Shown in pieces: positions 1 to 64,000 of a stretch of 64,000 bases of DNA. Within the stretch, counting starts at the first letter, position 1; every line of letters begins with the position of its first letter. A model generated the notes under the pieces. It was not told the DNA's origin, ran no database searches, and saw only the letters and a list, made by a program, of their open reading frames with translations. This DNA comes from Xestospongia bergquistia (Eukaryota; Porifera; Demospongiae; Haplosclerida; Petrosiidae): positions 1,488,001 through 1,552,000 of the forward strand of contig OZ014422.1 in the NCBI GenBank assembly GCA_963965975.1, given 5' to 3'. The translations under genes and the position numbers were made by a program.

Positions 1-3000
1 CAACCCACACAATGAAAGGACCTCCTTATCTGGTATAGTGGTCATGTCTGTTCCACAACCAGTTATAATAATGACATGTGGTTATTTAAAGGAAAAGGAA
101 TTACAGCTGGCAGTGACTGGGAAAAGGTTATAACTATGATAAGTAATGAAGAGTCTATCAGTATTATACTGGGACCACTTGGTAGACATGTTGTTTAAAT
201 TAATGCTTTTCCTTACTTCCTACTTCAACAAATGACCACTTATGAATTAGACAGTTTTACGTGTGAACACACCCTAACACAAATACCAAATAAGGTGTCT
301 GACCTTTAGTATATTTTGAAGTGAGTCCAAAGGAGCTTCACTCAGTATAGCTAGAATATTCACTAGAACTTCATGTTCAACTTCACTAATACGTTCTGCT
401 TGTGATGACACAAGTCCACCATCATAATGATAGATATCAGTTAATAATTTAGAAATGTTGATATGTGATTGACTTAATATGATCGGAGAGAGTCTTTGAT
501 ATAAACATACAGTGTGCATAATTCTGTTAAGCACAAGAAATGGACATCTTGAAATGTCTGTCAAAACAAGAAGTCATCATATACTTAAAGACATTTATAA
601 TCAACATGATATCTATATTCAGCAGTAGGGACTTTTTAATACTATGTAATCAACATTCCTATAATTTTATAATAATTCCAAGGAAGCCATCACCAACATA
701 GTGACTGCTGTGTCATGATCTTTATACCATATATGTTTATTAATAATTAGATATAGCTGCTTCAAAAACTTTCCCAATATAAATATTCTACAATGCAAAA
801 CATAGTATATAGTGCACAAACACAGTATACTGTAGTGTACAAATATAGTATACTGTAGTGTACAAATATAGTATACTGTAGTGTACAAATATAGTATACT
901 GTAGTGTACAAATATAGTATACTATAGTGTACAAATATAGTATACTGTAGTACACAAATATAGTATACTATAATGCACAAATATAATATACTATATATAG
1001 TGCACAAATATAGTATACTATAGTGCACAAATATAGTATACTATAGTGAACTAATATAGCAAATGTATTAGTGTAGTATTATATACTACATTGTAGACTG
1101 CATTATACTGTATTGTGCACAGTATACTAATACATATTAATATATTATAAATATACTATACTATACAGCACAAATATACCATAAATGTCAAAATTTTCGA
1201 GGTAATTATATTTTCACGGTTGACACAAAATGCGAAAATTAGACTCGAAAATAATTAATAATTAATAATCAAATTTTTGCGGTTGATACAAAACGTGAAA
1301 TTATGAGTTCAGGAAAAATTTACACAGAAAGTTTGAGAAGCAAAAATTTTGACATTTACAGTAGTCCACAATATAGTATACTATAGTCCACAAGATAGTA
1401 TACTATAGATCACAAGATAATAATCTATACAAATACATTTGCAGTATACTAAGGTGTAGCACCATAATCAGTCTTAGATGTTCTGGTAAAAATGAATGAT
1501 CATCATTGTAAATTCAGATGTAGAAGTCATCATTTAGTGCTAACACTTTTACTAACTAATAAACAATTAAATAGCTTGCCTTCATTTCTAGCTAACAAAT
1601 CAACTTGGTCACTTGGTATCGTTGTTTTAGGGGTGTGGTTTCCATTACAGAGTTTTATTGTGCCATGTCTTACTAACATCATAGTTTTAACATCAGGGAG
1701 AAGTCGAAGGAGAGAATCACATAAAAGTCTCTGGACTAAATAGAGGGAAATTATATTATAATAAATGAATATTTTTACTTACCATCATCTTTTAAATTAT
1801 TTTGTAATTTAATACCTCTTTCTAAAACAACAACAATAACTCGTAAACATAAATCTTGAACCACCAAACATGAATTCTAGAAAACAAGGCATTTTAAATA
1901 TTATATATAATAAATATAAATTAAATTTTCTACATTTTACTATTATTTGAGAGCTCAGTGTAACTATGACAACAGAACAGCTCATATAATACAGATACAG
2001 TAATATAACAATCCTGTATTATTTGTATTCACTACATAATATAAAAAGATCATCATAGCTCTCTATTATTGAGACCAGTAGTAACCACTAACATAATTAC
2101 ATACTACCATATTGTAGACTATATGAATATTATTAGTATCTCAATAAGAGCACAATTTATTTAATACATACATACTGGATATCCTATTGTAGATATTGTA
2201 GACTATATTATTAGTATCTCAATAAGAGCACAATTTATTTAATACATACATACTGGATATCCTATTGTAGACTATATGAATATTATTAGTATCTCAATAA
2301 GAGCATACTTTATTTAATACATACATACTGGATATCCTATTGTAGACTATATGAATATTATTAGTATCTCAATAAGAGCACAATTTATTTAATACATACA
2401 TACTAGATATAAAGAGTCGTTATCATTAATCGTAATTGTTATATGAAAATTATTAGCAATGAGTGGTAGTAATACCTAATTAATGAAAGTGTTTAATACA
2501 TCCATTGTAAATAATATATCTACAGTAGACCATGTGAACGGATATAGTATATTAATACATCTGGTTAATTATTATAAATATTAATAGTTACCTGTATTCC
2601 GTTACTTAATATAAGACGAGTCAATATTGGAGGACAACAATATGACAACAGTGTAGTAATTGGAACACTAGTAATATTATCTTCTAAATGACATTGTATT
2701 GTTAAGTTGTATATATGAGGCAGAGATGACAAAATCTGAGAGAGAGGGAGAGAGACAGTTTAACCATCTGGTTGTCTATTTATCCATTAAAAACTTACTG
2801 ACAGAACTAGTTCCATATTCCACATCCACTTCTGACTAAGTTTTGGTTCCAGATCTAGTGACGCTCCTTTTAAAAATGGCATTAAAATGTCTGGAGAAGT
2901 TGATATCATAGATGTAATGAGTTTTCTCACTCGCAGTTGTTCCAGAAAGGAACAGAGACGAAATGCAAGGTGTAACAACACAGGATTGTTAATTCTAATG

Positions 3001-4751
3001 AGATAGACAACGATAGTAAGAGAGAGAGAGAGAGAGAGAGACAAAGACTCACTTGTCAGTGTTGGAGAGAAATGTTGACGATAAGAAACATATCCCATAT
3101 TTAATGTCTGATCCCAAGGTATACAGAATTTCATAAACAATTTCTTTAATGGTATCTTCATGATAATTAGAGTCACATAATAACTGAACTAAATAGTTCA
3201 AATTGAATTTACTGAATAACAATATTTTTGTTTTCTTTGCTATATACTTGTTAAGTACAACCTAAAAAATGAATATCACTTATATAGGTTTTGAAAATGT
3301 TCACAACAAAAATGAAATGTTTATGATAATAAATGTAGGAAATGAAAGCTTGAAAAATACAAGTGAAGTCAGATAGAGTACATATAATCATTAGTTAAAA
3401 ATATAAATACCTTGTCATGTATAGTAGATAGAAATAACTCTGTAATCTCGGGTGGATCCTTTGACAAACCACGAAATAGGATCGTCATAAACTCTAGTAT
3501 AATATGGAGGAACGAATAGATAAAAGGATTGATAAGGGAATTAATGGATGAATAGATGAATTAATGGACGAATACAAGGTATAGAATTAGTGTTATAAGA
3601 ACTAACTCTTTTTTTGTATAGCTTCACTAATTATGTTCGAGTCACCAACTATCAAAAAAGCTAATGCAAATTTGATAAAGCACACACGGACAGAATCCTC
3701 AGTGTCCTATTAAAACGATACAATGTATTGTTTAAATGACACATCAAAAATCCAACACCATGTATGATATTATCTACAACTACTGTTACTACTTCTAAAT
3801 GAATTGTCAGTTATTAAATTTAACACCTTCTAACAATAATACTTATCAAGTACATCGTCTATTAGTATTACACATACCTTATATTTCTTATGACGATGTG
3901 GTAAAGCATTAAGTGAAGACAATCCAAAATCAAATAAGACAAGAAATTCAGTAGCTGTTGCTGGTCCTTGCATTACTACAGCTGTGAGTAATCTTAGAGC
4001 AGCTGCACAGAGAATATCAGGTTTGTTGGGAGATAATGAGAAATAGATTGATCCAAGGTGAGAGGAGAGAAGACTTGTAGCTAGTCTAGATCCAATTGAT
4101 TGATATAGCTTGTTGTCGTCAGTGAGTTGTGTTGTTTCCGAGTCCACAACAGCAGTAAAGAGAAATATTTGCTCCAATAATAGCAAACATATTAATATCT
4201 ATAAATTAAAGATAATAGTCATAAATTAGAACCAGTGAACAGAGACTATGCAACCATGGTTACTATTATTTGTTAACCACATCCATAAAATATTACATCA
4301 TACACTAAAATGGTGTATGAACGAGTATTAACTTGCAAAAGTCTTTCATCATGATTGTTATTATTATTGTTATTATTATTATTATTGTTATTATTATTGT
4401 TATTGTTATTATTACTATTATTAATGTACCTCATCTTGGGATTGTCCTTTTGTAGACAATTCTAGAGACTCCATTACATGGTTACACTCTGGATGAGCGA
4501 GTATATAACTGGAGATAATATCATTTCCATTATATTCTGATAACTCTTTCCAAAACAAAGTAAGACCTAGAATAGCATAATTATAAACTCAACAATATTC
4601 ACATTTTAGCCAAACCTGCTGATAATGTGTCTGGCTTGGTCAAAAGATTTAAAACTTTTTGAAATGTATTTTCTTTTCTATCATAACACTTCTTTTTTTT
4701 TCGAGGTGTCTCTAAATCCTCTGTCTCTCTGCTCCTCTTCAAAGCAGCCAT
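1..4751 (-). CDS. URB1: URB1 (nucleolar pre-ribosomal-associated protein 1), N-terminal half, partial
   Basis: URB1/Npa1 is a large nucleolar HEAT-like scaffold needed for early 60S (pre-27S rRNA) assembly. The ATG is at 4751-4749 and is followed by a basic nuclear-signal-like stretch (KRSRETED, PRKKKKC). Coding blocks, in order on the minus strand, lie near 4751-4617, 4568-4431, 4201-3877, 3710-3612, 3515-3412, 3260-3052, 3028-2801, 2695-2592, 1876-1785, 1738-1590 and 564-312. Recognisable URB1 blocks are LTAVVMQGPAT (human MTAMVTQGPEA), FALAFLIVGD (human FALSFLIAGD), VVLNKYIAK (human VVHNKNITK) and HTVCLYQRLSP (human QVICLYQKVVP). The order and spacing match the first ~600 residues of the human protein. 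The gene runs off the left edge. Introns are longer than elsewhere and full of simple repeats. The small exons from 2695 to 1590 are the least certain. Confidence 0.88.
22..198 (+). other. Possible terminal coding exon at left edge, unassigned
   Basis: An open frame of about 59 codons starts after an in-frame TGA at 19-21 and ends in TAA at 196-198. It contains WYSGH, which recalls the His-Gly block of caspase-like folds, but no matching Cys block is visible. It may be the last exon of a plus-strand gene starting outside the window, or chance open sequence in a URB1 intron. The minus strand here does not resemble the URB1 sequence expected after the exon at 312-564, so this stretch is not clearly URB1 coding either. 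Function unknown. Confidence 0.2.
795..1060. repeat. AT-rich tandem repeat, ~23 bp unit
   Basis: About eleven head-to-tail copies of a unit like GTAGTGTACAAATATAGTATACT lie in a URB1 intron. Related degenerate copies continue to about 1150 and resume at 1370-1420. The repeat opens long frames rich in YYIC/YTIFVHYS on the minus strand, which are artefacts of the repeat. GTATAC and TATAGTA palindromic cores allow hairpins. Confidence 0.85.
1182..1359. mobile_element. MITE-like element with terminal inverted repeats
   Basis: The element is about 178 bp. It begins TAAATGTCAAAATTTT and ends with the reverse complement AAAATTTTGACATTTA. The outer TA dinucleotides could be a TA target duplication, as in Tc1/mariner-derived MITEs. 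Two internal subrepeats (CGGTTGACACAAAATGCGAAAATTA and CGGTTGATACAAAACGTGAAATTA) are related to each other. It is non-coding and lies in a URB1 intron, between two parts of the 23-bp repeat. Confidence 0.65.
2140..2410. repeat. Tandem duplication, ~75 bp unit
   Basis: Three to four consecutive units each contain ATTATTAGTATCTCAATAAGAGCA followed by TTTATTTAATACATACATACTGG and then ATCCTATTGTAGACTATAT. It is intronic in URB1 and not coding. Confidence 0.75.
3018..3045. repeat. (GA)n microsatellite
   Basis: A GA run directly adjoins a URB1 exon boundary. On the coding (minus) strand it is the pyrimidine (CT)n tract between two URB1 exons and may serve as splice-site polypyrimidine sequence. 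Confidence 0.7.
4349..4425. repeat. (ATT/GTT)n microsatellite
   Basis: Trinucleotide run of ATT with interspersed GTT units in a URB1 intron. Confidence 0.8.
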
Positions 4752-5126
4752 GCTGTCCAACGTGAGTTTTGAACATGCGCAGTGATCACTAGCCCACGTG
4801 TAACATAGTGGGCGTGACCATGATCATGAACAGACCTTTGAGCCTTTTATATCAAGTATTTATCATAAGACAGAGCTACAGGCTAATTTCTACATCTCAA
4901 AGTAAAAATTCTAATAAATTATTCATTTATTAGTTTAATATATACTTTTAATAACGTTATTTTATATAATATGTATATATTTCAATAATAATATCATTCT
5001 GTATATACTAGATCATTTGAATATTGTACAATATCAAGAATTACAAGGAGTAAGTTATGTTGTTGATAGCATTGCATATTCAAATGATGTTAATCTATTG
5101 CATACTTATGGTAGTCATCATCTCAG
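4752..5126. promoter_or_regulatory. Head-to-head intergenic region, URB1 / MRPS18C
   Basis: URB1 is read leftward from 4751 and MRPS18C rightward. The first MRPS18C exon (mitochondrial targeting part) should lie in this interval but could not be defined. A donor-like GGAGTAAGT near 5048-5056 is a candidate end for it. The region is AT-rich; no TATA box could be singled out. Confidence 0.45.
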
Positions 5127-5620
5127 AGTTTAGTTGAAGAAGAAACGAGTAATGTTATAAATAATAGAGAAATTAAAACTCACAAGAAAGTGATTGAAAA
5201 TGGCATCAATAACTGTCCCAATAATTGTTTATGTTCCAATAAAATCAACATTGATTATAAGGTAATATCAAACTGCAAAATAATATTTTAGTATTTCCTT
5301 TACCAACAGAATCCGAGATTATTGTCCCAATTTGTCTCCTCTCAAACTGGAATGATTCTGCCCAGAACTTTTACAAGTACTTTATATGTACGTATTAACA
5401 AGACAAATGATAATATGTCCTTGTTAGAAATATGTATGAAGAAACAAAGAGAAATAGCTAAAGCTATAAAGAGATCTAGAACAATGGGTCAGTAACACTA
5501 CACAGCTAAACAATAGTTTATCTTTTGTACAATACTATTATAATTTATTTCATCTTTACAGGTTTTATGCCATATACCTCTAAACTACCAGAGTATCTAG
5601 ACGATCCTAAACTGTTTTAA
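5127..5620 (+). CDS. MRPS18C: Mitochondrial ribosomal protein bS18m (MRPS18C type)
   Basis: A small-subunit mitoribosome protein of the bacterial S18 family. Exons are near 5127-5261, 5310-5376, 5428-5487 and 5563-5620, with introns under 80 bp. The frame reads through ...CPNNCLCSNKINIDYK, then NPRLLSQFVSSQTG, then KICMKKQREIAKAIKRS and finally GFMPYTSKLPEYLDDPKLF before the stop. Each block aligns with human MRPS18C ([52 protein letters not shown]). The CxxC-like pair in the first block matches the CILC position of the family. The transit-peptide exon upstream was not located, so the 5' end is incomplete. Confidence 0.85.
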
Positions 5621-5765
5621 TAATGTAATTATAACAATAAGTTCTATACTAATAGTATTATCATTATTGAATCAGCAAATTAAATTGTTATAATTCATCT
5701 TTAGTAGCAAATTAGAATTTACAATGTAAACATGATTGTAGTTGGTAAACTGCTGACTGAATTAA

Positions 5766-7151
5766 TCGGTTTTCTTGTCTGCTTTGCTTGAACGGCTATC
5801 TAAGTTGAGTACTTCCACTTTCAGAAAATTTGCTATTGTTTTAGCAATGTCCTCGTGTGACCTTGAAAAAATCAGTTATTAAATGTACAACAAGCTGGCC
5901 CAAATTTAGGTCTCAAAGGGTTAATTAATTAATTAATTAATTAATGGTATCCTATATTCAGAAGACACTACAATGTTATCTTATATCTCCCAACAAGCCA
6001 CTGTATAACTACAGATTCCAATTAAATGTGAGACTTCCTCTACTAATTTGTCTGGGACACTCTGTTTGCTTACTTCCTATTTCCATAAGTAGCAGCTGCT
6101 GTCACTGATAACGTTAGTCCACTAGCATATAATAGAACAATCTATTGATTGTTGATAAATATTGTTAAATCTATAATATAGTGTATTACCTGATGTGCTG
6201 TTCCTAAAATGGTTGGTTTGACACTTTCAATCTTCACAGAAACTACTTCACTGAGCTCAGAGACAACTGTTGAAAATTCAAAACAAAACATGATTAAACA
6301 TTATAACAATATCCACTGTCATTACATTATAGTCAGACTAGAGCGCATACAATCTGGAACTATTATACAGCAACCATGTGCTTATAGTGGATATTATGTA
6401 TATAAGTATCTCTTACTTTTCCTCTTATAGTCAACAGTATATTTCTGTAATATACGAGCATTCATCATAGTGATAGCACCTTTTTGTTTGTCAAAAATGC
6501 ACTCCTGAATTAGAAAAAGAACAGTTTAATAGAACATTCTATAATGAGAGAAGGAGAAGAAGGACGTACTTCATATTTTTCAGTTGCTAAGTAACAAAAC
6601 CACAGTCCTAGAGCGTAACACAAGTAACCCAAGTAAAGATATTCTGCAAAAAAATTACAACATTTAAGTCTGTACTACTGATAAAATAGGAATAGAAGGG
6701 GCTAGGGGGGTTTCAGCCCTCCTAACTTTTAAGAAGAGGGCTAAGGGGACTTTAGCCCTCTCAACTTTTCCTAGTACTGACACAATTTCCTTAATGATAA
6801 TGAAGTGCTAATAATGTCTTGTGTCAAGTAATTAGTAAAGGTTTTTGGCTATGCGAGGTTATGTTAGCCCCCCCTCCCCCCCTCCTCCCAACTTCGATTA
6901 CGTTCCTATGACTGATAGTATTATATTTGGGATGTTACATTAGTTTAATATTAGGATAGACTCCTAATATTAATAATAAGTGTCTTACGTGCTTGAAGAG
7001 ATACAAAATGAGTGATTGCCCATAGAACTGTAGAAGTAAACACTATTAAAATCAATAAGAACGTCAACTTACCAAGAAAAAGAACCAAAGACTTCCATGT
7101 TGGATTTCTTTTAAGATGGAGAATATTGTCATCTTGATGGACAACATACAT
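5766..7151 (-). CDS. CYBC1: Cytochrome b-245 chaperone 1 homolog (CYBC1/Eros)
   Basis: CYBC1 is an ER membrane protein that stabilises the NADPH oxidase gp91phox/p22phox heterodimer in vertebrates. The chosen ATG (7151) gives MYVVHQDDNILHLKRNP, lining up with the human start (MYMQ...LHLKRAP). An upstream ATG at 7238 is in frame but adds 29 residues without a counterpart. Two membrane segments follow (LVLFLVFTSTVLWAI and YLGYLCYALGLWFCYLA). Next come ECIFDKQKGAI (human EAIFDKSTGKV), VVSELSEVVSVKIE (human LLHDVRDVSVEEE) and the C-terminal HEDIAKTIANFLKVEVLNL (human EAIAKLITSFLELHCL). The total is about 185 aa, close to human (187). There are about seven short exons. The last junction joins AA to a G after an AAG acceptor near 5850. 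Confidence 0.82.
5919..5945. repeat. (TTAA)n microsatellite
   Basis: Tandem TTAA run in the last CYBC1 intron. Confidence 0.8.
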
Positions 7152-7232
7152 ATAATAATTACTGAATATTCCCATAGCTGTACTCAGATAGAAGTAATGG
7201 GCGGGTCTGTCACGACTTCCTTTATTTGCAAG
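7152..7232. promoter_or_regulatory. Short divergent promoter, CYBC1 / glycosidase-like gene
   Basis: Only about 80 bp separate the preferred CYBC1 ATG (7151, minus) and the ATG at 7233 (plus) of the secreted protein. The plus ATG and the alternative minus ATG (7238) share the palindrome ATGCAT at 7233-7238. The 5' UTRs must therefore be very short or overlap antisense. Confidence 0.55.
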
Positions 7233-10200
7233 ATGCATTCAAATCCTACATTACCTTTTGTTATAGTTCTCCTAGCAAATGTTTGTTTTTCTAAGCCTCC
7301 AGACTGGTTAGTTCACGAAATACAAGATGAGGTAACTGTATAAAAGTATAAAGGTCAATTATATATTTATTATTTTAAATCTCCTTTTCAGGTCACTCTC
7401 TCAACTCCTGATGCATCACATTTGATCCTCTCCAACGGTCTTATCACCAGAGAATTTCTACTCTCTCCAAATTTTGGTACTGTTGACTTTAGAAGTGAGT
7501 CCACTGGTCGTTCCATACTTCGTACCATTGCCACAGAAGCAAACATCACTCTGGATGGCATTCAATACAATATTGGAGGACTGTCAACTACTTCCAGCAC
7601 TCATGTTTATCTAAATCGCTCATCTCTGGTCATTACAGCTGATCCAAATGCATTTCAGTATATTCGTTATAGTCAAAGCAAACCTCTTGCCCCTTTCCAT
7701 TGGGAGCCTGGTTTGAGGTTCTCTCCAATGACTGCCAACTGGCCTCCTAAGGGACTACATCTCCAGGTTGATTTCAAGGCTCCGGCAAATGTCAGAATCC
7801 CTCAACATGCAGACATTACTGTGTCCATGCATTATGAAATGTATCAAGGTCTCCCTATTATGGCTAAATGGATGACTGTTTCCATTGATAATAATACAAA
7901 GTCTCCTGTAGAAATAAATTCTGTTATCGTAGAATATCTTCCAGTTCAAAAGCCATATGCTCCATGGAATTACGGTTTCTTATCAAAGCCATGGGAATTA
8001 GGCAGTGGAATGACTGGTTCATGGTTGTATGTTGAAACAGATCAAGCTCATGGCACTGTTATTGACTTTATAGACGATCCTTTACTGAGTGCAGGTGCTA
8101 GTGAACCCATACTACGGTGTACATATTATTCGTCAGGTCCTGGTGTCATTTTAGGCAATGGTACCTACAAAACTATGACAGAATTTGAAAGTTTTAGAGT
8201 TATAGAACTAGTCACAGATACCAATGATCGAGAGAGAGTTGGTCTTAGTCGTCACCGACTGACTCGACTTCTCAATCCTCAGACACAAGAAAATCCAATT
8301 TTCTTCCATGCTACAAATAGCACGTCTAGTGGATTCAAACAGGGAATTGATCAAATGGTTGAGGTGGGATTTGAAATGTACATATATAGTTTTGGTTCTG
8401 GGTTCTCTTTGGAGAGTACTAGCTCAGAGTATTTGAAGGAGATTAAGGAGAATATTGAGTATGCTAAGTCAAAAGGAATAGAAGTTGGAGGGTAAGAGAA
8501 TAGTTTGTCTTGTGGTTAATATCAATGTGTCTCTTGTGTTTGATATTATAGTGTTCGGCTATTTATCGAGAAGATTTAATTTGTGGTAGTGAACTTTTTC
8601 CTTTTTTTAGGTATGATCTGATATGTTTGGAGAGAGGTCATGGAGGTTATGGTCATGATGTTGGTTCACAATGGGATGCTGTGGATCCTGCTACTAATAA
8701 GCTCACAACTAATGCTTGCTTTGCATCAGGATGGTAAAATTACTGGGACATTGCAACTAGTAGCAAATATTGTATTAGTTTTGGCATTGATGTAACATTG
8801 ATTTGACATTGATGTGACATTGAGTTGACATTGATTATGATATGACATTGATTTAGTTAGCATTGAATGCCATTGATGTGACATTGATTATGATATGACA
8901 TTGATTTAGCATTGATATGAAATTGATTTAGCATTAATGTGACATTGATCATGATATGACATTGATTTAGCATTGATGTGACATTGATATGACATTGATT
9001 TAGCATTGATGTGACATTGAGTTGACATTGATCATGATATGACATGATCTCTTACTCATAGGTATGATAAACTACGAGGAATCATAATGAATTTTATAAA
9101 CCAAACAGGACTCTCTATGTTAGAGACTGATGGACCATATGGTGGAGGACCTTGTGGTTCTACAGATCATGACCATCATATTGGAGCTGATGACAGTATT
9201 TACTGGCAAACAAGACTACAGGTCAATAAAAGAAAGGCACAAATTTAGTAACGTGTGCACTATTTTTTCTCTGTAGGGTGAGATGTATAAGGAACTAAAG
9301 AATATGAATATATTTATAAATCAGCCTGACTTCTACTTTTATCAAGGAGGCAATAAAGTGGGGATGGGCTACAACGAAAATCAGTACAGCTTGCCAAGAT
9401 GGGAAGATTTGACTGTTAGTAGACAGGTCAGTCTTAGATTTATTGTTAATGTATAATTATTCATTGAGTGTTTTATGAGTAAAGATAGTTTGTTAAGTAG
9501 TAAATAACTTATTCGTAGATGACTATAGATAATTGTTCCTTTCTCACGTTATAGCGACAAATTTATTTCTTATTAAAAATATTAAGCTGTACATTTATAA
9601 ACCATTAATTTTTTTATTTTCATTTCAGAGTATGTATGACGATACTTATCACCTCTTACCAACACAAGGTTGGATGTTTGTACCTATTGTGGTGTATCAT
9701 GCAGGTGGATCTGCCGCTATGTTTGAACCATTAGAATCTCATCTACTGGAATACGAATGGGCACTGGCACAGTACATGGGGTATGGTGTGGCGGCATGTT
9801 ATCGTGGCAATGTCCTATATGATGGACCAAAATCTCAAGCTATAGTTAAGAAATGGGTATCTTTCTTCAAACAATATCGAGATATTTTGATCAGTGATAT
9901 TGTCCATGTAAGACGTCCAGATATGCAAGGTAAGACATCATGCACCCATCAAGCTATACATAGAATAGAACACAGAGCATCTTAGCACTTCTTATGACAA
10001 TGATATTCATTCTGCTTTAGATATTGATGTCATTTTACACGTCAACCCATTCATTGAGAACCGAGGTCTTGCTATGGTCTTTAATCCTACGTCATACACA
10101 CTCACACGTAATCTCTCACTTCCACTTTACTATACTGGACTGGATACATCAGCAATTGTCTTCCATGAAGGTCAACAGCCTGGACAAGCTTATAACCTGC

Positions 10201-10277
10201 AACGAGATTATTCAGTATCGATTTCATTTACTATGATGCCTGAAACCATCACTTGGTTTCTAATTAAAGCACCATAA
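7233..10277 (+). CDS. Secreted glycoside-hydrolase-like protein (alpha-galactosidase-like TIM barrel)
   Basis: Seven exons, about 7233-7330, 7392-8491, 8611-8733, 9062-9221, 9277-9426, 9629-9929 and 10021-10277, join in frame. The start gives a signal peptide (MHSNPTLPFVIVLLANVCFS). The first ~350 residues look like the beta-sandwich N-terminal domain of GH36/melibiase-type enzymes, with HYEMYQGLPIMAKWMTV. A barrel-like region follows, with GYDLICLERG, SMLETDGPYGGGP (candidate acidic catalytic residues E/D), NQPDFYFYQGGNK and ACYRGNVLYDGP. A C-terminal beta domain has LAMVFNPTSYTLTRNLSLPLYYTG. The layout recalls large secreted proteins of planctomycete-type bacteria annotated as glycosidases; that is from memory and unverified. 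N-glycosylation sites are present. Substrate unknown. Confidence 0.6.
8765..9050. repeat. Intronic minisatellite (GACATTGAT)n
   Basis: Degenerate tandem units based on TGACATTGAT(A/G)TGACATTGATTTAGCATTGATG fill the intron after exon 3 of the glycosidase-like gene. They create a minus-strand frame with QCHINVTSMLN repeats that is not a gene. Confidence 0.85.
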
Positions 10278-10630
10278 ATATACTTTGTTGTACTGAAATG
10301 TTAACTTCCTAAACCAAGAACAGCTTTTTGATATGGTTTGAATTTATTTGTTGAGTTAAACTTATTGCAAATATGTATATTATTTAACTAATGTATTTAA
10401 TATATTATTTAACTAATGTATTTAATATATTATTTAACTAATGTATTTAATATATTATTTAACTAATGTATTTAATATATTATTTAACTAATGTATTTAA
10501 TATATTATTTAACTAATGTATTTAATATATGTATTTAATTTACGTATTCAGCTGTAGTCGGCATGATAGAGGTACACAGCTAAGCAAGTTTCTTCTTAAT
10601 TTAATTGAAAGTAACAATTCATTCAAAGTT
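10278..10630. repeat. Convergent 3' region with 25-bp tandem repeat
   Basis: This lies between the converging ends of the glycosidase-like gene and the sulfatase gene. At about 10378-10530 there are six near-perfect copies of TATTTAACTAATGTATTTAA plus TATAT (25 bp), pure A/T apart from one C and one G per unit. Nothing else is recognisable. Confidence 0.9.
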
Positions 10631-13349
10631 TCATTTTTCTGAAGTCATGGCAGCTCTGACCAGAACATTGATACCATTTGTCCAACAGTTCCTATAATAA
10701 TTGAAATTAATTAAAAACACTAGTTATCTGTACACATTCATGACATAAAGACCTCAAATGTTCTCATCTGCTCAGCTGAAAGACTCTTTATGAGATTCAC
10801 CTTCTCCCAAGGATCCTATAACATACAACACAACAGTACAATATGCACACTATACAGGATACTCTATACTATTTATTACAAAACTATAAGTGACTTACAC
10901 TGTCCAGTCTGAAAAATTCTCGGAAATAGATTTCTGACGGATTAACTGGAAAGTTATCTACACAACTCACAAATTAAATTAATTATTATAAATGTTCTTA
11001 CCCATCAAATAGAACCTTGCATATAGAACATCTTTGTTGTCATCCATTTTGTTTGGATCGACACTTCTAATAGCCAGCCAAGTATTATTACTGCAATCTA
11101 AAAGATACAACTAAATGAGACTTGTGTAAGTGTAGCAACTAACCATGTAGAAAATCCATTCCACTCATACAACCACTATTACCATTGTGACCACCTTCAC
11201 CATAATATTCCAATAGAAAATGATATTGTTCATCATCCTACGTATAAGCCAATATTAAAAAACTGTTAGAGTATCTCTAGTAGAATCGACCTACTTGAGC
11301 TTCATCATCTTCTGAGAGTAGAGCTGATTTTAAAGAGATGCCATCCATGTCTTCGGGTACTTGGTATCCACCAAGATCAATGAACGTAGGAGCCTTTTAA
11401 AAGATAACATTGGCATTATTCAAAGATATGATACCATATCAATATTCAATGCTAAAGCTTTTGTCGTTTTATTCTTGGGAATTCCTGGACCCATTGCAAT
11501 AAATGGCACTCGAATATTCTCATCATATGGTTGCCTCTTCTCTCCCTAAATAAAGAATGATTCATTACCATTAATGTTCTATAAAATCATTCTGGGTATA
11601 TAAGTATGAAGATACACAAAGGACCAGCCATGTAAGCATTACAACGTACATGTTGGTTATTTTCCCCAAGATGATAACCTAGTAGAGTATATCAATAATT
11701 AAACATAGACCGCTGTTTCTTACCGTGATCACTGTTATAGAAAATATATGTGTTATTTATAACTCCAGTACTCTACAATGCAGTTCATCAAATAGTTGTA
11801 TTGATAGGATATTATACTTACAGTTAGAGTCTTAACTATAGCTTCTACCAGATCATCAACTGACTCAAGAGTACGTATTCTATCTCTATAGAGATCATCA
11901 ATCACTTCAGCTGATTGTGGAGTCAATGGAGGAGTACCTGATTTGATAACATAGTTTCAAATATATAATGATGCCCTAGTCTTACCATTTGAGAGAATCC
12001 AGTGTTTATCTAGTGCCTGAAATCCATAGGTTGGAGTACGAGGTGCTGATTCATTGTTGAAGTCATTGGCATATTGTGGTGCTGGAGTAGCTGGTCGATG
12101 AGGAGCTGGAGTTGATACGTACATGAAGAAAGGATTTAAACCATCTTTATAGTTTGAGGCACTATCTTTAATGAATTGGACAGCTTGATCACGGACACGA
12201 TCAGTGAAATAGTCCTCCTCGTAATTATCACCATGTTTCTCCTCCTTGCCTTGATTTGATACAGAGTAGTGATAGAATTTACTAGATAAAAAAGTAGTCA
12301 TCAATTGTACTAGCTACTTCAGTTCTCACTAACCTGTTCCCAACCAAAGTGTACCATCTATCCCAACCAGGTGGAATATGCTCAACAGTTATACCAGAAC
12401 CTCCTGTAGCATAGTTATTTAAATATTTACCTATAATTATAATAAAACAATAATAAATTTAGTTGTTTAAAGCTAAAAATGATGTAGCATACCAAAAAAT
12501 CCTGTCTTGTATCCTGCCTTGGACATGTAAGCTCCCATAGTGCTCTGCTCATTACGATCTCTCCAAGATTGATTATCACAACCAGCAGCTACATTATTCT
12601 CATATGTATGATGATTATGGACATATTTCCCAGTAAGAATAGAAGATCTGAAATAATTTAACATAATACACCTTAAAAATCACTTACATTATTTTGGTTC
12701 TTGTCAATACTACATATCATACAATAACATTAACAACAACATAATATACTTTTGACATAATGGATGGCCATCTCTTTATATATAGTAACTGGATATCTGA
12801 TCACCTAACAATGTGACTGGATCTATCTACTGTTAGTCCATGCAATCATATTATATATGAGGTGTCTATATAGACGTGTAACGTTATATTGAATATGTAA
12901 TGGAGGTCATAGGGAGGGTATAGTAATTTAAGAAGAACAATACCTTCTACCTAAATTGTCATATTTGCCATGTAACCTTTACAGGAAATCCCACCCCTAA
13001 ACATGGCACACCACCCCAAAAATCAAGCTACACAAGTACTACAATATGTATATAGTCAATGCTTCTTACCTAGAAGGGCAGCAGACTGGAGTTGTTACAT
13101 ATGCATTTTCAAACATAAGACCTTGTTCAATAAGAAGTGAGTGTAACTTTGGTTGAACATGTAAGGAGCCCAACTTGATATCTTGGTCATCAGTCAAAAT
13201 ATACACTGTACAATTGAATGACTAGTGAAGAGAGCATCACAGATATTACCAATGTTAGGCTTTCCAGCTAATGCTTCTTTGATGCAGGCTGTTATAGAGA
13301 AACAAAACAATGAAAAGATAAAGTACCTCATCTTCTGCAGCAGATTCAT
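10631..13349 (-). CDS. GNS: N-acetylglucosamine-6-sulfatase (GNS-like, lysosomal)
   Basis: Removes the 6-sulfate from N-acetylglucosamine in heparan and keratan sulfate. The ATG at 13349 gives a signal peptide (MRYFIFSLFCFSITA within the first 25 residues). The metal-binding TDDQD follows, then VCCPSR, split by an intron (13072 / 12648) and continued by SSILTGKY. This is the C-x-P-S-R sulfatase signature whose Cys becomes formylglycine. Further blocks are AYMSKAGYKTGFFGKYLNNY, STPAPHRPATPAPQY and SDHGYHLGE, as in human GNS (GKYLNEY, ATPAPHSPWTAAPQY, SDNGYHTGQ). About a dozen exons end at NCWTNGINVLVRAAMTSEK and a TGA at 10631. It is head to head with the thioredoxin-fold gene. Confidence 0.9.
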
Positions 13350-13452
13350 CTATTTGGGTGTGGCTCATCAAACAAGTCCATTCATACCCTGAGAAAACAT
13401 GTGAGTATCAGTTCGCCCCACTATCTGCAAAAAGAGAGGTGTATTGACTACC
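13350..13452. promoter_or_regulatory. Divergent promoter, GNS / ER thioredoxin-fold gene
   Basis: 103 bp separate the two ATGs (13349 minus, 13453 plus). Both proteins have signal peptides, so shared transcription of secretory-pathway genes is plausible. No individual factor site could be assigned. Confidence 0.55.
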
Positions 13453-15036
13453 ATGTTCATTGTATTTTGTTTACTAGTCCTGATAGCTGGGTCCTCAGTG
13501 GCAGAAGAGGAATCTCTTCTTGTTGCTTATTGCAAGCAATCAGCAAGTAGACTAACATATTTATTGCAAACAATTTTATTTACATACTGTGTAATATTTA
13601 GAAGGAGAATGGCGGGACAAACTTCAAAATATGTTAGCAATAACAAAAATTGGAATGACTGAAGTAAGTAAGGATCTGTAATTTCATTGAGATAAAAAAT
13701 TTGATTCATATAATATCAGCTGTTTTGTGACAATGTTCCTCAAAATGGTATCGCTGTTGCTACTGTGATTGGTGGGAAATACGAAGTGGTTGTTAAATCA
13801 GAAGATCAAAATATAGATGACTTCTTAGCAAACATTTTAAAGTATGTATTATGCTATTATGTTTACTGCTTAGTTACTATATCTGTTCTCAGGAAAATGA
13901 GCAGTTCTAGAATTAAACAAATCAGTCATCCTACTGAATTAGAAGAAATACTAACTACAGATCAGGAAATCATCTTAGCCTCTATAAGAGGACAAGATTC
14001 ATTAGGTATTTGTTAGAAGGATAATTTGTAAATACAACTTAAAATATTTTTATCACAGAACACAGAGTTTTTCAGCAACTAGCACTCTCAATTGGAGTTC
14101 CCGATAATCTTATAATTGCAGCCATTCACCATCCAGAGTTGGTTTCTACTGATGTAGTATTGAATAGTAGCAAAGCTATGGAACTATGGTTTATAAAAAA
14201 CAAAAAATGGGTAGCACTGCATCTTAAGGACATAGAAGATGAGATCACTCCTGAGGAAATCCATTATCATATCTTAACATATGTCAGACATATAAAATAT
14301 CCACCATTTGTAAGCTTTAACAATCCTCCATCTATCCATGTCTATCTATCTCTCCATTCATTCATATTGGCATTTATTCTTCATAAACCCATTTATCATC
14401 ATCCATCCATTTGTCCTTCCATCCATTTGTCATCTTTCTTCCAGTTTGTTTACACAGGAGATGATTTTGAAGATGAATACAGTGGGTCAAGATTAGACTT
14501 TCTTTTAGTCTTTCATACTGCTGATCAACAAGAAGAAATGAAGAAAAAAATTGTGATGCCATTATCAGAGGAATTTAGACTCTACTATGCCTTCATTCTA
14601 ATTGATGGGTAAATTGTTGATGGTAAAAAAACTTTGCTAGCCATTATCTCTTCAATATAGAGAAAAATATCCTGAAATGATGAAGAAATATAAAGTCCAA
14701 GACAAGTCATTACCTCATTTGTTAGCACTTAAAAATGAGCAGGTAAACTAGTGTTCTCTGCTGTAGAGTAATTGCCTTTAATATTGGTCCTATCCATCAG
14801 ACAAGGGGTATTAGCATTGATGGTAGTAAAGTCCCCTATACTGTTGATAGTCTTATTAATATATTAACACTAGTGAGGAAGGAAACACCTAGAACTCTGT
14901 CAGTTGGTAAGTGTTATTTATGTAATAGGACAATTCTCATTATATGATATTTATTGTAGAATCAGATGATGAAGAAGAACAATCCTCATCAGATGAACCA
15001 CCTTCATCTGATCATCAACCTCACACAGAACTTTGA
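13453..15036 (+). CDS. ER-resident thioredoxin-fold (PDI-like, CxxC-less) protein
   Basis: The ATG at 13453 starts a clear signal peptide (MFIVFCLLVLIAGSSVAEEE). About eight short exons can be joined in phase. They encode FCDNVPQNGIAVATV, then SHPTELEEILTTDQEIILASI...FQQLALSIG, a thioredoxin-like domain resembling PDI b domains. A second unit has LDFLLVFHTADQQEEM...YAFILIDGEKYPEMMKKYKV...LPHLLALKNEQ, typical of a PDI b' domain. An acidic Ser/Glu tail ends in HTEL, a variant of the ER-retrieval signal. No CxxC redox site was seen, so a chaperone or substrate-binding role is more likely than oxidation. The intron at about 14311-14443 contains ATCCATC repeats. Confidence 0.65.
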
Positions 15037-15858
15037 TATTTTGAACCTCAATAAATACCTGCTATATTAGTCTATTATAACTGTGTATTGACAACAGTGA
15101 TTAAAATATCTATTCTCAATTTAGTATTGGATTGTAAAAATTATTGTCACCAAAATGTCTCATCCTGTTCCAGATACCCCATATTAATGTTGCTAAGTGC
15201 AACTTGTCAGTACAATATGTGGGTAATATGACAGGGTGAGGTCTTCAGACTGATCTCTATCTACCACTTAGCACTCTCTTGAGTGATTGCATGGTCGCTT
15301 GATAGAGGAGCCATCAGACCATAGATGGTAGTAGATGGTGTAATGAAAGGTTACAACCTTAAGAGGTTGTAGGTTTTCGAAGTAAGCGTTATTTGAATGG
15401 TTCTCCAACTGATGAACGAAGTAAGCGAAGGAAGCGACAGTAATGTCGATTCCAAGTAACTAGTTCACACCAGAGGATCATTTTGACTGCTCTGATAATA
15501 TGAACTAGTATTGATTCTCAGCTATCTAACTGCGAATGAAATAGAAGACTTTCTTGCTGTCTTTTATACTTGTACGGTAATGCTGAATAGGTGCAATCTA
15601 TTAATAGTAACAGACATGATGTAATTCTTCCTAGAATGGTATTGTTATAATTGGGTTTAGGACAATTATGTACTGTACAATGCTTCTCAACGTTATGATG
15701 TCATTGTTACATCATTCTATAAATAGATTTGCACGGCGATGATACTAGTCTAGTGACGAGAGGAAATTTATACAAAGCAAAACATAGATATTGTAGTTAA
15801 CAATACACAATTACATAATAAAAAGTCTAACTATTATGCAAGAAATGACATGCATGAT
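15037..15858. other. Non-coding flank, duplicated at 32600-33010
   Basis: No gene was seen. From about 15165 to 15620 the sequence (CATCCTGTTCCAGATAC, TTGCTAAGTGCAACTTG, ACCACTTAGCACTC, GGTTGTAGG) reappears at 32600-33010 at moderate divergence, in the same position downstream of the GTPase gene. A segment near 15290-15385 has tRNA-like A- and B-box resemblance (GGTCGCTTGATAGAGGAG, then TTGTAGGTTTTCGAA). It may be an old tRNA-derived SINE or simply flank duplicated with the GTPase-chitin synthase unit. Confidence 0.5.
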
Positions 15859-17094
15859 TTATTCTGTCTTTTTTTTTTCAGTTTCAATATGCTCGCCTTG
15901 TAGCCATTTAATAAAACCTTCAAAAAATCCAGCAACGTGTCCAAGAACCCAAACTTGGTCCCCTCTCTTCTTGATATATTCTTTAACGTACATACTAAAA
16001 CTAGAATCTTCATCTTTTAGTTGTTTTCCTAAAATAGAACCAACTGGGAGTCCTCGATCAGCCACATTCTGAGTTGTATTTGTTGAACTGGACTGACTTG
16101 AATTCTGTTGTACAAGGTTGGGATCAGGTATAGGTGATGTAGTAACGTTTTCTTCTTCTTCTTCTCCTGGTAATGGTACATCACATTCTGATGGATCATC
16201 ATATATAGTGTCAGGTACCGGTACTTCACCGGGAGATGTCTCAATCACACGCTCAGATGGCTTATGAACATCTAATGGAGGCATTGGTTGTTCACAATCA
16301 TTACTAACTATTTTAATCCTGTGACGATTGGCTTGAAGAAGGGCTGATACAGCTGCCTTGCGCATGTGATCAGTACATTCCATCCAAAACCACACAAACC
16401 AATCATCCCTGCCTGGAAGAGTCCACGGGTTTTCTCGGCATAGGCCTTGCTTATATGACCCAACAGGAATAGCTCGCACAGCTTTTAGCTCCTCATCAGA
16501 CATTTTAACTTGTTTTTTTAGAGTTTGTTTGATCTTTTCTTCAAGATCCCAAACTCGATTAGTAAAGTAAAAGTCAAGTTCTTCATCGGGAGGGCAAAAT
16601 TGAGCAATATTGTTAGCAAAAGTGAGAATAAAGACAGTATGCTTCCAGAACTTACTTGTAAATACCTCAGTGAATTTCTTTATTGTATTACTGTGAACTC
16701 GAGTAGGGAATCTTGTGCCATCCATTCTAAAACAAAACAAAGCTAGATCATGTGGATAACATTCACTACGACGAAGTGTCTCCACCATTTTTTCATCCTC
16801 CTCTTCACTATCCATACCAAAACCTGGTGTGTCCCATATTTCTACATGAACTCCATTTTGATCCAAACTGTAATACTTGATTTCCATGGTGCCTGCATCA
16901 AACTTTTCTCCTTCATTAGCTACTTCCTTGCCAAGTAGACCATTGATCAATGTTGACTTGCCTTGACCTGTCTCTCCGATCACAACTAGTTTCAAACGTT
17001 GTCGAAGGCTGTCTTGTAAGAAAGACTTGACTATATCAGCATAGAATTCATCCCGGACGCTTTGTTGAGCTGGGGGCTCTTCCAAGGATGCCAT
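15859..17094 (-). CDS. AIG1/GIMAP-like GTPase, copy A
   Basis: Intronless gene of 411 aa. Residues ~33-40 form a beta strand (RLKLVVI) leading into the P-loop GETGQGKST (40-48, G1). DTPGFG (88-93) is G3. HTVFILTFAN (~156-165) resembles the G4 strand, without a canonical N/TKxD. A helical segment, EEKIKQTLKKQ, and the conserved block RDDWFVWFWMECTDHM follow. A Glu/Pro/Ser-rich linker with DVPLPGEEEEEN comes next. The C-terminal block SSFSMYVKEYIKKRG..VWVLGHVAGF is shared with copy B. The family is AIG1-like within TRAFAC GTPases; relation to septins is an alternative. It is transcribed away from chitin synthase A, whose ATG lies 345 bp off. Function unknown. Confidence 0.8.
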   Translation of the reverse strand: MASLEEPPAQQSVRDEFYADIVKSFLQDSLRQRLKLVVIGETGQGKSTLINGLLGKEVANEGEKFDAGTMEIKYYSLDQNGVHVEIWDTPGFGMDSEEEDEKMVETLRRSECYPHDLALFCFRMDGTRFPTRVHSNTIKKFTEVFTSKFWKHTVFILTFANNIAQFCPPDEELDFYFTNRVWDLEEKIKQTLKKQVKMSDEELKAVRAIPVGSYKQGLCRENPWTLPGRDDWFVWFWMECTDHMRKAAVSALLQANRHRIKIVSNDCEQPMPPLDVHKPSERVIETSPGEVPVPDTIYDDPSECDVPLPGEEEEENVTTSPIPDPNLVQQNSSQSSSTNTTQNVADRGLPVGSILGKQLKDEDSSFSMYVKEYIKKRGDQVWVLGHVAGFFEGFIKWLQGEHIETEKKKTE

Positions 17095-17439
17095 TTAGAT
17101 AGTCATCCGGTTTTTTTTGGGGGGGGGGGGGGCTTAGCAGGATTAGCGCCTCCTTTAACCTCAAAGCAATGCTATATATTTTAACTACCTGAAAATTAAT
17201 AGTTTGATTTTTAAGCAAATAAGTTGGTGATGGAGAGTGTAAAAGGATAAATTTTGGGTCTTGAACTGGTTTAATTATTCATTATTATTGATATTAATGA
17301 TTATGAATAACTTGTGATCGTGTCATTTTGTCTATTTTTGGTATCTAACACGTGAATAAGTTCACCTATTCATCGCCTGCTAACTAGATTCATGCATCAC
17401 CATGGTAATTAAGAAAGATAAGTTTACTTCAGCTCAGTT
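17095..17439. promoter_or_regulatory. Divergent promoter, GTPase A / chitin synthase A
   Basis: A 345-bp spacer between two start codons. It contains a T8-G14 homopolymer tract at about 17112-17132, an unusual G-run in an AT-rich region. A GTGATCGTGTCATTTTG stretch and CACGTGAATAAG (E-box CACGTG near 17350) may be regulatory. In copy B the spacer is only about 70 bp, so most of this sequence is either an insertion or dispensable. Confidence 0.5.
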
Positions 17440-17920
17440 ATGGCAAGTAGCAATTCTCTGGAAATAACTTACCAGCAATCTGTAAGAGACGAGACTGTAA
17501 ACTCTATTGAAGACACTGAAGAGAATGGAACATCATCCTCACAAGATCAACGCATTTTTCAGTCCAAGAAACGTACCGTCAAGATCATTGTCTGGTTTGT
17601 TAAACTGCTTCTTTTTGGTGGAGTACTCACTTGTCTCGTTCTCAGTAAACTCACTATAATCAAGATTATTGCAGAATTACATCTTTTGAGTAACTTCAGT
17701 ATCATTCATATTCCAAATGATACCCCTAAAGGCAACTCTCTTATACATGCTGCTAACCTTTATTGGATGCTGTTCTTTATAGTAATGATACCCAATTTGA
17801 TTGCATGGATACGAGCAATATTTAATGGACTGTTAACCAAATCTCCTAGTCATCCATGGCCCAAAAGATCTGCAATGTTAGGAGTAAGTGAAGTTTTTCT
17901 TAATACGATAATATCATGTA

Positions 17921-17962
<42 letters not shown>

Positions 17963-20900
17963 GAGTAATTTCTCTTCATTTCTAAATTTTCCTTTCTATA
18001 GGGTATACTAAATGCAGGTATGGAGGCAGTTGCAGAATCATTTCTTGTGTTCTATGTCTTCATTACTCTTCCACCTGAGATATCTGTTATTTTGATGTGT
18101 GGAGTATTTAGTACACAGTCACTGTTTCAAGCTGTTATTAATGTATACTATTATTGCAAACGTGGTAATAAAGATTATTCTCCCATTGGACATGCTAATC
18201 TCATACTTCAATATGGAAAACGCATTCACTTCTTTGTTAATTTCATCATGATATGTGGTCTTCTCTGTCAAATACTTGGTTTATTGTGTGTAATGACATT
18301 TAGTTTGAAAGCCTATCTTGATGTGGGACATAATAGGATATTAGGATTAGCACTTGTCATACCATGTTTGTTAATGCTATCCTTTAGTTGGTCGAGTCTA
18401 ATACAGAAGTTCACATTCATTCCAAGCCAATCATCGATACAAAAGGCATTAAACAGAAAAAGAACTCATACATTACGTCAAGAAGATTATAATGAGATAA
18501 CTATAACAGCAAGATGGAAAACAAGTAAGATATGTATATACGTGTAATTCATACAAGTGTAGTGTATGTATCAAACTAACCTTTCATAGTGTATGAACCT
18601 TCTATATGCTGCATATATATAATAATAACATAACTACTCAAAATGCTTCAAACTACTATTATATTAATGTTATGGTAAATGTTAATAACTTACATTAATA
18701 TTGTAGGTTTTATAGCGACATCTGTTCGTCTCCTCGTTTATCCCATAGCTAGTTATATTATCTTTCGATTCATGTATCACTTGCAGACAAATGAACTAGT
18801 TGATCCATGGGCAATTGATAAAGATACACAACTCACTATTTCACAAGCTTTTAACTGGAACAGTTTCTACAAGGCAGTTTTCTCTGTACATGTTGTTACC
18901 AGTTTCTTAGCTTATATTTTGTCGTGGCTTGCTTGTTATATGACTCTACATGTATTTGGACTAGGACTACCAATATTACTGGCTACACCTGTTACTATAG
19001 CTGTTTATTTTATATCAAACTCTTCAGCAGAGATACTCGGAAGGATTATTATACTGTTTCCATTTGAAGCTAAAGATGTAACACTGCTGGATTGGAAAGA
19101 CACTATAGTGTCAAAATGGTATGCTATTGCTTTTGGGTTGTCTTTCTTACTTTGGATTGGACAACAACTAGCATCAGGTTTCAATCTTTACAGAGCTAAG
19201 AATGCCATTCTTGCTTCTGATGAGAACATGTTTGTTAGACCTTATTACAACAGTGTTCTATTAGAGCAATACTTAGCTATCAATCGTGATGTATCTCATC
19301 AAGCACAAGTGAGAAAAGATGGTAGTCGGGAACCTTGTCAAGTTTTTATATGTTCAACAATGTTTCGAGAAAACTTTACAGAAATGAGACAAATGCTTAA
19401 GTCAATTAATCGTGTTGCCAAATATTATAGACATCAAATACACAGAATACATGATCGCTTCGAATCACATATCTTTTTTGATGGTGGCTGTCAAGAAGAT
19501 GAACTCTCATCATTTGCAATACAACTTATGAGTTTAGTAAATGAAGTATTAGGTGTGGAATTGACACAAACAAAGAAACAGAAGACACCTTATGGTTATC
19601 GTTTTACATGGACACTTCAAGATTGTATGCCATTTGTTGTTCATCTCAAGGACAATTTAAAAGTTCGGAACAAAAAGAGATGGAGTCAAGTTATGTACAT
19701 GAACTATGTGCTCGATCATCGCTCTGACAAAGATGGACTTGATCTCAACAATACTTTTATACTTACTACAGATGCTGATATTGATTTCCAAGCAGAGTCA
19801 GCTGTAGTTCTCTTGGATATGTTAGCTCGTGATCCACAAGTAGGTGCAGTGTGTTCACGTACTCATCCACTTGGGAGTGGTCCTATTTACTGGTATCAAA
19901 TCTTTGACTATGCTGTAGGTCATTGGTTACAAAAAGGTGCTGAACATATACTAGGCTCTGTCTTATGTTGTCCAGGTTGTTTTAGTATTTTTCGTTGTTC
20001 AGCACTTCAGGATTGCTTGTGTACATATTCTAGTGAGGTTAACAATGCAATGGAGTTCTTAATGAAGGATATGGGTGAAGATAGGTGGTTGTGTACACTT
20101 CTTGTAGAAAATGGTTGGAGATTGGAGTACTGTGCTATATCTAATGATTACACATATTGTCCTGTGGAGTTTGAAGAGTTCTTTAAACAACGTCGTCGTT
20201 GGATTCCATCAACTGTAGCTAATTTATGGCTATTGATATCAAAAGCAACTAAAATCACAGCCAATAATGAAGCAGTTAGTTGGTTTTTTATCATCTATGA
20301 GATTTTTGTTATTATCTCAACAATAATATCTCCAGCTACTGTTATTTTAGTTATAGCATCTGGGCTATCAGCTGCCTTTGGTTTGAACGGTGTTGCTGTA
20401 ATAATCACTCTAGTTATAATTGCTGTCTTTTATGGAATAATTTGTGTTTTCACTAGTCAGAAAACTCAACTAGATATTGCCAAAGGTCTGACCTTCCTTT
20501 TTGCTGTTATAATGGCTGTTGTAGTTGTTGGAATTATTAAAGAGACTGTTGAAGATATTATTAAACAGGGTAGCAACCACCATGACATTGAAAGTAATGA
20601 ATCAAATCGCAACTTTACTGATACCAATCCTATGCTTCCTATTGCTGAAAGCACTATATACATAAGTCTCTTTGGTGTTATTTTTATAATAACTGCCATA
20701 CTCCATTTTTCTGAGAGTTTTGCTCTCTTTCATTGCTTATGGTACCTTCTGGGTTTGCCTTCTGGTTATCTTCTACTTCTAATATATTCTTGTGCTAACC
20801 TCAACAGCAGAAGCTGGGGTACACGAGAAGGAAGTATTGCAACACCAAGTATATTCTCTGTGATCTGGCAAACAAGTAAAACTTTTATAATAAAACGTTT

Positions 20901-22248
20901 GAACAAAAACAAATTAAATAAGAAAGATCCAATAGAACAGGTGGCAATAATTGATGATAAAATACATGTACATCAGAAGTTTGAACAATCTTCAATAGAT
21001 CTAGAAAATCTTCCTAATCAAAGAACATTTGGTAAGCTGTGTACATACACTTCATGATTCCATATTAACATACTTTTTATAGAAACATTTACGTATACTG
21101 GTACAGAATATCCCTGGTTGATGAATTGGCTTAAAAGTGTCCAAAGTGAAGTGAGTTATACAACAAATTGTCTGTTTAGTGTTACAATAACGATAACTAT
21201 TTGTACACAGCAATTCTATGATCTGTTTGCTAAAGAAGGCTACACTGAAGAATGGTATGTGTCTGGAATGACCAAGAAGGTAAGTTGTCTCTTCTAACTC
21301 TGTGTAATATTAATGTAACCATGATCTAGGAGTTAACAGATATTGGAGTGAAACCTATAGGATATATTCGTCACTTGGATAAAGCCATTAAGAAACTTCC
21401 TCAAACTTTAATTCAAGTTGGATTACCAGTAATATACAACAACTTGTCATGATTAAATGAGTTTCTATTTCCTGTAGAAGTGTATTGAGAGTTGGATCAT
21501 TGATCTAAAAATGGATACCGAAGAGGATAGATACATTGATAAATTTCATGAGGCTGGGTACTATGGAGAATCAGATGTAGAAAATCTCAAAAATATAACT
21601 GCAGAAGAACTGAAAAAAGACATAGGTATCTATAAGAAAGGTATTTTTTAAAATTTGTTAAACAATCATGATATTTAACGTTCTTCAGCTCATATTAAGA
21701 GGTTAATGCAGGGGATAAATGGGTTAAAAATAAGAAATGAAGGTATGAATGCTCCTTCATCAATTTATATATTATGTTCTATTATAATATTAGACGAGGA
21801 AAGAGTTGCAAAAACCCAAATGAAATTGCAACTAAACTGTGATCATCCCAATGGCCACCTTGAAGATGATGAGATGACATTTTGGTTAAACATGATTGAA
21901 ACTGTCCTTAGACCTACTCCTGATGGCTTGTCACATGTTAATGAATTACGTGACGATCTCAATAATCTTCGTAATTATACCCTCATAGCAATGCTGTTAA
22001 TTAACCTTATTTGGCTGATTCTTCTCACAATATTTACTTTTGAAGATTTAGGAACATTTGGTCTCAGTACTCAACTTCTTGGTTTGCTGTTCTTAGCTGT
22101 ATATGGCATATTACTGTCAGTACAGTTTGTGGGTATGTTACTACATAGATTAGTAACATTGGCTCATTATATTGCTCGTCTCAATCAAGCTTTACCTGTT
22201 GAGCACACAGTGACACTAACAATGACAATAGCTAACAGCTCTGTCTGA
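17440..22248 (+). CDS. Chitin synthase (GT2) with tandem SAM domains, copy A
   Basis: Nine exons (17440-17883, 18002-18524, 18707-21031, 21083-21150, 21211-21279, 21330-21428, 21478-21640, 21689-21742, 21794-22248) join exactly in frame to 1399 aa. About nine membrane helices occupy residues 45-500. The cytosolic GT2 domain has CSTMFRE, HIFFDGG, DADIDF (~677, metal/UDP), GEDRWL (~779, catalytic D) and QRRRW (~817, product binding), the signature of processive chitin synthases. Five or more helices follow, then SWGTRE (~1025), a hallmark of animal chitin synthases. Two consecutive SAM domains (~1100-1175 and ~1178-1245) and a final two-helix hairpin ending HRLVTLAHYIA complete it. It polymerises GlcNAc from UDP-GlcNAc at the plasma membrane. 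Hyaluronan or another product is less likely given EDR/QRRRW/SWGTRE. Confidence 0.88.
17925..17960. repeat. (TA)n microsatellite
   Basis: TA run in intron 1 of chitin synthase A, absent at the same place in copies B and C. Confidence 0.9.
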
Positions 22249-23160
22249 ATACAATGAAAAAAATAGAAATTTCATTTCTTTAATTTGCTAGTTTTTAAAA
22301 TAATAAATGTTAAAAAATTTAAAATGAAACTAATTATTTAGTAATTCACTCATTCCTCTATTCACAAAAATCACATCGATTAATCTTAATTACAGTAGAG
22401 TCTCATGTATAAGGCATTAATTGTGGCTACTTTGTAGCTTTTAATGCCATCAATTTTTACTGTGGCCTTGTTTTAGCATCAGGGGCGCGTTGTGTGTCGC
22501 CTATGAATCTTATTAACGATAACTGAGTATGATTCCGAGCAACTAAAAGACTCTTAAAATAATTAAAACTAAAACTATACTAAGACCAAGAATAAAACTA
22601 ATCCAATTTAAGCAAACTAGAATAACACTACTAATGATAATAATTTTTATCATATTTAAATTTTATAGGGGCTTAAAAAAATCCTTACCTAAACACTCTT
22701 CATTATCTTTTGTTCCTTCTATCTAAATTTATAAGAGCTCCTTTAGTTTCTCGAGTACTCCAGACAAGCATATTTGGATAATTTCTCCAGCTAATGGCTG
22801 TTGACTTACCTTGTTGTAGCTATGATTAGCTAATTATTGAGGGTCAACCTAAGACTGTTTATATAACAGTTAATACAAAAATGGACATTCATATTTAATA
22901 AGAAGTGGTGCCATAACTTTAAGCTTTCAAAAAAATTATAATGTAAAATAGAGTACATCAAGAGAAGCCAGGTAATAGATAAGTTATAAGCACAAAGTTA
23001 AAAAATACCAGTTAAAAAGGTTTTGGATGTAATAAATCTTTACTATCAGTCACAATGAGGGACAGGGGTCAATTCCCTTCTGGAGGGGGAGGTGAGGAGA
23101 GAGGCTTAATCTTATCACTCTTCAGTAGGTGTAAAATCTTCAGGTAATATTAACTTTTCG
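22249..23160. other. Intergenic, nothing recognised
   Basis: AT-rich sequence after chitin synthase A. No open frame, tRNA-like fold or recognisable element could be supported. A short GC-richer stretch occurs near 22480-22500 and a G-rich stretch near 23070-23100. Confidence 0.6.
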
Positions 23161-24214
23161 ATTGTACACTGTAGGAGATATTCTTAAAAACTTACTAGAT
23201 ATGACACTGAGTTCTTGATCCAATGTGCTACTGTAGGAGATATTGTTAAGAACTTACAGATATGATGATAGATTTCTCGAGCCAATGTGATACTGTAGGA
23301 GATATTGTTAAGAACTTACTAGATATGACACTGAGTTCTTGATATCCAATGTGATACTGTAGGAGATATTGTTAAAAACTTACAGATATGATGATAGATT
23401 TCTTGATCCAATCTGACACTTGAGGAGATATTGTTAAGAACTTACTAGGTATGATGATAGAGCTCTTGATCCAATGTGATACTGTAGGAGATATTGTTAA
23501 GAACTTACAGACATAATGATAGAGTTCTTGATCCAATCTGACACTTGAGGAGATATTGTTAAGACCTTATTAGGTATAATTATAGATTTCTTGATCCAAT
23601 GTGATACTGTAGGAGATATTGTTAAGAACTTACTAGATATGACACTGAGTTCTTGATCCAATGTGATACTGTAGAATACATTGTTAAGAACTTACAGATA
23701 TGATGATAGATTTCTTGATCCAATGTGACACCATAGGAGATATTGTTAAGAACTTACTAGGTATTATGATAGAGCTCTTGATCCTTTGTGATACTGTAGT
23801 AGTAGATATTGTTAAGAACTTACCAGATATGATGATAGACTTCTTTACCCAAGGTGATACTGTAGGAGATATTGTTAAGAACTTACAGACATGATGATAG
23901 AGTTCTTGATCCAATCTGACACTTGAAGAGATATTGTTATGAATTTACTGGATATGATGATAGATTTCTTGATCCTTTTGATACTGTAGGAGATATTGTT
24001 AAGAATTTACTAGATATGATGATAGAGTTCTTGGCCCAAGGTCATACTGACATCTGTAGGAGATATTGTTAAGAACTTACTAGATATGATGATAGAGTTC
24101 TTGATCCTTTGTGATACTGTAAGAGATATTGTTAAGAACTTACTAGATATGATGATAGAGTTCTTGACCCAAGGTCATACTGTAGGAGATATTGTTAAGA
24201 ACTTACTAGATATG
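23161..24214. repeat. Satellite array, ~63-bp monomer, left part
   Basis: About 17 head-to-tail monomers with consensus like ACTGTAGGAGATATTGTTAA + GAACTTACTAGATATGATGA + TAGAGTTCTTGATCCAATGTG (60-66 bp). Variation (CTTGATCC/CTTTACCC, GAGTTC/ATTTC) marks individual monomers. The array is split by LTR element 1. Some runs of 63-bp monomers keep a 21-codon frame open (..GDTVGDIVKNLLDMMI..), but length variants break it. Confidence 0.93.
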
Positions 24215-24498
24215 TGTAGTGTACTATAGACTTATTATGTGAATGTTTATTTATCATGTCTATAGCCCTTGTTAATTATTGTAAACTCTCATTTTATCTG
24301 TACTAGGGCTGCACCACATGTTCTTAAATTAGTTACTAGAACATTCTAGAGCCCTTCTCATCTTTTGATTTTGTATAAATACTCATTGCCATATGTGTCT
24401 AGCAGATTTGAGTGTTGTTATAATTCTATTTGTTATTTTCTTCATGGTTGTTCTGATATACTCTTAATACTAATCCCAAGTGTCTACTCTACATCACA
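24215..24498 (+). repeat. 5' LTR of element 1
   Basis: 284 bp, starts TG and ends CA. TATAAATAC near 24375 is a likely TATA box for the retroelement transcript. Confidence 0.93.
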
Positions 24499-24527
24499 AT
24501 TGGCGACGAGGGTGGGATACCGTTACC

Positions 24528-27500
24528 ATGGCTAGTTACATTGGCTCCCCAGGACCTTTTGATCATCGCACTCAAAAGTGGTCAAGCTATCAGACTCAGT
24601 TTGAACACTTCCTCAGAGTGAATGAGATCACAGAGGATAAGAAGACTTCTTGCATCATTGCACTGATTGGAGCAGAGACTTATGAAATCCTGGAAAGTCT
24701 CGTGTTCCCTGAAAAGCCTGAAATCTTCAAGAGTGACGATTTGTTCAAAAGGCTAACTGCACATTTCGAACCTAAACGACTAAAAATTGCAGAACAATAT
24801 CGTTTTTGGAGGAACACTCAAGGACCATCGCAGAGCCTTGCTGATTACATTTCCTCCTTACGTAAAATGGCTTCAACTTGTGAGTTTCCAGGAGAGTATC
24901 TCCCAGATGCCTTGTGCACTGCTTTTGTATTGGGCCTTCGTGATGAAAATATAGCACGCAAGCTGCTTTCCGAGAAGGACCTCACTCTGGACAAGGCAAT
25001 CTCTATTGCACAAAATATGGAAGCTGCAGGGAAGGAAGCAAATGAAATCACGGCTCAAACTCCTAATTCTGTGAGTATTATTAAAACGCCTTCAAAGCGT
25101 TCAACACCGAAGACACTTCCACCAGGACCCTGTCCATCCTGTGGTGCAAAGGACCATTGGCGTTCTGCATGTCTCCATCGCAACACTGTCTGCTCATGCT
25201 GCAAGCGCATGGGTCACCTGGCAAGAGTGTGTAGGGATAGACACAAACAACACTCAGGGAAAACCAAGCACTTCTATCTACCAAAGAACCGAACTAATGT
25301 TATCAATGCAGCAGAAGAATCTGAACGCTGTACAGTTGTTCTTACTGTCAACTCCAGCTCCCCAAGCAAACCTGTTTTTGTTTCTGTCAAACTCAATGAA
25401 AAAACAGTAAAGTTGCAACTTGATACAGGAGCAAGCATTACACTCATTAGTGAAGCAACTTGGAAAAGAATTGGAAGCCCCCAGTTGGATCCCCCAGCAG
25501 TTCGTCTACAGAATTACTCAGAGGATGATATTCCCTTGCTGGGAGATTGCCAGGTTAGCGTTCAATGTGATGGTAAAACTTGTAATCTTCCAATTACTGT
25601 CACAAAAGGAAATCGACTTGATCTATTGGGACGCAGCTGGATTGAGGCACTCAAATTGGACCTAAATCATCTCTATCATGTCAACCATGTCAATATAAGC
25701 AATAACAGTCAGGCACTAGTAGGTATTATGAGACGATACGCCAAAGTTTTCCAAGAAGGTCTTGGACATTGCACGAAACATAAGGTCCACCTCACACTCA
25801 AAAGTGATGCTCAGCCTCGATTCTTCAAACCCAGACCACTACCATTTGCCCTGAAGCCTGCTGTTGAAATGGATATTCAAAGACTCGTCCATAATGGAGT
25901 TCTACAGAAAGTTGAACACTCAGATTGGGCTACACCCATTGTTGTGGTACCAAAACCTTCAAAAGCTGTAAGAATTTGTGGAGATTTCAGTGTGACAGTT
26001 AATCCTCAGCTCAACATTAATCAGTACCCTTTGCCACGACCAGAAGAACTGTTTACTGCTCTTAATGGTGGCTGTAAATTCACAAAATTGGATTTTTCTG
26101 ATGCCTACTTGCAGCTGGAACTTGATGATGAGTCTCGGAATTTCATGGTGATTTCGACACACTTGGGCCTGTACCAGTATACACGCCTTCCCTTTGGGAT
26201 TGCCGCAGCCCCTGCCATTTTTCAGCAAACAATGGAAACAATGTTACAGGGATTGTCTGGCGTTGTCTGCTACCTTGATGATATCGTTGTCACAGGGAAA
26301 TCTGATGTAGAGCACCTCCAAAACTTGGAACGAGTACTGGCCAAGATACAGGAATATGGTTTCCAAGTACGCAAGGAGAAATGTTCATTCATGCAAGATT
26401 CCGTAGAATACCTAGGACATATTGTGGACAAGAATGGAATCCATGTCTCTCCAAAGAAGGTCAAAGGAATAGTGGAAATGCCTAAGCCCAGAAACCAACA
26501 TCAACTACGTTCTTTCCTTGGAATGGTCAACCATTACGGAAAATTTCTGTGCAATCTCAGTGATATGTGTGCCCCTCTCAATAAATTGCTGCAGAAGGAG
26601 CAACCTTGGTCATGGACCAATAGCTGTCAAGACGTATTTGACAGAATAAAAAAAGAATTAGTCTCAACAGAAGCTTTGGCACACTATGATCCATCCTTAC
26701 CTTTATTTCTTGCTGCAGATGCATCATCCATTGGTGTGGGTGCTGTCATCTTCCATCGATATCCTGACAAAACTGAGCGAGCGATAGCTCATGCCTCGAA
26801 AACTCTAACACCAGCAGAGAGAAATTATTCTCAGATTGAGCGTGAAGCACTTTCCATCATTTATGGAATAAAGAAGTTCCACCAATACCTATGGGGTCGA
26901 CATTTCACAATTCAAACAGATCACAAACCATTGACAACAATTTTTGGTGGAAAGAAGGGTATTCCAACAACTACAGCAAGCCGTCTTCAACGCTGGTCAA
27001 TTATTCTCATGGGCTACTCATTTGAGATTGAATACAAAAGCACCAAACAGTTTGGAAATGCTGATGGACTTTCACGTTTGCCTGCTGGTCCGGACAAAGC
27101 GTTTGATTCTCTAGATCCTGGAAGGATTTGTGTAGTACAAAATATACACGAAGAACAAATACAGGATCTTCCTTTGAAGGCTGGTGACATTGCACGGGAG
27201 ACAGCCAAGGATCCTATACTGAGATCAGTGAAATATCACACACTCAATGGCTGGCCTAATCAAATCCAGAATGAGACCTTGCAACCATATTTCCGCAGAA
27301 GACATGAGCTTACAGTACTAAATGGTTGTCTTCTTTGGGGAATGCGAGTAGTTATTCCTAAGAGTCATCAAACATCACTACTACAAGCACTCCATGAAAC
27401 TCATTTGGGAAAAGTAAAAATGAAGATGCTAGCACGTTCACATTTCTGGTGGCCAAAACTAGATGGTGAAATTGAAGAAACTAGCAACAATTGCAAAGAA

Positions 27501-28427
27501 TGCTCAGAATTATCGAGAGATCCTGCTAAAGTTCCACTTCATCAATGGCAATATCCACAGAGACCTTGGCAACGTTTACATATTGACTATGCTGGCCCAT
27601 TTCTTGAGATGATGTGGTTCATCATCATTGATGCACACTCTAAATGGCCAATAGTGATCCCTACTAAGAAAGCAAGTACTGAAGCTACTGTGGAGATGAT
27701 GCTAGATGTTTTTACTACACATGGACTATGTGAGCAAATTATATCAGATAATGGTCCACAATTTATCTCTCGAGAATTTGAAGATTTTTGCAAGTCAAGA
27801 GGTATTGATCATGTGCTTTCTCCTCCGTATCACCCACAGTCAAATGGGGAAGCTGAGAGATTTGTTCAAACTTTTAAATCTGCCATGCAGAAAGCTAAGC
27901 AAGGAGGAAAGGCAGTGAAACCAGCACTTAGAAATTTTCTACTCACATACCGCATCACACCCCACTGTACAACAGGAATACCACCATGTGAACTTTTGAT
28001 GAAACGACACCTCAAAACAAAATTAGATTTGATTCACCCTCTCCAATCACCAAATCAAACAGTACAACAAGCAAAGGCTAATCAGAAAAAGCATTATGAC
28101 ATGCATACAAGCAAGAGAAAATTTAGTGTTGGAAACCAAGTACTTGTAAGGAACTACCGTAGCCAACCTAAATGGATTCCTGGCAAGATTACCAGACAGA
28201 TTGGAGGAATTACCTACTTAGTCCAAGTCAAGCATGGAGTATGGAAACGACATGCAAATCAACTTAAAATAAATAAGAGCAATGACTGGGATTACGAGCA
28301 CAAAGACTCTGATTTACCTTCAACATCTGAAAACGTGCCTACGTCTAAGCAAGAGACACCTGCACAAGATGGAAGTCGAAGATATCCTATACGTGAAAGA
28401 CACCCACCTGATCGCTATGGATTCTAA
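24528..28427 (+). CDS. gag-pol: Gag-Pol polyprotein of gypsy element 1
   Basis: One uninterrupted frame of about 1299 codons from the ATG at 24528, the first after the primer-binding site; the frame is also open further upstream into the LTR but without need. In order it holds a Gag capsid-like region, then two CCHC-type knuckles (CPSCGAKDHWRSAC, CSCCKRMGHLARVC). An aspartic protease (LDTGAS) and reverse transcriptase (YLDDIVV) follow. RNase H (AADASS) is followed by an HHCC integrase domain (HETH...CKEC), the DDE core (HIDYAGPF, SDNGPQF, NGEAERF) and a GPY/F-like tail (WIPGKITRQIGGITYLV). Gag and pol are fused without a frameshift. All key residues seem present, so it is potentially autonomous. 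Confidence 0.95.
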   Translation: MASYIGSPGPFDHRTQKWSSYQTQFEHFLRVNEITEDKKTSCIIALIGAETYEILESLVFPEKPEIFKSDDLFKRLTAHFEPKRLKIAEQYRFWRNTQGPSQSLADYISSLRKMASTCEFPGEYLPDALCTAFVLGLRDENIARKLLSEKDLTLDKAISIAQNMEAAGKEANEITAQTPNSVSIIKTPSKRSTPKTLPPGPCPSCGAKDHWRSACLHRNTVCSCCKRMGHLARVCRDRHKQHSGKTKHFYLPKNRTNVINAAEESERCTVVLTVNSSSPSKPVFVSVKLNEKTVKLQLDTGASITLISEATWKRIGSPQLDPPAVRLQNYSEDDIPLLGDCQVSVQCDGKTCNLPITVTKGNRLDLLGRSWIEALKLDLNHLYHVNHVNISNNSQALVGIMRRYAKVFQEGLGHCTKHKVHLTLKSDAQPRFFKPRPLPFALKPAVEMDIQRLVHNGVLQKVEHSDWATPIVVVPKPSKAVRICGDFSVTVNPQLNINQYPLPRPEELFTALNGGCKFTKLDFSDAYLQLELDDESRNFMVISTHLGLYQYTRLPFGIAAAPAIFQQTMETMLQGLSGVVCYLDDIVVTGKSDVEHLQNLERVLAKIQEYGFQVRKEKCSFMQDSVEYLGHIVDKNGIHVSPKKVKGIVEMPKPRNQHQLRSFLGMVNHYGKFLCNLSDMCAPLNKLLQKEQPWSWTNSCQDVFDRIKKELVSTEALAHYDPSLPLFLAADASSIGVGAVIFHRYPDKTERAIAHASKTLTPAERNYSQIEREALSIIYGIKKFHQYLWGRHFTIQTDHKPLTTIFGGKKGIPTTTASRLQRWSIILMGYSFEIEYKSTKQFGNADGLSRLPAGPDKAFDSLDPGRICVVQNIHEEQIQDLPLKAGDIARETAKDPILRSVKYHTLNGWPNQIQNETLQPYFRRRHELTVLNGCLLWGMRVVIPKSHQTSLLQALHETHLGKVKMKMLARSHFWWPKLDGEIEETSNNCKECSELSRDPAKVPLHQWQYPQRPWQRLHIDYAGPFLEMMWFIIIDAHSKWPIVIPTKKASTEATVEMMLDVFTTHGLCEQIISDNGPQFISREFEDFCKSRGIDHVLSPPYHPQSNGEAERFVQTFKSAMQKAKQGGKAVKPALRNFLLTYRITPHCTTGIPPCELLMKRHLKTKLDLIHPLQSPNQTVQQAKANQKKHYDMHTSKRKFSVGNQVLVRNYRSQPKWIPGKITRQIGGITYLVQVKHGVWKRHANQLKINKSNDWDYEHKDSDLPSTSENVPTSKQETPAQDGSRRYPIRERHPPDRYGF

Positions 28428-28438
28428 GCAAGGAGGAA

Positions 28439-28722
28439 TGTAGTGTACTATAGACTTATTATGTGAATGTTTATTTATCATGTCTATAGCCCTTGTTAAT
28501 TATTGTAAACTCTCATTTTATCTGTACTAGGGCTGCACCACATGTTCTTAAATTAGTTACTAGAACATTCTAGAGCCCTTCTCATCTTTTGATTTTGTAT
28601 AAATACTCATTGCCATATGTGTCTAGCAGATTTGAGTGTTGTTATAATTCTATTTGTTATTTTCTTCATGGTTGTTCTGATATACTCTTAATACTAATCC
28701 CAAGTGTCTACTCTACATCACA
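28439..28722 (+). repeat. 3' LTR of element 1
   Basis: Same 284-bp sequence as the 5' LTR on reading the two side by side. Confidence 0.93.
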
Positions 28723-29545
28723 ATATGACACTGAGTTCTTGATCCAATGTGATACTGTAGAATACATTGTTAAGAACTTACAGATATGATGATAGATTTC
28801 TTGATCCAATGTGACACCATAGGAGATATTGTTAAGAACTTACTAGGTATTATGATAGAGCTCTTGATCCTTTGTGATACTGTAGTAGATATTGTTAAGA
28901 ACTTACCAGATATGATGATAGACTTCTTTACCCAAGGTGATACTGTAGGAGATATTGTTAAGAACTTATAGACATGATGAGAGTTCTTGATCCAATCTGA
29001 CACTTGAAGAGATATTGTTATGAATTTACTGGATATGATGATAGATTTCTTGATCCTTTTGATACTGTAGGAGATATTGTTAAGAATTTACTAGATATGA
29101 TGATAGAGTTCTTGGCCCAAGGTCATACTGACATTTGTAGGAGATATTGTTAAGAACTTACTAGATATGATGATAGAGTTCTTGATCCTTTGTGATACTG
29201 TAGTAGATATTGTTAAGAACTTACCAGATATGATGATAGAGTTCTTTACCCAAGGTGATACTGTAGGAGATATTGTTAAGAACTTACTAGATATGATGAT
29301 AGATTTCTTGATCCTTTGTGATACTGTAGGAGATATTGTTAAGAACTTACTAGATATGATGATAGATTTCTTGATTCTTTGTGATACTGTAGGAGATATT
29401 GTTAAGAACTTACTAGGTATGATGATAGAGCTCTTGATCCAATCTCACAATTGAGGAGATATTGTTAAAAACTTACTAGATATGATGATTCTTGATCCAA
29501 TGTGACACTATAAGAGATATTGTTAATAACTTACTCTAGCTGATG
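28723..29545. repeat. Satellite array, ~63-bp monomer, right part
   Basis: About 13 monomers continue the array after the retroelement. The first ~430 bp repeat the same ordered set of monomer variants seen at 23636-24130: TGTAGAATACATTG, then CACCATAGG, then GGTATTATGATAG, then CTTTACCCAAGG, then TTGGCCCAAGGTC. This part of the array is thus a block duplicate of the part left of the insertion. Confidence 0.93.
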
Positions 29546-29885
29546 TTAAAGCTAATTTTAGATGTATTGAAATACTAACTTTAGGTGTTCTCAATAAGCT
29601 CATTGAAATGTTAATACTAGAGTAATAGGCTCATTGGAATGTTAATACTAGAGTAACAGGCTCACTGAAATGTTAACACTAGAGTAATAGGCTCATTGAA
29701 ATGTTAATACTAGAGTAATAGGCTCATTGAAATGCTAATGCTAGATTAATAGGCTCATTGAAATGCTAACACTAGAGTAATAGGCTCATTGAAATGCTAA
29801 TGATAAAGTTAAGTTCTCTCAATAAGCTCATTATAATTCTAAAACTAGAGTTAGGTGTTCTCAATAGGCTCAATGAAATGCTAAA
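29546..29885. repeat. Minisatellite, ~31-34 bp unit
   Basis: About eight copies of a unit like TAGGCTCATTGAAATGTTAATACTAGAGTAA. Some copies carry TTCTCAATAAGCTCATT variants. Confidence 0.9.
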
Positions 29886-30054
29886 GCGGTCCCCATAATA
29901 AGAATTAGAATATGCTAAACTCTTTTGACAAAAGTTCAATGCTAATGCTAAACTGTCTTCACATATTAATAACAGCTCAGAAGGCCAGATTTAAAAAATA
30001 GAAAAATCAGTTCGCTGAAACATCAGTTAAAAAGACTTGATGCTAACAATTCTA

Positions 30055-30600
30055 TGCTCTCTTTAGAAGCTGTCTTGAAAAGTCAGATCCAAAAAATTAG
30101 TTGTCTTTAAAAAAAAACAAGCTATCAGTTTGAAAATCAGTATATGGCAGATTTAAAATAATACAAATGCAGCAATCAGTTCAAATGCTCAACGCTAAGA
30201 TGTCTCAATTCTCATTCCAACGCTTGAAGCTGTTGTAACAATTAATTGAAAGGCCCAAAGCTGTCTTGAAAATCAAAGCTGTTTTAACAATTCTTGTAAA
30301 GGTCTGAAGTTGTCTTGACAATTTATTTCAATTGTTCGAAGCTGTCTTGATAATGCCTGAAGCTGTCTTGAAATCCATTTATCTTAACAACTCTTGTAAA
30401 GGTCCGAAGCTGTCTTGACAATTATTTCAATGGTTCAAAGCTGTCTTGACAATTATTTCAATGGTTCAAAGCTGTCTTGACAATTATTTCAATGGTTCAA
30501 AGCTGTCTTAACAATTATTTCAATGGTCCAAAGCCGTCTTGATAATGCCTGAAGCTGTCTTGAAATCCATTCACCAAAGCTGTCTTGACAATTATCAAAT
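30055..30600. repeat. Degenerate minisatellite (AAGCTGTCTTGACAATTATTTCAATGGTTC)n
   Basis: Ten or more units of about 30-35 bp with AAGCTGTCTTGA cores. They are near-perfect at 30415-30520 and decayed on either side. 29886-30054 holds scattered related words only. Confidence 0.85.
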
Positions 30601-32600
30601 CTGATATATGAATATATTACGAAACAAATATCAGAATATCCATTTGAAGAAACTGTTGAAGCTAATGCTCTCAATGGCCAGTGCAATGCAGCAACAACAA
30701 TATACAGAATAGAACAATAGAAACTAGTCCTCATGTACTACGGGTACACGGAGGTATCACTAGTTTCTACAATACATTATATATTAGGACTTCCATCTCC
30801 TTATAATGAACTGTATTAGTGCCTAGTTCTGTTATAGAATGTAGTAGTACAGTTACTGTCACACAGTGTACAGTTATTAAACAAAACGACAAGGTAACTC
30901 ACAGTTTTGAAGGAAGACAAGCAAGACAAGACAAGACAAGCAACAACAACAACAAAATAATAATAATAATACAGAGGTGAATGTGGACATGATACACCCA
31001 GTAAAAGCTGGGGAAAAACTAGACCCAGTAAAAGCTGGGGAAAACTTAGGTAGCCCAGAAAAAGCTGGGTAAAAAAGTAGATGGACCACAAAAACTAGCC
31101 TACATGCTCAAAATATATCAATTATTTAGACCTAAGAAAACTAGGAGCACATGATACCTTGTCGATCATGCACTCCTATCAAAAACTAGATGACCCAGTC
31201 TACAAAAACTAGATGGCCCAGTCTATAAAAACTAGATGGCCCAGAGACCGTCAGGGTCAAAGCCAAGCTGTGGGCCAGAAATGATTCTCTACCGAAGCAA
31301 ACACACAGTGATAACCCAACTTAGCACAAAAAATCCCTTCGATACAGCGGTGTATCAATTAATGGATTTGAAACAGAACATAGGGAGATGGAAGTCTATA
31401 ATGTCATTGACCGTTAGCATGCAAGTCTTCACTTTAGTCCATCATATGTTGTCCATTATGCAACTACCCAATACATGAGACATTGTACACTACATACATG
31501 AACAGACTTACAGATTACCACACTATCATCTAATCTAACAATAGAGTTCCTTGATAAAGTCTTAGTTTATGTGCCTCGTTTCGACTATGATCTCCCTTGA
31601 TAATGACTACTAATGATCCTTTATTAACAAAGAGTAATACAGCCAGTAACAGGACCCATTTTTAATAGAGATATCAACTGAGAGCTAGTATCCTGTGGAA
31701 TTAAATAAAGAGAGAAGTAAAATAGAAAGGCTTCTACAAAATTATTTAAATGTGATTTTTTCTTTAGGAGGCTATATGTCAACCGTACTACAACTATACA
31801 GAGCTACAAAGCTGGTATGCTTACTTGTTTATCTCTATCTTGGTCTAACAGGGCCCTCTATTTCAGCAAACACCATAAGAATGAAAGGGTTTGCAGCTCC
31901 TTAGGCAACAACACAATGTACACCATGTGGAAACTCCAAATTGAAGAGATTCATTACTCAAAAGTGCGTTGTTCTTCTCCAGGGGTCAATATTCACTCAG
32001 CTCTCTAGTCAGTCAAACTGAACAATAATACATTTGATTTATTAATTTTTATACCACGTTTTTCCCGGGTTTTTACTAGGCATGCGCAGTAAGATATATC
32101 ATTAATTTTATCAGTGTCTAAAACCGGTTTTACCAGTAATTGTATCGTATTTTTAAAAACATCAAAAATGCATAAAATTATCAGAAATAAGGGAATTTGA
32201 TTGGCCACATTTCCCGCTCTTAGCTAGTATAAGCATTACATCATAAATTAGGTACTATTATTAGCTACAATTAGTTAAGTACTGAACTATGCACAGGGTA
32301 CTATTTGTATCAAAATTAAACAATTTATACATATATAATTACATGTATCATTACTTTTATTGCTAAGGTACATGAAGTAAGACTTGAATATCTTATGTAA
32401 AAATAACCTTTAAAAACCTTCTAGTTTTGTAGCTATGGTAGGTTAAGTGGAAGAATAATAAAAAGAAGACTGTATCATCCCTAGTATTATTGCATGCCAT
32501 CGTACTGTTTGATTTACATAGTCAATTCTTCATAGACATTGCATACAAATACATTTTACACTTATATTTGCAGCCAAAAAGCCAAATAAATAAACCTAAT
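30601..32600. other. Repeat-rich intergenic region, no gene supported
   Basis: Contains GACAAGACAAGACAAGCAAC and (AAC/AAT)n near 30920-30975. A 30-bp repeat with CCCAGTAAAAGCTGGGGAAAA (three copies, 30995-31075) can form a CCCAG...CTGGG hairpin. Three copies of AAAACTAGATG(A/G)CCCAGTCTA follow at 31182-31245. Open frames here are short and lack recognisable domains or codon structure. Confidence 0.6.
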
Positions 32601-33334
32601 AGTCATCCTGTTACAGATACACTATATTGATGTTGCTAAATGCAACTTGACAGTACAATATATGATAGTATAACAGGGTGTGGTCTTCAGACTGTCAGAT
32701 GATCTCTATATACCACTTAGCACTCATTTGAGTGATACATGGTCACTTGGTAGAGGAGTCATCAAATCAGTGATTGTAGTAAATGGTGGAATGAAAGTTA
32801 CAACCTTAATAGGTTGTAGGTTTGAATTAGCAATATGATTGGCTCTCAACTTATGAACAAAATAAGTGATTAAATGACAGTGATATTGATTCCAAGTAAC
32901 TAATTTACAACAGAGTATTGATTTTCAGCTATCTGTCAAATGAAACAGAAGGTTTCTTAATACCTTTAAATTTGTACAGCAATGCTGAATAGGTGTGATC
33001 TATTAATAGTAACAGTTATGATGTAATTCATTCTTTCCTCAAGGAATGTTGTTATAATAACATGTGAAAAGCATATCTGACCTCATCTATGTAATTATTA
33101 CATCATACCTCTTCTGTTAGTCATAACATTGAAAGTGATAGGAAGGAATGCTGATACATAGTAAGCTAATACTATAGGTAGGACTACTTCGTTATTGATC
33201 ATAATAGTTTACCATAATAATTAAATGATTAAATTGAATCAAAATGTTAGAGTAGAAAACAGTTAATACAATCGTTCAGAAAATAAGATATATATACATA
33301 CCACACAAATAATAATTAGAAAGGCGTTGTTTTT
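32601..33334. other. Duplicated non-coding flank of GTPase B
   Basis: 32600-33010 is the counterpart of 15165-15620: same order of words CATCCTGTTACAGATACAC, TGCTAAATGCAACTTGACAG, ACCACTTAGCACTC, GTTGTAGGTTTGAA. A tRNA-like B-box (GGTTTGAATT, ~32817) is better preserved here than in copy A. 33010-33334 shows nothing further. Confidence 0.5.
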
Positions 33335-34513
33335 TTATTGTTTCTTTTTCTTTCTTTTAAATCTGCCACCTTTTCCCAAATATTCAGCCAAACCTTCAAG
33401 AAAACCTCCAATATGTCCCAGAATCCAAACTGATTCTCCTCTTTTCTTGGTATATTCCTTAACATACATACTGAAACTAGAGTCTTTGTTATCTAGTTGA
33501 TGTTGTAAGATGAGAAAAAATGGAATTTCACGTGCGCATGGAGAAAAATTCTCATTTTCACAAGTCAAATCAACTTCTTGCTGTTCATCACTTTTAGATG
33601 GTCCAGGACTACCATTTATAAAATTTGTTACTTCATCAGGAGAAGATTCAATTGTACGTTCAAATGGTTTATAGACATTAGACGGAGGCATAGGTTGTCC
33701 ATATTCTGGTGCAACTTCACTAACTATGTTGATCCTGTGAAGATTGGCTTGAAGAAGTGCAGATACAGCTGCTTGATGCATGTGTTCGGTACATTCCATC
33801 CAAAACCAAACGAACCAATCTTCTCTATCAGGAAGAGCCCACGGGTTTTTTGGATCAATCCCTTGCTTGTATGAACCAACAGGAATAGCTCGTACAGTTT
33901 TTAGCTCATCTATAGACATATTGACATGTTTTTTAAGAGTTTCTTTAATCTTTTCCTCAAGTTCCCAAACTCGCCGAGAAAAAAATTCTTCAAGTTCTTC
34001 ACTGGGAGGGCAAAGTTGAGCAACATTGTTAGCAAAAGTGAGAATAAAGACAGTATGCTTCCAGAATTCCTTTCCAAATACTTCTGTGAATTTTTGTATT
34101 GTATCAATGTGAACTCGAGTAGGGAACCTTGTGCCATCCATTCTAAAGCAAAACAAAGCTAGATCATGTGGATAACATTCATTACGATGAAGCGTTTCCA
34201 CCATTTTTTCATCCTCTTCTACACTACCCATACCAAAACCTGGTGTGTCCCATATTCGAACTGAAACTCCATTTTGATTTAAATGGTAATATTTGATCTC
34301 TAGAGTGCCAGCTCCAAAATCTTCTCCTTCATTAGCTACTTCTTTACCAAGAAGACCATTAATTAGTGTTGACTTGCCTTGACCTGCCTCTCCAATTACC
34401 ACGAGCTTCAAATGCTTAGGGTTGCCATAATCATTCAAATAGGATTTGACTACATCAGTATAGAGTCGTAAACGCTCAGGACTTGACTCAGAAAGTTCCT
34501 CTAAAGATGCCAT
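33335..34513 (-). CDS. AIG1/GIMAP-like GTPase, copy B
   Basis: Intronless. The start is placed at the ATG of MASLEELSES (34513), because copy A begins the same way; upstream codons are open but have no ATG in frame. About 392 aa. P-loop GEAGQGKST (41-49), DTPGFG, FILTFANN, the WFVWFWMECTEHM block and the C-terminal SSFSMYVKEYTKKRG..VWILGH block match copy A closely. The linker between them has diverged (Glu run lost, CENENFSPC gained), suggesting the two conserved blocks carry the function. It ends in a basic tail (KRKKKKQ), which copy A also has in shorter form (EKKKTE). It diverges from chitin synthase B. Confidence 0.8.
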   Translation of the reverse strand: MASLEELSESSPERLRLYTDVVKSYLNDYGNPKHLKLVVIGEAGQGKSTLINGLLGKEVANEGEDFGAGTLEIKYYHLNQNGVSVRIWDTPGFGMGSVEEDEKMVETLHRNECYPHDLALFCFRMDGTRFPTRVHIDTIQKFTEVFGKEFWKHTVFILTFANNVAQLCPPSEELEEFFSRRVWELEEKIKETLKKHVNMSIDELKTVRAIPVGSYKQGIDPKNPWALPDREDWFVWFWMECTEHMHQAAVSALLQANLHRINIVSEVAPEYGQPMPPSNVYKPFERTIESSPDEVTNFINGSPGPSKSDEQQEVDLTCENENFSPCAREIPFFLILQHQLDNKDSSFSMYVKEYTKKRGESVWILGHIGGFLEGLAEYLGKGGRFKRKKKKQ

Positions 34514-34584
34514 ATGTACGAAAATATTATGGGCGTGTTTCAATTTAATAATAACTATGTATAACTTGCATATTGTACAGAGTT
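34514..34584. promoter_or_regulatory. Minimal divergent promoter, GTPase B / chitin synthase B
   Basis: Only about 70 bp separate the two start codons. It holds AATAATAACTATGTATAACTTGC and GTACAGAGTT. Similar words (TTTATAACTCGCACGTTGTACAGC) precede chitin synthase C at 41905-41935, so TATAACT...TTGTACAG is a candidate conserved core element. Confidence 0.55.
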
Positions 34585-37500
34585 ATGGCTAGCAACCAGC
34601 CTCTACAAACGTACCAGCAGTTAGTAAGAGACGAGACTGTAAACTCTATTGAAGACACTGAAGAGAATGGAACATCATCCTCACAAGATCAACGCATCTT
34701 TCAGTCCAAGAAATTTACTGTCAAGATTGTTGTCTGGTTTGTTAAACTGCTTCTTTTTGGTGTAGTACTCACATGTCTTGTTCTCAGTAAGCTCACCATA
34801 GTCAAGATAATTGCAGATTTACATATCTTGAGCAACTTCAGTATGTATAATAGTAGTACTAGTGACAACTCTCTTACACGTGCTGCTAACCTTTATTGGA
34901 TGCTGTTCTTTATAGTAATGATACCCAATTTGATTGCATGGATACGAGCAATATTTAATGGACTGTTAACCAAATCTCTTAGTCATCCATGGCCCAAAAG
35001 ATCTGCAATGTTAGGAGTAAGTGAATTACAATCATAAATAATCTACATTCAATATATATAGACTATATGTGAATGTTTTACCAACTTTTGAAATTTATTT
35101 TAATGCCACTAAAATTTTTTTATAGGGTATAGTAAATGCAGGTATGGAGGCAGTTGCAGAGTCATTTCTTGTGTTCTATGTCTTCATTACTCTTCCACCT
35201 GAGATATCTATTATTTTGATGTGTGGAGTATTTAGTACACAGTCACTGTTTCAAACTTTTATTAATGTATACTATTATTGCAAACGTGGTAGTAAAGATT
35301 ATTCTCCCATTGGACACAATAATGTCATGATTCAACATGAAAAAAGCTGTTACCGTCACTTTGTTACTTTTATCTCAATATGCAGTCTTTTTTGTCAAAT
35401 ATTTGGACTAGTTTGTGTGATTGGATTTCTTGCGAAAGCAGCATATCAAATCCCAGGACATAATAGAATTTTAGGATTAGCCTTTGTCATACCATGTTTA
35501 TTAATGCTATCCTTTAGTTGGTCTAGTCTAATACAAAAGTGGACATTCACTCCAAGCCAAACATCATTGCAACAAGCATTAGAGAGAAAAAGATCTTATA
35601 AATCACACCGAAATGATTATCATGATACAACCATAACAACAAGATGGAAATCAAGTAAGAAATGTGTGCAAGTAAATGCATGTGATTGCCATGCTAAGGT
35701 CAATCTCCTGAAAATCTATTTTCATAGTGCTGAGACTATACCCTATCTTTCAATGTATTGTCTAATCTATTATTATATTTATCATAGTATTACACCTGTG
35801 TTATGATAAATGTTACTCTATCATATTGTAGGTTTTATAGCAACATCTGTTCGTCTCCTAATTTATCCAGTTGCTAGTTATATTATCTTTCGATTCATGT
35901 ACCACTTGCAAACAAATGAACTAGTTGATCCATGGGCAATTGATATAGATACACCACTCACTATTTCACAAGCTTTCAACTGGAACAATTTCTACAAGGC
36001 AGTTTTCTCTGTACATGTTGTTACCAGTTTCTTAGCTTATATTTTGTCGTGGCTTGCTTGTTATATGACTCTACATGTATTTGGACTAGGACTACCAATA
36101 TTACTGGCTACACCTGTTACGTTAGCTGTTTATTTTATATCAAACTCTTCAGCAGCAATACCTGTATTTAAAAATACAATCACATTATTTCCATTTCAAG
36201 TTGGAGATATAACTTTTCTAGATTGGAAAGATACTATGGTGTCAAAATGGTATGCCACTGTTTTTTGGTTGTCTTTCTTGCTTTGGATTGGACAACAACT
36301 AGCATCAAGTTTCAATCTTCACAGAGCTAAGAATGCTATTCTTGCTTCTGATGAGAACATGTTTGTTAGACCTTATTACAGCAGTGTTCTATTAGAGCAA
36401 TACTTAGCTATCAATCGTGACGTATCTCATCAAGCACAAGTGAGAAAAGATGGTAGTCGGGAACCTTGTCAAGTTTTTATATGTTCAACAATGTTTCGAG
36501 AGAACTTCACAGAAATGAAACAAATGCTTAAGTCAATTAATCGTGTTGCCAAATATTATAAACATCAAATAGACTTAAATAGAGTACATGATATCTTTGA
36601 ATCACATATCTTTTTTGATGGTGGTTGTCGAGAAGATGAACTCTCATCATTTGCAATACAACTTATGAGTTTAATAAATGAAGCATTAGGTGTGGAATTG
36701 ACACAAGGAAAGAAACAAAAGACTCCTTATGGTTATTGTTTTACATGGACACTTCAAGATTGTATGCCATTTGTTGTTCATCTCAAGGACAATTTAAAAG
36801 TTCGGAACAAAAAGAGATGGAGTCAAGTTATGTACATGAACTATGTACTCAAACATCGCTCTGACAAAGATGGACTTGATCTCAACAATACTTTTATACT
36901 TACTACAGATGCTGACATTGACTTCCAAGCAGAGTCAGCTGTAGTTCTCTTGGATATGTTAGCTCGTGATCCACAAGTAGGTGTAGTGTGTTCACGTACT
37001 CATCCACTTGGGAGTGGTCCTATTTACTGGTATCAAATCTTTGACTATGCTGTAGGTCATTGGCTACAAAAAAGTGCTGAACATATACTAGGCTCTGTCT
37101 TATGTTGTCCAGGTTGTTTTAGTATTTTTCGTTGTTCAGCACTTCAAGATTGCTTGCGTACATATTCTAGTGAGGTTAACAATGCAATGGAGTTCTTAAT
37201 GAAGGATATGGGTGAAGATAGGTGGTTGTGTACACTTCTTGTAGAAAATGGTTGGAGATTGGAGTACTGTGCTATATCTAATGATTACACATATTGTCCT
37301 GTGGAGTTTGAAGAGTTCTTTAAACAGCGTCGTCGTTGGATTCCATCAACTGTAGCTAATTTATGGCTATTGATATCAAAAGCAACTAAAATCACAGCCA
37401 ATAATGAAGCAATTAGTTGGTTTTTTATCATCTATGAGATTGTTGTTATTATCTCAACAATAATATCTCCAGCTACTGTTATTTTAGTTATAGCATCTGG

Positions 37501-39451
37501 ACTATCAGCTGCCTTTGGTTTGAATAGCATTGCTGTAGTGATCATTCTTGTTATAATTGCTGTCTTTTATGGAATAATTTGTGTCTTCACCAGTCAGAAA
37601 ACTCAATTAGATATTGCAAAGGTTCTGACTTTCATTTTTGCAGTTGTAATGGCTGTCGTAGCTGTTGGAATTATTAAAGAGACTGTTGAAGATATTATTA
37701 ACAACCACCATGACATTGGAGGTAATGAATTAGTTCACAACTCTACAGGTCTTATGCTTCCTATTGCTCAAAGTACTATATACATAGGTCTTTTTGGTGT
37801 TATTTTTATAATAACTGCCATACTCCATTTTTCTGAGAGTTTTGCTCTCTTTCATTGCTTATGGTATCTTTTGGGTTTACCTTCTGGTTATCTTCTACTT
37901 CTAATATATTCTTGTGCTAACCTCAACAGCAGAAGCTGGGGAACAAGAGAAGGAAGTATTGCAACACCAAATGTATTTTTTTTGATCTGGCAAACAAGTA
38001 AAACTTTTATAACAAGATGTTTGTCATGGAAAAAGTCAGCCAATGAAATGAATAGGGACAAAGCAATTGTAAGTATGAAGGATACTAATGATAGCATGGC
38101 AATAAATGAAGACAAGGTTCATCCAAAGATTGATCAGCCTTCAATGAGTTTAGAAGAGCCACCTAATCAAAGAATGCTTGGTAAGATATTTGTGTAAAAT
38201 TGTGATTCATTATTTTTAATATAATGTTCATCTTTCATCATAGAAACATCATTTGCACATAGCAGAAGACAATATCACTGGTTAATGAATTGGCTCAAAG
38301 ATAACCAGAGTGAGGTAAGTCATCATATTACAATAATACAGTACCTAATTGCTTTTAATATTGTTAAACAGCAATTCTATGATCTGTTTGCTAAAGAAGG
38401 GTACACTGAAGAATGGTATGTGTCAGGAATGACCAAAAAAGTAAGTAGTCTACATCATATGTATTACTACTAGTAGTCTGTGATTTTTATGAGTATTGTC
38501 CATATAACTATAATGTAGGAGTTAATAGATATTGGAGTAAAGCCTGTGGGATATGTTCGTCACTTGGACAAAGCAATTAAGAAAATTCCTCAAACTCCAA
38601 TTCAAGCTGGAGTACCAGTAATATTATAACAACTACACATACACTATAGACTATTTCATTTACTATCTGTAGAAATGTATTGAGAGTTGGATCACTGATC
38701 TAAAAATGGATGCTGAAGAGGATGGATATATTGATAAATTTCATGAGGCTGGGTACTATGGAGAGCAAGATGTTGAAAATTTAAAAAACATAACTGAAGA
38801 TGAGCTAAAAAACGATATTGGTTTCTGTAAAAAAGGTATTGCATTTTATAAATTATGAACAACTTTCAGTAATTATGATATTTAACATCATTCAGCTCAT
38901 ATCAAGAGATTAATGCAAGGAATAAATCGATTGAAAATAAGAAATGAAAGTAATAATATACCTTTAATTAATTTTAATATGCTAATGTTGTCTTAGATGA
39001 AGAGAGACTTGCTGAAGCACAGATGATATTGCAGCTAAGCAGTGATCATCCTAATGGTTGCCTTGATGATGATGAGATGACATTTTGGCTGCATACAATT
39101 GAAAATGTCCTTAAACCTACTTCTGATGAATTGACACGTACCAATGAATTACGTGATGAGCTTAATAATCTTCGTAATTATACCCTCGTAGCAATGCTGT
39201 TAATTAATCTTATTTGGCTGATTCTTCTTGCTGTGTTTACATTTAATGAATTAGAAGCATTTGGTCTAAGTAAACAGCTTCTTGGTTTGCTGTTCTTAGC
39301 TGTATATGGCATATTACTGTCAGTACAGTTTGTGGGTATGTTACTACACAGATTAGTGACATTGGCTCATTATATTGCTCGTCTCAATCAAGCTTTACCT
39401 GTTGAACAAACTTTGACACAAACAATGAGAATAGCTGATGATATTCTCTGA
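34585..39451 (+). CDS. Chitin synthase (GT2) with tandem SAM domains, copy B
   Basis: Nine exons (34585-35016, 35126-35654, 35832-38180, 38244-38314, 38372-38440, 38519-38617, 38673-38835, 38896-38949, 38997-39451) join in frame to 1406 aa. The start MASNQ was preferred over the upstream ATG at 34573 because copies A, C and D begin MAS. Same architecture as copy A: N-terminal helices, GT2 core with DADIDF, GEDRWL and QRRRW, SWGTRE, two SAM domains, a final two-helix hairpin. The catalytic core is nearly identical to A at the nucleotide level. The first extracellular loop is shorter (MYNSSTSDNS) and the loop near the last helices differs. Every intron position is conserved among copies. Confidence 0.88.
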
Positions 39452-39839
39452 ATCAAATGAGTCAGTTTCATTTTTTGATTTCAAATCTTTTAATAATTTT
39501 TAGCAAAATTAATTTATTACTGTTTGGTATTATTATAGATATTGAAATTATTTTTATACATGTTTTTTTGAAACCCGCATAGGTAAATGTAATTGAATAC
39601 ATGTTTAAGATGTGTGTCCATCTTGACGTGATAGCATAATTATATTTTATTTAAAAAGCATGTAACAATATTACATGCATTTTTTATTTGAATTTTTGTG
39701 TTTAAAGTCAATTCATGAAATATTTATAAAATTATTTTTTGATTAAACTGCTATTGCTACTTTCTAACAAATAGAAAATAAATTAAAATGAAGATCTGTT
39801 GCATGTGTATAAATATAGAAAATGGCATAAAAAAGAAAC
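39452..39839. other. 3' flank of chitin synthase B
   Basis: Non-coding. GAAACCCGCATAGGTAAATG and AAGATGTGTGTCCATCTTGA at about 39570-39620 match the sequence on both sides of LTR element 2 (47540-47548 and 52169-52230). This stretch is therefore the unoccupied paralogous insertion site. Confidence 0.7.
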
Positions 39840-40135
39840 ATTATCATTAGCTATTATTGTCTTATTATCAGTAAATACCATCTCAACAGGTAAAGCTTGA
39901 TTGAGACAAGTAATATAGTGAGCCAACGTCACTAATCTGTGTAGTAACACACCCAAAAACTGTACTGACAGTAACATGCCATATACAGCAGACTAAGAGT
40001 CCGAGTACTGAGACCAAGTCTTCCTAAATCATCACATGTAAACACAGATATAAGAATAAGTCAAACAAGGTTAATTAGTAGCGTTGCATAATAGTGTGGT
40101 TACGAGGATGATTGAGATCATAACTTCAATGATGT
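39840..40135 (-). pseudogene. Chitin synthase relic, last exon, minus strand
   Basis: Reads on the minus strand like the final two-helix exon of the synthases (SVQFLGVLLHRLVTLAHYI, then LNQALPVE). Frameshifts near 39980-40010 break the link to the first helix (ILIAVFTF-like). It is closest in position and flank to copy D, the minus-strand gene. No other exons of this copy survive before the GTPase relic at 40545. Confidence 0.8.
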
Positions 40136-40544
40136 TGGCTACCTAGACTCTTTGTAAACATTAATTGCTCAGGTTTAAACAGGACATTCTTTTTCATTAA
40201 AAATGGTTATTGTGTTGCCCATATGACCTTACTGACTTACCCAAGGATCCATGATTCCCTACTATTGCTAGCTAGGACCACCACTGTGATGTGAAAACCC
40301 TCAAAGACGAGGTAATCCTGCCTGGAGCGCTGCCCCTCACTTTAACCAGCCATACTGACAATTTTTCTCTAACAAAATGTGGTTACAATGACATAATAGT
40401 AATATATGGTTTGATCCAGGAGCCACAAGTCCCACAACTCTACATATTAGAACACAATGAGGTATGTACTATCTTTAACTGACTGTACCTTGCATTGCAT
40501 AGAAACAATGTTGACTCAAACTCTGTCCAGTATACTTAAGATTG

Positions 40545-41070
40545 GCTTATAAAAGTGCAAATACAACTGCTCAATGTATGTGATCAGTACGTTCCATCCA
40601 AAACCAAATGAACCAATCTTCTCTGTCAGGAAGCTAAGAGGTTGTGAGTTTTTTGGATTAATCCTTTGCTTGCATGAACCAACAAGGATAACTTGTACAG
40701 TTTTAGCTCATCCTACAGACATATTAACATGTTTTATAAGAGTTATTTTAAATTTCTCCACAAGTTCCAAAATTCAATGAGAAAAGAAATCTTTAAGTTC
40801 TTCATTGGGAGAGGGAACATTGTTAGCAAAAGTGAGAATAAAGACAGTATGCTTCCAGAATTCTTTTCCAAATGCTTCTGTGAATTTTTCTATTGTATCA
40901 ATGCAAACTCAATGCAATTAGGAAATCTTGTGCCATTATTCTAAAGCAAAATAAAGTTAGATCATGTGGATAACATTCTCTCCAGCGAAGTGTTCCCACC
41001 ATTTTTCATCCTTTTCTACACTGCCCATACCAAAACCTCGTGTGTCACATATTTGAAGATAGCCATGCAT
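40545..41070 (-). pseudogene. AIG1-like GTPase relic upstream of chitin synthase C
   Basis: The minus strand aligns with the middle of GTPase B: the WFIWFWMERTDHIH-like block at ~40570-40620, TVFILTFANN near 40830-40860 and the ECYPHDL region near 40960. It has frameshifts and internal deletions. Homology stops at about 41060, before the P-loop, so the nucleotide-binding N-terminus is gone. It keeps the divergent position relative to chitin synthase C (ATG 41942). Confidence 0.85.
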
Positions 41071-41941
41071 TAGCCGGAGAAAGGATCCAAATTTTTAACC
41101 CCTTCTTAACATAAAAGAGACAATGATATTTACATTAGTAATATGAAATTAACACAATAAAACAAATATTTTGACACAAGTAGACAACTATACTATTTAG
41201 TCTTATGCTCAGTATTACAGAATTGTCAAATGTAGTTATCAAGTATTGCATTTAGTTTTGGAATAGTACATGAAAGGTACATCCATAATAGAGAGAAATC
41301 ACACTGTATCCACTCAAAAGTTTCAGAACTAACATTATCATCTTTAAAACAGTCTTCGCAAACTTTTGCATCTTTTTGCAAGTGTTTTCTTAGCTATATT
41401 GATTTTCTATTGATTTGTGGCTTTGACGTAGTTGTTTTCTTCTTACTAATAATAGTTTATGAAGTTTGCTGATATAAAAGATATTTTTGTAGACATTATA
41501 GAGCTGCTAGCATCTTGTCACAAGAGTATGTTGGTAAAATAGGAGTAGTTATCAGATTGTTCTGAATTGTCTTCATGTTTTTAAGTATAACAGTTGTAGT
41601 ATTCATATGTACCAGATGAATAAGTAATATATATAGGATCAAGGTGAGCTCTTATAATTAATACATTCAAGTAAGACTCATCCATCTGGTTTATTGTGAA
41701 ATTAGTTGGAGGAGGCCCTGGCCCTGTATTAAAAGTAGAATCAGAGAAATCAACATTTGAAGATGATTAAACCATGAGGATTACTTTGTTGGTGAGGATT
41801 AATTAGGAAAGTATCCATAGCGATTAATTAGTGAGTGGGACCAAACTTATTTGATAGTCGTCCTTATTAGGTTTCCGAAATAATTAATTATAACTGATTT
41901 AATAACTATTTATAACTCGCACGTTGTACAGCTTGTGAGTT
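41071..41941. other. Intergenic upstream of chitin synthase C
   Basis: No gene seen. It replaces the short spacer and GTPase N-terminus found in copy B, so about 850 bp of unrelated AT-rich sequence was probably inserted here. The last ~40 bp (TTTATAACTCGCACGTTGTACAGC) resemble the proximal promoter of copy B. Confidence 0.55.
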
Positions 41942-44900
41942 ATGGCTAGCGATCAATCTCCACAAATAACGTACCAGCAATCTGCGACAGTTCTAGGTGA
42001 AAGCAATGAAATTACTGAAGAGAATGGAACGTCATCTTCACAAGATCAACGCATCTTTCAGTCCGAGAAACGTACCGTCAAGATTGTTGTCTGGTTTGTT
42101 AGAGTGCTTCTTTTTGGTGGAGTACTCACTTGTCTCGTTCTCAGTAAACTCACTATAATCAAGATCATTGCAGAATTACATCTTTTGAGTAACTTCAGTA
42201 TCCAGTATCTTCCAGATGATTCCCCTAAACACAGTTCTCTTATACGTGCTGCTAACCTTTACTGGATGCTGTTCTTTATAGTAATGATACCCAATTTGAT
42301 TGCATGGATACGAGCAATATTTAACGGATTGTTAACTAAATCTTCTAGTTATCCGTGGCCCAAACGATCTGCAATTTTAGGAGTAAGTAAATTAAGTGTG
42401 TACAATAGTAGTATAAGTAGACAGATGCTTATTTTTACTCACTTTTGAAATTTATTATAATGTTTCTAAAATTTTTTACAGGGTATACTAAATGCAGGTA
42501 TGGAGGCAATTGCTGAGTCATTTCTTGTGTTCTATGTCTTCATTACTCTTCCACCTGAGATATCTGTTTTTTTGATGTGTGGAATATTTAATGCACATTC
42601 ATTGTTTCAAGCTGTTACTGATGTGTATTATTACTACAAACGTGATTCTTCCATTGGACACAACATTGTCATTAGTAGTCAAAATTATTCTCCCATTGGA
42701 CACAATAACATCACGATTCCATCTGAAAAAAGCTATTGCCGTCGCATTTTTAATTTTATCTCAATATGCAGTCTTCTTTGTCAAATATTTGGACTAGTTT
42801 GTGTGATTGGATTTCTTGTGAAAGCAGCATATGAAATCCCAGGACATAATAGAAATTTAGGATTAGCCTTTGTTATACCATGTTTATTAATGCTATCCTT
42901 TAGTTGGTCTAGTCTAATACAAAAGTGGACCTTCACTCCAAGCCAAACATCATTGCAACAAGCACTAGAGAGAAAGAGATCTTATAAATCACACCGAAAT
43001 GATTATGATGAGACAACCATAACAGCAAGATGGAAATCAAGTAAGAAATGTGTGCAAGTAGATGCATGTGATTGGCATGTGAAACTGCTAAACTAAACTT
43101 CTAGATGATTCTATTTTGATAGTACACCAACAAATAATAATATGCTTATTGGTGGTCCACTCCTATAAAATAATATTCATTACAACAGCATATTCCACAC
43201 ATGTGTTATAAATGTTTTCATTAAATGTCACATTGTAGGTTTCATAGCAACATCTGTTCGTCTCCTCATCTACCCCTTTGCAAGCTATATTATATTTCGA
43301 TTCATGTACCACTTGCAGACAAATGAAGTAGTTGATCCATGGGCAATTGATAAAGATACACAACTCACTATTTCACAAGCTTTCAACTGGAACAATTTCT
43401 ACAAGGCAGTTTTCTCTGTACATGTTGTTACCAGTTTCTTAGCTTATATTTTGTCGTGGCTTGCTTGTTATATGACTCTACATGTATTTGGACTAGGACT
43501 ACCAATATTACTGGCTACACCTGTTACTATAGCTGTTTATTTTATATCAAACTCTTTAGCAGCAATACCTGTATTTAAAAATACAATCACATTATTTCCA
43601 TTTCAAGCTAGAGATATGACTCTTCTAGATTGGGAAGATACTATGGTGTCAAAATGGTATGCTATTGCTTTTGGATTTTCTATTCTTCTATGGATTGGAC
43701 AACAACTAGCATCAGGTTTTAATGTTTACAGAGCTAAGAATGCTATTCTTGCTTCTGATGAGAACATGTTTGTTAGACCTTATTACAACAGTGTTCTATT
43801 AGAGCAATACTTATCAATCAATCGTGATGTATCTCATCAAGCACAAGTGAGAAAAGATGGTAGTCGAGAACCTTGTCAAATTTTTATATGTTCAACAATG
43901 TTTCGAGAGAACTTCACAGAAATGAAACAAATGCTTAAGTCAATTAATCGTGTTGCCAAATATTATAAACGTCAAATGCACAGAATGCAAGATCATTTTG
44001 AATCACATATCTTTTTTGATGGTGGCTGTCGAGAAGATGAGCTCTCATCATTTGCAATACAACTTATGAGTTTAATAAATGAAGCATTAGGTGTGGAATT
44101 GACACAAACAAAGAAACAGAAGACACCTTATGGTTATCGTTTTACATGGACACTTCAAGATTGTATGCCATTTGTTGTTCATCTCAAGGACAATTTAAAA
44201 GTTCGGAACAAAAAGAGATGGAGTCAAGTTATGTACATGAACTATGTGCTTAATCATCGCTCTTACAAAGATGGACTTGATCTCAACAATACTTTTATAC
44301 TTACTACAGATGCTGACATTGATTTCCAAGCAGAGTCAGCTGTAGTTCTCTTGGATATGTTAGCTCGTGATCCACAAGTAGGTGCAGTGTGTTCACGTAC
44401 TCATCCCCTTGGGAATGGTCCTATTTACTGGTATCAAATCTTTGACTATGCTGTAGGTCATTGGTTACAAAAAGGTGCTGAACATATACTAGGCTCTGTC
44501 TTATGTTGTCCAGGTTGTTTTAGTATTTTTCGTTGCTCAGCACTTCAGGATTGCTTGCGTACATATTCTAGTGAGGTTAACAATGCAATGGAGTTCTTAA
44601 TGAAGGATATGGGTGAAGATAGGTGGTTGTGTACACTTCTTGTAGAAAATGGTTGGAGATTGGAGTACTGTGCTATATCTAATGATTACACATATTGTCC
44701 TGTGGAGTTTGAAGAGTTCTTTAAACAACGTCGTCGTTGGATTCCATCAACTGTAGCTAATTTATGGCTATTGATATCAAAAGCAACTAAAATCACAGCC
44801 AATAATGAAGCGGTTAGTTGGTTTTTTATCATCTATGAGATTTTTGTTATTATCTCAACAATAATATCTCCAGCTACTGTGATTTTAGTTATAGCTTCTG

Positions 44901-46834
44901 GACTAAAAACTGCTTTTGGTTTGAATAGCATTGCTGTAGTGATCATTCTTGTTATAATTGCTGTCTTTTATGGAATAATTTGTGTCTTCACCAGTCAGAA
45001 AACTCAACTAGATATTGCAAAGGTTCTAACTTTCATTTTTGCAACCATAATGATTGTTGTACTTGTTGGAATTATTAAAGGCTTTGTTGAAGATTTTGTT
45101 AAACATGGTAGCAACCACCATGACATTGGAGGTAATGAATCAGTTCACAACTCTACAGGTCTTATACTTCCTTTTGCTCAAAGTACTATATACATAGGTC
45201 TCTTTGGTGCTATTTTTATAATAACTGCCATACTCCATTTTTCTGAGAGTTTAGCTCTCTTTCATTGCTTATGGTATCTTTTGGGTTTGCCTTCTGGTTA
45301 TCTTCTACTTCTATTATATTCTTGTGCTAACCTCAACAGCAGAAGCTGGGGTACACGAGAAGGAAGTGTTGCAACACCAAATGTATTCTCTGTGATCTGG
45401 CAAACAAGTAAAACTTTTATAACAAAATATTTAGCAAGGAAAAAGTCAGCCAATGAAATGAATAGAGACAAAGCAATTGTAAAAATGGAGGATATTAATG
45501 ATGACATGGCAATAAATGAAGACAAAGTTCATCCAATGCTTGACCAGCCTCCAATGGGTTTAGAAGAATCACCTAATGAAAGAATGCTTGGTAAGATGTT
45601 TGTGTACAATAGCATAATATAATGATCATCTTTTATAGAAACGTCATTTACACATAGTGGAAGACAATATCACTGGTTAATGAATTGGCTCAAAGATAAC
45701 CAGAGTGAGGTAAGTCATTATATTACAATAATACAGTGCCTAATTACTTTTAATATTGTTACACAGCAATTCTATGATATGTTTGCTAAAGAAGGGTACA
45801 CTGAAGAATGGTATGTGTCAGGAATGACCAAAAAGGTAAGTAGTCTACATCATATGTATTACTACTAGTAGTCTGTGATTTTCATGAGTATTGTCTATAT
45901 AATTATAATGTAGGAGTTAATAGATATTGGAGTGAAGCCTGTGGGATATGTTCGTCACTTAGAAAAAGCAATTAAGAGAATTCCTCAAACTCCAATTCAA
46001 GCTGGAGTACCAGTAATATTATAACAACTACACATACACTATAGACTATTTCATTTACTATCTGTAGAAATGTATTGAGAGTTGGATCACTGATCTAAAA
46101 ATGAATGCTGAAGAGGATGGATATATTGCTAAATTTCATGAGGCTGGGTACAGTGGAGAACAAGATGTTGAGAATCTCAAAAATATAACTGAAAAGGAGC
46201 TAAATGATATTGGTGTATACAAAAAAGGTATTGCATTTTATAAATTATGAACAACTTTCAGTAATTATGATATTTAACATCATTTAGCTCATATGAAGAG
46301 ATTAATGCAAGGAATAAATCAATTGAAAATAAGAAATGAAAGTAATAATATACTTTTAATTAATTTTAATATACTAATGTTGTCTTAGATGAAGAGAAAC
46401 TTGCTGAAGCACAGAGGATATTGCAGCTAAGCAGTGATCATCCTAATGGTTGCCTTGATGATGATGAGATGAAATTCTGGGTGAATAAAATTGAAACTGT
46501 CCTCAAACCTACTCCCGATGAATTGACACGTACCAATGAATTACGTGATGAGCTTAATAATCTTCGTAATTATACCCTCGTAGCAATGTTGTTAATTAAT
46601 CTTATTTGGATGATTCTTCTTGCTGTGTTTACATTTAATGAATTAGAAGCATATGGTCTAAGTAAACAGCTTCTTGGTTTGCTGTTCTTAGCTGTATATG
46701 GCATATTACTGTCAGTACAGTTTTTGGGTATGTTACTACACAGATTAGTGACATTGGCTCATTATATTGCTCGTCTCAATCAAGCTCTACCTATTGAACA
46801 TAAAAGGGCACGAACAATGACAAGTGTTATTTGA
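41942..46834 (+). CDS. Chitin synthase (GT2) with tandem SAM domains, copy C
   Basis: Nine exons (41942-42382, 42482-43040, 43239-45590, 45639-45709, 45767-45835, 45914-46012, 46068-46227, 46288-46341, 46389-46834) join in frame to 1416 aa. Exon 2 is longer than in A or B. It contains a small internal duplication of a loop (SSIGHNIVI..., then NYSPIGHNNITI...). Catalytic motifs CSTMFRE, DADIDF, GEDRWL, QRRRW and SWGTRE are intact, with both SAM domains and the C-terminal helices. It sits 3' of a dead GTPase copy, so if both genes are expressed together in A and B, C may have lost that partner. Confidence 0.88.
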
Positions 46835-47164
46835 TTATTTTCTTTAGTATTTACTTTTTTTTGTACAAATTTCAAAATGAAAACTGTAAAATTGAAACAC
46901 TGCCACATTACAAGAATCATTGAATTAATTTAGAAGTCTATTCAGAAGGTTGAATGTTGGTCAACACAATTGTAGAAGAATTACATTGAATTAAAAAGGT
47001 AACAACATGATGTGCAACAAAATAAACTGCGTGCTAGTTGTGTAATATTGGGTATATTTAGCTTGCCTTTTGGGTTCACATAAAATACTATAGAGGGACA
47101 CATTGGACAGTTAGCCATCTTGAATCCTATTATATATAATAATGAATTCAAACATGACAATTAT
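46835..47164. other. 3' flank of chitin synthase C
   Basis: AT-rich; no gene, repeat array or RNA recognised. Confidence 0.6.
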
Positions 47165-47423
47165 CAATATGGCACAGAGATCAATTACCGAATGTATAAA
47201 ATGGAAAATGATTGTATGAAGATGGACTAGCAACCATCTCAAAAGTATCTTGATAATGATACAATGGCATTACAATTGAATGTACTACATATTAATGAAT
47301 TATTGTGGGTATGTTACTACATAGATTAGTAACATTGGTTCATTACATTGCTCGTCTCAATCAAGCTTTACTTATTGAACAAACTCTAACACTAACTGTG
47401 AATGTAGCTGATGTAACTGTCTG
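47165..47423 (+). pseudogene. Chitin synthase relic, last exon, plus strand
   Basis: 47308-47423 reads GMLLHRLVTLVHYIARLNQALL and on to a normal stop, the exact tail of the synthase family. 47165-47290 retains a heavily decayed version of the preceding cytosolic segment (GCACAGA..., AACCATCTCAAAAGTATCTT GATAATGATACAATGGCATT, compare copy A CATCCCAATGGCCACCTTGA). The first helix of the hairpin is deleted. This is a remnant of a fifth plus-strand copy, and its 3' flank is the insertion site of LTR element 2. Confidence 0.82.
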
Positions 47424-47548
47424 AATCAAATGAATCAGATTCATTTTTTGATTTCATATCTTTTAATGATTTTTAGCAAAAATGATTTATGATTACTGTT
47501 TGATAGTAGATATTGAAATTACTTTTTATGAATGATTTTTGATACGTG

Positions 47549-47856
47549 TGTGGTAACTATACTTTACATTATGTACATGTACAACACTTATTAGATGGTA
47601 TGTATTGTTATTACTAATATTATCATTATGGTTATTATATGTGTGTATGCACTTAATTATTATTTCCTGTTCTTATTCATTTCCTGTTTCTGTACTATAT
47701 AACATGCATGTTTTTAGATTAGATTAGATTCCCTTTTTCATACTATCCACACTACTCGAGACTCTGCTCGGTTTTGCGGTACTATTCCAGTTGCTATTCT
47801 ACTCGAGTTCGGTCTTTCTCAATTCTTCTATTCTAAGCTGGGCCACAGACACAACA
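47549..47856 (+). repeat. 5' LTR of element 2
   Basis: 308 bp, TG...CA ends. ACTATATAACATGC near 47694 is a probable TATA region, and ATTAGATTAGATTAGATT is a short internal repeat. Confidence 0.93.
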
Positions 47857-47887
47857 CTTGGCGACGAGGGTCAACGGAAAACGCAGC

Positions 47888-50800
47888 ATGGCCACTCATG
47901 GTAAAATGTCTCCTTTCAACGCGAGTCAAGAACCATGGTCGACTTACAAGGAACGTCTAGAATTCTACTTTACGGCAAACGATATTACGACAGCTGAGCA
48001 GAAGCGAGCAGTCCTACTTACAGTATGTGGTTCAGCGACATTCCAAACCGTAAAGAGTCTTGTTCAGCCAGATACGCTTGCTACTAAATCGTACGACACC
48101 TTATGTACTGTTCTTCAAAACTACTTCAGTCCTGCTCCATCGGTTACCGTCCAACGATACAAGTTTCATTCACGCAACCAAAACCCAGGAGAGTCAGTAG
48201 CTTCATACGTTGCTGAACTCAAGTCTATTGGTGAACATTGCAAGTTTGCAGCACCTACCAGCGGCACACTACTCGAAGAGATGCTTCGGGATCGTCTGGT
48301 GTGTGGCATCAGGGATTCTAGAATCCAGAGACGATTACTACAAGAGAACTCTCTTACTTTCCAAACCGCATTCGAAACAGCGCAAGCTATGGAAATAGCA
48401 GCACGAGACATCAACGATATTCAGTCAAGACCTCACAACCGACCATCATCATCATCACTACAGGAACCGGTTCATTTGGTCAGGAAACATACTAAACCCC
48501 CAACATGTCATCGTTGTGGAGGACAACACCTAGCCCCTCAATGTAAATTCTTAGATGCTATATGTCGTGCATGTGGAAAGAAAGGTCACATAGCGAAAGT
48601 GTGTAGAAGCAGTGGCAACAGCCATGGGCATACTAATCAGAAAGCAACATCCTCAAACAATGGACAAAGTAAACCACGACACCATGCTCACGCCTTAGAG
48701 GATTTCCCTTTGTCTGGTTCACAAACCTCAACTCCTCCCAGGACTCCCTCTCCAACCACAGAAGCCTACCCTCTGTTTACATTACCTGGGAAGGTCAACC
48801 CAATCACAGTCACTGTCATTGTCAACAAGTCTGAACTAAAAATGGAAGTTGACACAGGAGCATCCTTATCAATTGTAAGTGAACACACTTATAATGAACT
48901 GTCCCTAGTACTAGGCCCCCTCACTCCCTCTAATGTTAATTTAGTTACATACACCGGTGAAAAGCTCAAAGTTTTAGGATCCCTCAATGTACAAGTCCAG
49001 TATAACTCTCAATGTCTCACTCTACCCTTATTAGTGGTACAGGGCACCGGTCCTAGTCTTTTAGGTCGCAACTGGCTGGAGCACATTAAATTCAACTGGT
49101 CTGAAATTCATCATCTCCATGCTCCTATTACCTCTGAACTCGACAAAGTGCTCAACAAACACACCATTTTATTTCGGGAAGAACTAGGGTTATTAGAAGA
49201 AACAACCGCCTCTATACTAATTGAGCCGCAATCACAACCTCGATACTTCAAAGCACGTCCAGTACCTTACGCTCTCAGAGATAAAGTCGAAGCAGAATTG
49301 CAACGTTTACAAGCTTTAAAGGTCATTACTCCGGTAACATACTCAGCATGGGCAGCTCCCATCGTCCCAGTAGTCAAAGCAGATGGCTCCATCAGAATTT
49401 GTGGTGATTACAAAGTCACTATCAATCGAGCTCTCATATTGGACACTTATCCACTACCTCGTGTAGAAGACCTATTCTCTGCTCTATCAGGTGGTACTGT
49501 CTTCTCTAAACTGGACCTTAGTCATGCATACCTCCAGTTACCTCTAGATGATGCTTCTAAACCTTATACAACCATCAGTACACACAAGGGTCTTTTCCAA
49601 TACGAACGTCTCCCTTTTGGGATCGCATCAGCTCCATCCATTTTCCAAAGAACAATGGAATCACTTCTAAGTGGTCTTCCAAACGTATGTGTTTATATCG
49701 ACGACATTCTGGTATCAGGTACTACAGAAGAAGATCATTTACACAATCTAGACTCAGTCCTAACCAGATTAGAATCAGCCGGACTCACCCTTAAGAAATC
49801 CAAGTGCACTTTCAGAGCATCATCCGTGGAATATTTGGGTCATGTTATCGACGCCCAAGGCCTACATCCAGCCACTTCTAAAATAAAAGCCATTAGTCAA
49901 GCCCCAGCTCCCTCAAACGCTACTGAGCTGAAATCATTCTTGGGACTCTTAAACTACTATCACAAGTTTCTCCCAAACCTCTCTACTACTTTAGCTCCGT
50001 TACATAAACTGTTACACAAAAACACGCCTTGGACATGGTCAGAAGAACAAGACACTGCATTTAAGGAAGCTAAATCACTCCTTCAGTCTTCATCCTTATT
50101 AGTACACTACGATCGTAACAAACCATTACTACTGTCATGTGACGCATCACCTTACGGTCTAGGCGCAGTCCTAAGTCACCAAATGCCTGACGGAACCGAG
50201 AAACCCATTACTTTTATTTCTCGCACTTTAAACCTAGCTGAAAAGAAGTATTCACAGCTAGAGAAAGAAGCTCTCGCTATTGTATTTGCTGTGCGAAAGT
50301 TACATCATTATCTCTATGGACTACATTTCACTCTTTACTCTGATCATAAGCCACTACAATACCTACTGGCTGAATCACGTCAAATTCCAATTCTCGCATC
50401 ATCCCGAATTCAGAGATGGGCACTTACACTTGCAGCATATTCCTACACTATTAAACACAAACCAGGTACTCAATTGGCCAATGCAGATGCTTTAAGTAGA
50501 TTACCCCTACCGGTAACACTACCATATGTACCCATCCCAGGTGATATTATATTATTGCTTAACCATTTGTCTGAATCAGTTATACAGGCTAATCACATCA
50601 AGACTTGGATAGACAAAGATCCACTACTTTCACGTATTCGACATTCAATTCAAACAGCTTCGACATTATCCGATTCAGAGACTGATCCTACTATTCGCCC
50701 GTACATGCAACGTCACTCTGAACTCAGTGTGATTGACGGATGCATTCTCTGGGGATCGAGAGTTGTCATTCCCTCTGAAGGTAGACAATATGTTCTACAG

Positions 50801-51850
50801 CTCCTACATGACACTCACCCTGGTATTAATAAGATGAAAGCCCTTGCACGTTCCTATGTCTGGTGGCCAGGTATTGACAAAGATATTCAAGAAACTGTCA
50901 AAAAATGTTCTACATGTCAATTACATCGACCTGATCCACCACAAGCTCCAATTCACCCTTGGGAATACCCTACCCGTGTTTGGCAAAGAGTACACATAGA
51001 TCATGCAGGTCCATTCAAAGGTCATATGTTTCTAGTACTAATCGATGCCTATTCAAAATGGCTCGAAGTTCTCAAAGTGAACTCTACTTCCACAGATGTT
51101 ACAATTGCTAAACTGAGACAAATTTTCGCTACTCATGGTTTACCAGATCATTTAGTATCTGACAATGGTGCATCATTCATTAGTCACGAATTCCAATCAT
51201 TCATGTCACGTAATGGTATTAAACATACTACTTCATCACCTTACCATCCTCGCACGAATGGTTTAGCAGAACGAGCTATTCAAACGTTCAAATTGGCAAT
51301 GAAAAAGCTCAAGGGATCGATCGATTTAAACCTTTCACAATTTCTACTAACTTATCGTACTACACCTCACTCTACGACAGGACTTTCTCCTGCTGAACTC
51401 CTATTTAATCGCAAACCCCGTACTCTACTCGATTTACTACATCCTGATGTGCATAAGAAAGTTGCTACTAAAAATGATAAATTGCAGGATACACAAGCTG
51501 GAAAGAAACAAAGATATTTCAATGTGGATGATCATGTTTTTGCAAGGAACTACTCAGGCACTGATAAATGGATCCCAGGAACTATTATTGCAATTACTGG
51601 TCCTTTGTCATATCATGTAAAGAAACAAGACGGTTCAATTCTACGTCGACATGTTGATCAATTACGTCCTCGTTATTGCTCAATTGATCGTCCTCCCGAT
51701 TCTCACAGTGACGATTTTGAGGATTTTCCTTTAATGCCTAAAGCTCTACCTCCAGCTCCATCCCCTGCCCCACCTCCAGTCATACGTCGTTCAACACGTC
51801 CTCACCGTCCGGTGGATCGTTTCGAACCGACTATGTATTTCTCATCTTAG
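47888..51850 (+). CDS. gag-pol: Gag-Pol polyprotein of gypsy element 2
   Basis: Single frame of about 1320 codons from the ATG at 47888. Order: Gag; two zinc knuckles (CHRCGGQHLAPQC, CRACGKKGHIAKVC); a Pro/Ser-rich linker; protease (VDTGAS); reverse transcriptase (YIDDILV); RNase H (SCDASP); integrase HHCC (HDTH...CSTC) and DDE core (HIDHAGPF, SDNGASF, NGLAERA); and a GPY/F-like tail (WIPGTIIAITGPLSYHV). A Pro-rich C-terminus follows (PPAPSPAPPP). Gag and pol are fused in one frame. No inactivating change seen. Confidence 0.95.
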   Translation: MATHGKMSPFNASQEPWSTYKERLEFYFTANDITTAEQKRAVLLTVCGSATFQTVKSLVQPDTLATKSYDTLCTVLQNYFSPAPSVTVQRYKFHSRNQNPGESVASYVAELKSIGEHCKFAAPTSGTLLEEMLRDRLVCGIRDSRIQRRLLQENSLTFQTAFETAQAMEIAARDINDIQSRPHNRPSSSSLQEPVHLVRKHTKPPTCHRCGGQHLAPQCKFLDAICRACGKKGHIAKVCRSSGNSHGHTNQKATSSNNGQSKPRHHAHALEDFPLSGSQTSTPPRTPSPTTEAYPLFTLPGKVNPITVTVIVNKSELKMEVDTGASLSIVSEHTYNELSLVLGPLTPSNVNLVTYTGEKLKVLGSLNVQVQYNSQCLTLPLLVVQGTGPSLLGRNWLEHIKFNWSEIHHLHAPITSELDKVLNKHTILFREELGLLEETTASILIEPQSQPRYFKARPVPYALRDKVEAELQRLQALKVITPVTYSAWAAPIVPVVKADGSIRICGDYKVTINRALILDTYPLPRVEDLFSALSGGTVFSKLDLSHAYLQLPLDDASKPYTTISTHKGLFQYERLPFGIASAPSIFQRTMESLLSGLPNVCVYIDDILVSGTTEEDHLHNLDSVLTRLESAGLTLKKSKCTFRASSVEYLGHVIDAQGLHPATSKIKAISQAPAPSNATELKSFLGLLNYYHKFLPNLSTTLAPLHKLLHKNTPWTWSEEQDTAFKEAKSLLQSSSLLVHYDRNKPLLLSCDASPYGLGAVLSHQMPDGTEKPITFISRTLNLAEKKYSQLEKEALAIVFAVRKLHHYLYGLHFTLYSDHKPLQYLLAESRQIPILASSRIQRWALTLAAYSYTIKHKPGTQLANADALSRLPLPVTLPYVPIPGDIILLLNHLSESVIQANHIKTWIDKDPLLSRIRHSIQTASTLSDSETDPTIRPYMQRHSELSVIDGCILWGSRVVIPSEGRQYVLQLLHDTHPGINKMKALARSYVWWPGIDKDIQETVKKCSTCQLHRPDPPQAPIHPWEYPTRVWQRVHIDHAGPFKGHMFLVLIDAYSKWLEVLKVNSTSTDVTIAKLRQIFATHGLPDHLVSDNGASFISHEFQSFMSRNGIKHTTSSPYHPRTNGLAERAIQTFKLAMKKLKGSIDLNLSQFLLTYRTTPHSTTGLSPAELLFNRKPRTLLDLLHPDVHKKVATKNDKLQDTQAGKKQRYFNVDDHVFARNYSGTDKWIPGTIIAITGPLSYHVKKQDGSILRRHVDQLRPRYCSIDRPPDSHSDDFEDFPLMPKALPPAPSPAPPPVIRRSTRPHRPVDRFEPTMYFSS

Positions 51851-51860
51851 CAGGGAGGAG

Positions 51861-52168
51861 TGTGGTAACTATACTTTACATTATGTACATGTACAACACT
51901 TATTAGATGGTATGTATTGTTATTACTAATATTATCATTATGGTTATTATATGTGTGTATGCACTTAATTATTATTTCCTGTTCTTATTCATTTCCTGTT
52001 TCTGTACTATATAACATGCATGTTTTTAGATTAGATTAGATTCCCTTTTTCATACTATCCACACTACTCGAGACTCTGCTCGGTTTTGCGGTACTATTCC
52101 AGTTGCTATTCTACTCGAGTTCGGTCTTTCTCAATTCTTCTATTCTAAGCTGGGCCACAGACACAACA
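51861..52168 (+). repeat. 3' LTR of element 2
   Basis: Same 308 bp as the 5' LTR on visual comparison. Confidence 0.93.
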
Positions 52169-52484
52169 ACGTGCATATGTTAATATAATTGAATACATAA
52201 ATTAAGATGTGTGTCCATCTTGACATAACATAATTATAGTTACAAATAATTTTATTTAAAATGCATGTAACAATATTACATGCATTTTTTAATTTGAATT
52301 TTGCATTTAAAGTCAATGTATGAAAATGTTTAGAATTTTTTTTAAAAATTAAAATGATTTTGCTGCTATATAAAAAAATAGAAAATAAAATTAAAATGTA
52401 GATCTTTAGATAAACAAGAAATCATGAAACACACGCATATATATGTATATATTAATATAGAAATTAATAATGTAAAAAATAATA
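52169..52484. other. Shared 3' flank between element 2 and chitin synthase D
   Basis: Non-coding. AAGATGTGTGTCCATCTTGA, ATGCATGTAACAATATTACATGCATTTTTTAA (an inverted repeat) and AATTAAAATGTAGATCTTT match the flank between chitin synthase B and the minus relic at 39600-39790. The convergent plus/minus arrangement was therefore duplicated as a block. Confidence 0.7.
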
Positions 52485-55400
52485 TTAAACATTATCATTA
52501 GCAATTACTATCTCATCAACGAGTGCCATCTCAATAGGCAAAGCTTGATTGAGACGAGCAATATAATGAGCCAATGTCACTAATCTGTGTAGTAACATAC
52601 CCAAAAACTGTACTGACAGTAATATACCATATACAACTAAGAATAGCAAACCAAGAAGCCGAGTACTGAGACCAACTCTTCCTAAATCATCAAATGTAAA
52701 CACAGCTATAAGAATAAGCCAAACAAGATTAATTAACAGCATTGCTATAATAGCATGGTTACGAAGATGATTGAGATCATCACGTAATTCATTGGCACGT
52801 GTAAAACTATCAGGAGTAGGTTTGAGGACACATTCAATCGTATGCAACCAGAATGCTGTCTCATTTTCTTCAAGTTGGCTGTTGGGATTTTCATTCGTCA
52901 ATATCAACTGTGCTTCAGCAATTCTTTCTTCATCTAATGGAAGACAAATTAATGCAAATATTATACTTATTTTATTACCTTCATTTCTTATTTTCAGTTG
53001 ATTTATCCCCTGCATCAATCTCTTAATATGAGCTGAAGAACGTTAAATATCATGATTGTTTAATAAATCTTAATTAATACCTTTCTTGTAGATACCTATG
53101 TCGTTTTTGAGTTCTTCTGGAGTTATATTTTTAAGATTTTCTACATCTGATTCTCCGTAGTACCCAGCCTCATGAAATTTATCAATGTATCTATCCTCTT
53201 TAGTATCCATTTTTAGATCAATGATCCAACTCTCAATACATTTCTACAGGAAATAGAAAATCATTTAATCATGACAAGTTGTTTATATTACCGGTAATCC
53301 AACTTGAATTAGAGTTTGTGGAATTTTCTTAATGGCTTTATCCAAGTGACGAATATATCCTGTAGGTTTCACTCCAATATCTGCTAACTCCTATACATCA
53401 AGATTACATTAATATTACAGAGTTTGGAGCAGACAACTTACCTTCTTGGTCATTCCAGACACATACCATTCTTCAGTATAGCCTTCTTTAGCAAACAGAT
53501 CATAGAATTGCTGTGTACAAATAATTATTGTTATTGTAACACTAAACAGACAAATCGTTGTATAACTCACCTCACTTTGGACACTTTTAAGCCAATTCAT
53601 TAACCAGGGATATTCTGTACCAGTATATGTTGGTATATCTACCAAAATAATCATATTATAATATATATTCATATTGACAACTTACCTTGATTTAGAGGTA
53701 CATTGAAACTCATTGGAGCCTGTTCAGGTTTCTGATGAGCCTCATCTACATTTATTGTAACCTCTTCTTCACTCTTTTCAATTTGATTTTTTTCCATTAA
53801 TTTCCTTCTTTCTAAACAGTTAATAATGAATTTTTTGCTTGTTTCCCATATCGTAGAAAATAAACTTTGTGTTGTAACACTTGCTTCTCTTGTTCCCCAG
53901 CTTCTGCTGTTGAGGTTAGCAACAGAATATATTAGAAGTAGAAGATAACCAGAAGGCAAACCCAGAAGATACCATAAGCAATGAAAGAGAGCAAAACTCT
54001 CATAAATATGAAGTGCAGCAGTTGTGATAAACACAAGACCAAATTGAGTGAGATATATTGTATTTTCAGAAAGACTAAAATTAAGAGGATTTGAGGAATT
54101 GGATACTGATTCATTGCTTGGCATATTACCAGCACTGGCCCTTTCTTGTGCAACAAGAATGATATTTTCTATAGCTTCTTTAAGAATACCAACAATTACT
54201 ACAGCCATAACAACTGAAGACATAAATGTTAAAATTTTAGCTACATCTAATTGCGTTTTTTGACTGGAGAAGACACAAATTATTCCATAAAAGACAGAAA
54301 ATATAAAGAGGACAACAACCACACTAATACCATTAACACCAAAGGCAGCTGATAGTCCAGATGCTATAATTAAAATGACAGTAGCTGGAGATATTATTGT
54401 TGAGATAATGATCAAAAATTCATAGATGATAAAAAACCAACTAATTGCTTCATTATTGGCTGTGATTTTAGTTGCTTTTGATATCAATAGCCATAAATTA
54501 GCTACAGTTGATGGAATCCAACGACGACGTTGTTTAAAGAACTCTTCAAACTCCACAGGACAATATGTGTAATCATTAGATATAGCACAGTACTCCAATC
54601 TCCAACCATTTTCTACAAGAAGTGTACACAACCACCTATCTTCACCCATATCCTTCATTAAGAACTCCAATGCATTGTTAACCTCACTAGAATACGTAGG
54701 CAAGCAATCCTGAAGTGCTGAGCAACGAAATATACTAAAACAACCTGGACAACATAAGACAGAGCCTAGTATATGTTCAGCACTTTTCTGTAACCAATGA
54801 CCTACAGCATAGTCAAAGATTTGATACCAGTAAATAGGACCACTCCCAAGTGGATGAGTACGTGAACACACTGCACCTACTTGTGGATCACGAGCTAACA
54901 TATCCAAGAGAACTACAGCTGACTCTGCTTGGAAATCAATATCAGCATCTGTAGTAAGTATAAAAGTATTGTTGAGATTGAGTCCATCTCTGTCAGAGCG
55001 ATGATTGAGCACATAGTTCATGTACATAACTTGACTCCATCTCTTTTTGTTCCGAACTTTTAAATTGTCCTTGAGATGAACAACAAATGGCATACAATCT
55101 TGAAGTGTCCATGTAAAACGATAACCATAAGGTGTCTTCTGTTTCTTTGTATGCGTCAATTCCACATCTAATGCTTCATGTACTAAACTCATAAGTTGTA
55201 TTGCAAATGATGAGAGTTCATCTTCTCGACAGCCACCATCAAAAAAGATATGTGATTCAAAGATATCATGAACTCTATTTAAGTCTATTTGATGTTTATA
55301 ATATTTGGCAACACGATTAATTGACCGAAGCATTTGTCTCATTTCTGTAAAGTTCTCTCGAAACATTGTTGAACATATAAAAACTTGACAAGGTTCCCGA

Positions 55401-56849
55401 CTACCATCTTTTCTCACTTGTGCTTGATGAGATACATCACGATTGATAGCTAAGTATTGCTCTAATAGAGCACTGTTGTAATAAGGTCTAACAAACATGT
55501 TCTCATCAGAAGCAAGAATGGCATTCTTAGCTCTGTAAACATTAAAACCTGATGCTAGTTGTTGTCCACCCCATAGAAAGAAAGAACACCCAAGAGCAAG
55601 ACGATACCATTTTGACACTATAGTGACTTCCCAATCTATGAGACTCATATCTTCAGCTTGAAATGGAAACAATATGATATTGTTAAGTATTGGTGATGAA
55701 GAAGTAGATATAAAATAAACAGCTAAAGTAACAGGTGTAGCCAGTAATATTGGTAGTCCTAGTCCAAATACATGTAGAGTCATATAACAAGCAAGCCACG
55801 ACAAAATATAAGCTAAGAAACTGGTAACAACATGTACAGAGAAAACTGCCTTGTAGAAACTGTTCCAGTTAAAAGCTTGTGAAATAGTGAGTGGTGTATC
55901 TATATCAATTCCCAATGGATCAACTACTTCATTTGTTTGCAAGTGGTACATGAATCGAAAGATAAAATAACTAGCAACTGGATAAACAAGGAGACGAACA
56001 GATGTTGCTATAAAACCTAAAAAGGTATGATATAAATTTATCTTAATGAAATTTGCATAGATAATGTTATATTGAGCAACACATGTTGTTATGATGTACT
56101 GGTATAACAATGACAACAACAATTGCAACAGCAACAACTTAAATTCTATTTGTTAGAGAGGAATGGTATTTATTTGGTAATGGTATTTGCATTAAATTGT
56201 TTATTAGAATTAATAAATCCATTTATTTGTTCTTTATTATAACTATTAGTTCCATATTATTAATTATTCCTTATAGACATTGTTGTTTTGTCTGTGTATT
56301 AAATTATGTGCAAATATGAAGGAAACAACACGAGTCCCTAGAATAATTTAATTAATTTAACAACAGGAAGTTATTTCCATATTAAATTCCTTACAGTTAA
56401 TATGTGAAAATATGAAGGATACAATACAAGTCCCTGGGAAAGTTTATAATGAAACTAACCATAGGAAGTTCTTCCTATATTAAATTATTACAGTTATCAT
56501 GTGAAAGTATGAAGGATACAATACAAGTCCCTGGGAAAGTTTATTAATTAAGTTAACAATAGGAAGTTCCTCCTATATTAAATTATTACAGTTATTATGT
56601 GAAAATATGAAGGATACAATACAAGTCCCTGAGAAAGTTTATAATGAAACTAACCATAAGGAAGTTCTTCTTATATTAAATTATTACAGTTATCATGTGA
56701 AAGTATGAAGGATACAATACAAGTCTCTGGGAAAGTTTACTAATTAAGTTAACAACAGGAAGCTCTTCCCATTTTAAATCATTACAGTAAGTATTCCTAT
56801 TTAAACTTTCTTAGAAAGGTAATAAATTGATGGACTGTCACATGTCATG

Positions 56850-56894
<45 letters not shown>

Positions 56895-58697
56895 TGTAAA
56901 AATCAATTGGTTGATTTAACCAATATATGGTTTATACAAGTTGTATGTACATAGCAAATTATTTGATATAATAAAGTAAAGATCATGTACAGTTTTCATT
57001 ACTAATGTAGTAAGTGTACAATGGAATTGACTATTCATATATAGCTAGTTGATGGTTAGAACTATGATGATGAAATGCTGGATCAGACTAGCATGGTTAC
57101 TATAAATTCATACACATACAATTAAATATATTTTGTACGGATGCATGCAACCAAATAAATATACATGAATTGATTAAAACAACCAATTTATTTTAGTAAT
57201 GCCATATGTTATAGAATGCTAATACCATATATATTAATAATTAACATACATACACAAGATGTGACCATGGGTAAACAACAACTCAATAAAAATAAGACAC
57301 CTTATAGTTAAAGTAGACAATAGGAAGTTCTTCCCTCATTAAATTCATTATTGTAAACTATAAGCATTTCCTACATAAACAGGTCACAACTTGTTTACTA
57401 TATATATTATATAGGAAAGATTAAAAATGTAATCATGGCAATCAAACTTTTCATTAGACTTATTTTAAATGAACACACACACACAAATAATACACATACT
57501 TGCTTTCCATCTTGCTGTTATAGTCGTCTCATCAAAGTTTTCTGGGTCTGATACCTGTCGACTTATTTTCTTTATTGCTCGTTTTATCGATACTTTACTT
57601 GGAAAGAATGTTAATTTCTGTATTCTAGTAGTCCAAGTAAAGGATAGTATTAACAAGCACGGTACAGCTAGGATTAATCCAAAAACTCGATTTTGTTCTG
57701 TATTTCGGTACTCTAAGACTAGGAATGCTGTTACAAAGCCTAGTCCAATTATTTGATACAGGGAACTACTTATTCTTATAAAACTTCTAAAACAACGTCG
57801 ACGCATTCCAAATTGAAGCGTGGAATTCAATTGTTCATCAGAAACATAGTCATGAGAAGGAGAATGATTTTGATTACCACGTTTGCAATAGTAGCACAGA
57901 TTGCTAACAGCTTGCACTAGCGTTTGTGTACTAAATGCTCCACACATCAAAATAACAGTTATCTCAGGTGGAAGAGTAATGAAGACATAGAATAAGAGAA
58001 GAGACTCTGCAATTGCTTCCATACCTGCATTTAGTATACCCTATAAAAAGAATTTAAAATAATTAAAGATAACTTTAAATTTCTTTTAGATACATATCAT
58101 ATGCATATTTGTTATTAATTCACTTACTCCGAATATTGCAGATCGTTTGGGCCATGGATGACTAGGAGATTTGGTTAACAATCCGTTAAATATTGCTCGT
58201 ATCCATGCAATCAAATTGGGTATCATTACTATAAAGAACAGCATCCAGTAAAGGTTAGCAGCACGCATGAGGGAGTTGTCACTAGTACTACTATGAGTGG
58301 AGTTATCATCTGGAACAATGTACATACTAAAGTTACTCAAGACATGTAAGTCTGCAATAATCTTGATTATAGTGAGCTTACTGAGAACAAGACATGTGAG
58401 TACTACACCAAATAATAACAGTTTAACAAACCACACAATAATCTTAATAGTAGTCTTCTTGGACTGAAAGACTTGATCTTGCGTTCTGGTTGATGATGAA
58501 GATTCTGTTTCACTCTCATCTTCTTCATCATCTGCATAGTTAACATCCCCATTTCGAACTCTGATTGATTCTCTGATTGATTCCCAACGATTTCGAACTC
58601 TAATCGATTCTCTGATTGATTCCCAACGAGTTGGAACTCTGATTGATTCTCTGACTGATTCCCAACGAGTTGTCAGATTAGGAATATCGCTTGCCAT
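52485..58697 (-). CDS. Chitin synthase (GT2) with tandem SAM domains, copy D (inverted)
   Basis: Nine exons on the minus strand (58697-58128, 58040-57500, 56016-53686, 53638-53571, 53510-53442, 53390-53292, 53243-53081, 53032-52979, 52933-52485) join in frame to 1447 aa. The N-terminus is longer and carries three tandem copies of a 14-residue unit (RWESIRESIRVRN-type), followed by an acidic stretch (DDEEDESETESSSS). DADIDF, GEDRWL, QRRRW, SWGTRE and both SAM domains are intact. Exon 2 is the most diverged of the four copies. The intron between exons 2 and 3 is about 1.5 kb, filled with tandem repeats. No GTPase gene was found upstream of its start. Confidence 0.87.
56280..56800. repeat. Intronic minisatellite, ~115-bp unit
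   Basis: Four to five units of the type TATGTGAAAATATGAAGGAT + ACAATACAAGTCCCTGGGAA + AGTTTATAATGAAACTAACC + ATAGGAAGTTCTTCCTATAT + TAAATTATTACAGT lie in the large intron of chitin synthase D. AGGAAGTTCTTCCT is a local palindrome. Related words also occur at 57310-57345. Confidence 0.85.
56852..56892. repeat. (TA)n microsatellite
   Basis: About 20 TA units in the large intron of chitin synthase D. Confidence 0.9.
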
Positions 58698-61040
58698 ACT
58701 AACTAACTATTAGAAGAACAACTTCAAATGTTTGTGCAATTGATGGTAATTCATGTAGCAATCGAATTTAAAGACTGTATTTGTTTGTCTTTCCTGCAAG
58801 TAATTGGACTTCCCTGGGTTTCCCAAGTACTATCAGACTAATTAATCATCTGTCTAAGGTAATGCTTGCATATAGATGATATATGGTCAATATGACATGG
58901 CTCTTGGTTGTAAGGTTTTATGTTTTGACCAGTTAACTGACCTGGGCCGATGAGCTCAGAGGCGACCCTCTTTTGAACAGATTACTTATAGCCAGTAGGG
59001 GGACAGACCCAGGATTTTAAACTTTCAATATGACATTTGGAAAATTATTGATGTTATACATATACCAATTGTCACATCATTGACACAAAACTCTGACACT
59101 ATCCTGGCTAGTAGGGTGATCAATCATCTCTCTTTGAAGATTGTCAGTACTAGTACTGATCACTACCATTCACTGAGTGGCACCATCTCAGCTATCAAAA
59201 TCAATCACATATCACAATATAACTAGTATTATAATCTTAGATACTAACCTTGGCAGTCTTTTAGCCGAGAAACGGCTAAAGACATTAAAGTTCCATATCA
59301 CTATATTCATAACAACTTTGATTAATGGGTGGAGCAAAATAATTCGCACGTGTAAGTAAACGTATCAATATATAGACCAAGAAAGAACATATAATATGTC
59401 AATAGTTATCGTCTATTTTGTAGGACATGTGTGAACATGGATATTCAACTAACTGCTGCATAAATTTGCCTGAGTTGCATTAAGAAAGAGGAATGATTAT
59501 AATAGTTGAGAATAATAGAGTTTTACAGCATTCATCACATTCTCTCATGTTTCTGTGTGTTGTAGATAGTTGGAAATGAGACCATATCCATTCAAGACAC
59601 TTAATACTTACTATAGTTTTGTGTTAACGATCATAATTCAGTATAATGCCACTTTACCTGGTTTATCGGGTCCTTCTTGGTGTAACTTTTATGATGATGT
59701 AACTTGTACTATGATGATGACATCACTATGTGTCATAAGGTTTGGTTTAGGGTAATCCTCTATGTTAGTTATATTAAAGTCAATTATTTCATCTGATAGG
59801 TTGTTCAATTTCTTTTTAATTTGTGCCAATGTTTCCAGTCTTAATGCATACAGTGCTACAATGTCATGATACTTAGTATTCGTGGTCATCTAGATCTGGA
59901 TCTTAATAGATGTGTTGTGTCAGAGCTGTGAGCTGTGCTACAGAGGAGAAAGAAAGAGGTTTTTGTTTCGTGGAAGAGGCTTACTACTACATTACTCTAA
60001 AGTTGTATCCAAAAGGATGTAAAGAGGGAAGAAAGTGAATTATAAGAAAAAAAAATACAGTCAAGTTTGTAGTGAGGAATGGAGGGATGCTTTTCAACAG
60101 AAAGGAGAGGTACTTATGAAACTGATAAACAATTCCAATTTAACTATCCATAGATAGTCGTTTTATGTTCACTCAGGTTTTAGAGGTGAAATATGTGTAT
60201 AACATGGAGGATAGAATAAATGTTCTGAAAGCTGCCACATGGATCCAAGTGAGGTCGCATGGCTCAAAAGGTTTCATGGGTGTCAAACATACACTAATTT
60301 GAATTAACAAGTGCTTTAAGTGGCTGGAGATGGTAAAGGACGTTCAAGAGATGGTAAGTGTGAAATTTAGGTGTCAATTTGTAAACGAAAGAAATTAAAG
60401 TAATCACTTTGTTGTACATTACGTTGCTGGATGTGATCAACATTATTTCATACTACATGTTACAGATCTATAGAGTTGTTTTGACACATATATTCTTCTA
60501 TGTCACCAGTTAAACTGTTTATTCCAATAAAGAAGTACAAAGTGAACTGTTTACAATTAAAATAAAACAAGTAACCAATTTCTTGGTGTTTTCCTCCAAC
60601 AAAAAGAAGACATGTAGATTGCTATGAATATATTTCCTATCAACAAAGGGAAGGAAATGTAAACAGGTAAAGGAAGCTTATCATTAGCTGTGATCAATAA
60701 TGCAAAAGGAGGAAATGGCAGCAATGGACATTGAAAAATGCACTCAATTCTGAAGGTCTGTATACTTTGATTGCTTCACTTAACCCTTAGCTTTTTTTCA
60801 ACTGTTTCTGGACCTAACAAAAAAGAAAGAAATTGCAACCATATATTGGGTACAAGAATTAACATTGTTTCCATCAACAGAAAATCACTCAATGGCTGAG
60901 TGATGCTCTCATCACTGCTGGCAAAGAAGCTTATCCACACATACTGGGCACAACATTGGGGTTTGAAATCCAGAGAGGATAGTTTGCACAAATCATACAA
61001 ACCCAGTAGAGACTACAAATATCCAATGCCAACTAAGGAA
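58698..61040. other. Upstream of chitin synthase D, no gene supported
   Basis: Short frames only. 59245-59280 has GTCTTTTAGCCGAGAAACGGCTAAAGAC, a perfect hairpin-forming inverted repeat (GTCTTTAGCCG type). 60890-60970 contains an open stretch, WLSDALITAGKEAYPHILG, that might be part of an exon but has stops close by. No AIG1-like GTPase relic was seen in either strand. Confidence 0.4.
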
Positions 61041-61045
61041 TCACC

Positions 61046-61240
61046 TTGACTGCATTGATGAAATATGATGATTACTCCATTCCCCTGCCAGAACTAAAAA
61101 AGGCTAGACAACTTGTTGCTAATTTTGTATTTAGAGTTTACTGCAAGCGTTGTCAAGCAGGAGGAGGAAGAATAATCAAATGTGAGAGTCGCAAAGAGTG
61201 TCATCATGAAGATTGCATTGATGTCCCAAGTGCTATTTGA
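61046..61240 (+). other. Possible Cys-rich coding exon, unassigned
   Basis: Open frame of 64 codons with YCKRCQ...IIKCESRKECHHEDCI, a spacing that could bind zinc. Upstream lies a helical-looking LKKARQLVANFVFRVY. No family could be named and no partner exon was identified. It may be a decayed mobile-element or real small gene fragment. Confidence 0.25.
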
Positions 61241-61833
61241 CAGACTAAAATAATATATCATGGATATGACACTTGTATTACTGTACAGTAATTGTAACAT
61301 TACCTGTAACTTTTCAACTTTATTTTAAGAATTATATAAATCTTAATGTTGTCTTTAATAAATATCACTCATACATGTAAGTAATATATGCCAACATGAT
61401 CTTTAAGATAAATACATTCTTCCCTAAACCAAAATTAATGAATGATATAATGTTCCATTGTTTACCATCTCTATTGCAATCAGATCATGTCTTCTAGTTG
61501 TAATGAATGTATAATCTATAAAAAAATCATGAAATTAAAACTTGTAAATTTTGCTAGTCATTGTATGTACATGTTAATATAACACACACTGTATTTAAAT
61601 ATATGGCAAGCCTTTGTTGACAATGTCCCCTGAAAAATGCTAACAATTAATATTCTATCTTACTTTTGACATGAATGGCACACCATTTTAAAAGCAACAC
61701 ATCAAATTAACTCTATATTATATTGTTCTATTGCAAATGTAATGAAAATGTCATATAGAATGGAATGTTTAATTACCTATATCAACTAATAATACTATAT
61801 TAGTTGTAGTGTATTCACAAGTTTATAATAGAC
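61241..61833. other. Intergenic, nothing recognised
   Basis: AT-rich sequence with no supported gene, repeat array or RNA. Confidence 0.55.
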
Positions 61834-61841
61834 TTAACATT

Positions 61842-62172
61842 CAGCTAAAGTTCTCAGATTACTTCCCATAACTCCAAGTTGACGAGATTCTTCAGCATGA
61901 GCTTGGTAATGGTTGGATTTAGCAATATTGGTATGTTCCATGACGACTAAATGCTGCTGATAAAGATCTGTACATGTATATGTCCCTTTACAAATGAATA
62001 CATAATAGTTACCATAACTGTTTAAGTAAACTAAACTCACTAATCTAGTTACCACTCATTGTATCTACAGTTATCTTACCATTTGTATCAGTGAAGACTC
62101 CAGCATTGAGATTACTTAGCTTCGAATTCAGTTCAGTTAACAATAGATAATGGAGATTTTGTCTGATGGCCC
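61842..62172 (-). CDS. Hypothetical small protein, C-terminal exons
   Basis: Two minus-strand exons splice in phase: about 62172-62081 (QNLHYLLLTELNSKLSNLNA) and 61970-61842. The junction codon joins G and AT across an intron with consensus ends (GTAAG...ACAG). The last exon encodes a helical, hydrophilic stretch (HTNIAKSNHYQAHAEESRQL) and stops at 61842. The upstream part would overlap the first codons of the caspase-fold gene on the other strand, and its first exon was not found. Coding status rests on the matching splice phase and amino-acid composition. Family not recognised. Confidence 0.4.
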
Positions 62173-63570
62173 CAGTCAGGATTTGGTTGATCATCACAAG
62201 AGAGCACTAAGAAAAGCAATTAATAACAAAAAAGATGCTGTAGGACTGGCAATTCTAGTAAAAATCAAAGACAAATATGGTGGTCCAGCTGGAGTTGATA
62301 CTGACATACTAAACATGGGGAAAGTCTTGAGAGATCATCTCAATTTTGTAATATATGATGTTTCTGCGCAGGGAAACCCAATCATTAAAGATATTAAGGC
62401 AATCATTTCAGCAGCCTCAACATATAAATACCCAAGCTCATTAAAATTCGTTTGTTTTTATTATGCTGGTCATGGCGGCAGTAATGACGGTCATCCTTAT
62501 ATTATGGACGAAGATCGCAAGCAATTACGAGTTACAGATGACATCATTTCTCCTTTCTATCCCGAGAATGCTGAGCATCTTGATAAATGCATTTGTCTTT
62601 TCTTTTTTGATTGCTGTTTGACTGACGAAGGAGCTCGAGATCATGGACAATATGATAAAAAGCCTCTAATAATTCCACCTCGTGGAAATTGCTTAGTTGC
62701 TTATTCAACATCCTTGACAACTGCATCAAGAGGAGATGATGAAAATGGTGGCTTCTGGACTAAACATTTGTCACAAAATCTTCAAAAGTTAGATGCACCA
62801 TTGTCTACAATACTAGATGTTACATATAAAGAGACGGTAGAATTTTGTAGCACCAAGTATCAACAGCAAGACTTGGTACAAGGCCCTCACTATGTATCTT
62901 GTGTTGGACCAGTTTGCCTCAGAGGTAAGGCTTCTTAATAAGAATAACACCTATCATATAATGTAATATATATCTATATGTGCAGATCCCAACAAAAGTC
63001 TTGAAGAAATTAGAACAATTTTCCAAGGTAATTTAAATCAGTTAGTGTGATTATAAATTTTTCAGGTGGTGGTATTGAGGATGCTGATATTGAGGATACT
63101 GATGAACCAAGTAATAGTAATCTATTTATGTGAAATTACTACTTCAACAATTCATTTAGAACCAAAGAGAGCAAAGAAAGAGAGTCGTAATGGTAATCCA
63201 GTTAGCAGTGCTAAACTTAAATACAAAGATGGTAAAATTTAAAATATAGAATTACTATCATCACTTTTATAATCAATTAGGAACACCCAAATTAGTAGAA
63301 GTCTTACCTTTCTTTAAAAAATGTCTGGCACAATGGCAAGATATAGGAACCCACATGAAATTGGAACCACATCATATTAATGAAATTGAAATTGATCAAC
63401 AACAAGTAAAGGACAAGATGCGTTCTATGCTTATTAAATGTGAAAAAGTTCTTGGAGACAATTATACTTGGACGGTGTTAATTAGAGCTCTGAGAAATGT
63501 TGATGAAAATACAATTGCTAATAATATTGAAAATTATCTAGAAAAGGAATATCCAGTAAACTGTAATTAG
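62150..63570 (+). CDS. Caspase-fold (peptidase C14) protein with C-terminal death-like domain
   Basis: Five exons (62150-62924, 62986-63027, 63066-63110, 63160-63231, 63281-63570) join to about 407 aa. The N-terminal half has VGLAILVKIKDKYGG, then FVCFYYAGHGG (catalytic His, ~residue 108) and ICLFFFDCCLTD (catalytic Cys, ~153). The GHG/DCC pairing is closer to metacaspase-like or other non-canonical C14 enzymes than to caspases with QACRG. A hydrophilic linker with DADIEDTDEPS and a basic KRAKKESR follows. The C-terminal ~100 residues (WQDIGTHMKLEPHHINEIE...KMRSMLIKCEKV...YTWTVLIRALRNV) have the six-helix pattern of a death domain. Likely a cell-death or immune signalling protease; substrate specificity unknown. 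Confidence 0.75.
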
Positions 63571-63698
63571 ACATGAACAAAAATTAGTTTGTGAAAATTA
63601 ATTTGTATTGAAATAAAAGTTTAGTGACACTCTTAATTAAATTAAGTTACAAATAACTAAGACACAAGTTTAACAAAATATTTTTGAGTATAACATAT
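63571..63698. other. Convergent 3' region, caspase-fold gene / SMG1
   Basis: Short AT-rich spacer. AATAAA at about 63612 is a candidate polyadenylation signal for the caspase-fold gene. Confidence 0.5.

Positions 63699-64000
<302 letters not shown>

Follow-up and report, generated by a model that had tools for sequence, protein, structure and literature searches.

AIG1-domain GTPase genes head to head with type I chitin synthase genes in an apparent early animal are probably inherited neighbors

According to Zakrzewski et al. 2014 (PMC3942024), one or two C-terminal SAM domains are a trait of most metazoan type I chitin synthases, a group in which that paper places its sequences from sponges, cnidarians and choanoflagellates. 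The chitin synthases described here share with that group the Chitin_synth_2 core, several membrane segments and the C-terminal SAM domains, and as enzymes they show no important difference from it. We found them in a genome of 146 Mb on 21 contigs, apparently that of a sponge, within a stretch of 64,000 nucleotides (C12:1488001-1552000) that is called the window below. The Chitin_synth_2 profile scored 94 bits in synthase A (cut-off 27), and the tail of this gene, spliced by eye, contained two SAM stretches (PF00536, E 2.4e-15); similar SAM exons could be read by eye in synthases B, C and D, in keeping with an earlier sequence-only reading of the locus, which had proposed a double-SAM chitin synthase. 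The strings DAD, EDR, QRRRW and SWGT, which we take to be catalytic, occurred once each in all four synthases of the window. Judged by its Chitin_synth_2 core and its SAM domains, the window synthase belongs with the type I chitin synthases of animals; it would be a processive GT2 enzyme of the membrane that polymerizes chitin, and its two SAM domains probably cluster it. A genome-wide search with Chitin_synth_2 gave nine matches, all of them over the cut-off, four in the window and five on contig C1. What is new beyond the known type I synthases is this set of nine matches in two clusters, together with an apparent gene conversion of the catalytic core within one of the clusters.

The GTPases encoded next to these synthases resemble two described families, the Toc33/Toc34 GTPases of the plastid outer membrane and the GIMAP/AIG1 immune GTPases. 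GTPase A and GTPase B both passed the Pfam AIG1 cut-off of 27 bits (54.5 and 48.3 bits, respectively, over about two thirds of the profile), and the name AIG1-like given to them in the sequence-only reading therefore holds. When the sequences of solved structures were searched, the top match was 3bb4 (T7I23.11 protein; E 1.6e-11, residues 33-243), which is presumably Arabidopsis Toc33; pea Toc34 (1h65) matched with an E value of 4.9e-7, and IRG, GIMAP and septin domains came after the chloroplast Toc proteins. The nearest solved relative was thus not a GIMAP protein, Toc33 and Toc34 scoring higher. AlphaFold2 modeled the two GTPases poorly (mean pLDDT 45.4, pTM 0.43), and the Foldseek match of this low-confidence model to 1h65 (E 9.6e-7) agrees with the sequence search. 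The likeness to Toc33/Toc34 covers the whole G domain, but GTPases A and B have N- and C-terminal tails of their own, the identity is low, and there is no plastid. Likewise, they pass the AIG1 profile and give weaker matches to GIMAP7, GIMAP5 and GIMAP4, whereas their G4 region reads LTFAN and their C-terminal block is unmatched elsewhere in the genome, the last 49 residues of GTPase A finding matches in A and B only (E up to 10). In each protein, the 19-residue stretch with the highest hydrophobicity lies within this block, and lysines come after it close to the end of both. Because of the kinship with Toc34 and GIMAP proteins, we infer that the GTPase would contact a membrane and pair in a GTP-dependent manner. 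It would most likely act as a Toc34/GIMAP-like switch, pairing via the G domains in its GTP-bound state, with the conserved hydrophobic C-terminal block and the lysine-rich tail holding the cytosolic face of the membrane, and its work would probably lie in membrane or immune biology, for which the synthase would not be required.

The genome contained 52 AIG1 matches, 48 of them over the Pfam cut-off, with clusters on contigs C7, C13, C2 and C4. Paralogues on C9, C13 and C2 have the GQGKSTLING P-loop and LTFAN in common with GTPases A and B, but their identity to them does not exceed 38% across the G domain (45% in a single fragment of 75 residues), and, unlike GTPases A and B, they do not lie near chitin synthases. 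A 15-row tree was built from A, B and 13 paralogues out of the 52 AIG1 matches, with 5 of the 12 internal branches left open. In it, A and B paired with full support. Their long branch falls on the same side of the deepest split (100/99, rooted at the midpoint) as the C9, C13 and C2 paralogues, with no resolved sister. Prokaryote genomes yielded one distant GTPase-like locus among 266 pattern matches (Finegoldia, 26% identity), which is uninformative, and none of 89 pattern matches in viral contigs was confirmed as a relative. AIG1/IAN genes are reported absent from Amphimedon in PMC11229196 and PMC3723955, a report that would need revising if the present genome is that of Amphimedon. Even as a mere neighbor of the synthase, the gene is a diverged AIG1/Toc34-like GTPase with a C-terminal block of its own in an apparent early animal. 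Macro-domain-like sequence precedes two of the paralogues, the one on C9 (L020; 19.4 bits, below the cut-off of 22) and, by eye, the one on C13 (L022).

The layout of the locus is given in Table 1. Three features proposed in the sequence-only reading were confirmed, namely, the head-to-head arrangement of pairs A and B, a spacer of about 70 bp in pair B, and a dead GTPase beside synthase C. GTPases A and B are 67% identical. The DNA of dead GTPase C is 82% identical to that of GTPase B over 532 columns, and only codons 85-258, approximately, of the 392 in GTPase B are detectable; no trace was detected at the locus of roughly the first 84 codons, P-loop included, or of the C-terminal part. Where the 5' part of GTPase C is expected, there is a dispersed repeat, two stretches of which (41107-41434 and 41453-41628; parts 46-373 and 392-567 of the query) recur widely in the genome, with 55 matches including itself among the 40 of 162 candidates that were scored. 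Two relics of a synthase last exon, found in a window self-comparison of matches of at least 60 bp lying clear of 24000-33000 and 47700-52400, point to further synthase copies that have been lost from the cluster. Between the synthase genes and outside the pairs lie two open reading frames of retroelement polyprotein type, identified by eye (24474-28427, 1317 aa; 47837-51850, 1337 aa). Self-comparison also showed a tandem repeat array 3' of synthase A (23166-24214, unit roughly 60 bp), and a Peptidase C14 (caspase-like) open reading frame of 263 aa is found at 62147-62938 (58.8 bits).

Table 1. Features of the locus, in window positions
Feature	Position	Strand	Remarks
Non-coding flank A	15160-15627		beyond 3' end of GTPase A; common to 32603-33029
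GTPase A	15859-17094	-	AIG1-domain GTPase, 411 aa, one open frame
QQSVRDE in GTPase A	17047-17067	-	N-terminal tail, aa 10-16
Spacer GTPase A/synthase A	17095-17439		345 bp, ATG to ATG, head to head
Chitin synthase A	17440-22248	+	exon ends placed by eye using splice signals
Synthase A exon 1	17440-17883	+
QQSVRDE in synthase A	17473-17493	+	N-terminal tail, aa 12-18
Synthase A exon 2	starts 18002	+
Synthase A catalytic exon	18707 to about 21031	+
Synthase A SAM exons	about 21083-21625	+
Synthase A last exons	21689-22248	+
Non-coding flank B	32603-33029		beyond 3' end of GTPase B
GTPase B	33335-34513	-	AIG1-domain GTPase, 392 aa from own ATG
Spacer GTPase B/synthase B	34514-34584		71 bp, ATG to ATG, head to head
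Chitin synthase B	34585-39451	+
Relic, chitin synthase last exon	39883-40124	-	3' of dead GTPase C
Dead GTPase C	40538-41057	-	frame breaks and stops
Dispersed repeat	41107-41628		in expected place of GTPase C 5' part
Chitin synthase C	41942-46834	+
Relic, synthase last exon and downstream DNA	47303-47540	+	from self-comparison
Chitin synthase D	52485-58697 (start 58697)	-	GTPase neighbor not found; absent from the sequence-only reading

The two intact pairs have more in common than their genes. Non-coding flanks A and B, which lie beyond the GTPases, are 75% identical over 475 columns (356 of 420 ungapped positions) and contain stops in all frames, and a genome search with flank A gave two matches, its own position and flank B. 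Across the window, flank included, neither Rfam (gathering) nor a tRNA scan gave a match. A non-coding flank that is common to A and B and has two genomic copies implies that one block of about 7 kb, from the flank to the 3' end of the synthase, was duplicated and, consequently, that the two genes are adjacent in both pairs through inheritance and not through repeated origin. The flank is 15% diverged at ungapped positions, below the level of the GTPase synonymous sites (47%). We also looked at the neighborhoods of all nine synthases in the genome and found that two have an intact GTPase neighbor and one has a dead one, while none was found for the other six (synthase D and the five on C1). 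Upstream of synthase D, 5.3 kb of window sequence gave no GTPase match, and tblastn, applied to the window and loci L029-L033, found a GTPase in none of the five stretches of 3.2-3.6 kb upstream of the C1 synthases. Searches with AIG1 and with GTPase B gave no match within 100 kb of the C1 synthases, the nearest on that contig being at 16546251-16546883, about 137 kb away. A GTPase-synthase linkage recurring independently of the one duplication was not found.

In the sequence-only reading, recurrence of the pair had suggested a functional unit, with joint duplication as the alternative explanation of the linkage. A single block that includes non-coding flank, along with the six synthases lacking a detected GTPase and the one beside a dead gene, does not support the former, and it is the latter that best fits the shared flank and its two genomic matches. 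Close divergent neighbors are, moreover, very common in Amphimedon, in which, according to PMC4773876, 18,054 genes (45%) lie head to head, 11,379 have starts within 1 kb, and the median intergenic distance is 587 bp; if the present genome is built likewise, a divergent neighbor at 71-345 bp is ordinary. The gene ancestral to synthases A, B and C would first have acquired an AIG1-domain GTPase gene as its head-to-head neighbor, an arrangement that is probably common in this genome, and the block of GTPase and synthase would then have been duplicated with its adjacency inherited. We concluded that an independently useful GTPase has probably been carried along as the inherited neighbor of a synthase, and that it is not a proven partner. 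In yeast, septins and their adaptors bind or position a chitin synthase, and by analogy the GTPase might bind or position the synthase complex as part of a true functional unit, but the neighbor counts over the nine synthases argue against this arrangement, which we consider unlikely.

We used the Nei-Gojobori method with Jukes-Cantor correction and a codon bootstrap to estimate selection on the GTPases. Differences between GTPases A and B amounted to 0.47 per synonymous and 0.20 per non-synonymous site, with an omega of 0.32 (95% bootstrap 0.23-0.43) and with silent sites near both gene ends close to saturated. By part, omega was 0.24 for the G domain, 0.58 for the linker and 0.17 (0.05-0.50) for the C-terminal block. 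In a neutral simulation, the GTPase reading frames were still open in 1.6% of 1000 runs at 0.1 changes per site and in 0 of 1000 at 0.2. GTPases A and B look like functional genes and are under clear purifying selection, and the relaxed selection on the GTPase that, according to the sequence-only reading, would have refuted its proposal was not found. That they are decaying passengers turning into pseudogenes, as the death of GTPase C might suggest, is highly improbable given the upper bound on omega, the two intact frames and the failure of neutral frames to stay open. Purifying selection on both GTPases and on a C-terminal block matched in A and B alone speaks, on the other hand, for a functional unit of GTPase and synthase, and we count the long survival of the GTPase beside the synthase and the restriction of the block to A and B as points against an inherited neighbor. 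The silent distance between GTPases A and B ranged from 0.22 to 0.70 when the gene was scanned in successive windows; given this unevenness, the GTPase pair may itself have undergone gene conversion.

Two further points count against an inherited neighbor, and the first is a short peptide. QQSVRDE is present in the N-terminal tails of both members of pair A, and its counterpart in synthase B is QQLVRDE, which again favors a functional unit. GTPase A and synthase A use different but synonymous codons for six of the seven QQSVRDE residues (9 of 21 bases), and the peptide was therefore not copied recently at the DNA level. When the two 30-residue tails were shuffled 200,000 times, a shared run of seven residues appeared once, a figure that applies to a sharing spotted by eye, post hoc, among many possible comparisons. 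Genome-wide, three places encode QQSVRDE, the two in pair A and one on C5, compared with one for a reversed-pattern control. Its absence from GTPase B, synthases C and D and the five C1 synthases speaks against a functional unit, and the shared peptide may be due to chance or may be a common binding motif. A direct partnership of GTPase and synthase is possible. In its most specific form, the GTPase would be the dedicated partner of a subset of sponge synthases. As a Toc34-like membrane switch docked onto the synthase or onto a shared scaffold, it would use QQSVRDE in pair A and control where or when chitin is made; we regard this version as improbable. If such a partnership is real, it would newly tie a GTPase to an animal chitin synthase, the first, to our knowledge, to be so linked. 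Full-text literature on chitin synthase, GTPase and AIG1 gave only one paper, on a fungus and unrelated by its title and abstract, which does not prove absence from print.

The second point is a weak element common to the spacers. A short AT-rich stretch before the start gave a local score of 26 between the A and B spacers, which 1.5% of 1000 shuffles reached (best shuffle, 31), and a score of 44 between B and C, which none of 1000 shuffles reached; the last 36 bp of the B spacer align with the stretch before synthase C. Such an element allows co-regulation, and it could be that the genes are co-regulated neighbors without contact, a bidirectional promoter providing a chitin-barrier cell with an immune-type GTPase. 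The short spacers (345 and 71 bp) and the AT-rich stretch in the A/B and B/C comparisons are consistent with this explanation, as are the GIMAP-family genes named in the response of one sponge to symbionts and in that of one coral to immune challenge (PMC11229196 and PMC3723955, respectively). The likeness of these sponge and coral genes to GTPases A and B is, however, one of family. The A and B spacers are otherwise unalignable, although the synthase genes with their introns and the far flank align, the comparison of A with C was not significant (14% of shuffles), and the exons of synthase C stay open without a GTPase. Co-regulation without contact is unlikely, though it has more in its favor than a functional unit.

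Synthase C provides a natural test of dependence on the GTPase. A synthase that depends on its neighboring GTPase should be relaxed once that GTPase is lost, as has happened beside synthase C. With A as the outgroup, synthase C had 71 amino acid changes to 50 in B (p 0.069) and 41 silent codon changes to 29 (p 0.19). The amino acid/silent ratio was equal in the two (Fisher p = 1.0), such that no shift, and no relaxation of C relative to B, was seen, which argues against a functional unit; the test, from which 31 ambiguous sites at which A, B and C all differ were dropped, is weak in that it pools exons that are apparently gene converted. Taken alone, exon 2 and the last exon gave 14 amino acid and 0 silent changes in B and 26 and 14 in C (Fisher p 0.011, post hoc), the opposite of relaxation in C. 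Direct comparison of synthases B and C gave an omega of 0.92 for exon 2 and 1.03 for the last exon, both with wide intervals, and relaxed constraint on these exons in both B and C is possible.

The catalytic core of the C12 synthases (alignment columns about 180-540) showed 0-0.17 differences per synonymous site between copies, the inverted synthase D included, while the same core showed about 0.2-0.7 against the four of the five C1 synthases that were included in the comparison. In the tails, comparisons with A or D reached 0.3-0.6 per synonymous site, B and C being closer to each other. This pattern fits repeated gene conversion of the C12 catalytic core, as a consequence of which distances between the synthases would understate the age of the duplication. 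Thus, in this chitin synthase family, the catalytic core has been kept uniform, apparently via gene conversion, while the tails have diverged.
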